Below are positions 1-64,000 of a stretch of 64,000 bases of DNA, piece after piece (positions within the stretch are counted from its first letter, which is position 1; every line of letters starts with the position of its first letter). The notes under the pieces were generated by a model. That model did no database searches, was not told the origin of the DNA, and worked only from the letters and a program-made list of their open reading frames with translations. Location: positions 248,001 through 312,000 of the forward strand of contig NZ_LT897781.1 in the NCBI RefSeq assembly GCF_900188315.1. Direction: 5' to 3'. The stretch comes from Marinobacter sp. es.042. GTDB lineage: Bacteria > Pseudomonadota > Gammaproteobacteria > Pseudomonadales > Oleiphilaceae. The translations under genes were made by a program, and so were the position numbers.

Positions 1-43
1 TCTGACGGGGTCATCAGACTTGCATATCATTTCCTTAAAATCA

Positions 44-703
44 TTAACGTCTGAAAAATCTCGGATTTCTTTCAATAAAAGAGTCAATCCAGCGCTCTAA
101 AAAGGAGCGTTTGTCAGGGTTCTTCAGGTAGCGCCAGCCTAATACGGAAATAACAAGAGCCCCTGTCGCATCGACGATCAGGTCCCACATGGTATCCGTC
201 AGCCCGGACGGGTCACCAAGCATGGGCTTTTGCATATTCATACCAAATAGAGAATCCATGGTGAACTCGAAAACCTCCCACAGTGCGCCCACACCCAGTG
301 CAAACATGAACGCGAAAAATGCGACAAAGCCAGGGTTCATGTGCACGTGAATTTTTTCGGTCTCGTTCATGATGTGCACCAGGAGGAAACCCAAAATACC
401 CAACAAGAATCCTGACGTGGTGTGCAGCGCCATGTCCCACCACCAGAATCGCGTGTAGTAATCGCGGATCTCTCCGAGAAACAGGGAAGCAAACACAAAC
501 CCGATGGCGGCCAGCTGTAACTCCGGGGGAATGTGGATACGGAAACGGCGTTCAAACAGTAGTGGGAAGAACGTGATGGCGATAATCATTGCCGTCAAGA
601 AAGCGGTGAACCATCGTTGGCCCCAGATGGCAAACACTGCTTCACCAAGCAGTATCAATTGCAGAGCAAGAGTAATCCGTTGGTGCGTTATGCGAATGCG
701 CAT
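44..703 (-). CDS. YjdF/DUF2238-type integral membrane protein
   Basis: A 219-residue, very hydrophobic protein with about six membrane segments: two near the N-terminus (residues ~10-50), then ~60-80, ~90-112, ~125-150 and ~170-190. The aromatic and histidine-rich stretches (WWWDMALHTTSGFLLG, GALWEVFEFTMDSLFG) match my memory of the YjdF/DUF2238 inner-membrane family, whose function is unknown. The ATG lies a few bases after a GGAG ribosome site. The C-terminus is basic, so probably cytoplasmic. It has no close operon partner: the AraC gene on the same strand ends 12 bases upstream of its start and could be cotranscribed. Family assignment is fairly secure; function is not. Confidence 0.65.
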   Translation of the reverse strand: MRIRITHQRITLALQLILLGEAVFAIWGQRWFTAFLTAMIIAITFFPLLFERRFRIHIPPELQLAAIGFVFASLFLGEIRDYYTRFWWWDMALHTTSGFLLGILGFLLVHIMNETEKIHVHMNPGFVAFFAFMFALGVGALWEVFEFTMDSLFGMNMQKPMLGDPSGLTDTMWDLIVDATGALVISVLGWRYLKNPDKRSFLERWIDSFIERNPRFFRR

Positions 704-715
704 AGGTCTCCAGGG

Positions 716-1642
716 TCAGTGGTTAAAGTGGGCTTCTGCTCGGCAGGCCGATGGCGTTATTCCAAACCTGGATTTGAATGCCCGGCTGAAATGACTGGAA
801 TCATTGAACCCGCATGACAGCGCAATAGCCGTGATCTTGTCTCTACTATTTCCAAGCCGTTCTCGGGCGTGGACCAATCGCTGTTCCTGAACATATTGAT
901 AAGGCGCACAACCGAACGTTGCCCTGAAAAGCCTGGCAAAATGATAGGGGCTCAGGTTGACCCAACTGGCCATGTCGGCAAGCGTTAATGACTGATCCAG
1001 ATGAGCGTGGATGCGTTCCTGCAGCATTCTGCGGTATCGAAGTGACAGCTGCCCTGTGACTTCCGGCAGTGTCTGTCGGACACAGGAATGGCGACTGACA
1101 ACCTGGAGAAGAAGCCATTGTGCGAGGTGGTCCATGGCCATGGTCTGGCCGGGAGCCTGCCAGTCGCTGAGCGCCAGTAGCTTGCCGGCCTGAGCGAGAA
1201 CCGGGTCCTCGGCGTGGTACAGCTCGGAAAGCTGTCGCTTGTCCGGATCGATATCCCAAGTCTGTTCGGCGCATCGGGCGACGTCCAGATCATTAAAATA
1301 GAGATGAAAAAATTCGAACTGTCCGCTGATTTGCCAACTTGAGCGGCTGCCTGCCGGGAACAGGCAGACGGCGCCCGGAAAGCCCTGGCTTACAACCTTT
1401 CCGTTCAATACCCTTCGGGCCTGCTCGCCCTTGTCTATGTAGATGCTCAAAGCATGGTGTCTGGGCCGCTCGTAACGCACCTCGCCCTGACGATTCTGCC
1501 ATTGCGCCAGAGCCCGCCCCTGATCCAGTTCAAGCATTCGCTGCGGAGCGACGCCAGCCGTTCTCAGGGTATCGACAATGTCGCGATTGGCCGGCTGCAA
1601 TTGCTTTGGGCATTCGGGCATGGGTTCGGAATCAGTCTGCAT
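716..1642 (-). CDS. AraC-family transcriptional regulator
   Basis: A 308-residue regulator. The N-terminal ~200 residues are a cupin-like effector-binding region. The C-terminal ~100 residues carry the two helix-turn-helix units of the AraC/XylS family, with signatures such as LADMASWVNLSPYHFARLF and the terminal GFNDSSHFSRAFKSRFG block. I chose the ATG at 1642, which follows GGAGG by seven bases; an upstream TTG at 1657 is in frame but has a poorer site. It is divergent from the EamA-type exporter that starts at 1762, a layout typical of a regulator controlling its neighbour. The effector is unknown. Confidence 0.85.
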   Translation of the reverse strand: MQTDSEPMPECPKQLQPANRDIVDTLRTAGVAPQRMLELDQGRALAQWQNRQGEVRYERPRHHALSIYIDKGEQARRVLNGKVVSQGFPGAVCLFPAGSRSSWQISGQFEFFHLYFNDLDVARCAEQTWDIDPDKRQLSELYHAEDPVLAQAGKLLALSDWQAPGQTMAMDHLAQWLLLQVVSRHSCVRQTLPEVTGQLSLRYRRMLQERIHAHLDQSLTLADMASWVNLSPYHFARLFRATFGCAPYQYVQEQRLVHARERLGNSRDKITAIALSCGFNDSSHFSRAFKSRFGITPSACRAEAHFNH

Positions 1643-1761
1643 AGGGAGCCTCCGCAAGAATCATCCATGGTTCAGCAGGATCTGACAAGTTTTGGTGTGG
1701 TTTGAGCCCTATGCTGGTCGCTGCTCAACGATTGTTCCCGATAGCAACAGGAATCAACGCC

Positions 1762-2628
1762 ATGCCCATCTCTGTTCACTATGGTTTGACGGTACTGATC
1801 TGGGGGCTCACCTGGACAGCGATTCGTTTGCAGGTTGAAGCGGCGCCTGTCGATCTATCCGTTTTCTACCGATTCGTCATGGCCTCTGCCGTCGCATTGC
1901 TGGTGGTAGCTCTGGTGCGCAGGCTGGAAAAACTGACCCTCAAACAGCACGGTTGGCTGGTGCTGCAGGGGGCAACCCTGTACAGCATCAACTTCCTGCT
2001 GATTTATCGTGCGGCTGAATCCATGACAAGCGGTTTGCTGGCGGTGGTGTTTTCTTTGGCCGCTCTGTTTAACGCCCTGAATGGCTGGCTCTGGTTGCGC
2101 CTGAGACCGACTGCCCGGCTCTATCCGGCAATTTCTCTGGGTATTACGGGCGTGGCCCTTCTGTTCTGGCATGATCTGCAGCTTGGCAATGCCACGGCGA
2201 CCAGCATTCTGTTCGCAATTGCCGGAACCTTCTGGTTTTCCATGGGTAACCTGGTCAGCATCAAGGTGCGGATGTCAAAGGTGCCGCTCTTCCTGGCAAA
2301 CGCGTGGGCCATGGTTTACGGCGCGGTGATTCTTGGCATCTGGTGCCTGGTTCAGGGTGTGGAATGGGTGGTTCCCACTGCGGCGACATTCTGGGGGGCA
2401 ACCGTCTTCCTGGCGGTGCCCGGCTCCATCATTGCCTTTTATTGCTACATCACCGTTATCCAGACTCTCGGGGCCGACAAGGCCGGCTACGCCACCGTGC
2501 TCTTCCCGGTGGTGGCCCTGAGTGTGTCGACCTGGCTCGAGGGTTTTGAATGGACAGCAACCGCGGTGCTGGGCGCATCCCTGGCCCTGCTGGGAAATTA
2601 TGTTTTGTTTCGATCAGCCAAAGCATAA
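1762..2628 (+). CDS. EamA/DMT-family transporter
   Basis: A 288-residue protein with about ten predicted membrane helices in two similar halves, as in EamA drug/metabolite transporters (RhaT/YdcZ superfamily). Visible family features are the opening segment ending in WGLTWTAIRLQ and the C-terminal half with AVLGASLALLGNYVLF. The ATG at 1762 is preferred because AGGA lies about ten bases upstream; an upstream TTG at 1702 extends the frame but lacks a good site. It is divergent from an AraC regulator. Its last 31 bases overlap the end of the convergent deaminase gene. The substrate cannot be read from sequence; amino-acid or metabolite export is usual for the family. Confidence 0.8.
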   Translation: MPISVHYGLTVLIWGLTWTAIRLQVEAAPVDLSVFYRFVMASAVALLVVALVRRLEKLTLKQHGWLVLQGATLYSINFLLIYRAAESMTSGLLAVVFSLAALFNALNGWLWLRLRPTARLYPAISLGITGVALLFWHDLQLGNATATSILFAIAGTFWFSMGNLVSIKVRMSKVPLFLANAWAMVYGAVILGIWCLVQGVEWVVPTAATFWGATVFLAVPGSIIAFYCYITVIQTLGADKAGYATVLFPVVALSVSTWLEGFEWTATAVLGASLALLGNYVLFRSAKA

Positions 2629-3089
2629 CGCTGGTGTAGCTCGCGCACTGCGTCTGCCAGCGCGGGGAAGGGGCCCTCGGTGGGAACGCCCGGAACCACC
2701 TGGTTGATTGGCAGGGTTGCAACGGGCGGTGGCGCCACGTGCAGTTCGTCCAGCCAGGTTGAAAGCTGCTCTGAAGAGCTTGCGTAGACGATGCGGCCGA
2801 GCCCCACCCAACCATGGGCAGCCGCACACATCGGGCAGTGTTCGCCAGAGGTATAGACCGTTGAAGCTGCTCGCTCGTCCGGGGTCATGTTGGCAGCCGC
2901 CCAACGGGCTATTTCGAACTCCGGGTGGCGAGTCTCATCACCGCCGGCGGTTTCGTTGTGTCCTTCGTATCTGACGGCACCGGTCTCATCCACCAGCACA
3001 GAGCCAAACGGCGGATTCCCGCTATCAACGGCCATTGAAGCCAGTTCTACGCAGCGGGCAAGGTGTTTCATTTCAGTTTCGTAGATCAC
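2598..3089 (-). CDS. Nucleoside/guanine deaminase-like protein (CMP/dCMP deaminase fold)
   Basis: A 163-residue zinc-dependent deaminase. The catalytic HxE appears in HPEFE (about residue 55), and the zinc cysteines in GEHCPMCAAA (about 83-92). The N-terminal GNPPFGSVLVDETG strand matches guanine or nucleoside deaminases, in which water attacks the ring amino group. Translation probably starts at GTG 3089, four to five bases after GAAGGAGG; an internal ATG at 3071 is possible. It is the last gene of a tight minus-strand run (Coq7-like, unknown protein, DNA glycosylase, deaminase; gaps 10-14 bases). Placement beside a DNA glycosylase suggests a role in removing damaged bases or nucleosides, which is inference. 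Confidence 0.8.
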   Translation of the reverse strand: MIYETEMKHLARCVELASMAVDSGNPPFGSVLVDETGAVRYEGHNETAGGDETRHPEFEIARWAAANMTPDERAASTVYTSGEHCPMCAAAHGWVGLGRIVYASSSEQLSTWLDELHVAPPPVATLPINQVVPGVPTEGPFPALADAVRELHQRYALADRNKT

Positions 3090-3099
3090 AATTCCTCCT

Positions 3100-3729
3100 T
3101 CACTGACCTCGGGCGTCCAGGTAATGCATCCAGAGCATACGAGCGGCTACCGCGCGCCACGGCGCCCATTGTTCGGCAAAGGCCAACTGCTCATTGTTTG
3201 TCGGTCGGGCATCGAGCTTTTTGATGTCCTGTATTGCGGATGCCAGTGCCAGATCGCCCTGGGGCCAGACGTCCGGCCTGCCCAAGGCCATCATGTAATA
3301 GATATCGACGGTCCAGGGGCCCAAACCGGGTATGTCCAAAAGGTGGCTTCGGCCCTCGGCATCGTCAAGTGTTGCGAGCCTGGAGAGGTTGAGCTCGCCA
3401 TTCGCTATCCGGTTGGCCAGCCCCACACAATACCGGGATTTCTGCCGTGTGAGCCCGACATTCCTGAGCCCGGACTCGCCGGCGCCCCTCACAGAATCAG
3501 GCGTTACTGATTCAAGGTGGGAGGCGAGCCGCTGGAACATGGTGGCGGCGGCTTTGATTGATACCTGTTGTTCAAGAATGATGTGGACCAACGATGCAAA
3601 CCCGGGTTCGCGAGTCCAGGTTGGCGGGTATCCAAGTCGGGCTCGCACCTCATGAAGGTCGGGATCTTTCTCAGCCAGGACGTCAACGCCCATCCTCAAG
3701 GTTTCGTCAGTGATCGTCTTTTGTTGCAT
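3100..3729 (-). CDS. DNA-3-methyladenine glycosylase II-like (HhH-GPD)
   Basis: A 209-residue HhH-GPD base-excision glycosylase of the AlkA type. The helix-hairpin-helix is LLDIPGLGPWTVDIYYMMAL (about residues 130-150), followed by the catalytic aspartate in PQGDLAL. Residues FASLVHIILEQQVSIKAAA are the usual N-terminal helix. AlkA-type enzymes flip and excise alkylated purines, leaving an abasic site. The ATG at 3729 has an excellent AGGGGG site; the longer open frame to 3960 overlaps the upstream gene and is unlikely to be translated. It is shorter than E. coli AlkA (282 residues) because the N-terminal TBP-like domain is missing, as in many bacterial short forms. Confidence 0.85.
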   Translation of the reverse strand: MQQKTITDETLRMGVDVLAEKDPDLHEVRARLGYPPTWTREPGFASLVHIILEQQVSIKAAATMFQRLASHLESVTPDSVRGAGESGLRNVGLTRQKSRYCVGLANRIANGELNLSRLATLDDAEGRSHLLDIPGLGPWTVDIYYMMALGRPDVWPQGDLALASAIQDIKKLDARPTNNEQLAFAEQWAPWRAVAARMLWMHYLDARGQ

Positions 3730-3743
3730 AACCCCCTTTTTGC

Positions 3744-4262
3744 CTAATGGCGAGCCGATTCCCGGTCTCCGTTCAGAATTTGCTGTTGCACGAAGGAGCG
3801 AGCTTGCTCCGGCGGTAGAGACTCCATTGCAAAGGTCAGTGCCGACCAGACCAGAGCCATCATGACAGTCTGGAGCGAAACGCTGCCATCCGCGGGCAGT
3901 ATCTGGTCGTCTGCCAATAAGGCGTTGATGACCTGCAGTAGCTCGGGAGAAGAGCAGCAATCCTCAACAGTTGCAGAGTCTGATGGTGCATCCGGGGAGA
4001 CGTGTTCAAAGAAAAACGTTTGGGCCGCTCGGGCGTAACCGGCACGAAAAGGCTCCTGGTTCGAGCGTTCGATGATGTTTCCCATCGCGCTGCAGATGGA
4101 AGCGGCGATCACGATGCCCGAGAAGCCGCCTGGTGTGTCGTGGCGAAGCTGGCGTTTCGATCGGAATTGTTCGAGCCGTTTCGAGATGGCAGTGCCGTAC
4201 TGGGCGATCTCGTCCACCATTTCAACGCCGCTGTCATCGAAGGGTTTGGATATCAGGCTCAT
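3744..4262 (-). CDS. Hypothetical protein
   Basis: A 172-residue predicted soluble, mostly helical protein that I do not recognise. It has a charged N-terminal helix (residues ~10-45), a small glycine/alanine segment GGFSGIVIAASICSAMGNIIE, and an acidic middle with a CC pair. There are no obvious catalytic motifs, signal peptide or membrane segments. It sits between a Coq7-like diiron protein (10 bases upstream) and a DNA glycosylase (14 bases downstream) and is almost certainly cotranscribed with them. The ATG at 4262 has only a weak GAGAG upstream, so coupling to the upstream gene is likely. The helical C-terminal part resembles TetR effector domains in general character, but no DNA-binding domain is present. 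Confidence 0.6.
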   Translation of the reverse strand: MSLISKPFDDSGVEMVDEIAQYGTAISKRLEQFRSKRQLRHDTPGGFSGIVIAASICSAMGNIIERSNQEPFRAGYARAAQTFFFEHVSPDAPSDSATVEDCCSSPELLQVINALLADDQILPADGSVSLQTVMMALVWSALTFAMESLPPEQARSFVQQQILNGDRESARH

Positions 4263-4272
4263 GGAATGACTC

Positions 4273-4851
4273 TCAAATCAGTCGGGCAAACTGGACAGCC
4301 GCTTTGGAACCGGCCCCCACGAGCCCTGTCCATAGCCTCAGAAGAGGACTCGCTTCAGCAGATCGATTCTGCCCGGCTTCGTCACGATGGTGGACTTCGT
4401 CGAGTCTGCATTTCTCGAACCCTGCAAGTATAGCCCGCTCCGACTCGCGCCATGCATAGGGAGAAAGCGTTTTGATCTGCTCCTGGTAGTGCAGGTCAAC
4501 GAAGGTTTCCACGGCTTCGATCGTGGCGAAAACCGCCTGTTTTCCCATCAATGCCGGGATAAGACCCGTCAAAAATCCGGCCAGGCGCCACAGTGGCAGC
4601 AGCAGGCTCGGGCGATAACAGCACTGAAGCTGGTTAAAGAAGCGTAGATGCTCGCCCTCCGAGGCCAGGTGCTCCGTTGCGAAATCCAGCAGCTCTTTTC
4701 GGGGTCGCGTCGCCAGGATGCCCCGGTAGATCCACACGGCACCGGTTTCTCCCGCATGACTGCAACGCAGCTCTTGCTCAAACTGCCTGCTTACTCCAAC
4801 CAGGGAGAGCTGCTGGTGGTGTATGCCGTCGATCTGTAGTTCCGCCATCAT
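4273..4851 (-). CDS. Coq7-family (demethoxyubiquinone hydroxylase-like) diiron protein
   Basis: A 192-residue ferritin-like protein. SHAGETGAVWIYRGI (about residues 30-45) is the Coq7 hallmark, supplying the first Glu of the E(6)YxxH pattern. Other iron ligands are visible in EGEHLRFF (about 65-72), EAVETFVDLHY (about 112-122) and DEVHHRDEA (about 150-158), so the diiron site looks complete. Coq7 hydroxylates demethoxyubiquinone, but the partners here are a DNA glycosylase, a deaminase and an unknown protein rather than ubi genes, so a paralogous role is possible. Two adjacent ATGs (4851, 4848) follow GGA by seven to ten bases. It is the first gene of its unit. Confidence 0.75.
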   Translation of the reverse strand: MMAELQIDGIHHQQLSLVGVSRQFEQELRCSHAGETGAVWIYRGILATRPRKELLDFATEHLASEGEHLRFFNQLQCCYRPSLLLPLWRLAGFLTGLIPALMGKQAVFATIEAVETFVDLHYQEQIKTLSPYAWRESERAILAGFEKCRLDEVHHRDEAGQNRSAEASPLLRLWTGLVGAGSKAAVQFARLI

Positions 4852-5037
4852 TCAATATCCGCAGACATGATGACGTTTGTACGAAACAGACCCTCATTGG
4901 TTCTCAGGACCGAGCCTTGGCGAACGAGGAGTGTCATTCCCATAAGGATATGCCCTTAGAGTCGAAAGGGATCCTGATGTGGGTAGGATGCGTAGTACTT
5001 AGTGCTTTCAATGACCAACCAATGAGGTGAAGTCACT

Positions 5038-5484
5038 ATGAAATTAACGCTGAAACACACCGTTGCTGCAGTCGGGCTTGCTCTGATTTCCGGGGTTGCG
5101 ATGGCGGCCGAACATGTCGTTGAAATGAAGAATTCCGGCGCTGACGGTGCCATGGTCTTTGAACCGGGATTTGTTAAGGCCGAGCCTGGAGATACCGTCA
5201 AATTTGTCCTTGTCGATCCAGCACACAACTCAGCGTCCGTAGAGGTGCCTGAGGGTGCTGAAGGCTGGCAGGGAGCCATGAATGAGGGTATCACGGTGAC
5301 CCTGAACGAAGAGGGCGTATACGTTTACAAATGCACACCTCACGCTGCGTTGAACATGGCCGGTGTGATTCAGGTAGGCGAAGCGGTCAATTACGATGCT
5401 GCGAAAGCCGCGGTGGATAAGCTCACGGCAGCCGCTGCAACGAATAAGGACCGGCTGACCGGTTACTTCGAGCAAGTGCAGTGA
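5038..5484 (+). CDS. Pseudoazurin (type 1 blue copper protein)
   Basis: A 148-residue periplasmic cupredoxin. Residues 1-23 are a signal peptide ending AMA/AEH. The copper ligands are visible: the His in DPAHNSASVE, and the Cys, His and Met in YKCTPHAALNM (about residues 101-111), the usual C-x2-H-x4-M spacing. Pseudoazurins carry electrons from cytochromes to copper nitrite reductase or other periplasmic oxidoreductases. No nitrite reductase lies nearby, so the partner is elsewhere. ATG 5038 follows GAGG by nine bases. The gene stands alone between a long leader (about 185 bases) and a strong terminator. Confidence 0.92.
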   Translation: MKLTLKHTVAAVGLALISGVAMAAEHVVEMKNSGADGAMVFEPGFVKAEPGDTVKFVLVDPAHNSASVEVPEGAEGWQGAMNEGITVTLNEEGVYVYKCTPHAALNMAGVIQVGEAVNYDAAKAAVDKLTAAAATNKDRLTGYFEQVQ

Positions 5485-5501
5485 TTAGAGAGTCCGATCA
5501 T

Positions 5502-5530
5502 AACCGCGCCTTCCGGGGCGCGGTTTTTTT
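5502..5530 (+). terminator. Rho-independent terminator after pseudoazurin gene
   Basis: A nine-base-pair GC-rich stem (AACCGCGCC at 5502-5510 pairing with GGCGCGGTT at 5517-5525) with a six-base loop runs into a T tract. It begins 18 bases after the pseudoazurin stop codon. Confidence 0.9.
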
Positions 5531-5600
5531 GTGTGCCTCAGAAAACTGTCTGTAGTCGACAGCAACGGGACTATGAGGCGTTTTGTCAGGAGATGATGTG

Positions 5601-6710
5601 ATGAGCGTTGATTCCAACTATGTATCCCGGATTGCAAGCGCACTGAAAACACAGTTCGTTGCTGATGCCCTCGCCATGCCCGTCCACTGGTATTACAACC
5701 CCATGGACATTGAAAAGGCTTTTCCCGGCGGAGTCCAGAAATTCGAGGCCGCACCGGAGTTCCATCCTTCTTCGATCATGTCTTTGCACTCCACCCGCCG
5801 TGGTGGTCGCCGTTATGGTCATAATGCTGAGGCGGAGCCGCAAATTGTGGGCGAGGTTATCCTCAAGGGCCGCGACCAGTTCTGGAATGTGCCCAACGTG
5901 CATTATCACCATGGCATGGGTGCGGGAGAGAACACCCTGAATGCCCATTGCAGCCGCGTGCTCATGCGTTGCCTGGCGGACGGGAAAGGTGAATACAGTT
6001 CTCAGGCGTTTCTTTCGGCGTACATCGGCTTTATGACCGCCGATCCACCGGCGCATCCGGATACCTATGCTGAATCCTACCACCGAGGGTTTTTCGCCAA
6101 TTATGCGAAAGGTTTACCGGCGCAGCAGTGTGCCATGGTTACCCACGATACGCCGTCCATCGGTGGCCTGGTGACGATTGCTGCACTGGTGTTCGCAGAG
6201 CGACTCCGTGGCAGGGACGTAACCGGTATTCAGGCCCATTGTCGGGACCATCTTGCGCTGACCCATCCGGATGAGAGCTTGATGAGGGTATGCGACCGCT
6301 ACGTGAAACTTCTCTGTGGTCTGCTCGAAGGTCCCGATGACGAGGGTATCAAGGCGCTGCTTTCAGAGGCTGGCAAGGGTGCTGGCGGGCTGGATGTCGC
6401 CGGATTGGTCAAGCGGAACCTGCCCGACAACCAGATCGTGGGCCGGATGTATTCGCCAGCGTGTTATATCTCCGACTCCTGGCCGGTCGTTCTTTACCTG
6501 GCCTACAAGTACCGGAACGATCCGTGGCTGGCGCTTCGCATGAACACCAATCTCGGTGGCGATAACGTTCACAGAGGCATCGTGCTGGGGACGCTGTTGG
6601 GCCTGACGACCGAACAAGTGGCCACCAACTGGTTCGATCAGTTGGTGGACCACGAGGCGATCAGTGAGGAGATCACCGCGCTGATCAGCGCGGCAAGCGC
6701 TCCCAGATAG
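5601..6710 (+). CDS. ADP-ribosylglycohydrolase-family protein
   Basis: A 369-residue, all-helical protein of the DraG/ADP-ribosylglycohydrolase superfamily, seen in VADALAMPVHWYYNP near the N-terminus and the late NLGGDNVHRGIVLGTLLG (about residues 315-332). In active family members a TDDT-type motif and GGDxDT bind two Mg ions. Here the first is not evident and the second reads GGDNVHRG, so catalysis may be altered. ATG 5601 lies eight bases after AGGAG; an upstream in-frame TTG overlaps that site. Its 3' end overlaps the convergent ovoA gene by 26 bases. Substrate unknown. Confidence 0.75.
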   Translation: MSVDSNYVSRIASALKTQFVADALAMPVHWYYNPMDIEKAFPGGVQKFEAAPEFHPSSIMSLHSTRRGGRRYGHNAEAEPQIVGEVILKGRDQFWNVPNVHYHHGMGAGENTLNAHCSRVLMRCLADGKGEYSSQAFLSAYIGFMTADPPAHPDTYAESYHRGFFANYAKGLPAQQCAMVTHDTPSIGGLVTIAALVFAERLRGRDVTGIQAHCRDHLALTHPDESLMRVCDRYVKLLCGLLEGPDDEGIKALLSEAGKGAGGLDVAGLVKRNLPDNQIVGRMYSPACYISDSWPVVLYLAYKYRNDPWLALRMNTNLGGDNVHRGIVLGTLLGLTTEQVATNWFDQLVDHEAISEEITALISAASAPR

Positions 6711-8838
6711 TCACTTCAGACAGGGTATGCTGGAACTTGTGTTGGGTTTCGCGGATAACGAAAGGCACCTTTTGCGGCTCACTGACTAACCGAAAATGCT
6801 GTGAGAGGTGTTCTTTCAGGCCATCCAGCGTGGTGTGATTCTCACCATCCTTCTTGAAACCGCCAATCCACTCTTCTTTCGGCGTATGTTCTTCCAGCCA
6901 GGTGTAGGGAGAGGCAATAACCAACAGGCCACCGTCGTTAATGCGCTCGTGAATGCTGTCCAGGAAGCGCCTGGGGCGGTAAAGGCGATCAATTAGGTTG
7001 GCCGCCAGAACAAGGTCGTAGCCCGAGTACTGCGGTTTCAGGTTACAGGCATCGCCCTGGTAGAAGCTTACCCGATCTGAGCATTCCTCAAGACCCAGCT
7101 CTTTAAGTGTCCGGGTGTGATAGCTGACCAGTTCACCTTCCTCTGCCAGCGCATAGCGAATGGAGCCCTGCTCGGCCATCTCCACGCCCAGCCTGATAAA
7201 GTTGGCCGAGAAATCGACACCTTCCACCTCGTCAAAGCGCCTTGCCAATTCAAAGCTGGACCGGCCGCAGGCACAGCCCAGATCCAGGGCTTTTCCGGTT
7301 GGCTTGCCCGTCATCGCATCCAGGGCAAGATCCGCCAGGGCTTTCGGGAAGTTGTCGACACCAAACCAGGTGTCACCGAAGTGGAATTCGGCGTATTCGG
7401 TCAGCAACCGGTCGCTTTCATAGTAGGCGTTGGGTTGCACGGCCTCGCTTTCGGAGGCGATGTAGCGGAAGCCGGCATGCTGGAAGAAGTGCCTGCGGAA
7501 AGCATAACGAGCCGACAATCGGGCTTCGTTGCCGCAGGAAATCCAGGAGCCGCCCTTGATCAGGTTGTGTTGCCCGTCGAACGTCGGCGTTGTGAAATCG
7601 TCGTACAGCGGATGAACCTTGAAATTATCGAACGGATAGGTCGGTGTTTCCGTCCATTGCCAGACGTTGCCAACAACGTCGAACCACTGACCGTGCCGGA
7701 ACCGGGTAACCGGGCATGAAGACGCCCCGTGGTCCAGGTGCAGGTTGGCATTGGCGGGGTCATGGCCGACTTCCTCGATGCCGGCCTCGTCGCACAGGCG
7801 GTACCACTCGTCCTCGGTTGGCAGGCGGATGGGCTGGCCGGTTTGCTCCCGTTTCCACTCGCAAAAGGCTTTGGCCTCGTGGTAGTTCACCTCGACGGGC
7901 CAGTCCCAGGGCATCTCGACCTCTTCGGTCATAAGGCGCAGATGCCAGCCGTTCTGCCAGCGCCAGAAAGTCGGGTGCTTCGCCCTGGCGAATTGCCGCC
8001 AGGCACACCCCTCTTCACTCCAGAATCGATCTTCCTGGTAACCACCAGCTTCAACAAACTCCAGGAATTCCTGGTTGCTGACGAGATACTGACTGGCCCT
8101 GAATTCATCAACCTGGGCCTCGTGTTCGCCGTACTCATTGTCCCAGCCGTAGAAGGCGTCGTCGTAGGGTTTGCCAATGGAAACTGTGCCAGCCGGCACG
8201 GTGAAAAGTTCGTTTTCGGGTGCTTCCCCGGTCTCGCGAATCGGCTCCCATTCTGGCTGAGGCCGCACCTTTGAGAGGTCGTGTTGCCGGATCAGCACGG
8301 ACGATGTCTCAAGGTGGATGCGTTCGTGCTCAACACCCATAACGATCGGCCACCAGGGATTCTCCCAGTTGATCGGCAGGCTGAGCGGGAGTGTTTCAAT
8401 CAGCTCCAGAACGGTGGCGCGGACTTTAGCGCGGTAATCCAGCACCTCGGCAACGGTGGGCCAGTCGTAATGATCTTCGTCCAGATCGTCCCAGCTCATC
8501 TCATCAACGCCAACTGCAAAAATCGACTCCATGTGAGGGGCGATGCGCTCGGGGAGGAGTTTGGCCAGCACCAGTTTATTGACGAAAAAAGTTGCGGTGT
8601 GGCCGAGGTAAAAAATGAGCGGGTGCCTCAGAGGAATCGACTTCTGGAAATAGCCCGAATCACCGGCGAGACAGTCGAAGAGGCGGGTGTAGGTGTCGAA
8701 GGTGTTGGTGAAGTAGGAAGCGATTTCGACGCGCTTATCCTCCACAGACCCAGCACTCAGTTCCGGCGTTCTAAGCAGGCCGACTCCGGGTTTGAGGGCT
8801 CGGCTGGGGGACTGCACTTCCGGTATTGGCATTGTCAT
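6685..8838 (-). CDS. ovoA: OvoA: 5-histidylcysteine sulfoxide synthase / 4-mercaptohistidine N1-methyltransferase
   Basis: A 717-residue three-domain enzyme of ovothiol biosynthesis. Residues ~30-190 form a DinB-like domain with the iron-binding HX3HXE motif (H171, H175, E177, in GVEHERIHLE). Residues ~210-465 are a formylglycine-generating-enzyme-type domain (GNVWQWTETP, GGSWISCGNEARLSARYAFR). The C-terminal ~230 residues are a SAM methyltransferase (ALDLGCACGRSSFELA). OvoA joins cysteine to histidine with O2, and the C-terminal domain is thought to methylate the mercaptohistidine. The methyltransferase domain distinguishes it from EgtB. The PLP lyase OvoB is not in the window. Two ATGs (8838, 8832) have only a modest AGGA upstream. 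Confidence 0.92.
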   Translation of the reverse strand: MTMPIPEVQSPSRALKPGVGLLRTPELSAGSVEDKRVEIASYFTNTFDTYTRLFDCLAGDSGYFQKSIPLRHPLIFYLGHTATFFVNKLVLAKLLPERIAPHMESIFAVGVDEMSWDDLDEDHYDWPTVAEVLDYRAKVRATVLELIETLPLSLPINWENPWWPIVMGVEHERIHLETSSVLIRQHDLSKVRPQPEWEPIRETGEAPENELFTVPAGTVSIGKPYDDAFYGWDNEYGEHEAQVDEFRASQYLVSNQEFLEFVEAGGYQEDRFWSEEGCAWRQFARAKHPTFWRWQNGWHLRLMTEEVEMPWDWPVEVNYHEAKAFCEWKREQTGQPIRLPTEDEWYRLCDEAGIEEVGHDPANANLHLDHGASSCPVTRFRHGQWFDVVGNVWQWTETPTYPFDNFKVHPLYDDFTTPTFDGQHNLIKGGSWISCGNEARLSARYAFRRHFFQHAGFRYIASESEAVQPNAYYESDRLLTEYAEFHFGDTWFGVDNFPKALADLALDAMTGKPTGKALDLGCACGRSSFELARRFDEVEGVDFSANFIRLGVEMAEQGSIRYALAEEGELVSYHTRTLKELGLEECSDRVSFYQGDACNLKPQYSGYDLVLAANLIDRLYRPRRFLDSIHERINDGGLLVIASPYTWLEEHTPKEEWIGGFKKDGENHTTLDGLKEHLSQHFRLVSEPQKVPFVIRETQHKFQHTLSEVTIWERLPR

Positions 8839-8945
8839 TTCTGGACACGTCCTTTGTTGTGTTAGCTAACAGCAATACGTTTCGTGGGTGGGGGATGGTT
8901 CAATTTCCCCCTAAAACTAGTCAGACGGTTCCTTTGCTGAAATTG

Positions 8946-10139
8946 TTACAAGCCGGATTCTTTGGCCAAAGCTACCGCCCGGGGCGCGCCCAGTGCAAGA
9001 AGAACGGCACCCGATGAGCAGACAAGCATTGAAACTGCGATGCTCAGGAGTGTCTGGCCTCCAGAGAGAGAGGATAGGGTGCTGACTGCCCCGGCAATGG
9101 TGAACTGCGATGCGCCCAGAAGAGCCGCCGCAGTGCCGCTGAGATTCGGGAAGAACTCCATGGCGTTCGCCATGTTGTTGGGCACGATGCCGCCCTGGCA
9201 GCCGATGGCAACGATGATGCACCCTGCTACCAGCCAGAGAGGCCCCTGGAACTGCACGCTGGCAACCAGAGCGACAAGAGCCAGGCATTGTGCAATAACC
9301 TGGGCACGCACCAACTGCACCGAGGAAAATCGCCTTAGCAGCGGACGATTAGTCAGGTTCAGGGCAGCCATGAATGCAATATTGGCGGCGAACAGAATGG
9401 CGAAGGTGCTGTTGGAGAGCCCGTACCATTCCTGGTAGATAAAGGAAGAGTGGGTGATGAACAGGAGCATAGTGCTGAAACACAGAACCTGAATGCCGAT
9501 GAAACGCATTGTGGTTTTGTGTCTGAGCACCAGCAGGTAATTGGTCACCAGGGAGCGAATGGGCGTGGATGTCGGTGTGCGCGGTTGAAGCCTTGGGAAA
9601 AGCGCCAGCTGGAGAGTCAGCACAAGAAACGCGGCATAGCCGGCCAGCATCAGGAATATCCAGTGCCACTCACCCAGTGCAAGCATCAGTGAACCCAGCG
9701 ACGGCGCCGCAGCGGGCGCTATGAACATAATCAGGCCAATGAGCCCGAACAGCCGGGCAGCGTCCTGTCCGCTGACTTCGTCGCGAACAATCGCAGGAAC
9801 CGACACCGCACAGAAGGCGCCACCAATGCCTTGCGCGATCCGCCAGAACACCATGTCGGACAGGGTGTCAGCCAGCGATACCATGACTGCGCCTGCCATA
9901 AAAATCAGCAATCCACCGAAAAGCACCGGTTTGCGACCGTATCGGTCAGACAGGGGGCCGCCCACCAGCTGGGCAAGCCCCAAGGTGGTGACATAGGCGC
10001 TGAGCGTGAGCCCCACGTGCCCATGATCAACGCCCAGACCATCGGCAATCTCCGGGAAAGCGGGCAGGTAGGCATCGAGTGCCAGTGGCCCGAGTGCCAC
10101 GGTCATGCCCAGCAGTATGGCCAGGTGCAGATGCGACAA
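8946..10139 (-). CDS. Bcr/CflA-family multidrug efflux MFS transporter
   Basis: A 397-residue, 12-helix major facilitator of the Bcr/CflA drug:H+ antiporter group. Signatures are the first helix with ALGPLALDAYLPAFPEIA and the motif A loop GGPLSDRYGRKPVLFGG (about residues 68-84). I place the start at TTG 10139, which has AAGGAG eight bases upstream and gives a length equal to E. coli Bcr; the frame stays open to an ATG at 10232 that has no ribosome site. It is divergent from the BCCT transporter (139 bases between). The substrate is unknown; bicyclomycin, chloramphenicol or cysteine export are known for relatives. Confidence 0.85.
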   Translation of the reverse strand: MSHLHLAILLGMTVALGPLALDAYLPAFPEIADGLGVDHGHVGLTLSAYVTTLGLAQLVGGPLSDRYGRKPVLFGGLLIFMAGAVMVSLADTLSDMVFWRIAQGIGGAFCAVSVPAIVRDEVSGQDAARLFGLIGLIMFIAPAAAPSLGSLMLALGEWHWIFLMLAGYAAFLVLTLQLALFPRLQPRTPTSTPIRSLVTNYLLVLRHKTTMRFIGIQVLCFSTMLLFITHSSFIYQEWYGLSNSTFAILFAANIAFMAALNLTNRPLLRRFSSVQLVRAQVIAQCLALVALVASVQFQGPLWLVAGCIIVAIGCQGGIVPNNMANAMEFFPNLSGTAAALLGASQFTIAGAVSTLSSLSGGQTLLSIAVSMLVCSSGAVLLALGAPRAVALAKESGL

Positions 10140-10278
10140 GAGTGATCTCCTTGAAAGATAGAATCCTAACAATACGGTGGCATATTTCATCAGACCATGC
10201 GTATTTTCAGAAATCCCCCGTGCATGATCCATTCACTTCCTGTAGCCTGCGCGGCTTTTTCTTCCGGAGGCATACCTT

Positions 10279-11835
10279 ATGACCGTTCAATCCCAATCTC
10301 TCCCGCGAACCAGAAGCGGGCCGCTAACAGACAGTGATCCCGTTGTTCTCGTGCTCACGATCGGCTTCATACTTCTGTTCGTGGGAGCTTCGATCGTCGA
10401 CAGCGGATACGTGGCCGACCTGATCGGAGCCGGGTTTGCGTGGACTGCAACCTATCTGGGCTCTTTTTTCCAGGTGCTGCTGCTACTCACGTTTTTCATC
10501 GCTATAGGAACAGCCCTGAGCCGTGCCGGCGCTGCCAGAATCGGCGGACTGGATCGGCCGGAGATCGGCCGGTTTCGCTGGTTGTCGATGATCATGTGCA
10601 CCCTGCTGGCCGGGGGCGGAGTGTTTTTTGCTGCCGGGGAACCGGTTTACCACTTCGTCGTCACACCGCCGGCCTTTGATACCGAAGCTGGCTCAGCCTC
10701 GGCCGTTGCTCCTGCAATGGCCCAGTCGTTCACTCACTGGGGTTTCCTGGCCTGGGCCGTGTTGGGCTCCCTCACAGCGCTGGTTCTGACCCGGGCCCAT
10801 TACGGTCAGGGCAAACCCCTGCAGCCGAGAACCCTGTTATACCCGGTGTTTGGTGAGAAGGTCATTCAGGGGCGCCTTGGCGGTGTTATCGATGCCTTCT
10901 GTGTGATTGCCGTGGTAGCGGGGACGGTTGGCCCCATCGGTTTTCTGGCCACTCAGATGAGTTTTGGGTTGCATGAGCTTTTTGGCGTATCGGATGGATA
11001 TGGCACCCAGTTGACGGTATTGGTGGTGCTGGCCGGCGTCTACATGACCTCTGCCATGACCGGACTGCACAAGGGCATTCAGTTGCTGAGCCGTTTCAAC
11101 GTGATTCTGGCTCTGGTCATTGCCGGGGTGATCTTTGTCTTCGGGCCAACGCTCTTCCTGGCCAATACCTACACCCAGTCGATGGGCGAATACGTCACCT
11201 CGTTCTTTGCCATGGCAACCATGACCGCTGAAACCGCCCCGGCCTGGTGGATGAAATGGTGGACGGTGTTCTTCTTTGCCTGGTTCATTGGCTACACGCC
11301 GTTGATGGCGGTCTTCGTTGCCAGAATTTCCCGGGGCCGGACGGTTCGGGAAATGGTTCTGTCGGTGGCTGTTCTGGCGCCCATCGCGACCACCATCTGG
11401 TTCACACTGCTCGGTGGTTCCGGCATTTACCACCAGCTTGCCGGCACCTTCGACCTGACCGAAGCACTGAACAACTTCCGCTTTGATGTGGCCACACTGA
11501 CCGTGGCACAGGCCCTGCCCGGCGGCACCTGGATGGCGGCTGCGATTCTTTTGCTGACAACCATTTTCGTGGCCACCACCGGCGACTCCATGAGCTATTC
11601 CATTGCCATGGTCGGGGCAGGCCATGACGAACCGAACCCGTGGATCCGTGTCTTCTGGGGGGGTGCCATGGCATTGATGGCAGCGATCCTTCTGTACATG
11701 GGGGCGGGCCAGATCGGTGTGCTCCAGCAGTTCATTGTGCTGACGGCGATTCCGGTTTCACTGATCATCCTTCCCTCGCTCTGGACCGGGCCGAAAGCGG
11801 CCATGGCAATGGCGCGTGAGCAAGGGCTGGTCTAG
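10279..11835 (+). CDS. BCCT-family transporter
   Basis: A 518-residue, 12-helix transporter of the betaine/choline/carnitine family. Family features are FFAAGEPVYHF (about residues 116-126), QSFTHWGFLAWAVLGSLTALVL, and the helix 8 block ending ARISRGRTVREMV. The signature tryptophans of betaine carriers (WAWWxSWxP) are replaced by FFAWFIGYTP, so this is a divergent member whose substrate need not be glycine betaine. No long hydrophilic regulatory tails are present. ATG 10279 follows CCGGAGG by eight bases. The MscS channel gene follows after 75 bases on the same strand; both families are linked to osmotic balance. Confidence 0.85.
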   Translation: MTVQSQSLPRTRSGPLTDSDPVVLVLTIGFILLFVGASIVDSGYVADLIGAGFAWTATYLGSFFQVLLLLTFFIAIGTALSRAGAARIGGLDRPEIGRFRWLSMIMCTLLAGGGVFFAAGEPVYHFVVTPPAFDTEAGSASAVAPAMAQSFTHWGFLAWAVLGSLTALVLTRAHYGQGKPLQPRTLLYPVFGEKVIQGRLGGVIDAFCVIAVVAGTVGPIGFLATQMSFGLHELFGVSDGYGTQLTVLVVLAGVYMTSAMTGLHKGIQLLSRFNVILALVIAGVIFVFGPTLFLANTYTQSMGEYVTSFFAMATMTAETAPAWWMKWWTVFFFAWFIGYTPLMAVFVARISRGRTVREMVLSVAVLAPIATTIWFTLLGGSGIYHQLAGTFDLTEALNNFRFDVATLTVAQALPGGTWMAAAILLLTTIFVATTGDSMSYSIAMVGAGHDEPNPWIRVFWGGAMALMAAILLYMGAGQIGVLQQFIVLTAIPVSLIILPSLWTGPKAAMAMAREQGLV

Positions 11836-11910
11836 TCTTTTAGGAGCGGAGTGAAACACAGGGATGTGTCCGCCTGCTGATTTTGCTGACTGAGCGCTCC
11901 GGGAGGGCAG

Positions 11911-12960
11911 ATGCTGGAATCGTTTGAAGCCGGTTTCACGGTATGGCTGTGGCCGGGGTCTTCGGCGATTCTTGCGGTTGCCGCTACTTATGTTGTTTAT
12001 CGCCTGGCTCTGGCGGTGTTCCGGCATTTCTCAGAGTCCAGAACGGTCATCCGGCTGTTTCTGGATGCCGCTGCCCGGGCTTTGGGTGTCGTTTTCTGCC
12101 TGCTTACCCTGGTCGGTTCGTTGGCTACCGCGCCATCGGATCTGCCCCTGATCTCAGCCATTCAGCAGGTCGCCACCCTGCTGCTCATCCTCGCCATCAC
12201 TTGGGCGGCAGTGAGACTGACCTCGGCCATTGGCGAAGTCATTGTCGCGCTCAATCCGGTGCTGGAAGGGCAGTGGAAGCGAGCCCGGAAGGTCGAAACC
12301 CAGACCCGATTCCTGGTCCGCGCTCTTAACATTCTCATCGTGATCATCGGTCTCGGCGCTGCCCTGATGACCTTTGAATCGGTTCAGCACATGGGCGCCA
12401 GCCTTCTTGCCTCCGCGGGTGTCGGTGGCCTGATTCTCGGTTTCGCAGCCCGTCCTGTGTTGAGCAACCTGCTGGCCGGCATGCAGATTGCCCTGACACA
12501 ACCTTTCCGTATAGACGACGTGTTATATGTGCAGGGCGAGTGGTGCTGGGTGGAAGAAGTAACAGCCACCTATGTGGTCTTGCGGGTCTGGGATCTGCGT
12601 CGCCTCGTAGTACCACTGCAATGGTTTATCGAAAATCCGTTCCAGAACTGGTCCAGGAATACCGCAGAGCTGCTGGGGACAGTCTTTATCTGGGTCGACT
12701 ACACCATGCCGGTTGAACCGCTCCGGCAGGAGTTCACTCGTCTGCTCAATGAGTCGGGGCTCTGGGATGGCGAATTTTCCTCAGTGCAGGTGACCGATTC
12801 CAGTGATCAGGCCATCCAGGTGCGTTTTTTGATGAGCGCCGCCAATTCCAGCAAGAACTGGGACCTGAGATGTGCGGTCCGGGAGGGCATGGTAACCTTC
12901 ATTCAGGAACACTACCCGGCTCAGCTACCCAGGCTTCGGGCCCGGATGGTGGAAAACTGA
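11911..12960 (+). CDS. Mechanosensitive ion channel family protein (MscS-like)
   Basis: A 349-residue inner-membrane channel. Four hydrophobic segments fill residues ~10-190. The pore-lining helix and beta domain are seen in LLASAGVGGLILGFAARPVLSNLLAGMQIALTQPF, followed by DDVLYVQGEWCWVEEVTATYVVLRVWDLRRLVVPL, the standard MscS fold. These channels open under membrane tension and release solutes during hypo-osmotic shock. ATG 11911 lies about five bases after GGGAGG. It sits 75 bases after the BCCT transporter and 19 before an SDR gene, so the three may be cotranscribed. Confidence 0.88.
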   Translation: MLESFEAGFTVWLWPGSSAILAVAATYVVYRLALAVFRHFSESRTVIRLFLDAAARALGVVFCLLTLVGSLATAPSDLPLISAIQQVATLLLILAITWAAVRLTSAIGEVIVALNPVLEGQWKRARKVETQTRFLVRALNILIVIIGLGAALMTFESVQHMGASLLASAGVGGLILGFAARPVLSNLLAGMQIALTQPFRIDDVLYVQGEWCWVEEVTATYVVLRVWDLRRLVVPLQWFIENPFQNWSRNTAELLGTVFIWVDYTMPVEPLRQEFTRLLNESGLWDGEFSSVQVTDSSDQAIQVRFLMSAANSSKNWDLRCAVREGMVTFIQEHYPAQLPRLRARMVEN

Positions 12961-12979
12961 GATTTCTCGAGGACCCTGC

Positions 12980-13777
12980 ATGTCTGCCAAAACCGTCTGG
13001 ATAACTGGTGCTTCCTCTGGCATCGGTGAAGCACTTGCCTTGCAGTTTGCGAAGAATGGCGACCGTCTGGTGCTTTCAGCTCGCCGGGAAGATGAGTTGG
13101 AGCGTGTTGCCGAACGTTGCCGGGCTGTCGCCGGGACAGCAACCGGGCAGGTACTGGTACTCCCGCTGGACGTTACCGACTGGGATTCACTTCCGGGCAA
13201 GGTTGAGACGGTTCTGGCACAGTTCGGTACCGTCGATCTGCTGGTGAACAACGCCGGCGTTTCGCAGCGATCCCTGTGCAAGGACACCGACATGTCGGTC
13301 TACCAGAAACTGATGGATGTGGATGTCATGGGCCAGATTGCCCTGACCAAAGCGGTGCTTCCCCATATGCTCGAGCGTGGCTCCGGCCACCTCGCCGTGA
13401 CCTCCAGCGTCGCCGGTAAAGTCGGCGCCCCCATGCGTACCGGCTATTGTGCCGCGAAGCATGCCGTTATGGGGTTCTTTGATGCATTACGGGCCGAGGT
13501 GGAAGGCCAGGGCGTGAGTGTCTCGACCATCACCCCCGGTTTCATTCGCACGGATATTTCTCGCAATGCCCTTGCCGGTGACGGCTCAGCCTACGGCAAG
13601 GAAGATGAGGACATTGCTGCCGGCATGGACGTGACCGAGTGCGCCGAGGTGGTGTTCAAGGGTCTCGAGGCAAAGAAGCGCGAAATCCCGGTGGGGAAGG
13701 GCAAGGAAATGGCTGCCCTCTGGATCAAGCGAATCTCGCCAGAGGCCCTGTTCCGTATGGCGAGGGCTCGATCCTAG
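12980..13777 (+). CDS. Short-chain dehydrogenase/reductase
   Basis: A 265-residue classical SDR. The cofactor loop is VWITGASSGIGEALALQF (residues 5-22), with NNAGV at about 90 and the catalytic Ser and YxxxK (YCAAKHAVMG) at about 143-165. The basic ARREDE at the end of beta-2 favours NADP(H). The C-terminal GLEAKKREIPVGKGKEMAALWIKRISPE resembles membrane-associated DHRS7-like or YqjQ-type SDRs acting on lipids or steroids. ATG 12980 follows GAGG by eight bases, 19 bases after the MscS gene. Substrate unknown. Confidence 0.85.
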   Translation: MSAKTVWITGASSGIGEALALQFAKNGDRLVLSARREDELERVAERCRAVAGTATGQVLVLPLDVTDWDSLPGKVETVLAQFGTVDLLVNNAGVSQRSLCKDTDMSVYQKLMDVDVMGQIALTKAVLPHMLERGSGHLAVTSSVAGKVGAPMRTGYCAAKHAVMGFFDALRAEVEGQGVSVSTITPGFIRTDISRNALAGDGSAYGKEDEDIAAGMDVTECAEVVFKGLEAKKREIPVGKGKEMAALWIKRISPEALFRMARARS

Positions 13778-13804
13778 GGTTCAGCCGAGTAAAGCCGGGG
13801 CTGA

Positions 13805-14761
13805 TCAAAACTTGTAGTTCAGCCCCACTGCAAGCAGGTACGAGGATTCATCGTAGAAGGTCAGGTTGGACTGGGTGTCGCCGTAACCTGCAAACGAAAT
13901 AAACGACCAATCCTTCCAGCCCATGAACTGTGGGTACTCGTAGGCTGCGAAGAGACTGAACTCATCATCCGAGCGCGTCTTCTTGAACAGGGTGCTGGCG
14001 CTGTCGTAATCCCGTCTTGTGAATCCTGCGGTCAACACCAGTCTGTGCCGGTCCAGAATATTGAACCAGCTGACTTCGGCTCCATAGGCGTCGAAGCTGC
14101 TGGCACTGCCATCGGCATCGTGCTGGATGTAAATAATGGAGGGTGAAACAAAGCTGGTCGGCGAGACGGTAAAGCGGTAACTACCTTTGGTGTAGTAACT
14201 GTCCGCATCGCGGGCCAAGTCTGATCCGGCCGTCAGATCATCTTCAACATCCGTTGTTGCAAAGGCGAGATCCAGGCTGAAGCCGGAGCCGGAGATGCTG
14301 TTAAGTTGCAGACGGTAGGCGTTGCCCGAGACGTCTGTTTCTTTCCTCGGCGTGTTGAGCTGATAAGGGTTTTGCCAGGTTTCTCCCGAAATCACCGTGG
14401 GCAAAAAGGAAACATCCACCACGGTGCCCGAGCTGAGACTGTATTTATACCCGAGTTGCACGGCCAGGGTGCCGACCGCAATATCTTCCCTGGTGGTACC
14501 AAAGTAAGTCTGCTGATTCAGTCCATCGCCGAAGGTGTAGGCAACATTGCCAAGGGGCGCGATCAGGCCCTCTGACTCGCTGTCTGCCTTGTTCTCGAGG
14601 GAACTGATGGTTCGGTCGCCATCGACGTTAAAGTTGGACGTGGAAGAGATGATCCCTGCATTCAGCGAGATTTCACCACTGAACCCCTTTTGAGGAGGCG
14701 CCGGTTGTGCGAAGACAGGCATCGCGATGAACAGGATCGGGAGAGAAAGGTGTTTTTTCAT
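13805..14761 (-). CDS. DUF2860-family putative outer-membrane beta-barrel protein
   Basis: A 318-residue exported protein. Residues 1-18 are a signal peptide ending VFAQP. The rest has alternating hydrophobic/polar strands and ends in LLAVGLNYKF, with the terminal phenylalanine typical of outer-membrane barrels inserted by BamA. The opening GFSGEISLNAGIISSTSNFN and the repeated YTFGDGLNQQTYFGTTREDI pattern match what I recall of Vibrio DUF2860 proteins. ATG 14761 is chosen because the signal peptide begins exactly there; the frame extends upstream to 14857 over the next gene. Function unknown; surface structure or small porin is possible. Confidence 0.7.
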   Translation of the reverse strand: MKKHLSLPILFIAMPVFAQPAPPQKGFSGEISLNAGIISSTSNFNVDGDRTISSLENKADSESEGLIAPLGNVAYTFGDGLNQQTYFGTTREDIAVGTLAVQLGYKYSLSSGTVVDVSFLPTVISGETWQNPYQLNTPRKETDVSGNAYRLQLNSISGSGFSLDLAFATTDVEDDLTAGSDLARDADSYYTKGSYRFTVSPTSFVSPSIIYIQHDADGSASSFDAYGAEVSWFNILDRHRLVLTAGFTRRDYDSASTLFKKTRSDDEFSLFAAYEYPQFMGWKDWSFISFAGYGDTQSNLTFYDESSYLLAVGLNYKF

Positions 14762-14802
14762 GCTTGAGCTCCGGGTTAGCGACTCGTCGGGGGCTATGTG
14801 CT

Positions 14803-16020
14803 TCAGGGTACACAGTCGGTTTCCTTGCCACCTGATATGACTACAGCGGCAAGGCATAGTTCGATTTCAGACAGGCGTTGGTGAGAGATACGATCACTGT
14901 TTACCTGAAAGGCAATGGTAATCCCACTCTCGGCATAATAACGGAGGCTTGAGCTGTAGCCAGGAATCCAGCCACCATGACCGAAAACCGGAGAAAGCGG
15001 ACCCGATCGGGAAATAGCCACGCCAAGGCCATAATAGGTTCCGGGCATGTCTTCGCCGATCGGAACAGACTGGAGCATTGGGTTCAGGATCTCCTCTGAC
15101 ACTCCTTGTCCGCCAAACAGGGCAGCTCCCCATTGTGCCAGGTCACGGGAAGAGCTGATCAGTCCGCCGCCGGTCCACTCTAGCGCTGGATTCCAGACCA
15201 TAACGCCGTTCTTATCTGTTGTTTTTGCCGGGAAGCCAAAGGGATTGTCGACAGCAACATACCCGGCAGCCAGACCCGCAAGCCAGCGTTTGTTCGATGC
15301 TGATGTCGCCGTCAGCCCCAGTGGTTCGAGAAAACGGTCATTAACCTCTTGGTAGTAAGTTCGCCCAGTGATGGCTTCAATGGCAAGTCCGATAAGAATA
15401 TATCCGGTGTCTGTGTAAGCCCATTGCTCGCCCGCTGGAAACAGTGCCTCTGAGTCCAGAACGAAACCGACAAGTGTTCCGGGTGTAAATGGGTTTCCGG
15501 GTTCCGACCAGCGTTGTGAGACTGCTTCTGCAAAGGCTGGCAGATACACATGGTTCGGCAAGCCCGATGTGTGGTTAAGCAGCTGGCGAACGGTCAGGCC
15601 CTGATGGTTGGGAAGCCGCCGGAACCAGCTGTTCCGGGCCAGCCAGGCCGATACGGGGTCGTCCAGATCAATGTCCCGTTCCTGTGCGACCGACACCATG
15701 GTGGCGGCAACAAAAGTCTTGCCGATACTCGCGGCCAGCATTCTCGACTCCGGCGTCATTGGCTCGCGAAGTTCTGCATCGGCCCAACCCGCTGCTGTCG
15801 AGTGCGAAGAACCATCAAGAAGCACGTAACTGGCGGTTATGCCGGGGAAATCGTACTCGCTCTGAAACCGCTCCAGTGCATCTGAGAATGCGGCTTCCAG
15901 GGGCGTATTGGCTGTCCGCTGAGGACTGGCCAGGCAGGCGGTCAACCAGAGCAGGCTCACCAGAATTAAAATTTTGAGGCCGAAACCCGGCCCTTTTCGC
16001 AAAGTCATCAATGCGTTCAC
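14803..16020 (-). CDS. Serine hydrolase lipoprotein (beta-lactamase/DD-peptidase fold)
   Basis: A 405-residue protein of the class C beta-lactamase-related serine hydrolases. Residues 1-29 are a lipoprotein signal with lipobox LTAC, so the mature protein is lipid-anchored. The nucleophile motif SxxK is SIGK in MLAASIGKTFVAA (about residues 94-107); YTDTGY (about 203) is the YxN-type motif; FGHGGWIPGY (about 345) is the third. The fold covers esterases, D-amino acid peptidases and beta-lactamases, so a resistance role should not be assumed. Its start overlaps the CPBP protease stop by four bases (ATGA), indicating coupled translation. Confidence 0.8.
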   Translation of the reverse strand: MNALMTLRKGPGFGLKILILVSLLWLTACLASPQRTANTPLEAAFSDALERFQSEYDFPGITASYVLLDGSSHSTAAGWADAELREPMTPESRMLAASIGKTFVAATMVSVAQERDIDLDDPVSAWLARNSWFRRLPNHQGLTVRQLLNHTSGLPNHVYLPAFAEAVSQRWSEPGNPFTPGTLVGFVLDSEALFPAGEQWAYTDTGYILIGLAIEAITGRTYYQEVNDRFLEPLGLTATSASNKRWLAGLAAGYVAVDNPFGFPAKTTDKNGVMVWNPALEWTGGGLISSSRDLAQWGAALFGGQGVSEEILNPMLQSVPIGEDMPGTYYGLGVAISRSGPLSPVFGHGGWIPGYSSSLRYYAESGITIAFQVNSDRISHQRLSEIELCLAAVVISGGKETDCVP

Positions 16021-16847
16021 TGTTTGTCCGGGACGACCTCGGTAACGCTATTGGTGCGCGTGAACATACTGTCCCGATGTAACCAGACGATGACAATGGC
16101 AATCAACGCGAAAATATAGGTGTCATAGGGTTGGGCGTCGGGCCAGACTGGATTGATGAGCATGAAGTGAAAGAGTGCGGGGAGGAAGATGCTGCCCCGG
16201 GAAGCATTGAACAGTGGGGTGACAATCACACTCAGTGCAATGGTGCCCGTAAAGAATGGCAAAAATGACCAGGCGCTCTGCTCGGTACCGCTCAGTAGAA
16301 AAGCCGGGGTGTGCCAAAGGCCCCAGATCACGCCAATGACAAGTGCGGCCCATATTGGCGTCATCTTGCGTTGCAGGAGGGGGAGTGCCAGGCCTCGCCA
16401 GCCAAACTCCTCAATCGGGCCTTTTATGGCAATGAAAATAAGCGCGACTATGAAGGATGACATTGAAGGGAAGGGAAAGGCAGCCTCCGACAGGTTCCCT
16501 TTGAAGAATGAACCCGCAAAAAACACCAGGGGGACACCAAGGAGCAGAAACGCATACCAGGACCATGAACAGCGCCACAGCAGGGCGCGCCCCAAATGCC
16601 GTCGCAATCCTTCCAGCCCGGACCACTGAAAAATCACAATGAACGCCGAGATGGCCGGGGCCCAGACCGCGAGATAGAAAAGCGGGTGTTCGCCGGTGAT
16701 TTCGCCGAACAGCCCAACCATGGTTTCCGGAAAAAAGATGAAGGCAGCCAGGATCCCCCAGGCGATGCCAAAGGTCAGCAGAAGAAACAGCCCTATCGAC
16801 CGAAAAGGAATGGCATCGGGTTGCGTGCTTTGATTTGCAGATGGCAT
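16017..16847 (-). CDS. CPBP-family intramembrane metalloprotease
   Basis: A 276-residue protein with about eight membrane helices and the CPBP/Abi (Rce1-like) motifs: EExxxR in GPIEEFGWRGLALPLLQ (about residues 140-156), and the histidine motif WGLWHTPAFLL (about 175-185). Relatives cleave membrane-embedded substrates; bacterial members often protect against self-made peptides or process membrane proteins. It overlaps the downstream serine hydrolase lipoprotein by four bases, so the two form an operon. A second CPBP gene is transcribed divergently from 17040. Confidence 0.82.
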   Translation of the reverse strand: MPSANQSTQPDAIPFRSIGLFLLLTFGIAWGILAAFIFFPETMVGLFGEITGEHPLFYLAVWAPAISAFIVIFQWSGLEGLRRHLGRALLWRCSWSWYAFLLLGVPLVFFAGSFFKGNLSEAAFPFPSMSSFIVALIFIAIKGPIEEFGWRGLALPLLQRKMTPIWAALVIGVIWGLWHTPAFLLSGTEQSAWSFLPFFTGTIALSVIVTPLFNASRGSIFLPALFHFMLINPVWPDAQPYDTYIFALIAIVIVWLHRDSMFTRTNSVTEVVPDKQ

Positions 16848-16971
16848 TCTCGGGAGTTCGCGTTGTGGGTGGCTGAGGAGTGAGCCGAATCCATCGACCC
16901 GTGATGATACTCAGGTCAAAGGGGGCGAGGAAAGTGTGAACTCCTTCCGTCACCAATGACTTGTTGACCCC

Positions 16972-16985
16972 TTGATATATATCAA
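16972..16985. promoter_or_regulatory. Perfect 14-bp palindrome between divergent CPBP genes
   Basis: TTGATATATATCAA is a perfect inverted repeat 54 bases before the ATG of the plus-strand CPBP gene and 125 bases from the start of the minus-strand one. It could be an operator for either or both genes. No regulator gene is adjacent. Confidence 0.35.
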
Positions 16986-17039
16986 CAAAGCTTGGTGGAT
17001 TGAGGGGATACTGCCCGGAACGATGACTCACGGAGGGCA

Positions 17040-17849
17040 ATGCCATTGATCCGGCGACCGTTAATAGCTTTTCCCCTGGTTTATCTGGGTTGGGCGTATA
17101 TCTTCTGGATACCGGTGCTGCTCTCGGATTCCTCGGTTTGGGCATTTCCAAACCTGATCTGGTTTTTGATTGGCGGGGCCAGCCCTGTCGTTGCCGGTCT
17201 TGGCCTTGCAGCGGCGAACGGTGGAAAAGAGCAACTGGAAGACCTTTGGCGGCGCCTGACAGCATGGCGTCGTATACCCGGCCGCTGGTGGCTCATCATC
17301 CTGTTGTTCTGGCTTGCTTACGATCTTGCCATGGCCGGCCTGGCAATGCTTCTGGGCGTTGCTGGCGAGCCCCTCGATACGAACTGGCAGTTGTTTGTTA
17401 ATCCCGGGCCCTTGCTGTTCTTGTTGGTTCTTTCCTTTGTGTTCCCGGCAGTGGAAGAGGTGGGGTTACGCGGCTTTTATCTGGAGGCCCTGCAACAGCG
17501 CTTCAGTCCCCTTTTAGCGGGCCTGGTGAACGGTGTGGTCTGGGCGCTGTGGCACGCACCCTTTGTCTTTTTCCCCGGGTATTACGCCAACACCACGTTT
17601 CACCCCGAGCTTTACTGGTGGATGCCGATGATCATCTGCCATACGTTGTTGATTGTGCTCGTTTATAACCGCACTGGTCGAAGCATTCTGGCGGTCCTGA
17701 TTTTCCACGCCATGATGAACTTCACCGGTGAATGGTTGCGAATTTCCCCTGAAATGTACCCCTTCATGCTCTTCGGCAACTTGGCCCTTGCAGCGCTGCT
17801 GGTCATGTTTTGGAAAAGCGGTCGCCAGTCTCTGCCAAATACGTGTTAG
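17040..17849 (+). CDS. CPBP-family intramembrane metalloprotease
   Basis: A 269-residue membrane protein with about seven helices. The motifs are EExxxR in PAVEEVGLRGFYLEALQQRF (about residues 139-158), ALWHAPFVFFPGYY (about 177), and a late FHAMMNFTGE (about 221), which together give the Glu/His metal site of the family. It is only distantly similar to the divergent CPBP gene at 16847, so this is not a recent duplication. ATG 17040 follows CGGAGGGCA closely. The DUF2750 protein follows and may be cotranscribed. Confidence 0.82.
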   Translation: MPLIRRPLIAFPLVYLGWAYIFWIPVLLSDSSVWAFPNLIWFLIGGASPVVAGLGLAAANGGKEQLEDLWRRLTAWRRIPGRWWLIILLFWLAYDLAMAGLAMLLGVAGEPLDTNWQLFVNPGPLLFLLVLSFVFPAVEEVGLRGFYLEALQQRFSPLLAGLVNGVVWALWHAPFVFFPGYYANTTFHPELYWWMPMIICHTLLIVLVYNRTGRSILAVLIFHAMMNFTGEWLRISPEMYPFMLFGNLALAALLVMFWKSGRQSLPNTC

Positions 17850-17896
17850 TCTCCGGCAAATACCCAAAAGCAAACGACTGGAGTGGCGTACCTGAC

Positions 17897-18280
17897 ATGA
17901 GCGGTGAAGACCTCAATCAAGTAATGGAAATGGATGGTGAAGAGCGGTACGACTACTTCCTGAGCCAGGTGGCCGAAGAGCGGGAAATCTGGATTCTGGT
18001 GAACGGCGAGAGCCAGTTCCTCAAGATCGCCTCGGACGATGGCGACGTGGAATATCTGCCCGTGTGGCCGGCTTCGGGATTTGCCGCCGAATACGCCAAC
18101 GGCGGCGAGGAGCTGACGCCCCGCAGTATTTCACTGCCAGACTTTTTCCGGAAATGGGTTCCAGGCTTAACCAGGGACGGCCTTGATGTGGGCGTGTTTC
18201 CCGGCCTCGATAAAACGGTATGGATCACCGAACCTGCAGAGCTCAAGCAGGATCTTAAGGATGTAATGTCCGATTTCTGA
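17897..18280 (+). CDS. DUF2750-domain protein
   Basis: A 127-residue acidic soluble protein. GEERYDYFLSQVAEEREIWILVNGE, then LPVWPASGFAAEYAN, and a late LPDFFRKWVPGLTRDGLDVGVFPG match the pattern I recall for DUF2750, a small family of unknown function often acting as cytoplasmic single-domain proteins. The start is uncertain: ATG 17897 coincides with the domain start but its GGAG is 13 bases away. An in-frame ATG at 17810 would overlap the CPBP gene by 40 bases. Confidence 0.65.
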   Translation: MSGEDLNQVMEMDGEERYDYFLSQVAEEREIWILVNGESQFLKIASDDGDVEYLPVWPASGFAAEYANGGEELTPRSISLPDFFRKWVPGLTRDGLDVGVFPGLDKTVWITEPAELKQDLKDVMSDF

Positions 18281-18289
18281 AGACGGATT

Positions 18290-19093
18290 TTATCGCCTGG
18301 CCGGAGCAGAGGCGCTTCCGGCCAGTATGCCCCCGTCGATGTTCAGCTCAATGCCGGTGACGTAGTTTGATTCGTCAGAGGCGAGGTAAAGGGCGGCATA
18401 GGCAACATCCTCGGGTTTTCCCATCCTTCCGATTGGAACGCCAGCCTCAACCTCGGCTATCGCTGCCTCTCTTGCTTCTCCCTCTCCAAGCATCGCTTCC
18501 CACATGGGGCTCATGATGGCGCCGGGATGAATGGAATTACACCGGATCGGATAGCCTTTTTCGGCGCAGTACAACGCGACTGATTTGGTATGATTCCGAA
18601 CGCCGGCCTTGCTGGATGCGTAAGCCGCCGCCCCGGGAATGCCAACAATCCCGGATCGTGAGGAAACGTTGATGATGCTGGCGGACCTCGAGGACTTCAT
18701 CAATCTGATTCCATATTTACAGCCCAGGGCAACGCCATTCAGGTTCGTGGCGTGGACTGTCTCCCAGGAAGCAAGGTCGAGGTGCTCCGGATCGTGGGGG
18801 CCAGCACTTTCGAGGAAACCGGTAATCCCGGCATTGTTCACCAGAATGTCCAGCCCTCCGAACTGATCTTCGATAGACTTGGCGCAGGTTATCCACTGGG
18901 ACTCATCGCTGACGTCCAGGTGAAGATAGTGCATGTCCAGTTTTGAGCCATCAACCAGTGCCTGTCCCATTTGGTCATCAATATCCGATACGATGACCGT
19001 TGCTCCCTGCTCAGCGAACTGAATGGCGATTGCTTCACCAATGCCGCGGGCCGCGCCGGTGATCAAAGCGGTCTTGCCATCGAGTCTTTTCAT
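18290..19093 (-). CDS. Short-chain dehydrogenase/reductase
   Basis: A 267-residue classical SDR. It begins MKRLDGKTALITGAARGIGEAIA with the TGxxxGIG cofactor loop, an Asp at the end of beta-2 (IVSDID) that favours NAD(H), NNAGITG at about 88, the catalytic serine at about 145, and YASSKAGVRN (about 158). The C-terminal GIELNIDGGILAG matches glucose/cyclopentanol/3-alpha-hydroxysteroid dehydrogenase-like SDRs. ATG 19093 is chosen over a frame open to 19165 because the family starts here. It is divergent from trxC with a palindromic operator-like site between them. Confidence 0.82.
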   Translation of the reverse strand: MKRLDGKTALITGAARGIGEAIAIQFAEQGATVIVSDIDDQMGQALVDGSKLDMHYLHLDVSDESQWITCAKSIEDQFGGLDILVNNAGITGFLESAGPHDPEHLDLASWETVHATNLNGVALGCKYGIRLMKSSRSASIINVSSRSGIVGIPGAAAYASSKAGVRNHTKSVALYCAEKGYPIRCNSIHPGAIMSPMWEAMLGEGEAREAAIAEVEAGVPIGRMGKPEDVAYAALYLASDESNYVTGIELNIDGGILAGSASAPARR

Positions 19094-19133
19094 CCTGAAC
19101 CCCAGCTTGATTTCTTTTCGTCTGCCCAGATCA

Positions 19134-19149
19134 TGTATACCAGTATACA
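19134..19149. promoter_or_regulatory. Operator-like palindrome between SDR gene and trxC
   Basis: TGTATAC-CA-GTATACA is a 7+7 inverted repeat with a two-base spacer, 41 bases upstream of the SDR start and 19 upstream of the trxC ATG. The GTATAC core is common in GntR- and TetR-type operators. No regulator gene adjoins, so the protein that binds is unknown. Confidence 0.5.
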
Positions 19150-19167
19150 ACCTGAAGGTAATCAATC

Positions 19168-19608
19168 ATGACTGACATCCGACACCTGGTCTGTCCCCAC
19201 TGTCACAAGGTTAATCGCGTACCCGTGGATAAACTGTCAGCGGGCGGCAATTGCGGTGCCTGCAAACAGCCGTTGTGGCCGGATCAGGTCCTGGAACTTA
19301 CGGACCAGACCTTTGCTGCTCATACCGGGCGCAGTGATGTGCCGGTACTGGTGGACTTCTGGGCAAGCTGGTGTGGCCCTTGCAAAATGATGGCGCCCCA
19401 GTTCGAGCAGGCTGCTAGAGACTGGCGGGGCAAGGTACGCTTTGCGAAGCTCAATACAGAACAGGCCCAGGGCCCGGCCGGCCAGTTTGGCATTCGCAGC
19501 ATACCTACCATGATCCTGTTCCAGAATGGCCGGGAAGTCGCCCGCCAGAGCGGCGCCATGAACCAGGCACAGATCAGTCAGTGGCTGCAGTCCAAGGGTA
19601 TTCGCTAG
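19168..19608 (+). CDS. trxC: Thioredoxin TrxC (thioredoxin 2)
   Basis: A 146-residue cytosolic thioredoxin with the extra N-terminal zinc finger that marks TrxC: CPHCHK (residues 9-14) and CGACKQP (about 30-36) provide four cysteines. The thioredoxin domain carries the active site WASWCGPCKMM (about 66-76), the cis-proline in IRSIPTMILF and the typical GAMNQAQISQWL end. It reduces protein disulfides and supports oxidative-stress defence. ATG 19168 follows AAGG by nine bases. Confidence 0.95.
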   Translation: MTDIRHLVCPHCHKVNRVPVDKLSAGGNCGACKQPLWPDQVLELTDQTFAAHTGRSDVPVLVDFWASWCGPCKMMAPQFEQAARDWRGKVRFAKLNTEQAQGPAGQFGIRSIPTMILFQNGREVARQSGAMNQAQISQWLQSKGIR

Positions 19609-19662
19609 CCTGATAAGGCCATTTATTCGCTGGCCGGTCATTAAAACGCCACAATTGCTGAA

Positions 19663-19732
19663 GCCCTGCCATTGCAGGGCTGAAGGCACCTATCCGAGCA
19701 GTTCCCACAAAGTTATCCACAGTTTTTGTGGG
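19663..19732. other. Two hairpins after trxC, the second containing a DnaA-box-like 9-mer
   Basis: GCCCTGC-CATT-GCAGGGC (19663-19680) is a compact hairpin 55 bases after the trxC stop but lacks a T tract. Next, CCCACAAA (19704-19711) pairs with TTTGTGGG (19725-19732). Its loop includes TTATCCACA (19713-19721), a perfect consensus DnaA box. A single box is not an origin; the structures may serve transcription termination. The rest of 19609-19865 shows nothing I can name. Confidence 0.4.
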
Positions 19733-19865
19733 TAAAGCTGACGTTGCAGCGATGTCGACTTTTTCATGGCGTGTGGCCAGAATTCGAGCCAAACTGTCTG
19801 TAACGAGCAAGGCATAGTCGGGCAAGCGACGGCCTTATCCGAGTGATCACTCCACCGAGGACCGA

Positions 19866-20582
19866 ATGAGAGCAGTCCTGTTTACGATCATGGCATTCTG
19901 GCTCCTCCCAGCTTCTTCCCAAACGCTCAAGATTATGGGATCGGACGAGGGCTTTCTGCCGTTTTATTACGGCAACGACCTCAACGAGGGCATTTTGGTC
20001 GAGGTGATCAATGAATTCACCCTGCAGACCGGTATTGCAGCCGATTTCCTCCCGATGGCGCGCAAACGCCAGCCCTGGGCTCTGGAGCGGGGGCTAGCCA
20101 ACGCGGTTTTCGCCAACCCGTTATGGATGCCTTCGCCGGACCAAATGCATGCCGTAGGGCCGCTGTTGACCTGGCGTGACCGAGTGTTCGCGCAACCTGG
20201 GCGGCAACCGGACTCATTCGATGACCTCAAGGGAGGTATCTGCCTTCGCAGATGGTTTGTCTACAGTGATCGACTTGAGGAGCGGATCGGGAACCAGCTG
20301 GTTCGCCATGACGCTTACAACGCCGAGCAGATGCTACTCATGTTCTTGCACAAACGCTGCGATTACATCGTCATGAACGAAATGGAGTTCCGGTTTCTTG
20401 CACAGCTAGGGGACGTCGATCCAGAGCTTTACAGCACGGAACTGATAGACGCCGAGTGGCCGGTCTATCTCGGGATACTTAAAAACGAGACTGCTTTAAT
20501 TGAAGCGGCGGAAGCTTTCTTCTCTACCTACACGATTGACGTGGAGGCCATGCTACCCAAATTGCCGCGGCCGGATCGTTGA
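19866..20582 (+). CDS. Periplasmic solute-binding (SBP family 3-like) protein
   Basis: A 238-residue exported protein: residues 1-18 are a signal peptide ending PASSQ. The mature part (LKIMGSDEGFLPFYYGNDLNEGILVEVINEFTLQTGI) follows the opening of type 3 solute-binding domains that bind amino acids or act as sensory inputs. The ADFLPMARKRQPWALERG segment is typical of orphan SBP proteins rather than transporter subunits. No permease adjoins; instead a short basic plus hydrophobic reading frame begins six bases after the stop. ATG 19866 follows GAGG by six bases. A sensory role is inferred. Confidence 0.72.
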   Translation: MRAVLFTIMAFWLLPASSQTLKIMGSDEGFLPFYYGNDLNEGILVEVINEFTLQTGIAADFLPMARKRQPWALERGLANAVFANPLWMPSPDQMHAVGPLLTWRDRVFAQPGRQPDSFDDLKGGICLRRWFVYSDRLEERIGNQLVRHDAYNAEQMLLMFLHKRCDYIVMNEMEFRFLAQLGDVDPELYSTELIDAEWPVYLGILKNETALIEAAEAFFSTYTIDVEAMLPKLPRPDR

Positions 20583-20587
20583 AGAGA

Positions 20588-20701
20588 TTGACGGTCGATT
20601 TGTCCATACGCCATTCAATCCAATACAACCTCATTCAATTGTGTTTGCAGGTTTCCATTCTGCTTGTTGGCCTGGCCGTTGCCTTGGGCCTATTTGGATA
20701 G
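20588..20701 (+). pseudogene. Possible truncated start of a membrane sensor protein
   Basis: Six bases after the solute-binding protein stop, a TTG opens a 37-codon frame. It has a basic N-terminus (SIRHSIQYN) and one strongly hydrophobic stretch (LQVSILLVGLAVALGLFG), then a stop. This looks like the first membrane helix of a sensor kinase or cyclase paired with the upstream SBP and cut off here. There is no homologous continuation that I can recognise up to 21,060. Could be coincidental. Confidence 0.3.
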
Positions 20702-20734
20702 TGGTTTTCTTGGCCTGTTACTCGATTCCCGCAA

Positions 20735-20758
20735 TCAACATCTACATGTAGATGTTGA
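20735..20758. repeat. Perfect 24-bp palindrome
   Basis: The 12-base half TCAACATCTACA is followed immediately by its exact reverse complement, with no spacer. It lies in a non-coding stretch just left of the structured repeat that precedes the MerR-methyltransferase gene. It could be a terminator-like cruciform, an operator or a recombination scar. Confidence 0.6.
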
Positions 20759-20898
20759 GACAGAGAAAAAAAGCATCTTCCAAGCTGCGAGAGTTAGCGC
20801 CAAGTTTGAAGAACCTGAGATCTCTGGTTTTCAGTTGCGGATATTCCTGGAATAAAGAAGCTGTGCTTCTCCCAGGGGAAGGGGTGGTTCATCCACCT

Positions 20899-20964
20899 GA
20901 ATGTCTACTTTGCGACCAGGCCGAGCTTCCCCAGTTTTTAAACAAAAGCGGACATTGGAACGGC
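20899..20964. repeat. Structured repeat, copy 1 (left of merR-methyltransferase gene)
   Basis: About 65 bases starting GAATGTCTACTTTGCGACC and containing AAACAAAAGCGGACATTGG. Its ends form an imperfect inverted repeat (AATGTCYRCTTT / AAAGCGGACATT). A related copy in the same orientation lies at 22256-22316, so the two bracket the intervening gene. Confidence 0.6.
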
Positions 20965-21063
20965 TTTCGGGACACTGTAGGTTGACTCAAAACGCTCTCG
21001 CTGTTGACCCGTCTATAACTTCATAGTTTACCTTATATCTGTCGTAGCAAAGTTGGGGGTGTC

Positions 21064-22233
21064 ATGTATCGAATCTCAGAGCTGGCTGCACAGCTCAGTC
21101 TAACCCGATCGACTTTGTTGTATTACGAAAAAAAAGGACTCATCAGTAGTAAGCGTCAGTCGAACGGATATCGATTTTATGGGGAAAAGGACCTCCAGCG
21201 GCTTCGACTATTGCAACAGCTACAAGCCGGAGGGCTGAGCCTTCAGGAGTGCAAGGACTGCCTCAATGGCAAGCTCGACAGAAATATGCTGCAACGCCGA
21301 GTGGTGCAGTTGAATGCTGAGATCGAAGCAAAGCAGAGAGCCAGTCGCCTGCTTACCGCACTGCTCGGTAATGACTCATTGCGTTCTTGGCATGAGATAA
21401 CTGATCGGCTCGCCCCCGATGCCCACTTGGATTGGCTTAAACAGCAAGGCTTCAATGAGCAGCAAGCCCTGCACTTAAAATGGTTATCTAAAGATATGAA
21501 TCAACATGATCAATACATGGCCGATTTTATGGCCGTTTTCGAGGGCCTTGACCGGTGGGGACCAGGTTCTGAAGAAGATACTGTTAAAGCTCTGGCGCAA
21601 TTGCCTATCGTACCAACCCAAGTGGTTGATATCGGCTGTGGCAAGGGCCTTACCACTATCATACTTGCCGAAAAGACCCAGGCTCAGGTCGTAGCCGTAG
21701 ACAATGAAGCAAGCGCACTAGAGGCGTTAAAACAACGGCTTGTTGAGCAAGGCCTTCAAGACCGAGTGAGAACCAAATGCGAGAGTATGACGGATTTGCC
21801 ATTCCAGACTGGCAGCTTCGATCTCATCTGGGCAGAAGCTTCAGCCTACGTTATGGGCTTTGAGAAAGCGCTTACAACTTGGAAAAAACTCTTGAAGCCA
21901 AAAGGCTGCATCGTGGTGAATGATTTGGTCTGGCTGACAGACACGCCAAGTCAGACCGCCATGGACTTTTGGCATCAAGAATATCCTGACATGCAATCAG
22001 TTTCTTTACGTGAGCAACAAATCCTGCGGGCGGGATATACGGTAATTGATCATTTTTCCCTGAGCCAGAAGGCATGGGCAAATTATTATGAACCTTTACG
22101 CTCACGCCTCAATGAATTGAAGCCTCAGATGGCAGAACCGATGGCACTGAACGACATTGATCGAGAGATTGGAATTATTGACCAGTATCTCGGTGAGTTT
22201 GGTTATGAGATGTTCATCTTGCAGGTCGATTAG
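21064..22233 (+). CDS. MerR-type DNA-binding domain fused to a SAM-dependent methyltransferase
   Basis: A 389-residue two-domain protein. Residues 1-~70 are a MerR winged helix (YRISELAAQLSLTRSTLLYYEKKGLI, then NGYRFYGEKDLQRLRLLQQL). Residues ~71-105 form the usual MerR dimerisation helix. Residues ~170-390 are a class I methyltransferase with motif I VVDIGCGKG (187-195), acidic AVDNEAS after strand 2, and LPFQTGSFDLIWAEAS at motif IV. A regulator that carries its own enzyme may sense SAM or a small substrate, or methylate the compound it detects. ATG 21064 follows GGGGG. The gene looks more AT-rich than its neighbours and is bracketed by repeats, suggesting acquisition. Confidence 0.85.
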   Translation: MYRISELAAQLSLTRSTLLYYEKKGLISSKRQSNGYRFYGEKDLQRLRLLQQLQAGGLSLQECKDCLNGKLDRNMLQRRVVQLNAEIEAKQRASRLLTALLGNDSLRSWHEITDRLAPDAHLDWLKQQGFNEQQALHLKWLSKDMNQHDQYMADFMAVFEGLDRWGPGSEEDTVKALAQLPIVPTQVVDIGCGKGLTTIILAEKTQAQVVAVDNEASALEALKQRLVEQGLQDRVRTKCESMTDLPFQTGSFDLIWAEASAYVMGFEKALTTWKKLLKPKGCIVVNDLVWLTDTPSQTAMDFWHQEYPDMQSVSLREQQILRAGYTVIDHFSLSQKAWANYYEPLRSRLNELKPQMAEPMALNDIDREIGIIDQYLGEFGYEMFILQVD

Positions 22234-22255
22234 ACAGAACGGCTTGCTCCATCTC

Positions 22256-22316
22256 GAATGTCCGCTTTGCGACCGGGGCATCGTCTGAACCCAGCTAAAC
22301 AAAAGCGAACTTTGGA
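22256..22316. repeat. Structured repeat, copy 2 (right of merR-methyltransferase gene)
   Basis: Starts GAATGTCCGCTTTGCGACC and contains TAAACAAAAGCGAACTTTGG; aligns with copy 1 over about 62 positions with a few gaps. Located 23 bases after the methyltransferase stop. Each copy can fold into a long-loop hairpin. Confidence 0.6.
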
Positions 22317-22389
22317 TAGCCCCTTGCACTATGTGCGCTTCCATTGGAGGGCGGACCTTTTGAGCTGTTCACAATTGGCCAACTCCCAA

Positions 22390-22530
22390 TAGACTGAGAA
22401 GATTCTGAATAAGTCCCAAAACCGGCGATAATACGCTCATCGCAAACCGCACGGGACTCGTTCCACTATGCTTCAGATCACCTTCTCAGAAGCCGAGTAG
22501 CAGACCAAAGGTACGCTGATTGGTGAAAAT
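22390..22530 (+). mobile_element. Possible IS5-like transposase remnant
   Basis: ATG 22468 opens MLQITFSEAE followed by a stop, then QTKGTL in the same frame, resembling the opening of IS5-group transposases (of the form MQLTFSEAEY plus basic residues). GAGAAGATTCTGAATAAGTC lies about 65 bases upstream where an IS end would be expected. There is no further transposase sequence. The rest of 22317-22673 shows only short frames I cannot assign. Weak call. Confidence 0.25.
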
Positions 22531-22673
22531 ATCTTCTGGCATAGGGTAAGTGCTCTTGGGTTCCGCCAAAGTGGCTCGGAAAAGGCGTTAATCAGAGCTT
22601 CCCTATGGTTATGTACTGCTTAAGATAACTCTGTTAACGACGCCCGCTTTTTGCTCGCTCAAGGAAATTGCCT

Positions 22674-24494
22674 GTGAACGCCGAGATTTTTTTCGTCCTC
22701 ACACTGCTTGCGGCCACTGTCGGTCTTTTTCTGATCGACAGAATCCGTATGGATATGGTCGCGCTCCTGGTGGTCGCTGTGCTCGCCCTGTCCGGCTTGA
22801 TCTCACCCGCCGAAGCGGTCTCTGGCTTCGGTAACCCGCTGGTGGTGATGATCGCTGCCCTGTTTGTGGTAGGGGAAGGGCTTTTTCGGACCGGTGTTGC
22901 TGCAGCTGCAGGGCAGTGGTTGCTGCGGGTTGGTGGAACTGACGAGACCAGCCTGCTGGCTGTACTTATTCCGCTCATTGCGCTGCTCTCAGCCTTCATG
23001 AGCTCAACCGGCGCCGTAGCGCTATTGCTGCCTGTAGTACTGAGCATGGCCCGACGTTCAGGTATGAACCCGGCCCGCCTGCTGATTCCGCTGGCCTATG
23101 CTTCCCTGGTAGGAGGTATGCTGACGCTCATCGGAACGCCGCCCAATTTGGTGGTCGCCAGCCAGATGCGCGAATCGGGCATGACCCCTTTCGGATTTTT
23201 TGACTTCACGCCGATTGGCCTTGTCGTGCTGCTGGTGGCGGGACTCTACCTCATTTTCGTTGCCCGTCACTTGCTGCCCAACCGCGCCACGGAAAAACAC
23301 GGTGCAGCCCACCCTCCTCTGGCAGAACTTGCCGAACGCTACGACATTGCCGATCAGCTGCACCTGTTGAGGGTGCCGGCCAGCTCGGGGTTGGCCGGCA
23401 AAACCGCGGCTGAGGCGGGCCTGCGTACACACTACGAGGTCACGCTTTTTGGCATCCGGCGGGCGGGCAGATTGCTTTCCACTCTGGTGCCGGTTTTGTC
23501 TGAAACCCGCGCGGAGGCCGGCGACCGGCTGCTGGTGTATGGTTCGCCTGAAGCCGTTGAACAGTTGTGTCTAACGCAGCGCCTGTCGTCCCTGGGTTTT
23601 CCTGAGGGTGAAATGGAGCGGGTCCGGAAGGAGTTCGGGGTGGCAGAAGTAGCACTGCGACGAGGTTCGTCACTGATCGGGAAGACCCTCAAAGAGGGAC
23701 GCTTTCGTGAGCGGTTCCGGCTCAGTGTTATTGGTGTACGGCGGATGGGACAGCCGTTAGCTACGCGGTTTGGTGCCACACGCCTGGAAGAAAACGACAC
23801 ACTATTGCTGGCAGGTGGCTGGAACCGACTTCGTGAATTGCAGCAGGAGCGTGATTTTGTCCTGCTGGACACGCCCGAGGAAATGGAAGACGCGCCCAGC
23901 CACGGCCAGCGAGCCCCGCTGGCGCTGGCGATTATGCTCGGGATGCTGGTGCTGATGGTCAGCGGCCTGACATCGAACCTGACCGCTGTTCTGCTGGCTG
24001 CGCTGGTGATGATTGGCAGTGGCTGCCTGACACTGCCGGAAGCCTATCGATCCCTCAATGCCACCAGCCTCGTCCTGATTGCCGGACTGTTACCGCTGGC
24101 GCTGGCGATGGAACGAAGCGGTGCCCTGGCACTGATTGTGGACCAGCTTGTGGCGGGCCTAGGCGACGCCGGTCCCCGAGCCCTCTGCGTCAGCCTGTTT
24201 GTGCTGACATCTGTTTTCAGTCAGTTTATCTCCAATACTGCTACCACCGTGCTGGTGGCCCCCATTGCCATTGCCACCGCGCAGCAAATGGGGGTCAATC
24301 CCGAGCCGGTGCTAATGACTGTAGCCCTGGCGGCGTCCACTGCCTTTGCCACCCCCATTGCTTCGCCGGTCAATACCCTGGTGCTTGCGCCGGGAAACTA
24401 CCGTTTTCTCGATTTCGCCAAGGTAGGGGTGCCCCTGCAGCTGCTTGCCATGGGCGTGGTAATTTGGCTCACGCCGCTGTTTTTTCCGTTTTGA
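22674..24494 (+). CDS. SLC13-family permease with two TrkA-C domains
   Basis: A 606-residue membrane transporter of the divalent anion:sodium symporter/ArsB superfamily. N-terminal helices occupy residues ~1-200. Two RCK/TrkA-C domains lie at about 220-300 (LRTHYEVTLFGIRRAGRLL to AGDRLLVYG) and 320-395. A second helical block from about 415 ends with the SNTATTVLVAPIAIA loop. Such proteins carry sulfate, dicarboxylates or other anions. The start is probably GTG 22674, eight bases after AAGGA; a TTG two codons earlier is too close to that site. Close to the sulfur genes but separated by a non-coding stretch. Confidence 0.85.
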   Translation: MNAEIFFVLTLLAATVGLFLIDRIRMDMVALLVVAVLALSGLISPAEAVSGFGNPLVVMIAALFVVGEGLFRTGVAAAAGQWLLRVGGTDETSLLAVLIPLIALLSAFMSSTGAVALLLPVVLSMARRSGMNPARLLIPLAYASLVGGMLTLIGTPPNLVVASQMRESGMTPFGFFDFTPIGLVVLLVAGLYLIFVARHLLPNRATEKHGAAHPPLAELAERYDIADQLHLLRVPASSGLAGKTAAEAGLRTHYEVTLFGIRRAGRLLSTLVPVLSETRAEAGDRLLVYGSPEAVEQLCLTQRLSSLGFPEGEMERVRKEFGVAEVALRRGSSLIGKTLKEGRFRERFRLSVIGVRRMGQPLATRFGATRLEENDTLLLAGGWNRLRELQQERDFVLLDTPEEMEDAPSHGQRAPLALAIMLGMLVLMVSGLTSNLTAVLLAALVMIGSGCLTLPEAYRSLNATSLVLIAGLLPLALAMERSGALALIVDQLVAGLGDAGPRALCVSLFVLTSVFSQFISNTATTVLVAPIAIATAQQMGVNPEPVLMTVALAASTAFATPIASPVNTLVLAPGNYRFLDFAKVGVPLQLLAMGVVIWLTPLFFPF

Positions 24495-24834
24495 AGTCTC
24501 TCCCTTAAGCCTTCTTCATCTCTCCCAAAGACGCCCTCGCAGTGAGCGCGGGCGCATTCGCGACGGAAAGTTGGGCTTGCATCAGGCCTTCCGTAATTTT
24601 TGAGTTCAGCCTTTTTTCGTTGCGTCATGCGTGGAAGTTACACCCTATGAATTCAGACCTTTTGCGACAAAGATAGCGCCTGCTCTGAAAAGACCAGAAA
24701 CACGATAATTAAAATTGAATAGCGTCAAGCAAACCCTTGAGTGACTGGTTGTAAAAAGAACCTCTAGTTCGGACAGTCAGTGCAAAGCGCCTTCGGAACA
24801 ATAGTTCCAGTACCGAAGGCGCGGATTTGGCTAG
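24495..24834. other. Non-coding stretch
   Basis: About 340 bases with no gene I can support. It holds only AT-rich sequence and the terminator hairpin of the cupin gene at its right end. Confidence 0.5.
24787..24822 (-). terminator. Terminator-like hairpin after cupin gene
   Basis: GCGCCTTCGG (24787-24796) pairs perfectly with CCGAAGGCGC (24813-24822) across a 16-base loop, 13 bases past the cupin stop on the minus strand. It is followed by only a short T run, so termination strength is uncertain. Confidence 0.6.
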
Positions 24835-25215
24835 TTATGACTCATCTGCGTCCGCCTCTCCTTTGGTTTCATGCTCGGTTCCAGGCGCATGTTCGGGAGG
24901 GCAGTAGGTTGTATAGAGCTTGAGCATTTCACTGCCCGTGTTGCGGAAATTATGATAAACCCCGGACGGCACAATGCTGACATCACCCGCTTTAACACGC
25001 ACTGTGGTTTCTCCGATGTTGGCCTCGCCGTTGCCCTCAACGAAGTAGAGTAGCTGGTCATGCCCCTCGTGAACTTCCCCACCGATTTCTCCACCCGGGG
25101 GGATAGCCATAAGCACGAGTTGGGTGTTTTCTCCCGTCCAGAGGACCTGTCGGAACTCTTCGTTTTCCTTTGCCATTTCCACGATGGGAAGGGTGGTTTG
25201 TCTAACTTCTTTCAT
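24835..25215 (-). CDS. Cupin-domain protein
   Basis: A 126-residue single-cupin protein. Motif 1 is EVHEGHDQLLYFVEGNGEA (about residues 46-64) with two metal-binding histidines and a glutamate. Motif 2 is PSGVYHNFRNTG (about 83-94). The C-terminus is acidic and low-complexity. The fold is shared by isomerases, dioxygenases and binding proteins, so the reaction cannot be named. ATG 25215 has GGGAG eight bases upstream. It lies 73 bases after cioB on the same strand and may be the last gene of the sulfide/CIO unit. Confidence 0.75.
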   Translation of the reverse strand: MKEVRQTTLPIVEMAKENEEFRQVLWTGENTQLVLMAIPPGGEIGGEVHEGHDQLLYFVEGNGEANIGETTVRVKAGDVSIVPSGVYHNFRNTGSEMLKLYTTYCPPEHAPGTEHETKGEADADES

Positions 25216-25288
25216 GATTTTGGCTCCCGAATGAGATTGATGATTCGATGTTTTGACGAATCGGATAAAATTTAATCTTTAGGCCTCA

Positions 25289-26290
25289 TCAGTGATATCC
25301 CTCGCCGGCACGGACCTTGCCCCGGAAGACCCAGTAGGTCCACGCGGTATAGGCCAACACGATCGGGATTACGAACAGCAGGCCCAACAGCAGGAACAGC
25401 TGGGATTCGTAGGCAGACGCGGCGTCCCAGAGGGTGTATTCCGGCGGAACCACATACGGCCAGCGGCTGACCACCAGGCCCAGGTAGGTGGTTATGAACA
25501 GCCCCATGGTGGCGACGAACGGCATGCCGTCCCGGCGATCACGCACCGAACGATAAATCTGGATAGCGCACAGCAGTGTAAGAACCGGCAGAATCCAGAT
25601 AATGCTCAGGTTAGAGAACCAGCGCTCACGGACCATTTCGTCCACGAACGGTGTCCAGACTCCAATGATGCCAAAGACAACCAGCACCGCCAGCAGCAGA
25701 GGCACGGTGATCTTGTAGGCCCACTGCTGCAGGTAACCCTCGGTTTTCATGATTAGCCAGGTGGAACCCAGCAGGGCGTAGCCGGCCAGCATTCCCAGAC
25801 CCGTCAGCACGGTGAACGGCGTGAGCCAGTCCAATGCGCCACCTACATAAACGCCGTTGGCGGTTTCGAAACCCTGGATATAGGCGCCGACGACAGCGCC
25901 CTGAGCGAAAGACGCAACGGTTGAACCGCCTGCAAAGGCCCAGTTCCAGAGATACCGCGAGGTGCGGGCCTTGAACCGGAACTCGAACGCCACGCCCCGG
26001 AAAATCAGACCGGCCAGCAGCAGGAACACACCAATGTACAGTGCCGGCAGGAAGATGGAATACACCATCGGGAAGGCAGCAAGAAGGCCGGCACCACCCA
26101 GCACCAGCCAGGTTTCGTTACCGTCCCACACCGGCGCCACCGAGTTCATCATGGTGTCCCGGGCTTCCTCATTCGGGGCGAAAGGAAAGAGAATTCCGAC
26201 GCCCAGATCGAAGCCGTCCATCAACACATACATGATGATGCCGAAGCCAATAATGAATGCCCAGATAAGAGGCAGATCAAACAGTTCCAT
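25289..26290 (-). CDS. cioB: Cytochrome bd-type (cyanide-insensitive) ubiquinol oxidase subunit II
   Basis: A 333-residue membrane protein with about eight or nine helices and the CydB family opening (LIWAFIIGFGIIMYVLMDGFDLGVGILFPF) and GNETWLVLGGAGLLAAFP block. It pairs with the subunit I encoded two bases upstream to form a quinol oxidase that reduces O2 without pumping protons. The short length and partner type indicate the cyanide-insensitive (CIO) subgroup. ATG 26290 has GGGAG nine bases upstream. No cydX-like small gene follows. Confidence 0.93.
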   Translation of the reverse strand: MELFDLPLIWAFIIGFGIIMYVLMDGFDLGVGILFPFAPNEEARDTMMNSVAPVWDGNETWLVLGGAGLLAAFPMVYSIFLPALYIGVFLLLAGLIFRGVAFEFRFKARTSRYLWNWAFAGGSTVASFAQGAVVGAYIQGFETANGVYVGGALDWLTPFTVLTGLGMLAGYALLGSTWLIMKTEGYLQQWAYKITVPLLLAVLVVFGIIGVWTPFVDEMVRERWFSNLSIIWILPVLTLLCAIQIYRSVRDRRDGMPFVATMGLFITTYLGLVVSRWPYVVPPEYTLWDAASAYESQLFLLLGLLFVIPIVLAYTAWTYWVFRGKVRAGEGYH

Positions 26291-26292
26291 AG

Positions 26293-27726
26293 TCAGTGCG
26301 CTCCCTGTCCCGTGGTGTTACCTGGAATTTCGTTTTCTTCTGGTTCGAGCGGTACATGAGCGGCTGAGAGGGGTCGCTTGGGACGTTCCGCTTCGTGCTC
26401 ATCTTCGTCGTGACGATCCTCCAGACCGACGTAGAGTACTCGCATCAGATAGTACACGCCGGCGGAGAACACCAGAGCGTAGACCACGACATAGCCGATA
26501 AGTGTGAACAGAGCCATACCACCGGTCAATGACGGGGTTAGGGCTTCGGCCTGGGTCATCTGGCCGTACACCAGCCAGGGCGCCCGACCTACCTCGGTCA
26601 CAAACCAGCCGGTCAGCACCGCAAAGAAGGGTGCAATGCTCATAAAGCGCATGCCCTGAAGGAACCAGTTGGTGCGCCAGTATCGACCGCCGGCACGAAG
26701 AACCAGTCCGGTAACCGCGAAGGCGATCATCAGCAAGCCAATGCCCACCATGATGCGGAACGACCAAAACACGATTGCGACGGGCGGCTGCTCTTCAACC
26801 GGCACCGCGCTTACGCCCGGTACTTCACCGTCCCATTCGTGGGTGAGGATGAAACTGGCAAGACTCGGAATGCCAATCTCAAACAGGTTGCGCTGGTTTT
26901 CCTGATCGGGAATGGCAAACAGCAGCAACGGCACATTGCGGGAGGTTTCCCAGTTGCCTTCCATGGCCGCTACTTTGGTCGGCTGGTGCTCCAGAGTGCT
27001 CAGGCCATGGAAATCCCCCAGGACTGCCTGTGCAGGGGCAATGAACAGCAACAGCCAAAGACACATGGACAACGCTTTCTTGTTCGCCTCAACCTCGCGG
27101 CCGCGCAGCAGGTACCAGGCGCTTACACCGGCCACCACAAAGCCACCGGTCAGGAAGGAGGCCAGTGCCATGTGGGCGAAGCGGTAGGGGAAAGAGGGAT
27201 TGAAGAGCGCCTCGCTCCAGGAAGTGACGTAGAACACCCCATCACGGAGCTCGGTGCCCGCCGGAGTCTGCATCCAGCTGTTGGCCGAGAGAATCCAGAA
27301 CGACGAAATAAAGGTGCCGGTGGCAACCATGATAGCGGCAAACAGGTGAACACCAGCGGGCACCTTGTCGCGACCAAACAGGAGCACCCCGAGGAACGCC
27401 GCTTCCAGGAAGAACGCGGTCACCACCTCATAACTGAGAACAGGGCCCAGGAAGTTGGCAGACGCCTGGGCAAAGTTACTCCAGTTGGTTCCGAACTGGA
27501 ACGACATCACGATGCCCGAGACCACCCCCATGCCAAACACCACGGCGAACACCTTGGTCCAGAAGGCCGATAGCTTAACCCAAACCGGGTTCTCGGTTTT
27601 GAAGGCCAGCCCTTCGAGTACCGCAATGTAAGAAGCAAGGCCGATGGTAAACACCGGAAAAATGGCATGAAAGGACACTACAAACGCGAACTGGATTCTT
27701 GAAAGAATCAGGGGATCTAATTCCAT
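26293..27726 (-). CDS. cioA: Cytochrome bd-type (cyanide-insensitive) ubiquinol oxidase subunit I
   Basis: A 477-residue haem-bearing subunit. The start is MELDPLILSRIQFAFVVSFH, where the His is the expected haem b595 ligand. GREVE (near residue 190) is the conserved quinol-side motif. The Q loop is short and the total length is near 480, both typical of CIO rather than E. coli CydA (522 residues). bd oxidases resist cyanide and sulfide. ATG 27726 follows GGAG by nine bases; a frame open to 27747 adds seven residues without a better site. It begins 34 bases after the SulP stop, in the same run as the sulfide genes. Confidence 0.93.
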   Translation of the reverse strand: MELDPLILSRIQFAFVVSFHAIFPVFTIGLASYIAVLEGLAFKTENPVWVKLSAFWTKVFAVVFGMGVVSGIVMSFQFGTNWSNFAQASANFLGPVLSYEVVTAFFLEAAFLGVLLFGRDKVPAGVHLFAAIMVATGTFISSFWILSANSWMQTPAGTELRDGVFYVTSWSEALFNPSFPYRFAHMALASFLTGGFVVAGVSAWYLLRGREVEANKKALSMCLWLLLFIAPAQAVLGDFHGLSTLEHQPTKVAAMEGNWETSRNVPLLLFAIPDQENQRNLFEIGIPSLASFILTHEWDGEVPGVSAVPVEEQPPVAIVFWSFRIMVGIGLLMIAFAVTGLVLRAGGRYWRTNWFLQGMRFMSIAPFFAVLTGWFVTEVGRAPWLVYGQMTQAEALTPSLTGGMALFTLIGYVVVYALVFSAGVYYLMRVLYVGLEDRHDEDEHEAERPKRPLSAAHVPLEPEENEIPGNTTGQGAH

Positions 27727-27760
27727 AGCGCGTACTCCAGTAGACACATAGGTGGTAAGA

Positions 27761-29521
27761 CTATTGGGTTGAGGTTGCAGCCAGGTGTAGCTTGTCTCTT
27801 CCCAAATATGGTGAATGAGCGAGTGCTTTCCACGCGTGGTAAGTACTCATGAAGATCTGTCCAGACAATTCTTCGCAGAAATGCGTTCGGCTCAGGCTAT
27901 CCATAACCGGCCCCTTAACCTCAGCCAGATGAAGCACGATGCCTGAATCTTTCATCCGACTGTTGATTGCCTCCAGGCTCTCCAGCGCGGATGCGTCAAT
28001 CACGTTCACGGCCTGGCAAGCCAGAACCAGATTCTTCACCTGAGGGTTGTTGGCAATGAGCTCCAGTATGGTTTCTTCCAGGTAGCGGGCATTGGCGAAG
28101 TAGAGACTCTCATCGACGCGAAGTACGACCGTTTCATCATCCGTCTCGACCCGGTGGCGCTCAACGTTCCGAAAATGTTCGGTACCGGGTACAAGCCCAA
28201 CCACGGCACTGTGAGGGCGACTTGTACGGTAAAGGTAGAGGCCTATCGAGAGCCCGACACCGGCAAGGATGCCAGCCTCAACGCCTTCAACCAGCGTCAG
28301 GAGGATGGTTGCAAACATCGCCACGAAGTCGGCTTTCGAGTAGTTAAAGGTCCGACGGATTGCGTCGATATCGATAAGCGTGCTCACTGCAATCATGATG
28401 GTCGCTGCCAGCGTCGCCTTGGGCAGAAACGCGAGAACTCCTGTGAGCGTTAGGGTCGCCAGGGCAATGCCGACCGCTGTGAACATGCCGGCCAACGGTG
28501 TTTGTGCACCCGCCTCAAAGTTCACGACAGAACGTGAGAAACCACCGGAAACCGGAGACCCACCGCTGACGCCGGCGCCCACATTGGCCAATCCCAGTGC
28601 AATTAGCTCGGAGTTAGGATCAATTCTCTGGCGTCTTTTGGAGGCCAGCGTCTGCGCGACTGAAACAGATTCCACGAACCCGACCAGACTGATCAGAATG
28701 GCGGCCGGAACCAGGGTGGCCCAGATGTCGAATTCCAGTGGCGGAAGGCTGATGTCGGGAAGACCGCTTGGCACCTTGCCAACCAGATTGACACCGGCAC
28801 TCCCTAGGTTGAGTTGCCAGGCCAGGGCGGTCGTTACGATCACGGCAGAAACCGGTGCCGCTTTTGCAATCAAATCCGCTGACCGCGTAGGCAGGCCAAA
28901 GCCGGAAAGAGTCTTTTTGAGGTATTTCCGGCAAAGAAAAAGGTAAAGCAGCGTGCCACCACCGATCGTCAATGTAACAAGGTTGGTTGCAGGCAAATCT
29001 CTGACGAGATTGCCTACCATTTCCAGGAGCGTGTGACCGCCGCCCTGAATGCCCAGAATATGGCCAAGCTGGCTCCCGGCAATGAGTACGCCTGATGCCG
29101 TTACGAAGCCGGAGATCACAGGGTGGCTCAGGAAGTTGGCCATGAACCCCAGCCTCAGAAGGCCCATGGCAAAGAGGATCAGCCCGGAGAGTGTGGCCAA
29201 CACCAGAGCTGCGCCAACATATTCCGGAGAGCCAATTACCGCGATACCGCCAAGCGCCGACGCTGTCATAAGAGACGCGACCGCCACGGGACCTACCGCG
29301 AGAGTCGCGCTGGTGCCAAATATGGCATAGACCACGAGGGGGATCATGCTGGCGTAGAGGCCAACTTCGGGCGGCAGCCCGGCCAACAAGGCATATGCCA
29401 GAGCCTGGGGGACGAGCATGAGCGTTACGATAACCGCCGCGAGGCCGTCGCTGATCAACGCATCCGAACGATAGCCTTTCAGCCAGTTGATGATCGGCAG
29501 GTAGGCACCAGGATTTTTCAC
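27761..29521 (-). CDS. SulP-family inorganic anion transporter with STAS domain
   Basis: A 586-residue transporter. About 12 membrane helices span residues ~20-430, with the SulP signature VPQALAYALLAGLPPEVGLYASMIPL (about 37-62). A cytoplasmic STAS domain follows at about 455-570 (LACQAVNVIDASALESLEAIN). SulP proteins carry sulfate, bicarbonate or related anions; here, between sqr and cioA, export or import of sulfate or another sulfur oxyanion is plausible. The start is GTG 29521 with GGGAGG six bases upstream. It follows the sqr stop by 12 bases. Confidence 0.9.
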   Translation of the reverse strand: MKNPGAYLPIINWLKGYRSDALISDGLAAVIVTLMLVPQALAYALLAGLPPEVGLYASMIPLVVYAIFGTSATLAVGPVAVASLMTASALGGIAVIGSPEYVGAALVLATLSGLILFAMGLLRLGFMANFLSHPVISGFVTASGVLIAGSQLGHILGIQGGGHTLLEMVGNLVRDLPATNLVTLTIGGGTLLYLFLCRKYLKKTLSGFGLPTRSADLIAKAAPVSAVIVTTALAWQLNLGSAGVNLVGKVPSGLPDISLPPLEFDIWATLVPAAILISLVGFVESVSVAQTLASKRRQRIDPNSELIALGLANVGAGVSGGSPVSGGFSRSVVNFEAGAQTPLAGMFTAVGIALATLTLTGVLAFLPKATLAATIMIAVSTLIDIDAIRRTFNYSKADFVAMFATILLTLVEGVEAGILAGVGLSIGLYLYRTSRPHSAVVGLVPGTEHFRNVERHRVETDDETVVLRVDESLYFANARYLEETILELIANNPQVKNLVLACQAVNVIDASALESLEAINSRMKDSGIVLHLAEVKGPVMDSLSRTHFCEELSGQIFMSTYHAWKALAHSPYLGRDKLHLAATSTQ

Positions 29522-29533
29522 AATTTACCTCCC

Positions 29534-30796
29534 TTAAGCATCACGGACGGCCGGCGCAGCCATCCATTCGCGCCCTTTTAGCATCCCGTTCCAATAGAGC
29601 CATGGAAGCTGTTTGGCTTTCAGGAACCAGGCCATCCTTGTGGCTTTGGTTCCATCATTGATCCATTTCGGAAAACTGGGCTGGAGCGTGCCACCGTAGC
29701 CAAACTCAGCAAGAACGATTCGGCCCCTCTCAACGGTCAGCGGGCAGGACCCATAACCGAGGTAGGCTGCAGTTAAAGGACGATCATGAAGGGTTTGCAC
29801 GACGTTCTGCGCAACCACCGGTGCTTGTTTCCTTACCGCCGCCATCGTCTTCGAGTTAGGTGTACCGCTTGCGTCGCCGAGGCCGAAAATCGTGGGGAAC
29901 TGTTTATGCTGCAGTGTTTCCGAATCGAGGTCTAACCAGCCTTCAGAATTGGCCAGACCGGATTGCTCGATAAACGAAGGGGGGCATTGCGGAGGCACGA
30001 CATGAAGCATATCGAACGGAACCTCGATTTGGTGCTGTCCTTGGGCCGTAGTTTTCAAGAACCGGGCAATACGGTTCGGGCCGTCAACGCTCAGTAGTCG
30101 CTCGTCAAAGCAAAGATCGATCCCGTAAAGGTCTATGTATCGTTGTAGCTCGGGGACGTAGTCCTCGACGCCAAAAAGTACCTTTCCGGCCGAATGATAA
30201 GAAACTTTGATATTGTCCAATCGATGGTTACGGCGCCATTGATCCGCCGACAGGTACATGGCCTTTTGTGGTGCCCCGGCGCATTTGATGGGCATCGGTG
30301 GCTGAACGAAAACGGCGTTACCTTTCTCTAGCTCCTGTACCAGTGACCAGGTGTAGGGTGCGAGATCATAACGGTAATTCGAGGTGACACCGTGTTGACC
30401 AAGGGTATCCTCAAGGCCTTCTATGGCGCCCCAGTTGAGAACCAGGCCGGGTGCAATAACAAGGCGACTGTAACCAACCGAGTTACCGTCTGACAGCAGG
30501 ACCGTTTGTGCCTTGGGATCAACGATTTCGGCAGCCGCCCGATACCAGGTGCAGTTTTTCGGGATAACCGATTCTGCCATCCGACGCGTGCTCTCAGCAG
30601 AAAAAACACCACCGCCAACCATGGTCCAGCCCGGCTGGTAATCGTGAGTTTCGCTGGGATCAATAACCGCGATATCCAGGTCTCCCTGACGTTTCAAAAG
30701 GCTGGAAGCGGTCGCAATGCCGCCGGCTCCAGCACCGATAATTACAACGTCGTGGTGTCTGTGATTTGTTGCGGACTCAGGTTTGGAAAAAGACAT
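29534..30796 (-). CDS. sqr: Sulfide:quinone oxidoreductase
   Basis: A 420-residue FAD enzyme. The Rossmann motif VVIIGAGAGGIATASSLL starts near residue 17. Cysteines expected for SQR catalysis appear in PIKCAGAPQKAMYL (about 166-179) and GYGSCPLTVERG (about 350). These two blocks match the type II (SQOR-like) group. The enzyme oxidises sulfide to protein-bound persulfide and passes electrons to quinone. Its neighbours, a persulfide dioxygenase and a sulfurtransferase-like protein upstream and a quinol oxidase downstream, complete a route from sulfide to sulfite and O2. ATG 30796 follows GGAGAG by ten bases. Confidence 0.9.
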   Translation of the reverse strand: MSFSKPESATNHRHHDVVIIGAGAGGIATASSLLKRQGDLDIAVIDPSETHDYQPGWTMVGGGVFSAESTRRMAESVIPKNCTWYRAAAEIVDPKAQTVLLSDGNSVGYSRLVIAPGLVLNWGAIEGLEDTLGQHGVTSNYRYDLAPYTWSLVQELEKGNAVFVQPPMPIKCAGAPQKAMYLSADQWRRNHRLDNIKVSYHSAGKVLFGVEDYVPELQRYIDLYGIDLCFDERLLSVDGPNRIARFLKTTAQGQHQIEVPFDMLHVVPPQCPPSFIEQSGLANSEGWLDLDSETLQHKQFPTIFGLGDASGTPNSKTMAAVRKQAPVVAQNVVQTLHDRPLTAAYLGYGSCPLTVERGRIVLAEFGYGGTLQPSFPKWINDGTKATRMAWFLKAKQLPWLYWNGMLKGREWMAAPAVRDA

Positions 30797-30859
30797 GTAA
30801 GGATACTCTCCGTTCGCTTCGAGGACCTCCTTGTCCGCATTAGTAAGTCATGACTGGCA

Positions 30860-31276
30860 TCATTGCCCCAGCAGATCCTTGATCGGCTGAGGATCATGTC
30901 CGGCTTCATGGGCCGCTGTCAGAAGATCCGGGATGTTGCACGTTGGGCTCATTGCGCGGCTCTGAGCCCACATGTGGACCGCTCGGCGACCGGTCCTGCA
31001 GAACGCCAGAATGGGCGAGGCTGATGTATCGAGGGCTTTTCCAAACGCCTCGATATCGCGTTGCGGGTACTCACCCGATGCGACGGGAATGCTCACCCAT
31101 TCCAGGCCCTGGGCCTCGGCAGCTTCGGCGTAGGCTCGTTCGCCCTCGTAATCCTCTTCACTCTCCCTGCGATTGCATATGACAGTCCGGAATCCTTGCT
31201 CTTGGACTTCGCGCATGTCCTCGGGATAGACCGCGTCTGCAACGGCAAATTCGGGTTCAAGAAATTGAATTTTCAT
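30860..31276 (-). CDS. DUF442/TIGR01244-family putative sulfurtransferase
   Basis: A 138-residue protein with the DUF442 (beta-lactamase-hydrolase-like N-terminal) fold related to dual-specificity phosphatases and rhodaneses. The active-site loop is FCRTGRRAVHMW (about residues 92-103), with Cys as the likely nucleophile that takes a persulfide sulfur. In some bacteria this domain is fused to a persulfide dioxygenase (Blh); here the dioxygenase is a separate gene 13 bases upstream. It probably moves sulfane sulfur between SQR and the dioxygenase. ATG 31276 follows CGGAG by seven bases. Confidence 0.82.
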   Translation of the reverse strand: MKIQFLEPEFAVADAVYPEDMREVQEQGFRTVICNRRESEEDYEGERAYAEAAEAQGLEWVSIPVASGEYPQRDIEAFGKALDTSASPILAFCRTGRRAVHMWAQSRAMSPTCNIPDLLTAAHEAGHDPQPIKDLLGQ

Positions 31277-31289
31277 CTCGGTGCTCCGT

Positions 31290-32156
31290 TTAGAACAGGT
31301 TAATGGGGACCTTCAGATAGACCTGGCCGTTTTCCTCGGGGACCGGCATTTCGCCCGCACGCATATTGACTTGAACAGACGGCAGGATCAGGCGAGGCAT
31401 GTTCAGCGTGGCATCTCGCTCTGTTCGGAGAACGACAAAATCCTGCTCGCTCATACCCTCGCCAACGTGGATGTTATTAGCCCTTTGCTCAGCCACGGTC
31501 GTTTCGTGCACAAACTCATCACGACCCGCGGCTTTGTAGTCATGGCAAAGAAAAATGCGGGTTTCTCCCGGCAGCGCCAGCACCTTCTGGATAGACTGAT
31601 ACAAGGTATGCGCATCGCCTCCCGGGAAATCACACCGTGCTGTTCCGGAATCCGGTGCAAAGATGGTGTCGCCAACAAAAGCAGCGTCGCCGATCACGTA
31701 GGTCAGACAAGCCGGGGTATGGCCAGGTGTGTGCAATATTTGGGCATCAAGATCGCCAATCCTGAATGTATCGCCTTCCTTGAACAGGCGATCGAACTGG
31801 CTGCCGTCTCGGGCAAACTCTGTTCCGGCATTGAACGCTTTACCGAAAACTTCCTGGACCTCAACGATTTTCTCGCCGATGCCTGTTTTCCCGCCAAGCT
31901 GTTCGTGCAGGTAGGGGGCCGCTGAGAGATGGTCGGCGTGCACATGGGTTTCGAGGATCCATTCAACGGTCAGCTGGTTGTTCCTGACGTACTCGATAAT
32001 CTCATCGGCGGAGCGAACATCGGTACGCCCGGCGGCGTAGTCGAAATCCAGAACAGAATCGATGATGGCGCAAGCCGAGCTGTCTGGATCCTGAACAATG
32101 TAACTGAATGTGTTGGTTGGTTCGTCAAAGAAATGAGTGACTAAAGGATGCTTCAT
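31290..32156 (-). CDS. Persulfide dioxygenase (MBL fold, ETHE1/Blh-like)
   Basis: A 288-residue metallo-beta-lactamase-fold protein. The metal motif is ETHVHADHLSAAPYL (about residues 55-69), with later ligands in TPGHTPAC and the second-shell DTIF. ETHE1-like enzymes use one iron to oxidise glutathione persulfide to sulfite with O2. The opening KHPLVTHFFDEPTNTFSYIVQDPDSS is typical of Blh-type dioxygenases. Two ATGs occur (32162, 32156); 32156 is preferred because it lies eight to nine bases after GGAGG. It heads the minus-strand sulfide operon. A second copy is at 36246-37154. Confidence 0.9.
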   Translation of the reverse strand: MKHPLVTHFFDEPTNTFSYIVQDPDSSACAIIDSVLDFDYAAGRTDVRSADEIIEYVRNNQLTVEWILETHVHADHLSAAPYLHEQLGGKTGIGEKIVEVQEVFGKAFNAGTEFARDGSQFDRLFKEGDTFRIGDLDAQILHTPGHTPACLTYVIGDAAFVGDTIFAPDSGTARCDFPGGDAHTLYQSIQKVLALPGETRIFLCHDYKAAGRDEFVHETTVAEQRANNIHVGEGMSEQDFVVLRTERDATLNMPRLILPSVQVNMRAGEMPVPEENGQVYLKVPINLF

Positions 32157-32208
32157 GGTCATGACCTCCACTAAGGGGCTTGTTGAACCTTGGAAGAGAC
32201 TTTAACAA

Positions 32209-32223
32209 TTTAATGGTTATAAC
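32209..32223 (+). promoter_or_regulatory. Shared sulfur-region motif, site A
   Basis: TTTAATGGTTATAAC, the first of four related 15-mers (consensus roughly WTWWAWSSTTATAAC). It lies in the 278-base gap between the divergent persulfide dioxygenase and NifX-like genes. The rest of that gap is AT-rich and shows no other assignable element. Confidence 0.4.
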
Positions 32224-32434
32224 GATAGAGCTAAAAGGTATATCAATATTAATTGATCCTATAGGGTTAAGCGATTGATTCTTAATTCGTTGATTTTACC
32301 GTTGTTTTTCAGGGGGTGGTCAGAGAGAGGCGCTTGAAAGTGACTTTGTCACTGAACAAGTCGTTTGTGAGCGGTAGGGTTATAAATTCTGTCGATCGCT
32401 ATTGATTGATCGACATCCGACTGGTGAGGATCTG

Positions 32435-32746
32435 ATGAAAATAGCCGTAACAAGCCAGAATCGAAAAACCGTCACCCAGCATGCCGGCCGCTGCAGAAAA
32501 TTCTTAATCTTCCACATTGTCGAAGGGCTAGTCGTGAAAAAAGAGCTGCTCGAACTTCCCAAAGAGCAGTCATTCCGGGAGAGTTCGTCGCAGTTACCGC
32601 ATCCATTGGATGATGTTGATGTTCTGATCACTGGAGGCATGGGCTCTGGGTTGGCAATGCGCCTTCAAGAAAAAGGCATTGAGAGTATAACTACCGAAGA
32701 TGATGACCCTGAAGCGGCTATCCGAAGATATCTGAACATGTCATAG
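32435..32746 (+). CDS. NifX/NifB-type iron-molybdenum-cofactor-binding-fold protein
   Basis: A 103-residue protein of the dinitrogenase Fe-Mo cofactor-binding superfamily. It opens MKIAVTSQNRKTVTQHAGRCRKF and has the later VDVLITGGMGSGLAMRLQEKGI typical of this fold. Members bind metal-sulfur clusters or similar cofactors. No nitrogen-fixation gene is present, and similar orphan proteins often sit with sulfur or anaerobic metabolism genes. ATG 32435 follows GAGG by seven bases. It is divergent from the sulfide operon and 152 bases before a peroxiredoxin gene. Confidence 0.78.
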   Translation: MKIAVTSQNRKTVTQHAGRCRKFLIFHIVEGLVVKKELLELPKEQSFRESSSQLPHPLDDVDVLITGGMGSGLAMRLQEKGIESITTEDDDPEAAIRRYLNMS

Positions 32747-32791
32747 ATAGCTTTTTGTTGCGATGCCCTTTCGATTTGATAAGTCTATTCG

Positions 32792-32806
32792 TTCTATAGA
32801 TATAAC
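32792..32806 (+). promoter_or_regulatory. Shared sulfur-region motif, site B
   Basis: TTCTATAGATATAAC, matching site C (33602) at 11 of 15 positions, about 93 bases upstream of the peroxiredoxin ATG. Confidence 0.35.
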
Positions 32807-32898
32807 TATATTGGCTAACGGCCTGCGGACGGGTTACTGTAAGTCCGACATCAAGAGGCAGACAGCCTCCACCAGCAAAACTCGATAGGAGATATATT

Positions 32899-33525
32899 AT
32901 GAGCTTACTTCTTGGCGATACCGCCCCTGATTTCACCATCGACAGCACCGCCGGCCAGATCAACTTCCACGACTGGGCAGGTGATTCCTGGGTATTCTTC
33001 TTCAGCCACCCGGCCGACTTCACCCCGGTGTGCACCACCGAGATGGGCCGCACAGCTCAGCTGGCGAAAGAATTCGAAGCCCGCAACGTGAAGCCCCTGG
33101 GTCTTTCCACCGATACCGTGGAAGAGCACGTAAAGTGGATTGAAGACGTCAACGACACCCAGAACTGTGACCTCCAGTTCCCGATCGTTGCCGACGCTGA
33201 TCACAAAGTGGCCGAGCTGTATGAAATGATCCACGCCGGCGAGAGCGAAACCGCAGCCGTGCGCAGCGTCTTCATCATCGACCCGAACAAAAAGATTCGT
33301 CTGACCATGACTTACCCGATGGCGGTAGGCCGTAACTTCGACGAGATCCTCCGGGTCATCGACGCCCTGCAGTGTGGTGATGAGAACAAGTGCGCCCTGC
33401 CGGCCGACTGGCGCAAGGGTGACGACGTGATCATTCCGCCCTCCATTTCCAACGAGGAAGCCAAGGGCCTGTTCCCGAATGGCTGGAATGAAATCCGTCC
33501 GTACCTCCGCACCACCAAGCTTTAA
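32899..33525 (+). CDS. 1-Cys peroxiredoxin (Prx6 type)
   Basis: A 208-residue peroxiredoxin. The peroxidatic cysteine is in HPADFTPVCTTEMGRTAQL (about residues 35-53), and the C-terminal arm (ADHKVAELYEMIHA, then IRLTMTYPMAVGRNFDEILRVIDALQ) marks the Prx6/1-Cys group. It reduces hydrogen peroxide or organic peroxides and, in sulfur oxidisers, may act on persulfides. ATG 32899 follows AGGAG by about nine bases. The codon choice is strongly biased to C-ending codons, suggesting high expression. Confidence 0.92.
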   Translation: MSLLLGDTAPDFTIDSTAGQINFHDWAGDSWVFFFSHPADFTPVCTTEMGRTAQLAKEFEARNVKPLGLSTDTVEEHVKWIEDVNDTQNCDLQFPIVADADHKVAELYEMIHAGESETAAVRSVFIIDPNKKIRLTMTYPMAVGRNFDEILRVIDALQCGDENKCALPADWRKGDDVIIPPSISNEEAKGLFPNGWNEIRPYLRTTKL

Positions 33526-33543
33526 TCTGGTTCGCGGATAGAC

Positions 33544-33573
33544 AAAGGGGCTTGCCGTTTGGCGGGTCCCTTT
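33544..33573 (+). terminator. Hairpin after peroxiredoxin gene
   Basis: AAAGGGGCTTGCC (33544-33556) pairs with GGCGGGTCCCTTT (33561-33573) with three G-U pairs and a four-base loop, 18 bases past the stop. Only a weak T run follows, so it may be a terminator or an mRNA-protecting hairpin. Confidence 0.5.
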
Positions 33574-33601
33574 CGCGTTTTGATCTCGGTCAAACCAACG
33601 C

Positions 33602-33616
33602 TTATATGCTTATAAC
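33602..33616 (+). promoter_or_regulatory. Shared sulfur-region motif, site C
   Basis: TTATATGCTTATAAC, 78 bases before the rhodanese ATG. The closest match to site D (37200-37214). Confidence 0.4.
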
Positions 33617-33693
33617 TCCTGTTGAGAGCAGTACTCGTACGGGCGTATGTTGAAGAAAGAACAGGTGCCACCCGAATAGAGGAGGAATTCATT

Positions 33694-34239
33694 ATGAAAC
33701 AGATACTGACAGCCCTGCTTGTCACCTTCGCCATTGGCTTCAACGCCCAGGCGGAAGAAGCACTTTCCCTCACCCCACAGGAAACCTATGACATGGTTCA
33801 GGAGCAGGGAGACCAACTCCTGTTTGTAGATGTCCGGGATCCGGTTGAAATCATGTTTATCGGCTTTACCGACGTGATCGACAAGAATATCCCGTTCAAA
33901 CTCGCCGACCGCTCGACTTTCCTTGATGACAAGGGTCGATTTGCCATGAACACCAATCCGGAGTTCGCTTCACAGGTAGAGGAAGCCCTGAAAGAAAAAG
34001 GCCTGACCAAGGATGATCTGGTCATCACCATGTGCCGTTCCGGCTCCAGCCGTGGCAAACCGAGCGCGGAATACCTGCTGGAGCGAGGCTTTACCAATGT
34101 GAAATACATTGACCACGGGTTCCAGGGCAGTGGTGCCAAAGAGGGCGAGAAGAAAGGCATGAGAATCGTGAACGGCTGGCAGAACGAGGGGCTGCCATGG
34201 TCCATGACGCTAAACCCCGAAAAAATCTATCGTCCTTAA
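33694..34239 (+). CDS. Periplasmic rhodanese-like sulfurtransferase
   Basis: A 181-residue exported protein. Residues 1-20 are a signal peptide ending FNAQAEE. A single rhodanese domain follows, with LLFVDVRDPVEIMFIG near the start and the active-site loop ITMCRSGSSRGKPSAEYL (about residues 111-128). The Cys carries sulfane sulfur. The CRSGSSRG loop matches periplasmic rhodaneses found beside sulfur-oxidation or cytochrome genes. The C-terminal KGMRIVNGWQNEGLPWSMTLNPEKIYRP tail is typical of this subgroup. ATG 33694 follows GAGGAGG by eight bases. Confidence 0.88.
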   Translation: MKQILTALLVTFAIGFNAQAEEALSLTPQETYDMVQEQGDQLLFVDVRDPVEIMFIGFTDVIDKNIPFKLADRSTFLDDKGRFAMNTNPEFASQVEEALKEKGLTKDDLVITMCRSGSSRGKPSAEYLLERGFTNVKYIDHGFQGSGAKEGEKKGMRIVNGWQNEGLPWSMTLNPEKIYRP

Positions 34240-34413
34240 TCCAGATCATCAATCTTACCGACTCTGAAGTCGCGTCAGCAGGGAGTCTCTGGAAACCGAT
34301 TTGGCCCTTTACCGGGGCCGGGGAGTCAGGAGCGTGCAGGTTTTCGCTCTCGACCGCTTCCCCTATCTGTTTGGGAGGCTCTCTGCCCGATTAGCTCTGG
34401 CCGGGGTACTGGA

Positions 34414-34668
34414 TTGCTCCGGTTTTTCTGTCTCCGGGGTGGAGCGGCCACCCGCCACAGCAAATTCGAGGCCCTTCAAGGCCTTTTGGAGAATGCTCAG
34501 GAGGTCACTGAGGCCTGCCTGGGCTGCCATACCGAAGCGGGCAAACAAATCCGCCCAACCACCCATTGGACCTCGAAGAACACCGGTAGAGAGCCTGCGG
34601 CTATTCCTCAATGCAGATCGCCCGGCAGTGAACCGCTTGGGCGGTCTTTCCAATCAGAACCGCGATAA
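34414..34668 (+). pseudogene. Decayed N-terminal fragment of an octaheme (tetrathionate reductase-type) cytochrome c
   Basis: In the frame starting TTG 34414, bases 34456-34560 encode HSKFEALQGLLENAQEV followed by TEACLGCHTEAGKQI and a following HWT. This matches the start of octaheme tetrathionate reductase/HAO-like cytochromes, whose first haem site is ACLSCHTEAAKQ. The CxxCH is at 34516-34530. After it the frame loses similarity and stops at 34668 within the 3' end of the convergent SLAC1 gene. The rest of the haem-binding protein is absent, and no proper signal peptide precedes it. The remaining gap, 34240-34413, shows nothing assignable. Confidence 0.6.
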
Positions 34669-35563
34669 GCACTGTGAGCAGGCCTAGCAGGAGGAAACCG
34701 AGACCTTTGAAGAACACGAGTTGCAGCTGCTCGTACATGACGAACGTGGCGATCGTCATGGCCGCCATCGGGAACGAGTAGGCCCACCATGAAAGAAAGA
34801 ACTCCAGCCGAAAGAACCTGGAGGCCTGAGTTATCAGCATCAGGGTAAGAAAGATCGCAACGTAGTAAAGCACCCGTCCAAAGGCGTTTACCTCGCCAAC
34901 CAGCTGAAACCACGAAATAAAACCCACGGCAGGCGGCGCGATGAGGATAAACAAAGTGGGCAGGAGTTTGGCCGGGAGCGGCTGATGAAAAAACATCCGG
35001 TAGAAAATGATGGTCAACAAAACCAGCCAGAAAACCAGACCAATGCTGAAGAAGAACCAGGAAATTTCCGGGGAGGCATGCTGCACGCCTGCAATGGGTA
35101 CAAGGATGTTGCCCACGATTGGAATAAACCAGGCCGGGTTGATGTGGGCAACTTCAAAGTGGGTCTGGTGTAGCCAGGCTGATAGAACGTAGAGAGTGAA
35201 GCCAAGATGAAGGACCGTGCCCAGGCTCCAAAGGATGAGTGACACCGCAGTGCTATAGGGTAACAGCGCGATACTTAACAGAATCAGACCAATCGATATG
35301 GTGGGGAAGAAATTTAGTTTGACCGGATGAGCAAACTCCGCTTTTACTTCGCCCGGATATTTCATGATCTTGGCCAGATAAAGCATCAGCAGAGCAACAA
35401 ATCCGATGATGGTCAGCCCGAGCAATACGGGGCTAGGTTTCCAGGGAATTCCAAGTAAGCCCTCCACACGGTGCCAGGCGATGGTAAACCCGGTCATTCC
35501 CATCACAACGGCGAACCATGAAATCGGAAAGTTCTGCAATCGGGAAGTCCGCACTTCCGTCAT
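34601..35563 (-). CDS. SLAC1/TDT-family anion channel or transporter
   Basis: A 320-residue protein with ten predicted membrane helices and the TDT/SLAC1 (TehA-like) pattern, beginning NFPISWFAVVMGMTGFTIAW. Family members conduct nitrate, chloride, C4-dicarboxylates or sulfite (yeast Ssu1). In this sulfur-oxidising setting, sulfite efflux is an attractive role but is inference. ATG 35563 follows AAGGAGG by eight bases. It is 71 bases downstream of the DsrE-like gene and likely cotranscribed. Confidence 0.85.
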   Translation of the reverse strand: MTEVRTSRLQNFPISWFAVVMGMTGFTIAWHRVEGLLGIPWKPSPVLLGLTIIGFVALLMLYLAKIMKYPGEVKAEFAHPVKLNFFPTISIGLILLSIALLPYSTAVSLILWSLGTVLHLGFTLYVLSAWLHQTHFEVAHINPAWFIPIVGNILVPIAGVQHASPEISWFFFSIGLVFWLVLLTIIFYRMFFHQPLPAKLLPTLFILIAPPAVGFISWFQLVGEVNAFGRVLYYVAIFLTLMLITQASRFFRLEFFLSWWAYSFPMAAMTIATFVMYEQLQLVFFKGLGFLLLGLLTVLIAVLIGKTAQAVHCRAICIEE

Positions 35564-35634
35564 CCGTCTACCTCCTTTTCGTAAGACTCAGCAAAGGTTG
35601 CCCCGTACACCCGGGGCAACCCGATCCTCAATGC

Positions 35635-36078
35635 TCAGAACGTGAACGTACGCATCTTTGAGTTCAGCATCTGGCCGGCCATTTCCGGCGGCATGGCAAC
35701 GCCCACGCCCTCAATCAGATCGTCCTTGCCGTAGTCGCTGTTCGGAAGATACAGCGCACAGACCTTCGCCTCACCACCATTTTTCAACAGACCGCGCAGC
35801 ATCTGCCCCGGAGTCACATCTTTGGGTTTGAGCGCGGGCGCTTCGTAGGACTTAAGTGCCAGGTCACCGGCTTTGTCGCACAGCAGCACGTTTACCTTGG
35901 CTCCCTGCTGGGCCATGGTGTTCGAAAGCACCATCGCCATGCCCTGTGTCTGCAGCGAATCGCTGGACAGGATCACCAGCACTTCTTCAACACCCCCTTT
36001 ATGACTGTCGGCATGAACGCTGAAAGGTACGGCTGCAATCACCGCTGCCGCGGCGATGGCTTTGATTGACTTGATCAT
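35635..36078 (-). CDS. Periplasmic DsrE-like protein
   Basis: A 147-residue exported protein. Residues 1-23 are a signal peptide ending VHADS. The mature part follows the DsrE/DsrF-like fold: VEEVLVILSSDSLQTQGMAMVLSNTMAQQGAKVNVLLCDKAGDLAL, and a second cysteine in GEAKVCALYLPNSDY. Cytoplasmic DsrE proteins shuttle sulfane sulfur through a cysteine; periplasmic versions near SQR or rhodanese genes are less studied. ATG 36078 follows AAGGAG by nine bases. Confidence 0.72.
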   Translation of the reverse strand: MIKSIKAIAAAAVIAAVPFSVHADSHKGGVEEVLVILSSDSLQTQGMAMVLSNTMAQQGAKVNVLLCDKAGDLALKSYEAPALKPKDVTPGQMLRGLLKNGGEAKVCALYLPNSDYGKDDLIEGVGVAMPPEMAGQMLNSKMRTFTF

Positions 36079-36189
36079 GGGAAAAGCTCCTTTTTGGTGG
36101 ATCGAATAACTTCGAAGCTAATGTATCCGGCCAGGGAGTGGCCTTCAGTGACAAAGTCACTCAACTCTGGCCAGCAGTTCTTCACCCAC

Positions 36190-36217
36190 AAAAAAAGCCG
36201 GGCTTTATCGGCCCGGC
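36190..36217 (-). terminator. Rho-independent terminator after the second persulfide dioxygenase gene
   Basis: On the minus strand, a seven-base-pair stem GCCGGGC/GCCCGGC with a seven-base loop runs directly into seven T residues, 28 bases beyond the stop codon at 36246. Confidence 0.9.
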
Positions 36218-36245
36218 AAAGGGGTTGTGTGCTCGCTCTCCAGGG

Positions 36246-37154
36246 TTATTCCCAGGCAGCACCCTCAAGTGCGTCCAATGGAATCTTCAGATACCGTCTG
36301 CCGTTGGCTTCCGGCTCGGGAAGGCGTCCACCCCGGGTGTTGACCTGCAGCGCATGCAGAATCAATTTCGGCATCGGCAACTCGCTGTCACGGGTGTTCC
36401 GGAGCTCCACATACTCGGCTTCGGAGGTTTCAGCCAGGTGCTTGTTCGCCTGCTTCTGCTCGCCAACGGTGCTTTCCCATTCAGGTTCACGACCACCGGG
36501 CATGTAATCATGACCGGTGAACAGGCGGGTCTCGTCCGGCAGGGCCAGAATGGCCTGGATGGAATCCCATAGCTGATGGGCGTCTCCCCCGGGGAAGTCC
36601 GCGCGGGCAGTGCCGAAATCCGGTTGGAAAATGGTGTCGTGCACGAACGCCGCGTCACCGATCACATAGGTAACAGAAGCCAGTGTATGACCGGGTGAAA
36701 ACATCACCCGGCCCTGCAGATTGCCAACCCGGAACTCGTCCCCGGCACGGAACAGATGGTCCCACTGTGAACCGTCGGCCGGAAAATCGGGCCAGTTATA
36801 GATGCCCTTCCACAGTTCCTGAACGCCAGTCACATAGCCACCGATCGCGGTCGGAGCGTCGGTCTTTTCTTTAAGATACTGGGCTGCCGAGAAGTGGTCG
36901 GCGTGAGGGTGGGTATCCAGGACCCACTGCACCTCAAAGCCCTGATCGCGCACGTAATCCAGAAGTTCGTCGGCATGGTGTGTTGCCGTTGCGCCTGACT
37001 TTTCATCGTAATCCAGCACTGGATCGATAATGGCACATTGTTTCGTTTCCGGATCGCTTACTACGTACTGGACACTGAACGTTCTTGGATCAAAAAACCC
37101 GGCCACATTCGGTGTGCCGGCGTGTTTTGCAGGTGATTGCTGGAAAGTCCTCAT
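36246..37154 (-). CDS. Persulfide dioxygenase-like MBL-fold protein (second copy)
   Basis: A 302-residue ETHE1-like protein. The metal motif is DTHPHADHFSAAQYL (about residues 80-94), with SPGHTLASVTYVIGDAAFVHDTIF further on. It shares overall layout with the copy at 31290-32156 but differs throughout, so the two are old paralogues. Its N-terminus has an extra ~20 residues. Longer spacer segments (WKGIYNWPDFPADGSQWDHLF) match the proteobacterial ETHE1 subgroup that lacks the DUF442 partner. ATG 37154 follows AGGGGGA. It is a single-gene unit with its own promoter region and terminator. Confidence 0.88.
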   Translation of the reverse strand: MRTFQQSPAKHAGTPNVAGFFDPRTFSVQYVVSDPETKQCAIIDPVLDYDEKSGATATHHADELLDYVRDQGFEVQWVLDTHPHADHFSAAQYLKEKTDAPTAIGGYVTGVQELWKGIYNWPDFPADGSQWDHLFRAGDEFRVGNLQGRVMFSPGHTLASVTYVIGDAAFVHDTIFQPDFGTARADFPGGDAHQLWDSIQAILALPDETRLFTGHDYMPGGREPEWESTVGEQKQANKHLAETSEAEYVELRNTRDSELPMPKLILHALQVNTRGGRLPEPEANGRRYLKIPLDALEGAAWE

Positions 37155-37199
37155 AAGTGAGTCCCCCTCAACGCTAAAAACGCGCCTTCGGTTAATTTG

Positions 37200-37214
37200 G
37201 TTATAAGGTTATAT
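37200..37214 (-). promoter_or_regulatory. Shared sulfur-region motif, site D
   Basis: Minus-strand ATATAACCTTATAAC, 45 bases upstream of the second persulfide dioxygenase start. It contains TATAAC twice with an eight-base period, like site C. The remainder of 37155-37570 holds one weak terminator-like hairpin (37368-37387) and no gene I can support. Confidence 0.4.
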
Positions 37215-37570
37215 CTGAATGCTTTAGAAGGCTAATTGAGATGAGGCATTGAGCTAATGAGCAAAACCTAACGTTGCCGAATTTGAGTGGGCGATGCTGC
37301 GTGGAGTCGATGAATTCAGTTGGAAAACATATGGACTTATCCAGATGCGCGTGACGGACCCCATCCCCAAACGGAGTTTGGTTTTTGGACATTGACTGAT
37401 TAATTCGAATGCTCGCTATGAGGCCGTACCGGCCAATTTATTGAGTCCATTCCCGGTACTGTCATAGCGACATGACCATCTGATATTGAAACTCGGCCCG
37501 GCGTAACACACAATCAGGCTCACTGAAGTAAACAAACGCTCACTTTAATTTCGGTAGAGAGGTAGAACAG

Positions 37571-38269
37571 GTGACTGATCTGGTAAGTTATGATTTGAAA
37601 GACGGTGTTGCGACGATTGCCATCAGCAATGGCAAGGCCAATGCCCTGAGCCAGGAAGTGTTCGAGGGGCTCAATGCCGCGCTGGATCGGGCAGAGCAGG
37701 ATAAGGCCGTGGTGATCCTGACCGGCCAGCCAGGCGTGTTCTCTGCCGGATATGACCTGAAAGAAATGCAGAAGGGGCCGAAAGAGGCAGCTGCGCTGGT
37801 CAAGACCGGCTCCACCTTTACCCGCCGTCTGGCGGCGTTCCCGTTGCCGATTATCGGTGCCTGTAGCGGTCATGCCATTGCCAAGGGCGCGTTTATTCTG
37901 CTGTCAGTGGATCACCGAATTGGTATTGAGGGGCCCTTTAAGCTGGGCCTGAATGAAGTGGCCATCGGCATGACCATGCACCATGCCGGGATTGAAATTG
38001 CCCGCCATCGGCTGGCGCCGGCTCACTTCTACCGTTCCGTTGTGAATGCCGAAATATACAATCCGGAAGGCGCCGTAGAGGCGGGCTTCCTGGATGAGGT
38101 TGTTGCCCAGGACAAGCTGGTGGAGCGGGCTACCGAACTGGCGCTCCATTTCAAAACCCTGAACATGCGCGCCCATCGTGAAACCAAGGTGAAGGCCAAG
38201 GCGGACTATCTGGCGCTGCTGGATCGTTGCATCGAGCAGGACGCAGAGCACCTTGGCCTGAACGGCTAG
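37571..38269 (+). CDS. Crotonase/enoyl-CoA hydratase-family protein
   Basis: A 232-residue crotonase-fold protein. Typical blocks are VVILTGQPGVFSAGYDLKEM (about residues 48-67) and GACSGHAIAKGAFILLSVDHRIG (about 97-119). The oxyanion glycine stretch reads AIAKGA rather than ALGGGC, and the catalytic Glu position falls in LGLNEVAIGMTM, so the substrate and chemistry may differ from true hydratases. The start is GTG 37571 after a GAGAGG site. It is convergent with the LemA-fusion gene, with one base between their stops. Confidence 0.8.
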   Translation: MTDLVSYDLKDGVATIAISNGKANALSQEVFEGLNAALDRAEQDKAVVILTGQPGVFSAGYDLKEMQKGPKEAAALVKTGSTFTRRLAAFPLPIIGACSGHAIAKGAFILLSVDHRIGIEGPFKLGLNEVAIGMTMHHAGIEIARHRLAPAHFYRSVVNAEIYNPEGAVEAGFLDEVVAQDKLVERATELALHFKTLNMRAHRETKVKAKADYLALLDRCIEQDAEHLGLNG

Positions 38270-38270
38270 T

Positions 38271-40472
38271 TCAGGTTTCCGAACTGAACTGCGGCGCTTC
38301 ACGAAAACGGAACAGCTTTGCCAGGATCACGTCCGGGAACGACTGGATCCGCGTGTTGTAGATCATGGCACTCTCGGTAAAGCTGTTTCGCAGCAGTGAA
38401 AGGTAGTTTTCCGTCTCTGCCATGATCGACATGAATTTCTGAATCACCTCATTGTTTTTCAGGTCCGGATATCCCTCGATCCGGGCCTGAAGTGCAGTTG
38501 TTACCTTCTTTTCAAACTGCATCAACTTGTCTGCCTGCCCTTTCGAGCTCATTTCGACAGGGTCTGCGCTGCGTAACTGGGCAATGGCTTTCAGTAGTTG
38601 CTTTTCATGGGCCAGAGACGCCTTGACGACTTTCTCGAGGTTGGGCCAGAGCTCATGGCGTTGCTGGAGAATGGTGTCGATATTGGCGGCTGCCCGGTCC
38701 ACCCGGTTTTTCAGGAACACAATGTCGTTGTAGTGCAGTATTCCGGTGTAGATGAGCAAGATGATCGGTACCGTAAGAGCCGACAGAATCAGATTGTCCG
38801 GGCTGAAACCGCCGTCTGCAGCAAACAGTGCGGTGGTGGAGAACAGGAACAACCCGAGTGTCAGGGCGATGCCCGCGAAACCCCGTGCCCCTCGGTCCAG
38901 CACAATGTCTTCCTCTTCATTACCGCTGATCAGGAAGGGTGAGGCTTCGTCCTTCTGGATGGTGAGACGGTCTGGCTGATCGCGATCCAGGCCGGCAAAG
39001 CCCAGGCAGTAAACGTTCACGAAGGTATCGAGGAAGCGCACGGTGTAACGCCTGTCGCCCTGGCGCTCTGAATGGTACTGCGGATATTCGATCTTCGCAC
39101 CGTCTGGCTGGACCAGAACCTTTCCCTCGCTGTCTTCCAGCCAGAAAGGTGCTCGTTCTTCCCGATGCTCGATGACTCGCCATTTCTCGTTTTTTCCGGA
39201 GCCACGCTTTTCCTCCACCTTGTAGTCGAAGGCCACGCATTTCTCGTTTTTCAGTGGATCCCGGAGAGGAGGGTGCTCATCATCGACATCCACCATCGCC
39301 TTGAGCTCCGAGAGACCAAAACTGAGTCCCCGGGTGCTGCTGGTGGGCACCGCTTCGATCAGGCGCTTGAATTTGACGGTGCGGATGGACAGCCACAACA
39401 GCAGCAGGGCGGCGATAATGCTGGCCACTGCAAGCCCTCGGCTCGTCCAGGCATGCTGGTACCGGCCAGCAGGCTGGCTGGCGACAATGGATCGGGCAAT
39501 GCTGGCGGTCTGCTCGTCAAGCTCAGGGACTGGCAGGCGATTCTGAACCACGCTCCGGAACATCCAGCGGTCCAGCCAGCCACTGGTGCTCTGGCGGATC
39601 AGTTGCTGTAAAGCAGCGACGTCGGCAAGCACGATTGAGCGCGCGCTTGTTTCGTCGATTTTTTGATAGCGGGCTTCATACAAGTTGGCGATGGCAGACC
39701 ATTCCTGCCGGAGTTTGTTGATACCCAGTACCGAAAGTGTTCCAGAGACCGCAAAAGTCATCACCAACACGTACACCCAGAACCGGTGAATCCTGATAAG
39801 CGGAAGTATCAGTGCGATGCCCAGAGCCAGCAGACCCGTTGCTATGGAAATGCGGATGGCAGCGTCGAAGAACCGGTCGCCACTGTCCGCGGCCAGGGTG
39901 TTCCTGGATACCATGGCTGGCAGGCTGAAGTCCTCGAGGCCAGCAAAGTCAAGCGATGTGCTTTCGCTGCTGTATTGGCCGATCACCCGAGCTGTGTGGC
40001 CGGGAACCAGCGCCCACTCAGAATAGATTCGCCGGCCGGACTGTTGGCGATAGGTTCGGTCCAGTATCCATTCCGCTGCGTCAGGATTGCCGCCCGCTGC
40101 CACAGTGACGGAGCCGGTCTGGTCCCTGAGCAGGAAATTGCGACCCCGAGCTCCGGAATCCAGGGTGCGGATACGCAGATCACCGTCGGAGTCGCGATAT
40201 TCCTCTTCCAGTTTGTACCGGTAGTAGACCGCTTCGGTTTTGGAATAGGGCGTTTCCAGAGTTCCCAGCTGATCCGTGATTTCTCCCGCGATCACATAAG
40301 GCCCGGTGGTCAGAGCCCCGACGGGCGTCTCCGGGAGTCGTTCCAGTTGCCGGGCCTCAGTGAGCTTGCCGAGACCTGTTGTCATTGCGTAATAGCTGCC
40401 GGCCAGGCAGGCGACCGCAATAATGGCGGTAATAATCCGGCCGGGAATGCTGGCGATATTGAAACGCCTCAT
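38271..40472 (-). CDS. Membrane protein with two GIDE-like regions fused to a C-terminal LemA domain
   Basis: A 733-residue protein. A membrane helix at ~10-30 is followed by a GIDE-like extracytoplasmic domain at ~50-190 (VIAGEITDQLGTLETPYSKTEAVYYRYKLEEE). Two helices lie around 210-260 and another around 365-385. A second GIDE-like segment spans ~395-525 (EKCVAFDYKVEEKRGSG, APFWLEDSEGKVLVQPDG). After two more helices comes a LemA domain at ~545-733 (NDIVFLKNRVDRAAANIDTI, RHELWPNLEKVVKASLAHE). LemA and GIDE are usually separate proteins that often adjoin. ATG 40472 follows AAGGACC by nine bases; the open frame to 40748 antisense to the aldolase remnant is not likely coding. Confidence 0.8.
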   Translation of the reverse strand: MRRFNIASIPGRIITAIIAVACLAGSYYAMTTGLGKLTEARQLERLPETPVGALTTGPYVIAGEITDQLGTLETPYSKTEAVYYRYKLEEEYRDSDGDLRIRTLDSGARGRNFLLRDQTGSVTVAAGGNPDAAEWILDRTYRQQSGRRIYSEWALVPGHTARVIGQYSSESTSLDFAGLEDFSLPAMVSRNTLAADSGDRFFDAAIRISIATGLLALGIALILPLIRIHRFWVYVLVMTFAVSGTLSVLGINKLRQEWSAIANLYEARYQKIDETSARSIVLADVAALQQLIRQSTSGWLDRWMFRSVVQNRLPVPELDEQTASIARSIVASQPAGRYQHAWTSRGLAVASIIAALLLLWLSIRTVKFKRLIEAVPTSSTRGLSFGLSELKAMVDVDDEHPPLRDPLKNEKCVAFDYKVEEKRGSGKNEKWRVIEHREERAPFWLEDSEGKVLVQPDGAKIEYPQYHSERQGDRRYTVRFLDTFVNVYCLGFAGLDRDQPDRLTIQKDEASPFLISGNEEEDIVLDRGARGFAGIALTLGLFLFSTTALFAADGGFSPDNLILSALTVPIILLIYTGILHYNDIVFLKNRVDRAAANIDTILQQRHELWPNLEKVVKASLAHEKQLLKAIAQLRSADPVEMSSKGQADKLMQFEKKVTTALQARIEGYPDLKNNEVIQKFMSIMAETENYLSLLRNSFTESAMIYNTRIQSFPDVILAKLFRFREAPQFSSET

Positions 40473-40633
40473 GGCAAGAGGGTCCTTATGATGATGGCTT
40501 TCAGGGGCACGAGTATAAAGTATCGGGCTTCGCCATTCCGCCGATCCGGTGGCAACCGGGTGATTGGCAAGTTGGCAACGGCTGGCGGTTCCTATAACGT
40601 TAAAGGCTTTCCTTTCAGTTTTCAGGAGCGGTT

Positions 40634-40852
40634 GTGTCCCAGTCCGAGCAGTTTGCCAGCGACAACTACAGCGGTGTTTGCCCGCAGGCCTGGAAAGCCA
40701 TGGAAGCGGCCAATCGGATGGATGAACCGGCCTACGGCAAGCTGACACCGGAGGAGCTGAGGGTTATCCGGTCGGTCGCCGATCGCCACAAGCTCAATGT
40801 TCATATGGACGGTGCCCGCTTTCTATCTGATGTGAGAGCTCTAGTAGGCTAA
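40634..40852 (+). pseudogene. Internally deleted low-specificity threonine aldolase remnant
   Basis: A 72-codon frame beginning GTG with CAGGAG upstream. Residues 1-35 (SEQFASDNYSGVCPQAWKAM, then ANRMDEPAYG) match the N-terminus of LtaE-type threonine aldolase. Without a break in frame it jumps to LTPEELRVIRSVADRHKLNVHMDGARF, which belongs some 130-140 residues later. The PLP lysine region and everything after GARF are missing. The product cannot be a functional aldolase. Confidence 0.75.
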
Positions 40853-40928
40853 GAGCTATCGATTCCGGGGCGAAGTCGTGATATATCAGCAGCCCCAAAA
40901 CCCCAATTATTTTACGGAAACAGAAGAC

Positions 40929-41495
40929 ATGCCCAGAGCCAGTGAAATCAAAAAGAACTCCGCCGTTGAATACGATGGTCGGGTGTATTTTGTTAAGGAC
41001 ATCGAGCGTTCAGTACCCCAGGGCCGGGCCGGCGGCAGTCTCTACCGCATGCGCATGTACGATGTCGTGACCAACCAGAAGCTGGACGAGACCTTCAAGG
41101 ATTCGGACATGCTCAACCTGGCCGATCTCACTCGCCGGGAAGCCACCTTTTCTTACGCCGATGGCGATGAATACGTGTTCATGGATACCGAGGATTTCAC
41201 CCAGTACAGCCTGAACCGCGAGGCCATTGCCGACGAGCTGCTGTTCATTTCCGAAGATACTCAGGGCGTCATGGTCATCCTGTTGAAGGATTCGCCGGTT
41301 TCGCTGGCTCTTCCGCCCACGGTTGAACTGGTAATCGAGGAGACGGACCCGTCTGTGAAGGGCGGCTCTGCGACGGCCAGAACCAAACCCGCCCGTTTTG
41401 CCACGGGATTGGTCGTTCAGGTTCCCGAGCACATCTCCACCGGCGATCGCATTCGCATCAACGTGGAGGAGCGCAAGTTCCTGGGTCGCGCCTGA
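40929..41495 (+). CDS. yeiP: Elongation factor P-like protein YeiP (EfpL)
   Basis: A 188-residue three-domain EF-P paralogue. The N-terminal KOW-like domain is [46 protein letters not shown]. The tip loop PQGRAGG carries arginine where EF-P has its modified lysine, a mark of the YeiP/EfpL group, which helps ribosomes through stalling motifs without that modification. Domains 2 and 3 follow ([47 protein letters not shown]). Length equals E. coli YeiP (190). ATG 40929 is chosen on homology; the frame opens further upstream. Confidence 0.93.
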
Positions 41496-41525
41496 TCTGA
41501 AGTCGTTCCTAAGTAAGGAAACCCT

Positions 41526-42716
41526 GTGAAGCCAATAGAAACGATAAAGGTGCTGGTCGCCAGCGTGATTGCTGTTGTGGTCATGGTTGGAATTGCCCGG
41601 TTTTCCTACACGCCCATGATCCCGGAGATGGTGGCTGCACTGGGGCTGAGCAAATCCGTTGTCGGCATGCTGGCGACGGTTAACTACGCCGGCTATCTGA
41701 CTGGTGCCGTGCTGATTACCCGCATCAGCGATCTCGGTCTCAAGGTCAGGCTTTACCAGCTCGGGCTGGTGGTCGCTGTGGTTTCGACGGTTCTCATGGG
41801 GTACACCACCAACGTGTGGCTTTGGTTCATCCTGCGTTTCATCTCAGGGCTGAGCACCTCCGCGGGCATGTTGCTTGGCGCGGGTCTGCTGATGAGCTGG
41901 TTGATCAAGAACAACCAGAAGTCCGAGCTTGGCGTTTTCTTTTCCGGCATCGGGCTCGGGATTGTTCTGACCGCTGTTACCGCGGAGCTGATCAAGGATC
42001 CGTTTACCTGGGATCAGCAATGGGTGATCTATGGTCTGGTGGCCCTGGCGTTGCTGGTCCCCGCCTGGCGCTGGATGCCCGATTACCGGGCCTGTGCCTT
42101 GCCAAAAACGGGGACAACCGATGGTGGCGACGAGCGCAGCCGGTTCATACGTATCCTGCAACTGGCGTATTTCTGCGCCGGCGTTGGCTATGTGGTCACG
42201 GCTACTTTTCTGGTGGCTATTGCTGAATCCATGCCCGAGCTTCAGGGGCAGGGCTGGCTGGTCTGGCTGATTGCAGGTCTTGCCGCCACGCCCGCCTGCT
42301 GGCTGTGGGATGTCTTTTCCCGTCGATGGGGGCAGTGGTTGGCGCTATACCTGGCCTACACTCTGAACTCCGTCAGTATCCTGATGCTGATTGTAAATAC
42401 CAGCCTGGCCAGTGTGATGGTCAGCTCGGTGATCTATGGCGTCAGCTTCATCGGTATCGTCAGCATGATGCTGGCGATGGTGGGGCGGGCTTTCCCGGAG
42501 AATCCCTCGCGGCCCATGAGCAGGCTTACTTTCAGCTATGGTATTGCACAGATGGTGGCACCCGCCGTGGTCGGCTATCTCGCTGATGTGGAAGGCAACT
42601 ACACCAACGGTCTCTGGCTGACCCTGGTGGTGATGGCATTGGGGGTTCTTGTTCTTCACTTGGCTCGTAGAGCCCAGGCGAGGGGAAGTGAAAGAAAACC
42701 TGCGGAGGTCACATGA
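41526..42716 (+). CDS. YbfB/YjiJ-family MFS transporter
   Basis: A 396-residue, 12-helix MFS protein. The first helix VIAVVVMVGIARFSYTPMIPEMVAALGLSKSVVGMLATVNYAGYLTGAVL is the hallmark of the YbfB/YjiJ group. These carriers often sit beside enzyme genes whose substrate they move. The start is GTG 41526 with AAGGAAA six bases upstream. Its stop overlaps the start of the dehydrogenase gene by four bases (ATGA), so the pair is translationally coupled and uptake or export of a 2-hydroxy acid is a reasonable guess. Confidence 0.85.
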   Translation: MKPIETIKVLVASVIAVVVMVGIARFSYTPMIPEMVAALGLSKSVVGMLATVNYAGYLTGAVLITRISDLGLKVRLYQLGLVVAVVSTVLMGYTTNVWLWFILRFISGLSTSAGMLLGAGLLMSWLIKNNQKSELGVFFSGIGLGIVLTAVTAELIKDPFTWDQQWVIYGLVALALLVPAWRWMPDYRACALPKTGTTDGGDERSRFIRILQLAYFCAGVGYVVTATFLVAIAESMPELQGQGWLVWLIAGLAATPACWLWDVFSRRWGQWLALYLAYTLNSVSILMLIVNTSLASVMVSSVIYGVSFIGIVSMMLAMVGRAFPENPSRPMSRLTFSYGIAQMVAPAVVGYLADVEGNYTNGLWLTLVVMALGVLVLHLARRAQARGSERKPAEVT

Positions 42717-43636
42717 AAGTTTCAGTCATTGGATTGGGGAATGTCGGGTCGACGCTGGCTTTCGTGCTGACGTTGAAAAACATCATCGATGAACTGGTTC
42801 TGGTTGGCCGAAGCAAAGAATCCGTGCTGGGTGATGTGCTTGATCTTCGGCACGGTCAGTTGTTTGTAAATACACCTGCGCAGGTTACTGCGGGTACGAT
42901 TTCCGATACTGCCGGCTCGGATGTGATTGCCGTCTGCGCATCCGTTCCCACACCGAAAAACATGAGCAGTCGTCTGGAACTGGCGCAGGGGAATGTCCAG
43001 TTGATGAAGGAGCTGATGCCAGAGTTGGCGAGGCTGTCGCCGGACTGCAAGATCGTGATGGTGTCGAATCCGGTGGACGTTCTGGTGCATTATGCGCTGG
43101 AGTTTGGCGGTTTTCGTCCAAATCAGGTTATCGGAACCGGCACGTTGGTGGATTCGAGCAGGTTTCGCCAATTACTGGCAGAAGAGCTTCGCATCCACAG
43201 TGAGGATATTCGCGCTTACATTCTGGGTGAGCACGGAGACAGCCAGTTTCCCGCCATGAGTTGCGCGGATGTTGGTGGCGAAACACTCGATGCTACGCCC
43301 GGCCGGTATGCTTTGTTCGAGAGAGCGTCCCGTGCGGGTTTTGAGGTTCTGAAGCATAAGGGCTGTACCAATTATGCGGTTGCCCTGGCGGCGGCAGAGA
43401 TCATTGAATGCATTGCAAATGATTCGAAGCACACGCTACCGGTCAGTCTTCGCGTTGACGGTTTTCTCGGTGTGGATGATGTTTGCCTGAGCCTGCCTGC
43501 GGTTGTTGGCCGTAATGGCATTGAGCGAGTTCTGCATCCGCGATTGGATGAAAAGGAGCAGGCGGCATTTTTGCACAGTGCGAATGTCGTCAGAGAGGTA
43601 ATTGCTTCATCGGCACCGGAAAAAGAGGACCATTAA
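42713..43636 (+). CDS. Lactate/malate dehydrogenase-family 2-hydroxyacid dehydrogenase
   Basis: A 307-residue NAD-dependent dehydrogenase. VSVIGLGNVGSTLAFVL is the cofactor loop, NPVDVLVHYALEFGGF (about 120-135) the substrate-domain hinge, and GEHGDSQFP (about 172-180) has the catalytic His. The mobile specificity loop reads SVPTPKNMSSRLEL: where LDH has Gln and MDH has Arg there is a Thr, and the loop is one residue longer. The substrate may therefore be neither lactate nor malate. It overlaps the upstream MFS carrier by four bases and the downstream thioesterase by one (TAATG). Confidence 0.82.
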   Translation: MKVSVIGLGNVGSTLAFVLTLKNIIDELVLVGRSKESVLGDVLDLRHGQLFVNTPAQVTAGTISDTAGSDVIAVCASVPTPKNMSSRLELAQGNVQLMKELMPELARLSPDCKIVMVSNPVDVLVHYALEFGGFRPNQVIGTGTLVDSSRFRQLLAEELRIHSEDIRAYILGEHGDSQFPAMSCADVGGETLDATPGRYALFERASRAGFEVLKHKGCTNYAVALAAAEIIECIANDSKHTLPVSLRVDGFLGVDDVCLSLPAVVGRNGIERVLHPRLDEKEQAAFLHSANVVREVIASSAPEKEDH

Positions 43637-44145
43637 TGACGGACAAGCCTTCAAAGCCCGTCTCAGCATCTGCAATTGAGAAGCACGTTTACAAGGTGTT
43701 TCCGAACGACATGAACTCCCACGACACGGTGTTCGGCGGGATGATTATGGCGAAATGCGACCGGTTGGCGCTGGTTGTTGCAGAACGACATTCAGCCCAT
43801 GTCTGTGTGACCGCTGCCGTGGACTCGATCCATTTCAGGGCGCCGGCGAAGGGAAATGACACGCTGTTGTTCAGCCTGTCGCTGAACCGGAGTTGGGGTT
43901 CGTCTATGGAGATTGGCGCGAGGGTTGAGGCCGAGAACAGTTACACCGGCGATACCCGGCATATTCTCTCGGCCTTTTTCACCTTTGTTGCGCTGGACGA
44001 ACATGACAGCCCTGTGGGGGTACCGGATGTGATTCCGGAGACGGAGGAGCAGCGGCGCCGATTCAAAAACGCACAGATCCGTCGGGAGGGGCGCCTGGCA
44101 ACCAGAAAGCAGCTCTCTTCCGCTGACGGTCGATCACTTGACTGA
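43636..44145 (+). CDS. Acyl-CoA thioesterase (YciA-like hot-dog fold)
   Basis: A 169-residue hotdog-fold protein of the YciA/acyl-CoA hydrolase group. HVYKVFPNDMNSHDTVFGGMIMAKCDRLALVVAERHS (about residues 15-51) carries the catalytic Asn/Asp region, and VDSIHFRAPAKGNDTLLFS follows. It hydrolyses acyl-CoA esters to free CoA. Start and the preceding stop overlap as TAATG, so it is coupled to the dehydrogenase. It ends seven bases before the convergent paaX stop. Confidence 0.85.
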   Translation: MTDKPSKPVSASAIEKHVYKVFPNDMNSHDTVFGGMIMAKCDRLALVVAERHSAHVCVTAAVDSIHFRAPAKGNDTLLFSLSLNRSWGSSMEIGARVEAENSYTGDTRHILSAFFTFVALDEHDSPVGVPDVIPETEEQRRRFKNAQIRREGRLATRKQLSSADGRSLD

Positions 44146-44152
44146 CCCTCGG

Positions 44153-45121
44153 TTACAGCACCTCCGGTTCAGTCGTCCGGTCAGTCTGGGTAGCGGTATC
44201 TCTCAGGCCGCCAAAGCGCTTGTAAAACTTCTCACCGGGCCCCGGAAGCGGCCCAGAGGCGTTCTCGAGGTTCGCGTCCAGCCACTGCTCGGCACGCGCA
44301 TAGATCTGCCGGTAAAGGTTGCGGCAAAGCTGTTTGGCGCTGCGACCCTCCCAGTCACCGGGTAACAGTTCATCCGGCAGCAGCGGATCCCTCAAAAGGA
44401 TCTTGCGGTATTCGTGGATCAGCAGGATCCTGAGGATCAGGCACTCTTCAGCGCTAAGGGTGTCTTCAGATTGCAGTTCGCGCCACAGCGGGCGGAACTG
44501 GCTCAGAAACCGCCTGTATCGACCACCCAGTTCCTCAAGGTTCCAGCTCTCCCTAACCTGCAGCCTCAGAGCTTTGGGGCTTTTCTGTTCCATAGGCATG
44601 GTCTGCATGACGATGGTGTCGTCCAGGGCACCCCATTCCTGGAGCATCGGGATCAGTTCGCTACGCGTAAACCGCGGGTGCTCCATCAACCCGGGCGCCA
44701 TGCTGCCAAAACTGAGCCATTTCAACTCTTCACGGACTTTCTGTCTGAGCTCCGGTGACAGTTGGTTCAGGTAAACCAGGCACCAGCTGCCGCTCCATTC
44801 TTCGGTATCCAGATTGTAAACGTGCTGAAACGCCTGCTCGAACCGACGCAGTCCGGGGCCGGTCAGGCTGTAATAACTGCAACGGCCCACCTTCTCGGTC
44901 TGCAGCCAGGATTCCTGAACCAGTCGATACACCGAGGTGCGGACCAGTCGCTGGCTGATACCCATGGGTTCGACCAGCTTCATCAGGCTGCCCAGCCATA
45001 CATTGCCGCCGCGGGGAACGATGGCATCACCGTAAATGGTGATGATGAGAGAGCCGGCCCGGAGGGGTCGCTTCTTCTGGAAGTTTTTGACGAGCAGTTC
45101 TAGCTGGCTTTTTGCAGTCAT
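44153..45121 (-). CDS. paaX: PaaX, phenylacetate-degradation transcriptional repressor
   Basis: A 322-residue regulator. The N-terminal winged helix is in AGSLIITIYGDAIVPRGGNVWLGSLMKLVEPMGISQRLVRTSVYRLVQESWL (about residues 22-73), typical of PaaX. The larger C-terminal region binds the effector; in E. coli, PaaX represses the paa promoters and is released by phenylacetyl-CoA. The ATG at 45121 is preferred over 45136. It is slightly longer than E. coli PaaX (316). It is divergent from the ABC importer operon; a 273-base gap contains promoters and candidate operators. Confidence 0.93.
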   Translation of the reverse strand: MTAKSQLELLVKNFQKKRPLRAGSLIITIYGDAIVPRGGNVWLGSLMKLVEPMGISQRLVRTSVYRLVQESWLQTEKVGRCSYYSLTGPGLRRFEQAFQHVYNLDTEEWSGSWCLVYLNQLSPELRQKVREELKWLSFGSMAPGLMEHPRFTRSELIPMLQEWGALDDTIVMQTMPMEQKSPKALRLQVRESWNLEELGGRYRRFLSQFRPLWRELQSEDTLSAEECLILRILLIHEYRKILLRDPLLPDELLPGDWEGRSAKQLCRNLYRQIYARAEQWLDANLENASGPLPGPGEKFYKRFGGLRDTATQTDRTTEPEVL

Positions 45122-45277
45122 GGCCTGAGTTCGCAAATAAGAATCAATGAAACATGTTCCACGTATTATGCGGTTCTTACGTGTCAGGTAAAGGTTTGTC
45201 TTTCGATCAGCGGTGCTGGCGTGTTCTGCCAGTGTCGGCTTTACTGAAAGAGCCGCGTTGGCACTCCCGGAAATCAG

Positions 45278-45306
45278 TTGACACGAGCGTTATGATACAA
45301 TAACTT
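45278..45306 (+). promoter_or_regulatory. Predicted sigma70 promoter of the ABC importer operon
   Basis: TTGACA (45278-45283), a 17-base spacer and TAACTT (45301-45306), 88 bases upstream of the solute-binding protein ATG. The spacing and the -35 match are ideal; the -10 is moderate. Confidence 0.5.
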
Positions 45307-45310
45307 CATT

Positions 45311-45340
45311 TGATATTCGTCAATGGTATCGAATCATACC
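45311..45340. promoter_or_regulatory. Candidate PaaX operator at the importer promoter
   Basis: TGATATTCG (45311-45319) and CGAATCATA (45330-45338) form an imperfect inverted repeat. The nested GGTAT-CGAATC-ATACC (45325-45340) also has matching arms. It sits just downstream of the predicted -10, where a repressor would block transcription. ATGATTCG on the minus strand resembles the TGATTC half-site that I recall for E. coli PaaX. Confidence 0.4.
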
Positions 45341-45394
45341 GGGAGCGAAGAAACAAAAACTCAAGCCCCTGCAAAAAACGGGAGAACAAAAACA

Positions 45395-46552
45395 ATGTTT
45401 AAAACAGTGATTCGTCGCGCAGGCAAATGCGCAGCCGTCGCAGCCGCCGGCCTCATGATGATGAGCGCACAGGCAGCTGAACCCATCAAGATCGGTTCCT
45501 TCCTGTCTGTGACAGGTCCGGCATCCTTTCTAGGCGATCCCGAGCTGAAAACGCTTGAGATGTACGTCGAAAAAATCAACGAAGAAGGTGGTGTACTTGG
45601 TCGTCAGCTGGAGCTGATTCACTACGACGACGTTGGCAACGCCTCCTCTGCACGCAACTTTGCCAGTCGCCTGATCCGTTCGGACCGGGTTGATATCATC
45701 GTTGGCGGCAGTACCACCGGCGCCACCATGGCGGCGGTTCCCCTGATTGAGCAGGCCCAGGTGCCGTTCATCTCCCTGGCCGGTGCGGTCGTTATTACCA
45801 ACCCGGTCAAGAAGTGGGTGTTCAAGACCCCCCAGACTGATCGCATGGCGGCGGAACGTATCCTGAGCGATATGAAAGACCGCGGTATCACCAAGTTCGG
45901 CCTGATCTCAGGCACGGGTGGTTTCGGAAGCTCCGGTCGCACACAGACTCTGGAAGTCGCCGAACAGATGGGCATGGAAGTTGTGGCCGATGTTACCTAC
46001 AGCGGATCTGATACAGACATGACCGCCCAGCTGACCAATATCCGTAACACAAGTGGTGTGGAAGCGGTGCTGAACTTCGGTTTCGGTCAGGGCCCGGCCA
46101 TCGTAACCCGCAACTATGCCCAGTTGGGCATGGAACTCCCGTTCTATCAGTCCCACGGTGTTGCATCCGACAGCTTCCTCGAACTCGCCGGTTCGTCTGC
46201 AGAAGGCCTTCGCCTGCCAGCGTCCCCGCTGCTGGTGCCGGATTCCCTGCCGAACGACGATCCCCAGAAAGAAGTGGTTCAGAACTACAAGGCTGAATAC
46301 GAAGCCCGTTGGGATTCCAAGGTGTCCACCTTCGGTGCCTACGCCTACGATGGCCTGATGCTGGCGGTCCGCGCTATGGAAGAAGCCGGCTCTACCGATC
46401 CGGAAGCCGTTCGTAACGCACTGGAGAATATCCAGGGCTATGTCGGCGTAACCGGTGTATTCAACATGTCACCGGAAGACCACAACGGCCTTGATCCAGA
46501 CTCCTTCCGCATTCTGGAAGTCCAGAATGGCGAATGGAAACTGATCGACTGA
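45395..46552 (+). CDS. Branched-chain-type ABC transporter substrate-binding protein
   Basis: A 385-residue periplasmic protein. Residues 1-26 are a signal peptide ending MSAQAAE. The mature part has the type 1 periplasmic-binding fold of LivJ-like proteins: EPIKIGSFLSVTGPASFLGDPELKTLEMYVEKINEEGG, then DDVGNASSARNFASRLI. Proteins of this branch bind not only leucine-type amino acids but also aromatic acids. Position between paaX and paaZ suggests phenylacetate or a related aromatic acid as ligand, which is inference. ATG 45395 follows GGGAG; a frame open to 45323 adds a hydrophilic stretch that would mask the signal peptide. Confidence 0.88.
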   Translation: MFKTVIRRAGKCAAVAAAGLMMMSAQAAEPIKIGSFLSVTGPASFLGDPELKTLEMYVEKINEEGGVLGRQLELIHYDDVGNASSARNFASRLIRSDRVDIIVGGSTTGATMAAVPLIEQAQVPFISLAGAVVITNPVKKWVFKTPQTDRMAAERILSDMKDRGITKFGLISGTGGFGSSGRTQTLEVAEQMGMEVVADVTYSGSDTDMTAQLTNIRNTSGVEAVLNFGFGQGPAIVTRNYAQLGMELPFYQSHGVASDSFLELAGSSAEGLRLPASPLLVPDSLPNDDPQKEVVQNYKAEYEARWDSKVSTFGAYAYDGLMLAVRAMEEAGSTDPEAVRNALENIQGYVGVTGVFNMSPEDHNGLDPDSFRILEVQNGEWKLID

Positions 46553-46573
46553 TAGCCCTTTAACCTGTCTCGC

Positions 46574-46611
46574 GGCTGGCGACGATCCCTTTTCCGGATA
46601 AGTCGCCAGCC
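46574..46611 (+). other. Intercistronic hairpin between binding-protein and permease genes
   Basis: GGCTGGCGAC (46574-46583) pairs perfectly with GTCGCCAGCC (46602-46611) across an 18-base loop, with no T tract. Such hairpins after the binding-protein gene commonly protect the upstream mRNA, so that more binding protein than membrane subunits is made. Confidence 0.65.
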
Positions 46612-46634
46612 GATGTTCGACCGGAACCACCGCT

Positions 46635-47510
46635 ATGCTCGCAGAATTCTTACAGTACCTGTTCACCGGGATTACTATCGGTGCGACTTACGCCCTGATA
46701 GCCCTCGGCTTTACCCTCATCTACAACGCCAGTCACGTCATCAACTTCGCCCAGGGCGAGTTTCTGATGATTGGAGGCATGGCTACGGTTTCGCTTACGG
46801 CCATGGGCGTGCCCATGATCCTGGCGGTCGTGTTGGCGGTCATTCTGGCCGGTATTCTTGGCGTCGCCCTGCAGAGGTTTGCGATTGCACCTGCCAAGCA
46901 GGCCGATGTTGTTACCCTGATCATTATCACCATCGGGGCGTCGATCTTTATCCGTGGTATTGCCCAGGTTGTCTGGGGCAAGGAATACCACGTGATGCAG
47001 AATTTCAGTACAGACGAGCCTATTGAAGTGTTCGGAGCAGTATTGAATAGCCAGAGCCTCTGGGTTCTCGGTGTTGGCGCGATCCTGGTGGTCGGCCTGG
47101 TTCTGTTCTTTACCAAGACACTGATTGGCAAGGCTATCCTGGCGACATCCATGAACAAGGAGGCTGCACGCCTTGTCGGTATCCGGACTCAGATGGTTCT
47201 GATGCTGGCATTCATGGTCTCGGCACTACTGGGCTCTGTAGCCGGTATTGTTGTTGCCCCGATCACGTTCACGTCCTACGACATCGGCATCATTCTCGGG
47301 CTGAAGGGCTTTGTGGCGGCTGCCATTGGTGGCCTGGGGAGCGGCGTTGGTGCGGTGGTCGGTGGTCTCTCGCTGGGTATCGTTGAAGCCATGGCGGCCG
47401 GCTACATCTCATCGGACTACAAGGATGCCGTGGCATTCTCCATGATCCTGCTGGTGCTGTTTTTCATGCCCCGCGGATTGTTCGGTGCCAAGGTAGTGGA
47501 GCGCGTCTGA
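46635..47510 (+). CDS. Branched-chain-type ABC transporter permease (LivH-like)
   Basis: A 291-residue inner-membrane permease with about eight helices. It has the LivH opening (FTGITIGATYALIALGFTLIYNASHVINFAQGEFLMIGG), a KEAARLVGI cytoplasmic loop (about residues 175-183) that contacts the ATPases, and the end LLVLFFMPRGLFGAK. It forms the channel with the LivM-like subunit. Its stop overlaps the next start (TGATG). Only a weak ribosome site precedes ATG 46635. Confidence 0.92.
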   Translation: MLAEFLQYLFTGITIGATYALIALGFTLIYNASHVINFAQGEFLMIGGMATVSLTAMGVPMILAVVLAVILAGILGVALQRFAIAPAKQADVVTLIIITIGASIFIRGIAQVVWGKEYHVMQNFSTDEPIEVFGAVLNSQSLWVLGVGAILVVGLVLFFTKTLIGKAILATSMNKEAARLVGIRTQMVLMLAFMVSALLGSVAGIVVAPITFTSYDIGIILGLKGFVAAAIGGLGSGVGAVVGGLSLGIVEAMAAGYISSDYKDAVAFSMILLVLFFMPRGLFGAKVVERV

Positions 47511-48517
47511 TGTTGAATACGTTTATGCAGTCGCGCCTGCGGGGACTGGTGATCCTCGCCCTTATTCTTGTCATTCTGCCCGCGTTTCTGGGCAACCCGT
47601 TCCACTACGAACTGGTTACCCAGATGGCGATCATTGCCGCTACGGTTGTTGGCCTGAACCTTCTGGTAGGTTTTGCCGGCCAGATCAGCCTGGGGCATGC
47701 CGGCTTCTTTGGCCTCGGCGCTTACTTTACCGGCATCGCAACCGGTACTTATGGCTGGTCATCGGTACCTGCTCTGGTGGTTGGAGCCATCGTTGTGGGC
47801 GCGATTGCCTGGATTGTCGGCCGTCCGATTCTGCGTCTGAAAGGCCACTACCTTTCCATGGCAACTCTTGCCGTTGGTTTTATTATTGCCATCATCCTGA
47901 ACAACGAGCGTGCGCTGACCGGCGGGCCAGACGGTATGCCGGTGCCGGCCTTCGAAATCTTTGGCTGGGAGCTGAGCGCGTTTGGTCGCTATTCGCTGTT
48001 CGGTATCACGATCGAAGGTTTCCAGGCCTGGTATATCTTCGCCAGCGTGGTGCTTCTGGTAGCGGTTTGGTTTGCGCTGAACCTCATTGAATCGCCGATT
48101 GGCCGGGCGCTGCGTTCGGTGCACGGCTCGGAAGTGGCTGCCAGCGTTGTCGGTGTGAACACCGCGAAATACAAAAGCCTTGTGTTCGTGATCTCGGCGA
48201 TTTACGCCAGCCTGATGGGCAGTCTTTATGCCCACTTCCAGGGCTTCATTACGCCCGCGGTAGCAAGCTTCGAATTTTCCATCCTGTTCATCACCATGGT
48301 TGTTCTGGGTGGCATGGGCTCGACCTTCGGTGTCATTCTTGGCGCCGTGGTGCTGAAGCTTTTGCCTCAGGTTCTGGCAGATTTCCAGGAGCTGGAACAT
48401 GTCATGTTCGGCCTGATCCTGATGCTCACCATGATCTTTATGCCAAAAGGACTGTTGCCCACACTGACCGCGTTTGTTTCCAAGAAAATGCGCAAGAAAG
48501 CGGGAGGTGAAGCATGA
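47510..48517 (+). CDS. Branched-chain-type ABC transporter permease (LivM-like)
   Basis: A 335-residue permease with about nine or ten helices. Family blocks are NLLVGFAGQISLGHAGFFGLGAYFTGI (about residues 49-75), the coupling loop SPIGRALRSVHGSEVAASVVGVN (about 196-218) and MVVLGGMGSTFGVILGA. It is the second membrane half of the importer. ATG 47510 is joined to the upstream stop; the downstream ATPase start overlaps its end by four bases. Confidence 0.92.
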   Translation: MLNTFMQSRLRGLVILALILVILPAFLGNPFHYELVTQMAIIAATVVGLNLLVGFAGQISLGHAGFFGLGAYFTGIATGTYGWSSVPALVVGAIVVGAIAWIVGRPILRLKGHYLSMATLAVGFIIAIILNNERALTGGPDGMPVPAFEIFGWELSAFGRYSLFGITIEGFQAWYIFASVVLLVAVWFALNLIESPIGRALRSVHGSEVAASVVGVNTAKYKSLVFVISAIYASLMGSLYAHFQGFITPAVASFEFSILFITMVVLGGMGSTFGVILGAVVLKLLPQVLADFQELEHVMFGLILMLTMIFMPKGLLPTLTAFVSKKMRKKAGGEA

Positions 48518-49272
48518 CAGCACTGGTCGAAGTAAAGGGGCTGGATAAAGCCTTTGGTGGTGTCCATGCGGTCGAAGGCGTCAGCTTTTCGGTTGAAGCC
48601 GGACAGGTCTATTCGGTTATCGGCCCCAATGGTGCCGGCAAGACGACGCTGTTTAATCTGATCACAGGGCTTTATACGCCGACCAAAGGCGAGATCCTGC
48701 TGAACGGTGAGAGCACCGCCAAGCTGGAGCCCAATGAACTGGCAGAGCGAGGCATGTGCCGCACGTTCCAGCAGATGCAGATCTGCATGAACATGACCGC
48801 TATCGAAAACGTGATGCTGGGTCGGCACTTGCAGCTCAAAAGCAGCCTGTTTACGACCCTGTTCCGCTTGCCTTCCCTGCGTCGCAATGAAGACGCAGCC
48901 CGCAAGCGTGCGGCGGAACTGATGGAATACGTGGGTTGCGGTGACTACCTGGATACCGAAGCATCGGCGATGTCCTATGGCGCGCTCAAGCGCCTGGAGA
49001 TTGCCCGGGCATTGGCCGCTGAGCCCAAGGTTATCCTTCTGGATGAGCCGGCCGCCGGTTTGAACGCGGTTGAAACCGCTGCCCTGGAGGAACTGATCCG
49101 GAAAATTGCGGATCAGGGCACCACGGTAATGCTGGTTGAGCACGATATGAAACTGGTGATGGGTATTTCCGACCGGTTGCTGGTGCTTAACTATGGCCGT
49201 GTTCTGGCGGAAGGGACCCCCGAGGAAATTCGCCAGAACCCGGATGTTATCGCCGCCTATCTGGGTGGCTGA
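48514..49272 (+). CDS. Branched-chain-type ABC transporter ATPase (LivG-like)
   Basis: A 252-residue nucleotide-binding subunit. Walker A is GPNGAGKTTLFN (about residues 38-49), the signature is AMSYGALKRLEIARALA (about 152-168; the usual LSGG reads MSYG, as is common in LivG), Walker B is VILLDEPAAGLN, and the H-loop is in LVEHDMKLVM. The LivG-type ending with EEIRQNPDVIAAYLGG is clear. ATG 48514 follows GGAGG by six bases. Confidence 0.92.
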   Translation: MTALVEVKGLDKAFGGVHAVEGVSFSVEAGQVYSVIGPNGAGKTTLFNLITGLYTPTKGEILLNGESTAKLEPNELAERGMCRTFQQMQICMNMTAIENVMLGRHLQLKSSLFTTLFRLPSLRRNEDAARKRAAELMEYVGCGDYLDTEASAMSYGALKRLEIARALAAEPKVILLDEPAAGLNAVETAALEELIRKIADQGTTVMLVEHDMKLVMGISDRLLVLNYGRVLAEGTPEEIRQNPDVIAAYLGG

Positions 49273-49289
49273 GCAAGGAGACATTTCAA

Positions 49290-50654
49290 ATGAGCGAGCA
49301 AAATACTGAAATGGCGCCTGCCCAGTCACGCAGTGAGCAGGCCGTACGGATTATTGTTCATGAGCACCAGGCGCTGTGGCGGATTCTGGATCTGCTGGAC
49401 CAGTTGCTGAGTGATATGAACCTTAACGATCAGCGCCCGGATGAGCGGCTGCTGAAGACCATTTTTGATTACATCCAGCACTTCTCCCAGCGGGTGCATA
49501 GCACGCCCACTGACATTGAGCTCTACAAACGGCTCAGTGAGAAATCCCCCGAGACAGCACCTTTGCTGGAAAAGCTGGCCAAGGGCTACGTCATCGGTCA
49601 CGAAAAGCTGGTGGAGTTGCGCCAGTTGTTGGCGGAGTGCGAAAAAGGCTGGCCGGAAGGTCGCGAAGAGTTCAGTCATGCTCTGGCCCGTTTCACCGAA
49701 GCCTTGCGCAAACACATTCGCAAGGAAGAGGGCGTGGTTATTCCACGGGCCCGTAAACTCCTGACCGAGGAAGACTGGCAGCAGATCATTGAAGCGCGGG
49801 ACGTGGAAAACGATCCGCTGTTCGGTGAGCGCGTCCGGGAGGAATTCCGGGAATTGCGGCACCAGATTGTCAGCTATACACCCGAGAAATTCGGTGGTCT
49901 TGGCCTGAAGCACGCAGACCGGGTGACGGCGCCTCATGCCAAAGAAGAGATGCTGTCCATCAAGGGACTGGTAACGTCCTACGGCCAGATTGAAGTGCTG
50001 CATGATGTGGACATCCACATCAACAGTGGTGAGATCGTGTCACTGGTAGGCGCCAATGGTGCTGGCAAATCCACACTGTTGATGACTATCTCGGGACTTC
50101 AGCCCACAGACCGGGGTGCCATCACCTTTGAAGGCAAGGATCTCTCAAAGATCAGTGCCGATCAGAGGGTAGCTGATGGCATCGTCCAGGTGCCTGAAGG
50201 CCGGCAGGTGTTCAAGGACTTGAGCGTTCATGACAACCTGCTGCTGGGCGCCTACACCCGTGGCAAAACGCCCGAGGTAATGGACGATCTGGAACGGATG
50301 TACACCAAGTTTCCAATTCTGCGACAGAAACGCCATAACCTGGCAGGCGAGCTCTCCGGTGGCCAGCAACAGATGCTGGCGATGGGCCGCGCCCTGATGG
50401 CGAAGCCGAGACTGCTGCTTATGGATGAGCCCAGCATGGGTCTGGCGCCCTTGATCATCGAGGAGATCTTCAACATCGTCAAGGAACTCAAGGAAGAGGG
50501 TATTACCATCTTCCTGGTAGAGCAGAATGCCTCCCAGGCGCTGGCTCTGGCGGATCGCGGCTACGTGCTGGAAACCGGCAAGGTGGTGATCGAAGGGACC
50601 GGTCGTGAGCTGCTCAGCAATGAGAAGGTGCGGGAGGCCTATCTGGGCATGTAA
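49290..50654 (+). CDS. Hemerythrin-like domain fused to LivF-type ABC ATPase
   Basis: A 454-residue fusion. Residues ~18-190 form a hemerythrin (HHE) four-helix region: HEH at 24-26, H64, H70, H104, H130, and HIRKEEGVV at 142-150 keep many iron-ligand positions, though the second-helix HHxxE reads HSTPTD. Residues ~220-454 are a complete LivF ATPase: Walker A GANGAGKST (254-262), signature LSGGQQQ (355-361), Walker B LLLMDEP (375-381) and the YLGM end. LivF alone is ~235 residues. Hemerythrin domains bind O2, NO or iron, so the fusion could let oxygen or iron status tune uptake of an aromatic acid whose breakdown needs O2. ATG 49290 follows AAGGAG; no internal start with a good site explains the ATPase alone. 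Confidence 0.88.
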   Translation: MSEQNTEMAPAQSRSEQAVRIIVHEHQALWRILDLLDQLLSDMNLNDQRPDERLLKTIFDYIQHFSQRVHSTPTDIELYKRLSEKSPETAPLLEKLAKGYVIGHEKLVELRQLLAECEKGWPEGREEFSHALARFTEALRKHIRKEEGVVIPRARKLLTEEDWQQIIEARDVENDPLFGERVREEFRELRHQIVSYTPEKFGGLGLKHADRVTAPHAKEEMLSIKGLVTSYGQIEVLHDVDIHINSGEIVSLVGANGAGKSTLLMTISGLQPTDRGAITFEGKDLSKISADQRVADGIVQVPEGRQVFKDLSVHDNLLLGAYTRGKTPEVMDDLERMYTKFPILRQKRHNLAGELSGGQQQMLAMGRALMAKPRLLLMDEPSMGLAPLIIEEIFNIVKELKEEGITIFLVEQNASQALALADRGYVLETGKVVIEGTGRELLSNEKVREAYLGM

Positions 50655-50679
50655 GCGCCCGCGTTTTCCTTGCACCAAT

Positions 50680-50756
50680 AAAAGGGGGACAGGTCTTGCG
50701 ACCCGTCCCCCTTTTATTTGCCTGACGCTTTCTCCCTGGGGTCCAGGACAGGGAGA
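50680..50756. terminator. Bidirectional terminator and second hairpin between importer operon and paaZ
   Basis: AAAAGGGGGAC (50680-50690) pairs perfectly with GTCCCCCTTTT (50705-50715), giving A and T tracts that allow termination in both directions. A second hairpin, TCTCCCTG (50731-50738) with CAGGGAGA (50749-50756), lies nearer the paaZ stop. The two operons converge here. Confidence 0.85.
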
Positions 50757-50774
50757 AAACAGGAAAGCCCGGTG

Positions 50775-52820
50775 TTACTCGGGCTTCTTGGCAACCAGTG
50801 TCAGGATGTCGTAGCTCGCAACCATTTCGTCGTTCTGGTTGTGAACCTGGACGTCCCAGACCACCACACCCTGAGGATGCCCGTCCGGAGATGTCCGACC
50901 CTGATCGATCTTGCGCTTGCAGGTCAGTCGTGCCCGGATGGTGTCCCCCGGGGCAACCGGTTCAATGAAGCGCAGTGTGTCCAGACCATAGTTAGCCAGC
51001 ACGGGGCCCTCGCCGGGATAGACAAACAGGCCGGCAGCAGCGGAAAGCACGAAATAACCGTGGGCAATACGCTTGCCGAACTGGGAGTCCCGCGCTGCGA
51101 TTTCATCAAAGTGCATGTAGAAGTGATCACCGGACAGGCAGCCGAAGTTGACGATGTCAGCTTCGGTAACGGTGCGTCGGTGAGTCAGCAGTGATTCGTT
51201 GATCTGCAGGTCTTCGAAGTGGCGACGGAACGGGTGCACGTCGGTTTCGATCAGATCAGCACCGCGTACATACTCGCGGGTAACCGCAGCCAGCATGCTG
51301 GGTGAGCCCTGGATCGCGGTGCGCTGCAGGTAGTGGTGAACCGCACGGATACCGCCCAGTTCCTCGCCACCACCGGCGCGACCGGGGCCGCCATGCTTCA
51401 GCATGGGCAGGGGCGAACCGTGGCCTGTAGATTCTTTTGCGGCTTCGGCATCCAGCAGGTGCAGGCGGCCATGGAACGCGGCCAGCAGCGGGGCGACCCT
51501 GCCAGCAATGGCGGGATCACGGGTGGTCAGAGTGGTAACCAGGGAACCGCGGCCCCTGGAGCAAAGCTCAACCGCGTCCTCGATGGTGTCGTAAGGAATG
51601 ACGGTAGCAACCGGGCCAAAGGCCTCGATATCGTGGGCACCACAGCCGTTTTCCGGGTTCCGGCAGAGCAGCAGGTGCGGCTCGATGAACGCGCCCTTCT
51701 CGGTGCCATCGCCGGTAGCCTTGAAGTTGTCTTCGCCACCCACAACCAGCTCACTGGTCTTGAGCAACTCCTGGATGTTGGCTTTCACATCTTCCAGCTG
51801 GTCGATGGAGGCCAGTGCACCCATGCGAACGCCTTCGACAGACGGATCACCTACGGTGATCTTGGAGAGTTGCTCTTCCAGTTTTTCGCAGACCGCGTTC
51901 ACCTTATCTTTCGGTACGAAGATACGACGAATGGCGGTACATTTCTGACCGGCCTTGGCAGTCATCTCGCGGCGGATTTCCTTCACGAAGATGTCGAATT
52001 CTTCGTGCTCCGGAGTGACATCCGGCGCCAGAATGGCACTGTTCAGTGAATCGGCCTCGGCGTTGAACGGGATCGAACGATTGATGATGTTCGGATGGTT
52101 CCTGAGCTTTCGTGCCGTTGCGGCCGAGCCTGTGAAGGTCACCACATCCTGCTCTTCCAGATGGTCAAAAAGGTCGCCGGTGCTGCCAATGATCAACTGC
52201 AGACTGCCTTCCGGAAGCGCGCCGGATTCCTGCATCAGGCGGACGGCGAGTTCGGTCACGTAGCAGGTTGAGGTGGCCGGCTTCACGATGGACGGCATGC
52301 CCGCCAGGAAGGTGGGTGCAAACTTTTCGAGCATGCCCCACACCGGGAAGTTGTAGGCGTCAATGTGAACCGCAACGCCACTGCGGGGCACCAGGATATG
52401 GGTGCCTGCAAAGTGGTTGTTCTTGCCCAGCGGAGTCACCGGGCCTTCGTGAACCACGTTGCCCGAGGGAAGTTCGCGGCGGCCCATGCTGGCGTAGGAA
52501 AACAGCGTGCCGAAACCACCGTCGATATCGATGCCGTTATCGCCCTTGGTGGAGCCGGTGTGCATCGACAGCGCGTAGAGTTCTTTCTTGTGTTCCTGGA
52601 GGTACAGGGCCATGGCTTTCAGGGCCAGGGCGCGTTCCTGGAAATCCATCGCCATGAGGTTTTTACCGCCAACCTTACGGCCATACTCAACAGCGTTTTT
52701 GAAATCGAGGGTGTCGTCGTGGGTGTGAGCAACGATCTCGCCGTTAACGGCGCTTGGCAGAGCCTTGGCAGGCTTTTCGCCGACCCACTGGCCGGCAATA
52801 AAACTTTTCAGGACTGACAT
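50775..52820 (-). CDS. paaZ: PaaZ, oxepin-CoA hydrolase / 3-oxo-5,6-dehydrosuberyl-CoA semialdehyde dehydrogenase
   Basis: A 681-residue bifunctional enzyme. Residues ~1-510 are an aldehyde dehydrogenase, with catalytic Cys in KAGQKCTAIRRIFVPKD and the NAD region in VTFTGSAATARKL. Residues ~535-681 are a MaoC-like (R)-hydratase domain (CLSGDHFYMHFDEIAARDSQFGKRIAHGYF) that hydrolytically opens the oxepin ring; the dehydrogenase then oxidises the resulting aldehyde. Length equals E. coli PaaZ (681). ATG 52820 follows GGAG by six bases. It is last in the paaABCDE-Z run, 87 bases after paaE with a hairpin between. Confidence 0.96.
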   Translation of the reverse strand: MSVLKSFIAGQWVGEKPAKALPSAVNGEIVAHTHDDTLDFKNAVEYGRKVGGKNLMAMDFQERALALKAMALYLQEHKKELYALSMHTGSTKGDNGIDIDGGFGTLFSYASMGRRELPSGNVVHEGPVTPLGKNNHFAGTHILVPRSGVAVHIDAYNFPVWGMLEKFAPTFLAGMPSIVKPATSTCYVTELAVRLMQESGALPEGSLQLIIGSTGDLFDHLEEQDVVTFTGSAATARKLRNHPNIINRSIPFNAEADSLNSAILAPDVTPEHEEFDIFVKEIRREMTAKAGQKCTAIRRIFVPKDKVNAVCEKLEEQLSKITVGDPSVEGVRMGALASIDQLEDVKANIQELLKTSELVVGGEDNFKATGDGTEKGAFIEPHLLLCRNPENGCGAHDIEAFGPVATVIPYDTIEDAVELCSRGRGSLVTTLTTRDPAIAGRVAPLLAAFHGRLHLLDAEAAKESTGHGSPLPMLKHGGPGRAGGGEELGGIRAVHHYLQRTAIQGSPSMLAAVTREYVRGADLIETDVHPFRRHFEDLQINESLLTHRRTVTEADIVNFGCLSGDHFYMHFDEIAARDSQFGKRIAHGYFVLSAAAGLFVYPGEGPVLANYGLDTLRFIEPVAPGDTIRARLTCKRKIDQGRTSPDGHPQGVVVWDVQVHNQNDEMVASYDILTLVAKKPE

Positions 52821-52848
52821 GGGGAACTCCATTCGTTTCTGAAACGCG

Positions 52849-52880
52849 AAGGCAAGCCCCGTTGTTGCGGGACTTGCCTT
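52849..52880 (-). other. Hairpin between paaE and paaZ
   Basis: AAGGCAAGCCCCG (52849-52861) pairs with CGGGACTTGCCTT (52868-52880), 13 pairs with one wobble or mismatch and a six-base loop. There is no T tract on the paaZ-proximal side, so it may attenuate transcription or protect the paaABCDE message. Confidence 0.55.
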
Positions 52881-52907
52881 GCTCTTGTCTTGTTTTGGGG
52901 GTGGAAA

Positions 52908-53987
52908 CTACATCTCGTCGTAGTCCAGAACCACCTTGTCGCTGATCGGGTAGCACTGGCAGGAAAGCACGTAACCGGCTTCCACCTCGTAGTCTTCCAG
53001 AGCAAAGTTCTGGTCCATCTCCACTTCGCCTTCTACCACCTTGGCGCGGCAGGTGGAGCAGACACCGGCCTTGCACGAGTAAGGCAGATCAGCGCCTTCT
53101 TCATTACCGGCATCAAGAATGCTCTTGGTGTCGCGCACCAGCGGGAAAGTCAGCGAGCGGCCATCAGCGATCACCGTTACTTCACTGATTGACTGGGGAT
53201 CGACGTGTGCGGGATCCCTGTCCTTGCGGGCCTGGGGTTTGCCACCGGCCGGGGTAAACAGTTCGAAGTGGATCCTGCTCTTTTCCATGCCGTGGTTGAG
53301 CAGCGAGTCGCGCACGGTCTCGGTCATCATCTGCGGGCCGCAGATAAAGGCCGCCGTGAGCTCCTTGGCATTGATCCAGTGATCGAACAGCTTGTCGCAC
53401 TTCTCGTGGTCGATGCGACCGTTGTAAAGGTCGATGTCCTGTTCTTCACGCGTGAAGATGTACACCAGGTTCAGGCGGGACATGTACTCGTTTTTCAGGT
53501 CCTGCAGCTCGTCACGGAACATGGTGCTGCTGGTGGCCTTGTTGCCGTAGAACAGGGTGACCTCGCTCTTGGGCTCGGTTTCCAGGGTGGTCTTCACGAT
53601 CGAGAGGATCGGAGTAATACCACTGCCGGCAGCTACCGCCAGGTAGTTGCCTTCACGCTCGGGGTCCAGATCAACCGAGAAATGGCCCTGCGGTGGCATG
53701 ACTTCCAGAGTCTGGCCGGGCTTGAGCTGCTCGTTGGCAAAGGTGGAGAAACGACCGCCCGGAACCTGCTTGACGGCGATGCGAAGCTCCTGGTCGTTGA
53801 CACTACGGCAGATCGAGTAGGAGCGGCGAACTTCCTCGCCATCCAGCTTGGTGCGCACGATCAGGTGCTGGCCCTGCTGGTAATGAAACTTGTCTGCCAG
53901 ATCTTCCGGCACGTCAAAAGCAAGTGATACGGCGTTTCTTGTTTCAGGTCTGACCTCTTTGAGGGTCAGTGAGTAAAATTTGTTCAT
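52908..53987 (-). CDS. paaE: PaaE, phenylacetyl-CoA epoxidase reductase
   Basis: A 359-residue flavin/iron-sulfur reductase. The N-terminal FAD domain has RRSYSICRS (about residues 58-66), the NAD(P)H domain has LAVAAGSGITPILSIVKTTL (about 115-134), and the C-terminal plant-type [2Fe-2S] site is SCKAGVCSTCRAK with a later LSCQCYP. It passes electrons from NADPH to the diiron PaaA. ATG 53987 matches the family start MNKFYSLTLKEV; the longer frame to 54125 runs back through paaD. It follows paaD by 13 bases. Confidence 0.95.
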   Translation of the reverse strand: MNKFYSLTLKEVRPETRNAVSLAFDVPEDLADKFHYQQGQHLIVRTKLDGEEVRRSYSICRSVNDQELRIAVKQVPGGRFSTFANEQLKPGQTLEVMPPQGHFSVDLDPEREGNYLAVAAGSGITPILSIVKTTLETEPKSEVTLFYGNKATSSTMFRDELQDLKNEYMSRLNLVYIFTREEQDIDLYNGRIDHEKCDKLFDHWINAKELTAAFICGPQMMTETVRDSLLNHGMEKSRIHFELFTPAGGKPQARKDRDPAHVDPQSISEVTVIADGRSLTFPLVRDTKSILDAGNEEGADLPYSCKAGVCSTCRAKVVEGEVEMDQNFALEDYEVEAGYVLSCQCYPISDKVVLDYDEM

Positions 53988-54000
53988 GATCGTATCGGCT

Positions 54001-54570
54001 CTAGATGCATTTGAAATAGTCGAAGGGCTCGAGGCATTCCTTGCAACGATAAAGGGCTTTGCAGGCGGTGGATCCGAACTCGCTGACCCGTTCGGTGTCT
54101 TTGCTGCCGCAATGAGGGCAGGCAATGACTTCCGGTTCTCCGAGCAGGCTCATTTTGCTGGAGCTGCCCTCGGGTGGCGCGATACCGAACGCCCGAAGCT
54201 TTTCTTTGCCTTCGTCTGTGATCCAGTCGGTGGTCCAGGCAGGGGTCAGCACCTGTTTGATTTTCGGATCGCGGAAGCCGGCGGCGCGTAGCGCCTCGGC
54301 GATCAGCTCCTCAATCAGCTCGGTTGCCGGGCACCCGGAGTAGGTCGGGGTCACGTCAATGGACAGTTCTTTGCCGTCCCAGTGAACCGCCCGGACAATG
54401 CCGAGCTCCACGACACTGACGGCCGGCACTTCGGGGTCTTTGACCTCTTCAAGAAGTGCCCAGATGTCGTCCTCTGTCAGCAGATCGGGGCGGGCGTTGG
54501 CCGGCACCCGATCACTGGCAATCAGAATGTCGACAGCTGACCGGCTGTCTGAATCACCATGTTGTGGCAT
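54001..54570 (-). CDS. paaD: PaaD, phenylacetyl-CoA epoxidase maturation/Fe-S protein
   Basis: A 189-residue protein. A DUF59/MIP18-like domain lies at about residues 30-110 (LLEEVKDPEVPAVSVVELGIVRAV, TPTYSGCPATELIEELI). A C-terminal zinc-ribbon has CPHCGSKDTERVSEFGSTACKALYRCKECLEPF with six cysteines. PaaD is needed for active PaaABCE, probably for cluster or diiron assembly. ATG 54570 has AGAGGG upstream and overlaps paaC by 17 bases; the N-terminal ~20 residues are longer than in E. coli PaaD, so a later start is possible. Confidence 0.92.
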   Translation of the reverse strand: MPQHGDSDSRSAVDILIASDRVPANARPDLLTEDDIWALLEEVKDPEVPAVSVVELGIVRAVHWDGKELSIDVTPTYSGCPATELIEELIAEALRAAGFRDPKIKQVLTPAWTTDWITDEGKEKLRAFGIAPPEGSSSKMSLLGEPEVIACPHCGSKDTERVSEFGSTACKALYRCKECLEPFDYFKCI

Positions 54571-55318
54571 CGGGATAGGCCCTCTGCAGGAACTGCATTT
54601 CTGCCAGGATGAAACCAAGGTGTTCGGTGTGCTCGCCGTGCTTGCCACCCATGTACATCCAGGCGTCTTCCGCGCCAGGAGTCAGGGTTGCCTGGGTGAG
54701 CACCTCGTTGACCATGCCGCGCCAGTCTTTGGCCAGCTGGTCCGTATCCGGGCCAATGCCCGTCTCGGCCATCACACGATCGGTGTCGTCCGGCGTAATA
54801 AGCTCGCCGGTAAAACGCCAGAGGATGTCGACGGCGTCCTGCATGCGGCGGTGGCTTTCTTCAGTGCCATCACCAAAACGCTTCACCCACTCTGAGGAGC
54901 GGCGCAGGTGGTAGGTCACCTCTTTCAGCGCCTTGGCAGCGATGCCGGCAATGCGCTCGTCGCTGGATTCCGTCAGGCTCTTGAGCGTGAAGTAGTGATA
55001 CACGTCGAAGAAGAACTGGCGGCCCATGGTGACGGCGTAGTCCTCGTTGGGCTGCTCGGTCATCAGCAGGTTGCGATACTCGTGGGCGTCCCGGCGGAAG
55101 GCCAGCTTGTCAGCATCGCGGCCATCGTCGATCAGCTCGGCTGCATACTCGTACCAGTTGCGGGCCTGGCCGACGAGGTCGAGGGCAACGTTCATCAGTG
55201 CCATCTCTTCCTCAAGCGCCGGGGCCTTGCCACACAGCTCGCAAAGGCGCTGGCCAAGGATCATGTCGGAATCTGCAAGGCGCAGCAGGTATTCCTTTAA
55301 TGCTTCTGTTTGTGTCAT
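54554..55318 (-). CDS. paaC: PaaC, phenylacetyl-CoA epoxidase structural subunit
   Basis: A 254-residue ferritin-like helical protein. Typical blocks are LLRLADSDMILGQRLCELCGKAPALEEEMALMNVALDLVGQARNWYEYAAEL (about residues 11-62) and EVTYHLRRSSEWVKRFGDGTEESHRRMQDAVDILW. It lacks a full diiron site and stabilises PaaA. ATG 55318 lies 12 bases after paaB. Confidence 0.96.
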   Translation of the reverse strand: MTQTEALKEYLLRLADSDMILGQRLCELCGKAPALEEEMALMNVALDLVGQARNWYEYAAELIDDGRDADKLAFRRDAHEYRNLLMTEQPNEDYAVTMGRQFFFDVYHYFTLKSLTESSDERIAGIAAKALKEVTYHLRRSSEWVKRFGDGTEESHRRMQDAVDILWRFTGELITPDDTDRVMAETGIGPDTDQLAKDWRGMVNEVLTQATLTPGAEDAWMYMGGKHGEHTEHLGFILAEMQFLQRAYPDATTW

Positions 55319-55330
55319 GGGTACCGCTCC

Positions 55331-55612
55331 TTACATGTGTCCGACTTCATCGGGCAGCTTGTAGAAGGAAGCGTGCCGGTAAACCTTGTCTTCCGACGGA
55401 TCGAAAAGCACTTCCTTCTCGTCGGACGCGGACGCCGTGATCGCGTCGGAGGGAACCACCCAGAGACTTACGCCTTCGTTACGGCGTGTGTAAAGGTCAC
55501 GGGCGTTTTCCATGGCCATCTCGGCGTCTGCGGCATGCACGCTGCCCACGTGTTTGTGGTTCAGGCCGTGCTTGGACCGTACAAAGACTTCGTAAAGGCG
55601 CCATTCAGACAT
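55331..55612 (-). CDS. paaB: PaaB, phenylacetyl-CoA epoxidase subunit
   Basis: A 93-residue subunit that bridges PaaAC dimers. SEWRLYEVFVRSKHGLNHKHVGSVHAADAEMAMENARDLYTRRNEGVSLWVVPS is the conserved PaaB sequence pattern, and the length is as expected. It follows paaA by 17 bases. Confidence 0.96.
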   Translation of the reverse strand: MSEWRLYEVFVRSKHGLNHKHVGSVHAADAEMAMENARDLYTRRNEGVSLWVVPSDAITASASDEKEVLFDPSEDKVYRHASFYKLPDEVGHM

Positions 55613-55629
55613 GTTGTGTTCCTCCGGTA

Positions 55630-56622
55630 TCAGGCGGCTTGTGCGCGCTGTTTTTGTTTTTCGGCATAGGCGACGGCCGCTTCACGGACCCAGGCACCTT
55701 CGTCAATAGCGTTCTTGCGAGTCTTGATGCGCTCGCGGTTGCAGGGACCGTTGCCCTTGAGGACGTCGTAGAACTCCTGCCAGTTGATTTCGCCGAAATC
55801 GTAATGGCCGGTTTCTTCGTTCCACTTCAGGTCCGGATCCGGTGCAGTGCAGCCAAGGAATTCGAGCTGCGGCACGGTCTGGTCAATAAACATCTGGCGC
55901 AGTTCGTCGTTGCTCTTGCGCTTGATCTTCCAGGCCATGGACTGCTGGGAGTTCGGCGACTCGTCGTCATGCGGTCCGAACATCATCAGTGCCGGCCACC
56001 ACAGACGGTTAATGGCGTCCTGCACCATGGCTTTCTGTTCGTCGGTGCCTCCGCGCATCATGTCCAGCAGGATCTGGTAACCCTGACGCTGATGGAAGCT
56101 CTCTTCCTTGCAGATGCGGATCATGGCGCGGGAATAGGGGCCATAGGAGGTACGCTGCAGCACCACCTGGTTAACGATGGCGGCGCCATCCACCAGCCAG
56201 CCAACGGCACCCATGTCCGCCCAGTTCAGGGTCGGGTAGTTGAAGATGCTGGAGTACTTGGCTTTGCCCTGGTGCAGCTTTTCGATCTCTTCGTCACGGT
56301 CAGCACCCAGGGTTTCCATGGCGCTGTACAGGTACAGGCCGTGGCCCGCTTCGTCCTGAATCTTGGCCATCAGCTGGAGCTTGCGCTTGAGCGTAGGCGC
56401 GCGGGTAACCCAGTTGCCTTCCGGCAGCATGCCGACCACTTCGGAGTGGGCGTGCTGGGAAATCTGGCGAATCAGGGTCTTCCGGTAGCCTTCCGGCATC
56501 CAGTTTTTGGGTTCGATTTTGGTTTCGGCGTCGACCTTTTCCTGAAAGTCGCGCTCTTCGGGCGACATCTCTTCTTTGGTCTTGAGGCGCTTGGCGCCGG
56601 TTTCAACGAGCTGGGCGTACAT
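55630..56622 (-). CDS. paaA: PaaA, phenylacetyl-CoA epoxidase catalytic diiron subunit
   Basis: A 330-residue ferritin-like oxygenase. The iron-ligand helices are visible in [20 protein letters not shown] (about residues 88-107) and [19 protein letters not shown] (about 173-191). With PaaBCE it epoxidises the aromatic ring of phenylacetyl-CoA using O2. ATG 56622 is chosen because GGAGG lies nine bases upstream; an in-frame TTG at 56628 is too close. It is the first gene of paaABCDE-Z. Confidence 0.97.
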
Positions 56623-56707
56623 AAACAAATACCTCCGGATCGGGCTTGTTGTTCTGTTGTCCGTGAACAGAGAACCCTCAATAACAACTAAGGGTCAATG
56701 ACTCCAT

Positions 56708-56736
56708 ATTATATGATACTGAATAAATATCAAGAA
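56708..56736 (-). promoter_or_regulatory. paaA promoter with candidate PaaX operator between -35 and -10
   Basis: On the minus strand, TATAAT (plus 56708-56713) is preceded at 17 bases by TTCTTG (plus 56731-56736), about 86 bases before the paaA ATG. TGATA (56714-56718) and TATCA (56728-56732) form an inverted repeat with a nine-base spacer exactly between the two promoter boxes. Similar TGATA/TATCA elements occur at 45311 and 62406. Confidence 0.5.
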
Positions 56737-56899
56737 CAGTCTTTGTGTGTCATGTTATATCTAAAAGCTTCCTTATGAGATCTTATAGTGCTGATTTGCA
56801 TAATAAAAAAAGTGATACGTGAGCAAATGCTATTGAGATCATCAAACGGAAAGCAATTTTAAATCGGTGATTGCGGGGCCTGGTGGTGGGAAAAGCAGC

Positions 56900-56933
56900 G
56901 AGAGTCAGCGGCATCCGCTGCGTGCTGACTCTC
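56900..56933 (-). terminator. Terminator-like hairpin after paaK
   Basis: GAGAGTCAGC (56900-56909) pairs perfectly with GCTGACTCTC (56924-56933) across a 14-base loop, 16 bases past the paaK stop, followed on the minus strand by GCTGC and four T residues. The remaining AT-rich bases to 56740 hold no gene; AGTGATACGTGAG near 56811 repeats the TGATAC motif. Confidence 0.65.
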
Positions 56934-56949
56934 TGCTGGTCGGTCGGAT

Positions 56950-58260
56950 TTACTGGTTACGGCGATCAAATACGCGCTTGGCCTTGCCTTCCGAGCGTGC
57001 CAGACGGTTGGTTTCCACCACCTCGACACGGGTGCTGATGCCGATGTAGGACTTGATGTGGTGCGCCAGTTCCTTGGCCGCCGCAGCGCGACTCTCGGGG
57101 GTGTCGGTTACGCCGGGTTTCAGTTCGGTCCGGATATCCACGCAGTCCAGGTTACCTTCCTTGTAAACCTCGATCTCGTAGTGCGGTGCCAGGGCCTCGC
57201 ACTTGAGCACCTGCTCCTCGATCTGGCTCGGGAACACGTTGACGCCGCGAATGATCAGCATGTCGTCGCTGCGGCCGGTAATCTTGTCAATCCGGCGCAT
57301 CGGGCGCGCTGTACCCGGAAGCAGGCGGGTGAGGTCGCGGGTGCGGTAGCGCAGAATCGGCAGGGCCACCTTGGTCAATGACGTGAAGACCAGCTCACCG
57401 TATTCACCGTCTGGCAGCACTTCACCGGTTTCCGGGTTGATGATTTCCGGATAGAAGTGATCTTCCCAGATGGTCGGGCCGTCTTTGGTTTCAATACATT
57501 CCATGCCCACGCCCGGACCCATGACTTCCGACAGACCATAGATATCAAGAGCCTCGATGCCGAGGCGCTCCTCGATCTCTGATCGCATGGCGTTGGTCCA
57601 TGGTTCTGCGCCGAAAATGCCGAGCCGCAGGGGCAGTTTATGGGGATCAATGCCCTGACGCTCCATTTCATCGGCAATGTTCAGCATGTAGGACGGCGTC
57701 ACCATGATGATGTCCGGTTCGAAATCCTTGATCAGCTGGACCTGCTTCTCGGTCTGGCCGCCGGACATCGGAATAACCGTGCAACCAAGGCGTTCGGCGC
57801 CGTAGTGGGCGCCCAGACCGCCGGTGAACAGGCCATAGCCATAGGCTACATGAACCTTGTCGCCACGGGAGCCGCCGCCGGCCCGGATAGACCGTGCCAC
57901 AATGTCGGCCCAGGTGTTGATATCACTCTGGGTGTAACCGACTACGGTTGGCTTGCCGGTGGTACCACTGGAGGCGTGCACCCGCACCACGTCGGACATG
58001 GGGGTGGCAAACATGCCAAACGGGTAGTTGTCCCGCAGATCCGCCTTGGTGGTGAATGGCACCTTGGCCAGGTCTTCCAGCGAGTTGATGTCCATGGGCT
58101 TCAGACCCTGGTCACCAAACGCTTTGCGGTAGAACGGCACGTTGGTGTAGGCATGGACAACGCTCCAGCGCAGACGCTGCAGCTGTTCGTGGCGCAGCTC
58201 ATCAATGCTGGCGGTTTCCATGCGGTCAAGTTTGCCAAGTTTTTGCAGTGGTAAGGTCAT
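56950..58260 (-). CDS. paaK: PaaK, phenylacetate-CoA ligase
   Basis: A 436-residue ANL-superfamily ligase. The ATP loop is ASSGTTGKPTVVGYTQSD (about residues 92-109). Later landmarks are DIYGLSEVMGPGVGMEC (about 230), YRTRDLTRLLPG (about 300) and the C-terminal hinge KITGRSDDMLIIRGVNVFPSQIEE. It activates phenylacetate to phenylacetyl-CoA, the pathway's first step and the source of the PaaX effector. The ATG at 58260 follows AGGACAG. It lies 59 bases after paaJ and is the last gene of paaGHIJK. Confidence 0.97.
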   Translation of the reverse strand: MTLPLQKLGKLDRMETASIDELRHEQLQRLRWSVVHAYTNVPFYRKAFGDQGLKPMDINSLEDLAKVPFTTKADLRDNYPFGMFATPMSDVVRVHASSGTTGKPTVVGYTQSDINTWADIVARSIRAGGGSRGDKVHVAYGYGLFTGGLGAHYGAERLGCTVIPMSGGQTEKQVQLIKDFEPDIIMVTPSYMLNIADEMERQGIDPHKLPLRLGIFGAEPWTNAMRSEIEERLGIEALDIYGLSEVMGPGVGMECIETKDGPTIWEDHFYPEIINPETGEVLPDGEYGELVFTSLTKVALPILRYRTRDLTRLLPGTARPMRRIDKITGRSDDMLIIRGVNVFPSQIEEQVLKCEALAPHYEIEVYKEGNLDCVDIRTELKPGVTDTPESRAAAAKELAHHIKSYIGISTRVEVVETNRLARSEGKAKRVFDRRNQ

Positions 58261-58319
58261 GGTTCTGTCCTGCGTTGTTCTTGTCGAATAAGGGTCTTTG
58301 TTCTTGTTGGCGGGTGGCT

Positions 58320-59567
58320 TCAGGCCACCGCATCCATCCGTTCAATGATCAGTGCGATGCCCTGGCCAACGCCGATGCACATGGTGCAGAGGGCATACCG
58401 GGCTTTCTGGCCCGCGGCGTGGCGACGCTCCAGTTCGTTCAGGGCGGTGGTTACCAGCCGGGCGCCGCTCATGCCCAGGGGATGGCCGAGGGCAATGGCG
58501 CCACCGTTCGGATTTACGTGCTCGGCATCATCCGGCAGGCCGAGATCCCGGGTAACCGCCAGGGCCTGCGCAGCAAATGCCTCGTTCAGCTCGATAACAT
58601 CCATATCTGCCAGTTCCAGACCGGCGGTGGCCAGAACCTTGCGGGTGGCCGGTGCCGGGCCAAAGCCCATGATCCGTGGCTCCACGCCAGCCGTTGCCAT
58701 GGCAACGACCCGGGCGCGGGGTTTCAGGTTGTACTGTTTGAGAGCATCGGCTCCCGCCAGAAGCAGTGCGCAGGCTCCGTCGTTCACGCCGGACGCATTG
58801 CCCGCAGTTACCGTGCCGTTTTCACGGAACGGGGTTGGCAGAGAGGCGAGTTTTTCCAGGCTGGTTTCCCGGGGATGCTCGTCGGTGTCCACCACCAGCG
58901 GGTCCTGCTTGCGGCGGGGAATCGTCACCGGTGTGATCTCGGCGGCCAGTCGGCCTTCTTTCTGGGCAGCCGCGGTGCGCTGCTGACTGCGCAGGGCGAA
59001 CGCGTCCTGATCTTCCCGGGAAATGCCGAAGTCGGCCGCAACGTTTTCCGCCGTCTCGGGCATGGAATCAATGCCGTACTGCTTTTTCAGTACCGGGTTT
59101 ACAAAGCGCCAGCCGATGGTGGTGTCAAAAATCTCCGCCTTGCGACTGAATGCAGAGTCGGCCTTGCCCATAACGAAGGGAGCACGGGACATGGATTCGA
59201 CGCCGCCGGCAATCATCAGCTGTGTTTCGCCGGTACGGATGGCCCGGGCGGCGCTGCCGACTGCATCCATACCGGAACCGCACAGACGGTTGATGGTGCT
59301 GCCCGGTACGTCCACCGGAAGACCTGCCAGCAGCAGGGACATGCGGGCAACGTCGCGATTGTCTTCACCGGCCTGGTTGGCGCAGCCATAAAGAACGTCG
59401 TCAATTTTCGACCAGTCCAGATCCGGATGGCGTTCGGTCAGGGCCTTGATAGGAATGGCGCCCAGGTCATCTGCCCGCACGGCGGAGAGAGCACCGCCGT
59501 ATCGACCGATGGGGGTGCGGATGGCATCGACGATGTAGGCGTCTTTCAGGATATTGTCGGCGCTCAT
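58320..59567 (-). CDS. paaJ: PaaJ, 3-oxoadipyl-CoA/3-oxo-5,6-dehydrosuberyl-CoA thiolase
   Basis: A 415-residue thiolase. The acylated cysteine is in [18 protein letters not shown] (about residues 88-105), the catalytic His in [20 protein letters not shown], and the second cysteine in [16 protein letters not shown] at the end. It cleaves the beta-ketoacyl-CoA intermediates twice, giving acetyl-CoA and finally succinyl-CoA. Its start overlaps the paaI stop by four bases. Confidence 0.94.
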
Positions 59568-60010
59568 GCAGTTTCCTCCGAATTGCGTACCGTGCCACGA
59601 ACCTCATAGGAGCGGCCCCGGAACAGGGCAACCTTGCGGCCGTCCTGATTGGTTAGTGTGATGTCGTAAACGCCGGTGCGGCCGCCGCGGGCCTGCTCTT
59701 CGGCGGTGGCGGTCAGCCGGTCGCCCTCTTTGGCGCCGTACATGTAATCAATGCTGCAACCGGAGGCCACGGTGGCGCGGTCATAGCTGTTACAGGCAAA
59801 CGCAAACGCCGAATCGGCCAGGGTGAACAGGTAACCGCCGTGGCAGGAGCCGTGGCCCTGGATCATGTCGCCGGTGACCGTCATGGTGAGCACTGCTTTG
59901 CCCGGGGCAACGGACTCGATGTTCATGCCCAGTTTCTGGCTGGCGCGGTCCCGCGCGAACATGGCCTTGGCGCATTCTTCGGCGAGTACTTGCGGATCCA
60001 TCTCGCTCAT
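59564..60010 (-). CDS. paaI: PaaI, phenylacetate-pathway acyl-CoA thioesterase
   Basis: A 148-residue hotdog-fold thioesterase. [24 protein letters not shown] (about residues 53-76) holds the conserved HGG and Asp. PaaI removes CoA from hydroxyphenylacetyl-CoA by-products so that CoA is not trapped. It overlaps both neighbours by four bases, in the order paaH-paaI-paaJ. Confidence 0.94.
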
Positions 60011-61527
60011 GAATAAAACCCCTTCTTTGCAAATGCGTTCTTCCGGAGCAGCAGGGCAGGGCGATAGCGGTCCTCTGCGTAGCTGGTCTGGATGTTGGTG
60101 AGCACCTTGAACAGGTGGCCCGCGCCCAGGCGGTCGCTCCAGCTCAGGGGGCCGTCGGGATAGTTCAGGCCCGCTTTCATTGCCAGATCGATATCCGCGA
60201 CCGTTGCAACACCGTGAAGAGCCGCATCGGCTGCTTCATTCGCCAGCATGGCGACGGTACGCATGATGACCAGCCCCGGCCGGTCCGCGATCAGGCTGAC
60301 TTCGATACCCGCTTTTTGCAGTAAAGCACAGGCACAGGAAACCGCTGCGTCGGAGGCCTGATCGGCCGGCGCCAGGGCAAGCCGGCTTGCTTTGCTGTAG
60401 TCAAAGGCAAGGTCAAACAGCACCAGATTGGCGACGCCCTCACTGGCGGCACGCTCGGTAGCCATCCGGCCGTCGGTAAGTGCCAGTACCGCATCGCCAA
60501 AGCGAATCTGGCCCGGGCCGTCGCGCTCGATAATGGTCAGGCCGGCTGCCTTCAGTCGCTCTAGCAGCGGTGCGTCTACGCCGGGATTGCCTTCGGCAAT
60601 GACCACGGACTCATCGGATTGATGTGCCGGCTCGGTCTTTGGCTGCGGCTTTTCCGCACTCTCGCCATAGGGATAGAACCCCTGGCCGCTCTTGCGTCCC
60701 AGGCGACCGGCTTCCACCAGTTCTTTCTGGATCAGTGACGGCAGAAAGCGGGGGTCCTGGTAATAGGAATTGAAGACAGAGCTGGTAACGGCGTAGTTGA
60801 CGTCGTGGCCGATCAGGTCGGTAAGCTCGAAAGCACCCATCCGGAACTCGCCGGCTTCGCGGATGATGGCATCCAGCGTGGCGGCGTCGGTGGCCTGTTC
60901 CTGCAGCAGGCGCAGGCTTTCTGCGTAAAACGGACGGGCCACGCGGTTCACGATGAAGCCCGGAGTCGACGTGGCATACACCGGCTTCTTGCCCCAGGCG
61001 GTGGCCGTGGCATGGACGGTATCGGCAACGGTCTTGCTGGTCGCCAGCCCCATGACCACTTCGACCAGCGCCATCAGCGGTGCCGGGTTGAAGAAGTGCA
61101 TGCCCACCAGACGCTCCGGTTTGCTCATGTCAGCACCGAGGGCGGTAACAGAGATGGAGGAGGTGTTGGTGGCGAGGATCGCATCGGCGGTACACAGGTC
61201 TTCAAGGCTCGCCAGCAGCTGACGTTTGATCTGGAGGTCTTCGATGATGGCCTCGATCACCAGCCCGGCGTCTGCGACGTCATCAAGCTTTGCAACCGGG
61301 TGAATCCGGCCGATAACATCGTCCAGCTCCTGCTGCTGCATCTTGCCTTTGTCGACACGACGCTGAAGCTGTTTGGCGATACCGTCACGGCCCGCCTCGG
61401 CGGCACCCTCTCTCTGGTCGTGCAGGTAAACCTGATGGCCTGCCTGGGCGGCCACCTGAGCAATGCCGGAGCCCATGGCGCCGGCGCCGACGACGGCAAC
61501 TTTGGTTTGAGTATCCAGTGCCGGCAT
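60007..61527 (-). CDS. paaH: PaaH, 3-hydroxyadipyl-CoA dehydrogenase
   Basis: A 506-residue 3-hydroxyacyl-CoA dehydrogenase. The NAD loop is VAVVGAGAMGSGIAQVAAQAGHQVYLHD (residues 9-36), MHFFNPAPLMALVEVV and TPGFIVNRVARPFYAE are the substrate-side blocks, and a second C-terminal domain (about 400-490, with GLNYPDGPLSWSDRLGAGHL) completes the long PaaH type. It oxidises 3-hydroxyadipyl-CoA to 3-oxoadipyl-CoA. Starts three bases after the paaG stop. Confidence 0.95.
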   Translation of the reverse strand: MPALDTQTKVAVVGAGAMGSGIAQVAAQAGHQVYLHDQREGAAEAGRDGIAKQLQRRVDKGKMQQQELDDVIGRIHPVAKLDDVADAGLVIEAIIEDLQIKRQLLASLEDLCTADAILATNTSSISVTALGADMSKPERLVGMHFFNPAPLMALVEVVMGLATSKTVADTVHATATAWGKKPVYATSTPGFIVNRVARPFYAESLRLLQEQATDAATLDAIIREAGEFRMGAFELTDLIGHDVNYAVTSSVFNSYYQDPRFLPSLIQKELVEAGRLGRKSGQGFYPYGESAEKPQPKTEPAHQSDESVVIAEGNPGVDAPLLERLKAAGLTIIERDGPGQIRFGDAVLALTDGRMATERAASEGVANLVLFDLAFDYSKASRLALAPADQASDAAVSCACALLQKAGIEVSLIADRPGLVIMRTVAMLANEAADAALHGVATVADIDLAMKAGLNYPDGPLSWSDRLGAGHLFKVLTNIQTSYAEDRYRPALLLRKNAFAKKGFYS

Positions 61528-61530
61528 GGC

Positions 61531-62322
61531 TTATTTCCCCTTGAAGTTCGGCGTGCGTTTTTCCATGAAGGCGGCAACGCCCTCACGGTAGTCTTCGGTC
61601 TGTCCCGCCATGCGCTGCAGATCGCGCTCCAGATTGATCTGCTCTTCAAAGGTGTTGCTGGCGCTGGCGTGCAGTGCCCGCTTGATCAGTGCAAGACCCT
61701 TGGTCGGTTGGGTCGCGAAATGGCGGGCAAGTTTCATGGTCTCTTCCATGAGTTGCTCGTTATCAACGCAACGCCAGATCATGCCCCAGTTCTCGGCCTG
61801 CTCGGCGCTGATCTTGTCGCCCAGAAGCGCCATGCCTTTGGCACGTGCCATACCGGCTACCCGGGGCAGAGTCCAGGTGCCGCCGGAATCGGGTACCAGC
61901 CCCAGTTTGCAGAAGGCCTGAACGAAATTCGCAGAACGGGCTGCCAGGGTAATGTCGCAGGCCAGGGCAATGTTGGCGCCGGCGCCAGCGGCCACCCCGT
62001 TTACCGCGCAGAGCACGGGCATCGGCAGATCCCGGAGGCTCCGCATGAGCGGGTTGTAATAGTTCTCCAGAGAGGCGCCCAGGTCCGGCATTTCCTGATC
62101 TGGTGAGACGCTGCGGTCGGAAAGATCCTGCCCCGCACAAAAACCTCGGCCGGAGCCGGTGATGACCAGTACACGGACAGACTCATCCTTGCGCACGGTG
62201 CTGATGGCCTCGCGCATACGCTCATGCATTTCAACGTTGAAACTGTTCAGGTTGTCCGGACGGTTCAGGGTAAGCAAAGCCACGCCCTGATCGATCTCAA
62301 GAAGAATGCTCGGCTGAGTCAT
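61531..62322 (-). CDS. paaG: PaaG, 1,2-epoxyphenylacetyl-CoA isomerase
   Basis: A 263-residue crotonase. SGRGFCAGQDLSDRSVSPDQE (about residues 58-78) is the PaaG-type oxyanion block, and VNGVAAGAGANIALACDITLAA and AFCKLGLVPDSGGTWTLPRVAG follow, with the Asp typical of isomerases rather than the hydratase Glu. It converts the ring epoxide to oxepin-CoA and later shifts a double bond. ATG 62322 has AGGA about ten bases upstream; a longer frame to 62385 lacks support. First gene of paaGHIJK. Confidence 0.94.
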   Translation of the reverse strand: MTQPSILLEIDQGVALLTLNRPDNLNSFNVEMHERMREAISTVRKDESVRVLVITGSGRGFCAGQDLSDRSVSPDQEMPDLGASLENYYNPLMRSLRDLPMPVLCAVNGVAAGAGANIALACDITLAARSANFVQAFCKLGLVPDSGGTWTLPRVAGMARAKGMALLGDKISAEQAENWGMIWRCVDNEQLMEETMKLARHFATQPTKGLALIKRALHASASNTFEEQINLERDLQRMAGQTEDYREGVAAFMEKRTPNFKGK

Positions 62323-62405
62323 GGCGGTATGTCCTGTTGTTTGTTGTAGGGGGGATAGCGCGAAAGGTGTGTTAAATCGGCACACTGCTATCGAATGTGG
62401 AAAAT

Positions 62406-62434
62406 GAGTATATCTTAGAATTGATACTCGTCAA
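62406..62434 (-). promoter_or_regulatory. paaG promoter with inverted repeat
   Basis: Minus-strand TTGACG (plus 62429-62434) and TATACT (plus 62407-62412) with a 16-base spacer, about 85 bases before the paaG ATG. GAGTAT (62406-62411) and ATACTC (62424-62429) form an inverted repeat overlapping both boxes and containing TGATAC (62422-62427), so it is a candidate PaaX site. The rest of 62435-62706 has no assignable feature beyond the paaY leader. Confidence 0.5.
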
Positions 62435-62706
62435 GGATTGTGCTGGCTTGGTTCTGTATCACTTTGGTCGGATCTAATCGCCTGCTTTGTCTATATTGCT
62501 GAATATCCGGTAAAAATTCATCAGCGCTCTCAGGTTTGAGCCATTGCAGCGGTGGATTCTCGTCTCAAAACAGGCGCTAAGGTATGAAAAATCTCCCGGA
62601 AAAGGATAATGTGATACAGAAAATGAATCACAATGAATTTTCGGGTCCCACGTTCAGCCTGTCGTTTGGCGGAGCGCTGCCAGGCCCGTCCGCGAAGGAG
62701 ACCGTT

Positions 62707-63306
62707 ATGCCCAGCTACAGTATAGAAGGCGTTGTTCCTGTTGTTCATCCGTCCGCCTATGTGCATCCAACCGCCGTTCTCATCGGGGATGTCTGGATCG
62801 GACCGGATTGCTACGTGGGGCCTGCGGCTTCGCTGCGTGCAGATTTCGGGCGGATCATTCTGAAACAGGGGTCCAATGTTCAGGACACGTGTGTGATGCA
62901 TGCCTTTCCCGGGATGGATACGGTTGTCGAGAAAAACGGACACGTCGGCCATGGCGCAATCCTGCACGGCTGCGTTGTCGGCGAAGATGCCATGGTGGGC
63001 ATGAATGCGGTGGTGATGGATGAGGCGCACATTGCACCCCGCTCCATTGTTGGCGCTTGCGCGTTCGTGAAGGCGAAGTTTACCTGTGAGCCGGGATCGC
63101 TGATCGTTGGCTCGCCGGCCAAGGTGATGCGCATGCTGAGCGACAAGGAAATCGCCTGGAAGAGAAAGGGTACAGAAGAGTACCAGCGACTCACGCGTCG
63201 TTCTCTGGCCAGCCTCGAGGAAGTCCAGCCGCTGGCAGAAGCCGAAACGGATCGGCCCCGGGTGGACGCCAGCGGTTACAAGCCCAAGTACGAGCAGTCC
63301 GAATAG
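62707..63306 (+). CDS. paaY: PaaY, hexapeptide-repeat phenylacetate-pathway thioesterase
   Basis: A 199-residue left-handed beta-helix protein of the gamma-carbonic-anhydrase type. HPTAVLIGDVWIGPDCYVG and GHGAILHGCVVGEDAMVGMNAVV show the hexapeptide repeats; the histidines in VMHAFPG, GHVGHGAILHG can bind metal. E. coli PaaY hydrolyses dead-end CoA thioesters formed when the ring-cleavage step misfires. ATG 62707 follows AAGGAG by seven bases and matches the family start; the frame is open to 62584 but that extension is not conserved. Divergent from paaG. Confidence 0.93.
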   Translation: MPSYSIEGVVPVVHPSAYVHPTAVLIGDVWIGPDCYVGPAASLRADFGRIILKQGSNVQDTCVMHAFPGMDTVVEKNGHVGHGAILHGCVVGEDAMVGMNAVVMDEAHIAPRSIVGACAFVKAKFTCEPGSLIVGSPAKVMRMLSDKEIAWKRKGTEEYQRLTRRSLASLEEVQPLAEAETDRPRVDASGYKPKYEQSE

Positions 63307-63338
63307 ATGGTTTGGCGCCGGATTCGGGGAGATCGCTC

Positions 63339-63791
63339 TTAGAGTCCGGCGTCCTTGACGTTCTCCATAACCACAAACGTGCTGGTTTGCAGCACGTGGG
63401 GCAGAGCTGAGATTTCCTCCCCAAGAACCTGCCGGTATTCCTGCATGTTGCGGGTTCGGACTTTTAATAGGTAGTCGAAGTTGCCGGCAATCATGTGGCA
63501 CTGCTCCACCGCCGAGACGCTCTGAACAGCTTTATTAAAGGCAGTAAGGGCGCCGCTGCTGGTGTCGTTCAGGGTGACCTGTGCGAAGGCAATGTGGCTG
63601 AGACCAAGTTTGGTCTGGTTAACCAGGGCCGTGTAGCCGGTAATATAACCGTGCTCCTCAAGCCGGCGCATCCGCACCTGGCACGGCGTTTTGGAAAGGC
63701 CCACCCGGGACGCAAGCTCGGTTACCGTGATTCGGGAGTTCTTCTGTAGCTCGCGAATAATGGATTGGTCTATTCGATCCAATTCGGCCAT
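63339..63791 (-). CDS. Lrp/AsnC-family transcriptional regulator (PutR-like)
   Basis: A 150-residue regulator. The helix-turn-helix is LQKNSRITVTELASRVGLSKTPCQVRMRRLEEHGYI (about residues 15-50). The C-terminal RAM domain includes VQSVSAVEQCHMIAGNFDYLLKVRT (about 86-110). The SKTPC recognition-helix pattern resembles PutR-type activators of proline oxidation genes. ATG 63791 has GGA nine bases upstream. It is divergent from the gene that begins at 63951, its likely target. Confidence 0.85.
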   Translation of the reverse strand: MAELDRIDQSIIRELQKNSRITVTELASRVGLSKTPCQVRMRRLEEHGYITGYTALVNQTKLGLSHIAFAQVTLNDTSSGALTAFNKAVQSVSAVEQCHMIAGNFDYLLKVRTRNMQEYRQVLGEEISALPHVLQTSTFVVMENVKDAGL

Positions 63792-63950
63792 GTTGTCTGT
63801 TCCAGGTTAAATTAACGGCTAAATCATATGGCAAATATAATCGAAACTCCTCTAATCCGAAACTATATGGTCTAAGTGACTTTCCGGCCTTGCGTATACT
63901 GGTAGGTTAATCAGCCCAGTAAGAACGTATACCAAGTCCGGAGAGTTTCG

Positions 63951-64000
63951 ATGACCGATTCCCGCGCATTACAAAAACAAACCCTGCTGGAACAGCTTGC
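63951..64000 (+). CDS. Start of a gene cut by the window end
   Basis: ATG 63951 with CCGGAGAG about seven bases upstream opens MTDSRALQKQTLLEQL before the sequence ends. The residues visible are too few to identify. Divergence from a PutR-like regulator makes proline dehydrogenase (putA) or another amino-acid catabolic gene a reasonable guess only. The 159-base gap to the Lrp gene is AT-rich. Confidence 0.6.
   Translation, partial: MTDSRALQKQTLLEQL

Follow-up and report, generated by a model that had tools for sequence, protein, structure and literature searches.

A hemerythrin-like domain fused to the LivF-type ATPase of a putative arylacetate importer in the paa cluster of Marinobacter sp. 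es.042

The window analysed here, a stretch of 64,000 nucleotides from Marinobacter sp. es.042 (contig NZ_LT897781.1, positions 248,001 to 312,000), carries on its forward strand the five genes of a LIV-type ABC importer: a substrate-binding protein (45323..46552), a LivH-type permease (46635..47510), a LivM-type permease (47510..48517), a LivG-type ATPase (48514..49272) and, last in the row, a gene that we call Hr-LivF (49290..50654). LivG, the other nucleotide-binding subunit, is unfused; Hr-LivF, a stop-free frame of 454 amino acids, has a hemerythrin-like domain N-terminal to a LivF-type ABC ATPase. Divergent from the importer is the gene for the repressor PaaX (44153..45136, reverse strand; TIGR02277, 301.8 bits, cut-off 264.55). 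Convergent with Hr-LivF, on the reverse strand, are PaaZ (50775..52832; TIGR02278, over cut-off), PaaE, PaaD, PaaC and PaaA of the 1,2-phenylacetyl-CoA epoxidase (52908..56628; all four over cut-off, PaaB lying outside the scan) and the phenylacetate-CoA ligase PaaK (56950..58260; TIGR02155, 719.8 bits, cut-off 646.3), after which come a 3-oxoadipyl-CoA thiolase, PaaH and PaaG, each above its curated threshold. An earlier reading made from the DNA letters alone (the sequence-only reading) had placed an importer with a fused ATPase beside paa genes, and with PaaX, A, C, D, E, Z, K, G and H over their cut-offs the importer is indeed embedded in an aerobic paa cluster. Against the equivalog model of E. 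coli LivF (NF008626) Hr-LivF scores 279.3 bits, short of the cut-off of 441, and we regard it as LivF-type but not the leucine LivF itself. Judging from the aerobic paa genes here and the anaerobic pad genes beside orthologous importers, the cargo is likely to be phenylacetate or a close arylacetate.

Within Hr-LivF, the Hemerythrin (HHE) domain covers residues 18-154 (49341..49751; Pfam PF01814, E 1.4e-9, 39 bits, cut-off 25.3), an extension of the domain that is conserved in the alignment covers residues 155-205 (49752..49904), and the ABC ATPase core (Pfam ABC_tran) covers residues 237-382 (49998..50435), with GANGAGKST, LSGGQQQ and LLLMDEP in the translation. A ribosome-binding-site-like AAGGAG (49275-49280, forward strand) stands 9 nt upstream of the ATG at 49290. 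We estimated selection from 11 same-length orthologues, hand-picked from the 68 fusion loci described below; in the 10 for which dS could be estimated (L052 was saturated), dN/dS was 0.03-0.11 over codons 1-216 and 0.02-0.08 over the ATPase half. Because there is a single frame, with AAGGAG at 9 nt and such low dN/dS, the N-terminal extension is very probably translated and under selection. Among 72 ATPase matches in the window genome, only the query itself extends before residue 205. We also considered an assembly artefact as the source of the fusion; this is not supported, since the fusion recurs on many separate contigs.

The helices predicted for the domain span residues 14-46, 52-69, 87-119 and 125-157. 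The AF2 model of the domain (pLDDT 83.8), together with structure comparison, describes a hemerythrin-type four-helix bundle: the top VIA rows were 2p0n and 3cax, followed by FBXL5, which tied with unrelated helical bundles. A Foldseek search of the model against the PDB returned no match at E ≤0.001, a PDB sequence search with residues 1-205 gave no useful match, and the PDB search with our profile A2 gave none either, finding YtfE only, at E ~0.1. Frame, Pfam match, dN/dS and predicted fold together confirm the sequence-only view of an HHE-type extension on an intact LivF-type ATPase, both the domain search, with Hemerythrin above its cut-off, and the structure prediction, with a hemerythrin-like fold, having come out in its favour. 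Residues W163, D175, P176 and F178 of the C-terminal extension are shared with stand-alone and UspA-fused HHE rows. Three proteins (P0113, P0114 and P0115) have related HHE domains joined to universal stress protein domains, and the HHE module therefore seems to be mobile among effectors.

In YtfE the diiron ligands are H84, H129, E133, H160, H204 and E208; iron 1 is bound by H84 and H204 and iron 2 by H129 and H160, with E133 and E208 as bridges (available part of PMC9268430). In a joint alignment of 39 LivF-fused and four other HHE domains, motif and spacing place these ligands at window positions 26, 70, 74, 100, 142 and 146, the 30 residues from H70 to position 100 being free of gaps. The window has H26, H70, T74, Y100, H142 and E146 there, and the full YtfE pattern (H, HxxxE, H, HxxxE) with all six ligands is thus absent from its domain. 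Kept are the iron 1 position H26 (codon 49365..49367), the iron 2 position H70 (49497..49499) and the HxxxE of helix 4, which serves iron 1 and a bridge (H142-E146, 49713..49727); T74 (49509..49511) replaces the canonical bridging Glu of helix 2, and the invariant Y100 (49587..49589) replaces the canonical helix-3 His of iron 2, all on the forward strand. The window domain would accordingly retain the iron 1 residues and one bridge, and iron 2 would lack its bridging Glu and one His.

In an alignment of 96 rows, and counting those with a letter at the position, H26 is present in 94/94, H142 in 95/95, E146 in 95/95, Y100 in 94/94 and H70 in 90/94; position 74 is T in 60 rows, E in 14 and otherwise mixed. 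Position 70 is Q in seven Ectothiorhodospiraceae rows of the joint alignment. The sequence-only reading had listed eight candidate ligands, of which H26, H70, H142 and E146 hold up. The two alignments reject the other four, H24, H64, H104 and H130: position 24 is His in just 11 of the 96 rows, position 104 is D or N in 25 of them, and H64 (87/96) and H130 (92/96) are conserved within the window lineage, neither His occurring in the rows that have all six ligands. That reading was right to call the helix-2 motif partly degenerate, with T74 in place of Glu, and helix 3 has degenerated too, with Y100 in place of His. Because two of the six ligands are replaced, a normal diiron O2 site is unlikely in the window, and hemerythrin-type diiron O2 binding by the window protein is, on these residues, unlikely as well.

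To follow the fusion beyond the window, we searched 5.77 billion proteins with residues 1-216 and obtained 95 hits, 93 of them with both Pfam domains; when genome contigs were scanned with two conserved stretches, 68 fusion loci came up. Genes were called at these loci at ≥45% identity over ≥30% of the query within the fetched stretch, which gave the domain at all 68, LivG at 66, the binding protein at 64, PaaX at 56 and at least one paa gene at 58. Eight of the ten loci without any paa gene come from Ectothiorhodospiraceae and one each from Mangrovitalea (G106) and Nitrincola (G105), two genomes that do carry PF05138, the family of PaaA and PaaC. In 100 genomes of the genus, where a domain match over nearly the whole profile in a frame of 394-535 amino acids was taken as a fusion, the domain was found in 54 and PF05138 in 55; 53 genomes had both, 44 neither, one the domain only and two PF05138 only, an agreement of 97/100. 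In the domain-only genome (G061) the contig stops inside paaZ. In G097, one of the two genomes with PF05138 alone, paa genes are present without a domain match, and the 20 kb that we fetched around them, on a contig of 33 kb, showed no importer gene; in the other, G038, the PF05138 match is weak (86.6 bits).

PF05138 was present in 12 of 21 fusion genomes picked mostly outside the genus. The nine without it are draft genome G119, whose locus (L037) also breaks off in paaZ, and eight Ectothiorhodospiraceae (G110-G117), in which we found neither PaaA/PaaC nor a match to a PadB-like query, and whose PaaK-like ligases, at 565-577 bits, fall short of the TIGR02155 cut-off. In the window's order, profile A2 matched 53 of 244 genomes: six of these have fusions and belong to the same genus, and the remaining 47 matched no better than E 2.6e-24 and are taken to have ordinary HHE proteins. 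At 14 fetched loci of such non-fusions (L087-L100) no LivF match passed the filter; in two of them (L096 and L099) an ABC ATPase is encoded close by on the other strand. A relatives search for residues 1-205 as a short protein gave eight hits, namely two already known, truncated ATPase entries, five shorter members of the family (P0097-P0101) and P0102, a stand-alone HHE protein at 31% identity. In P0097 (234 aa, on a contig of 206,708 bases) the hemerythrin part is 78% identical and unrelated C-terminal residues replace the ATPase; either the gene is split or broken in frame, or the protein truly stands alone.

Two fusions stand apart from a complete importer. In Thiorhodospira sibirica (L065, ~10001-11341, forward strand) no LivG, LivH, LivM or binding protein was matched near the hemerythrin-LivF gene. 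In Oceanospirillum sanctuarii (L073, 9959-11302, forward strand) hemerythrin-LivF lies beside PaaX, and 20 kb of sequence gave no match to any other importer gene; its ATPase is divergent, with LSAGEQQ instead of LSGGQQQ, its domain keeps the helix-3 His and has lost the helix-2 Glu, and we take the protein for an orphan that may be a regulator.

All six ligands are present in 11 fused rows (L064, L078, L114, L115, L137, L138, L139, L142, P0105, P0109 and P0112, with L114 and L142 from one genus); Oceanospirillum multiglobuliferum is among the species with a six-ligand relative. When 369 genomes of the class were searched with the binding protein, 11 matched at E ≤1e-60, the window's own included; of the other ten, three have PaaX with a fusion, five a plain-LivF importer, and two (G451 and G655) neither, no full orthologous importer being found around their binding protein, so that they were left out of the comparison of fused and unfused importers. 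G438 (L114) combines a six-ligand fusion with PaaX (49%) and a PaaA-like protein that scores 81.2 bits with PF05138 and 75.8 with the PaaA equivalog, below the cut-off of 280; G561 resembles it, spread over two contigs. G555 (L115/L116) has a six-ligand fusion with PaaX and homologues of PaaA, C, D and E, along with a PaaK-like frame that we recognised by eye. The order of G555 comprised 54 genomes, ten of which were matched by a domain search at E 1e-25. Six of the ten carry a fusion (G555, G771, G729, G731, G739 and G740), and the other four (G751, G752, G753 and G733), with frames of 201-256 residues, are probably stand-alone domains. Near the fusion, G771 has PaaX with PaaA, C, D and E, and G731 has PaaA, C, D and E; on the fusion contig of G729 none of PaaX or PaaA, C, D and E was found. 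The fusion protein of G739 is identical to a Halorhodospira abdelmalekii entry, and that of G740 nearly identical to one of H. halochloris; these two of the six fusion genomes lack PF05138. Fourteen of the 54 genomes have PF05138: G555, G771, G729, G731 and ten in which no fusion was detected.

The proposed link between fusion and paa genes is thus upheld by the 97/100 agreement in the genus and by six-ligand fusions beside paa-type genes in distant lineages. A strict coupling to PaaABCE is not, given the eight Ectothiorhodospiraceae without PaaA/PaaC and the order of G555, where 10 of 14 PF05138 genomes are fusion-free and the paa pathway can therefore do without the hemerythrin module. Gating of aromatic-acid uptake by O2 or diiron status, as the sequence-only reading had it, fares in the same divided way: it fails for a normal diiron site in the window, and to judge from their residues oxygen or redox gating is plausible in the six-ligand relatives.

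Some of these relatives have other neighbours. The six-ligand hemerythrin-LivF of G098, a genome of the same genus (L078, 4015-5310, reverse strand; P0103), belongs to a second importer, near a 2Fe-2S/FAD/NAD reductase, a TetR gene and a DcaP-like porin; a small frame there (2689-3042, reverse strand) looks by eye like a Rieske ferredoxin. PaaA-like proteins lie between PaaX and the importer in L114 (11952-12761, reverse strand; 81 bits to PF05138) and L064 (4590-5405, forward strand; 22% identical to PaaA); these may represent another, second type of oxygenase that shares the importer.

The unfused orthologues come from five genomes of five families (L117-L121). In 5/5 a plain LivF is followed directly by a protein with two CBS domains (L117, 4261-4932, reverse strand; L118, 6478-7131, forward; L119, 11753-12478, forward; L120, 12813-13466, forward; L121, 2191-2859, reverse), and three CBS queries found no match at E 1e-3 when run against 79 loci, some overlapping or adjoining, taken from genomes with the fusion. 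Three of the five adjoin anaerobic phenylacetate (pad-like) or benzoyl-CoA genes. L120 has PadG of phenylglyoxylate dehydrogenase (769.1, cut-off 700) and PadE (333.8, cut-off 300), and L117 has 6-hydroxycyclohex-1-ene-1-carbonyl-CoA dehydrogenase (452.5, cut-off 338.65). A molybdenum enzyme of L120, which we read from its neighbours as PadB, no family model naming it, matches at E ≤1e-60 in three of the five unfused genomes, counting its own, and in none of the 22 others tested. L121 has a PaaK-like ligase under the cut-off (611 against 646.3), no pathway gene was seen at L119, and PF05138 over its cut-off was found in none of the five genomes. The two-CBS protein looks like an anaerobic counterpart of the hemerythrin module, and the importer seems to carry a regulator matched to its pathway, hemerythrin with aerobic paa and CBS with anaerobic pad.

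We built a five-gene tree (quick search, midpoint root) of 35 importers, comprising 29 fused loci, five unfused loci and the window, and leaving out near-duplicates and loci with incomplete importers (L065, L073, L138 and L142 among them). The 24 degenerate rows form one clade (SH-aLRT 100), the five unfused rows form another (100), six six-ligand rows lie between, and L078 is long-branched. We prefer it to a LivF-only tree, which was weakly resolved with long rows (L073, U_L002 and U_L003). The simplest history would be that an intact diiron module was fused once and that iron site 2 disappeared afterwards, along the stem to Allopseudospirillum, Nitrincola, Marinospirillum, Marinobacter and Ectothiorhodospiraceae. 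Since the root is unsure, the unfused clade may instead have lost the domain. Because the unfused and the degenerate rows each form one clade, regulator and pathway differ together on a single branch, and the contrast between hemerythrin and CBS is not independently repeated.

We propose that Hr-LivF supplies a LIV-type importer with its second ATPase, that this importer probably takes up phenylacetate or a close arylacetate, and that the N-terminal hemerythrin-like module is regulatory; we put the probability of the proposal as a whole at about 0.5. The ATPase would receive from the module an aerobic signal, be it O2, redox, NO or iron status, and uptake would thereby be matched to PaaABCE, a route that needs O2. 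Relatives still have a complete diiron site, and the ancestral module probably had one too. In the window lineage iron site 2 would have been lost, with H26, H142, E146 and the helix packing retained, and the window domain is probably a modified regulator. It may work with one metal bound by 2-His-1-Glu, and perhaps Y100, or it may bind no metal and serve allosterically or for docking. Where orthologous importers lie beside anaerobic-pathway genes, the separate CBS-domain protein would substitute for the module.

More tentatively, all these observations may be joined in the picture of an exchangeable, pathway-matched sensor: a diiron hemerythrin on LivF for paa and a separate two-CBS protein for pad. 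In the fused form, the O2 or redox state of the diiron site would gate the ATPase, and substrate would enter only when the epoxidase can work; in Marinobacter and Ectothiorhodospiraceae the sensor would have been rebuilt as a mononuclear 2-His-1-Glu site with an invariant Tyr. To about the same limited degree we entertain the opposite, that no sensor is left and that what persists is a metal-free bundle which helps the ATPase to assemble, dock or stay stable. The loss of the helix-2 Glu and helix-3 His from the window domain would fit, as would the end of predicted helix 2 at residue 69 and the fate of 24 columns conserved in six-ligand and outgroup rows, since those lost (70, 71, 72, 74, 75, 79, 85 and 100) lie around iron site 2. 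However, H26, H142 and E146 are invariant even in Ectothiorhodospiraceae rows without H70, and the invariance of Y100 resembles a chosen replacement rather than decay.

We hold it unlikely that the module instead senses iron or NO, or delivers iron, in the manner of FBXL5 or YtfE, restricting uptake when iron for PaaA, a diiron enzyme, is short. The hemerythrin domain of FBXL5 is among the nearest folds, the PaaA and PaaC genes adjoin, and YtfE has been reviewed as an iron donor (PMC9268430, part available), but the two-iron site of the window is incomplete and an ABC ATPase would be an odd location for an iron donor. That Hr-LivF is an ordinary LivF with a hitch-hiking extension, made mostly as a short ATPase from M221, is very improbable: Met stands at 221 in 80 of 96 homologues, and a purine-rich stretch precedes M221, but that stretch abuts the ATG at poor spacing, the residue is L or I in the other 16, and the AAGGAG before 49290 and the dN/dS over codons 1-216 argue for the long form.

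Control of the paa pathway is usually described as transcriptional, via PaaX. If the proposed regulatory module does gate the ATPase, oxygen, redox state or iron would control uptake directly and post-translationally. Because orthologous importers differ in module and metal site, the question can be tested on natural variants, and importers with and without the module, or with intact and broken metal sites, make comparison tests possible.

Our searches of open-access papers found no description of an importer ATPase with a hemerythrin-like domain, and within that literature the claim that none has been described stands; the words "ABC" and "transporter" are absent from the main text, as available, of a paper on hemerythrin domain architectures (PMC4919030). 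The nearest described case found was that of the P1B-5 metal ATPases (PMC9388753, available part). Like Hr-LivF, these are transport ATPases that have a hemerythrin-like domain with a non-canonical ligand set, its sensing role being unsettled; unlike Hr-LivF, they are P-type ATPases with a metal substrate and a C-terminal domain, as against an ABC ATPase with a probable organic acid and an N-terminal one. DcrH, Bhr-DGC and Bhr-HD-GYP (PMC9388753) resemble Hr-LivF in bearing a hemerythrin domain on an effector. They have five His, one Glu and one Asp as ligands and chemotaxis or c-di-GMP outputs, whereas the domain of Hr-LivF is of the HHE type, has lost two ligand positions and sits on an ABC ATPase. 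Mycobacterial hemerythrin-like proteins have a Tyr iron ligand and keep the two-iron site (PMC8913304, available part); the likeness to the window domain is a Tyr in the neighbourhood of the metal site, which does not imply a shared position. The PF01814 HHE proteins YtfE (RIC), FBXL5, NMB1532 and PF0695 share the profile match and the fold. By alignment the window keeps four of the six YtfE ligand positions, with Thr and Tyr apparently standing for Glu133 and His160. Regulatory domains of ABC ATPases include CBS in OpuA, TOBE in MalK and NIL in MetN. The likeness to the role proposed for the module of Hr-LivF is that of a sensory domain, on or beside a nucleotide-binding subunit, that gates transport. 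None of those domains is a hemerythrin, and CBS occurs here as a separate gene, only beside the unfused orthologues.
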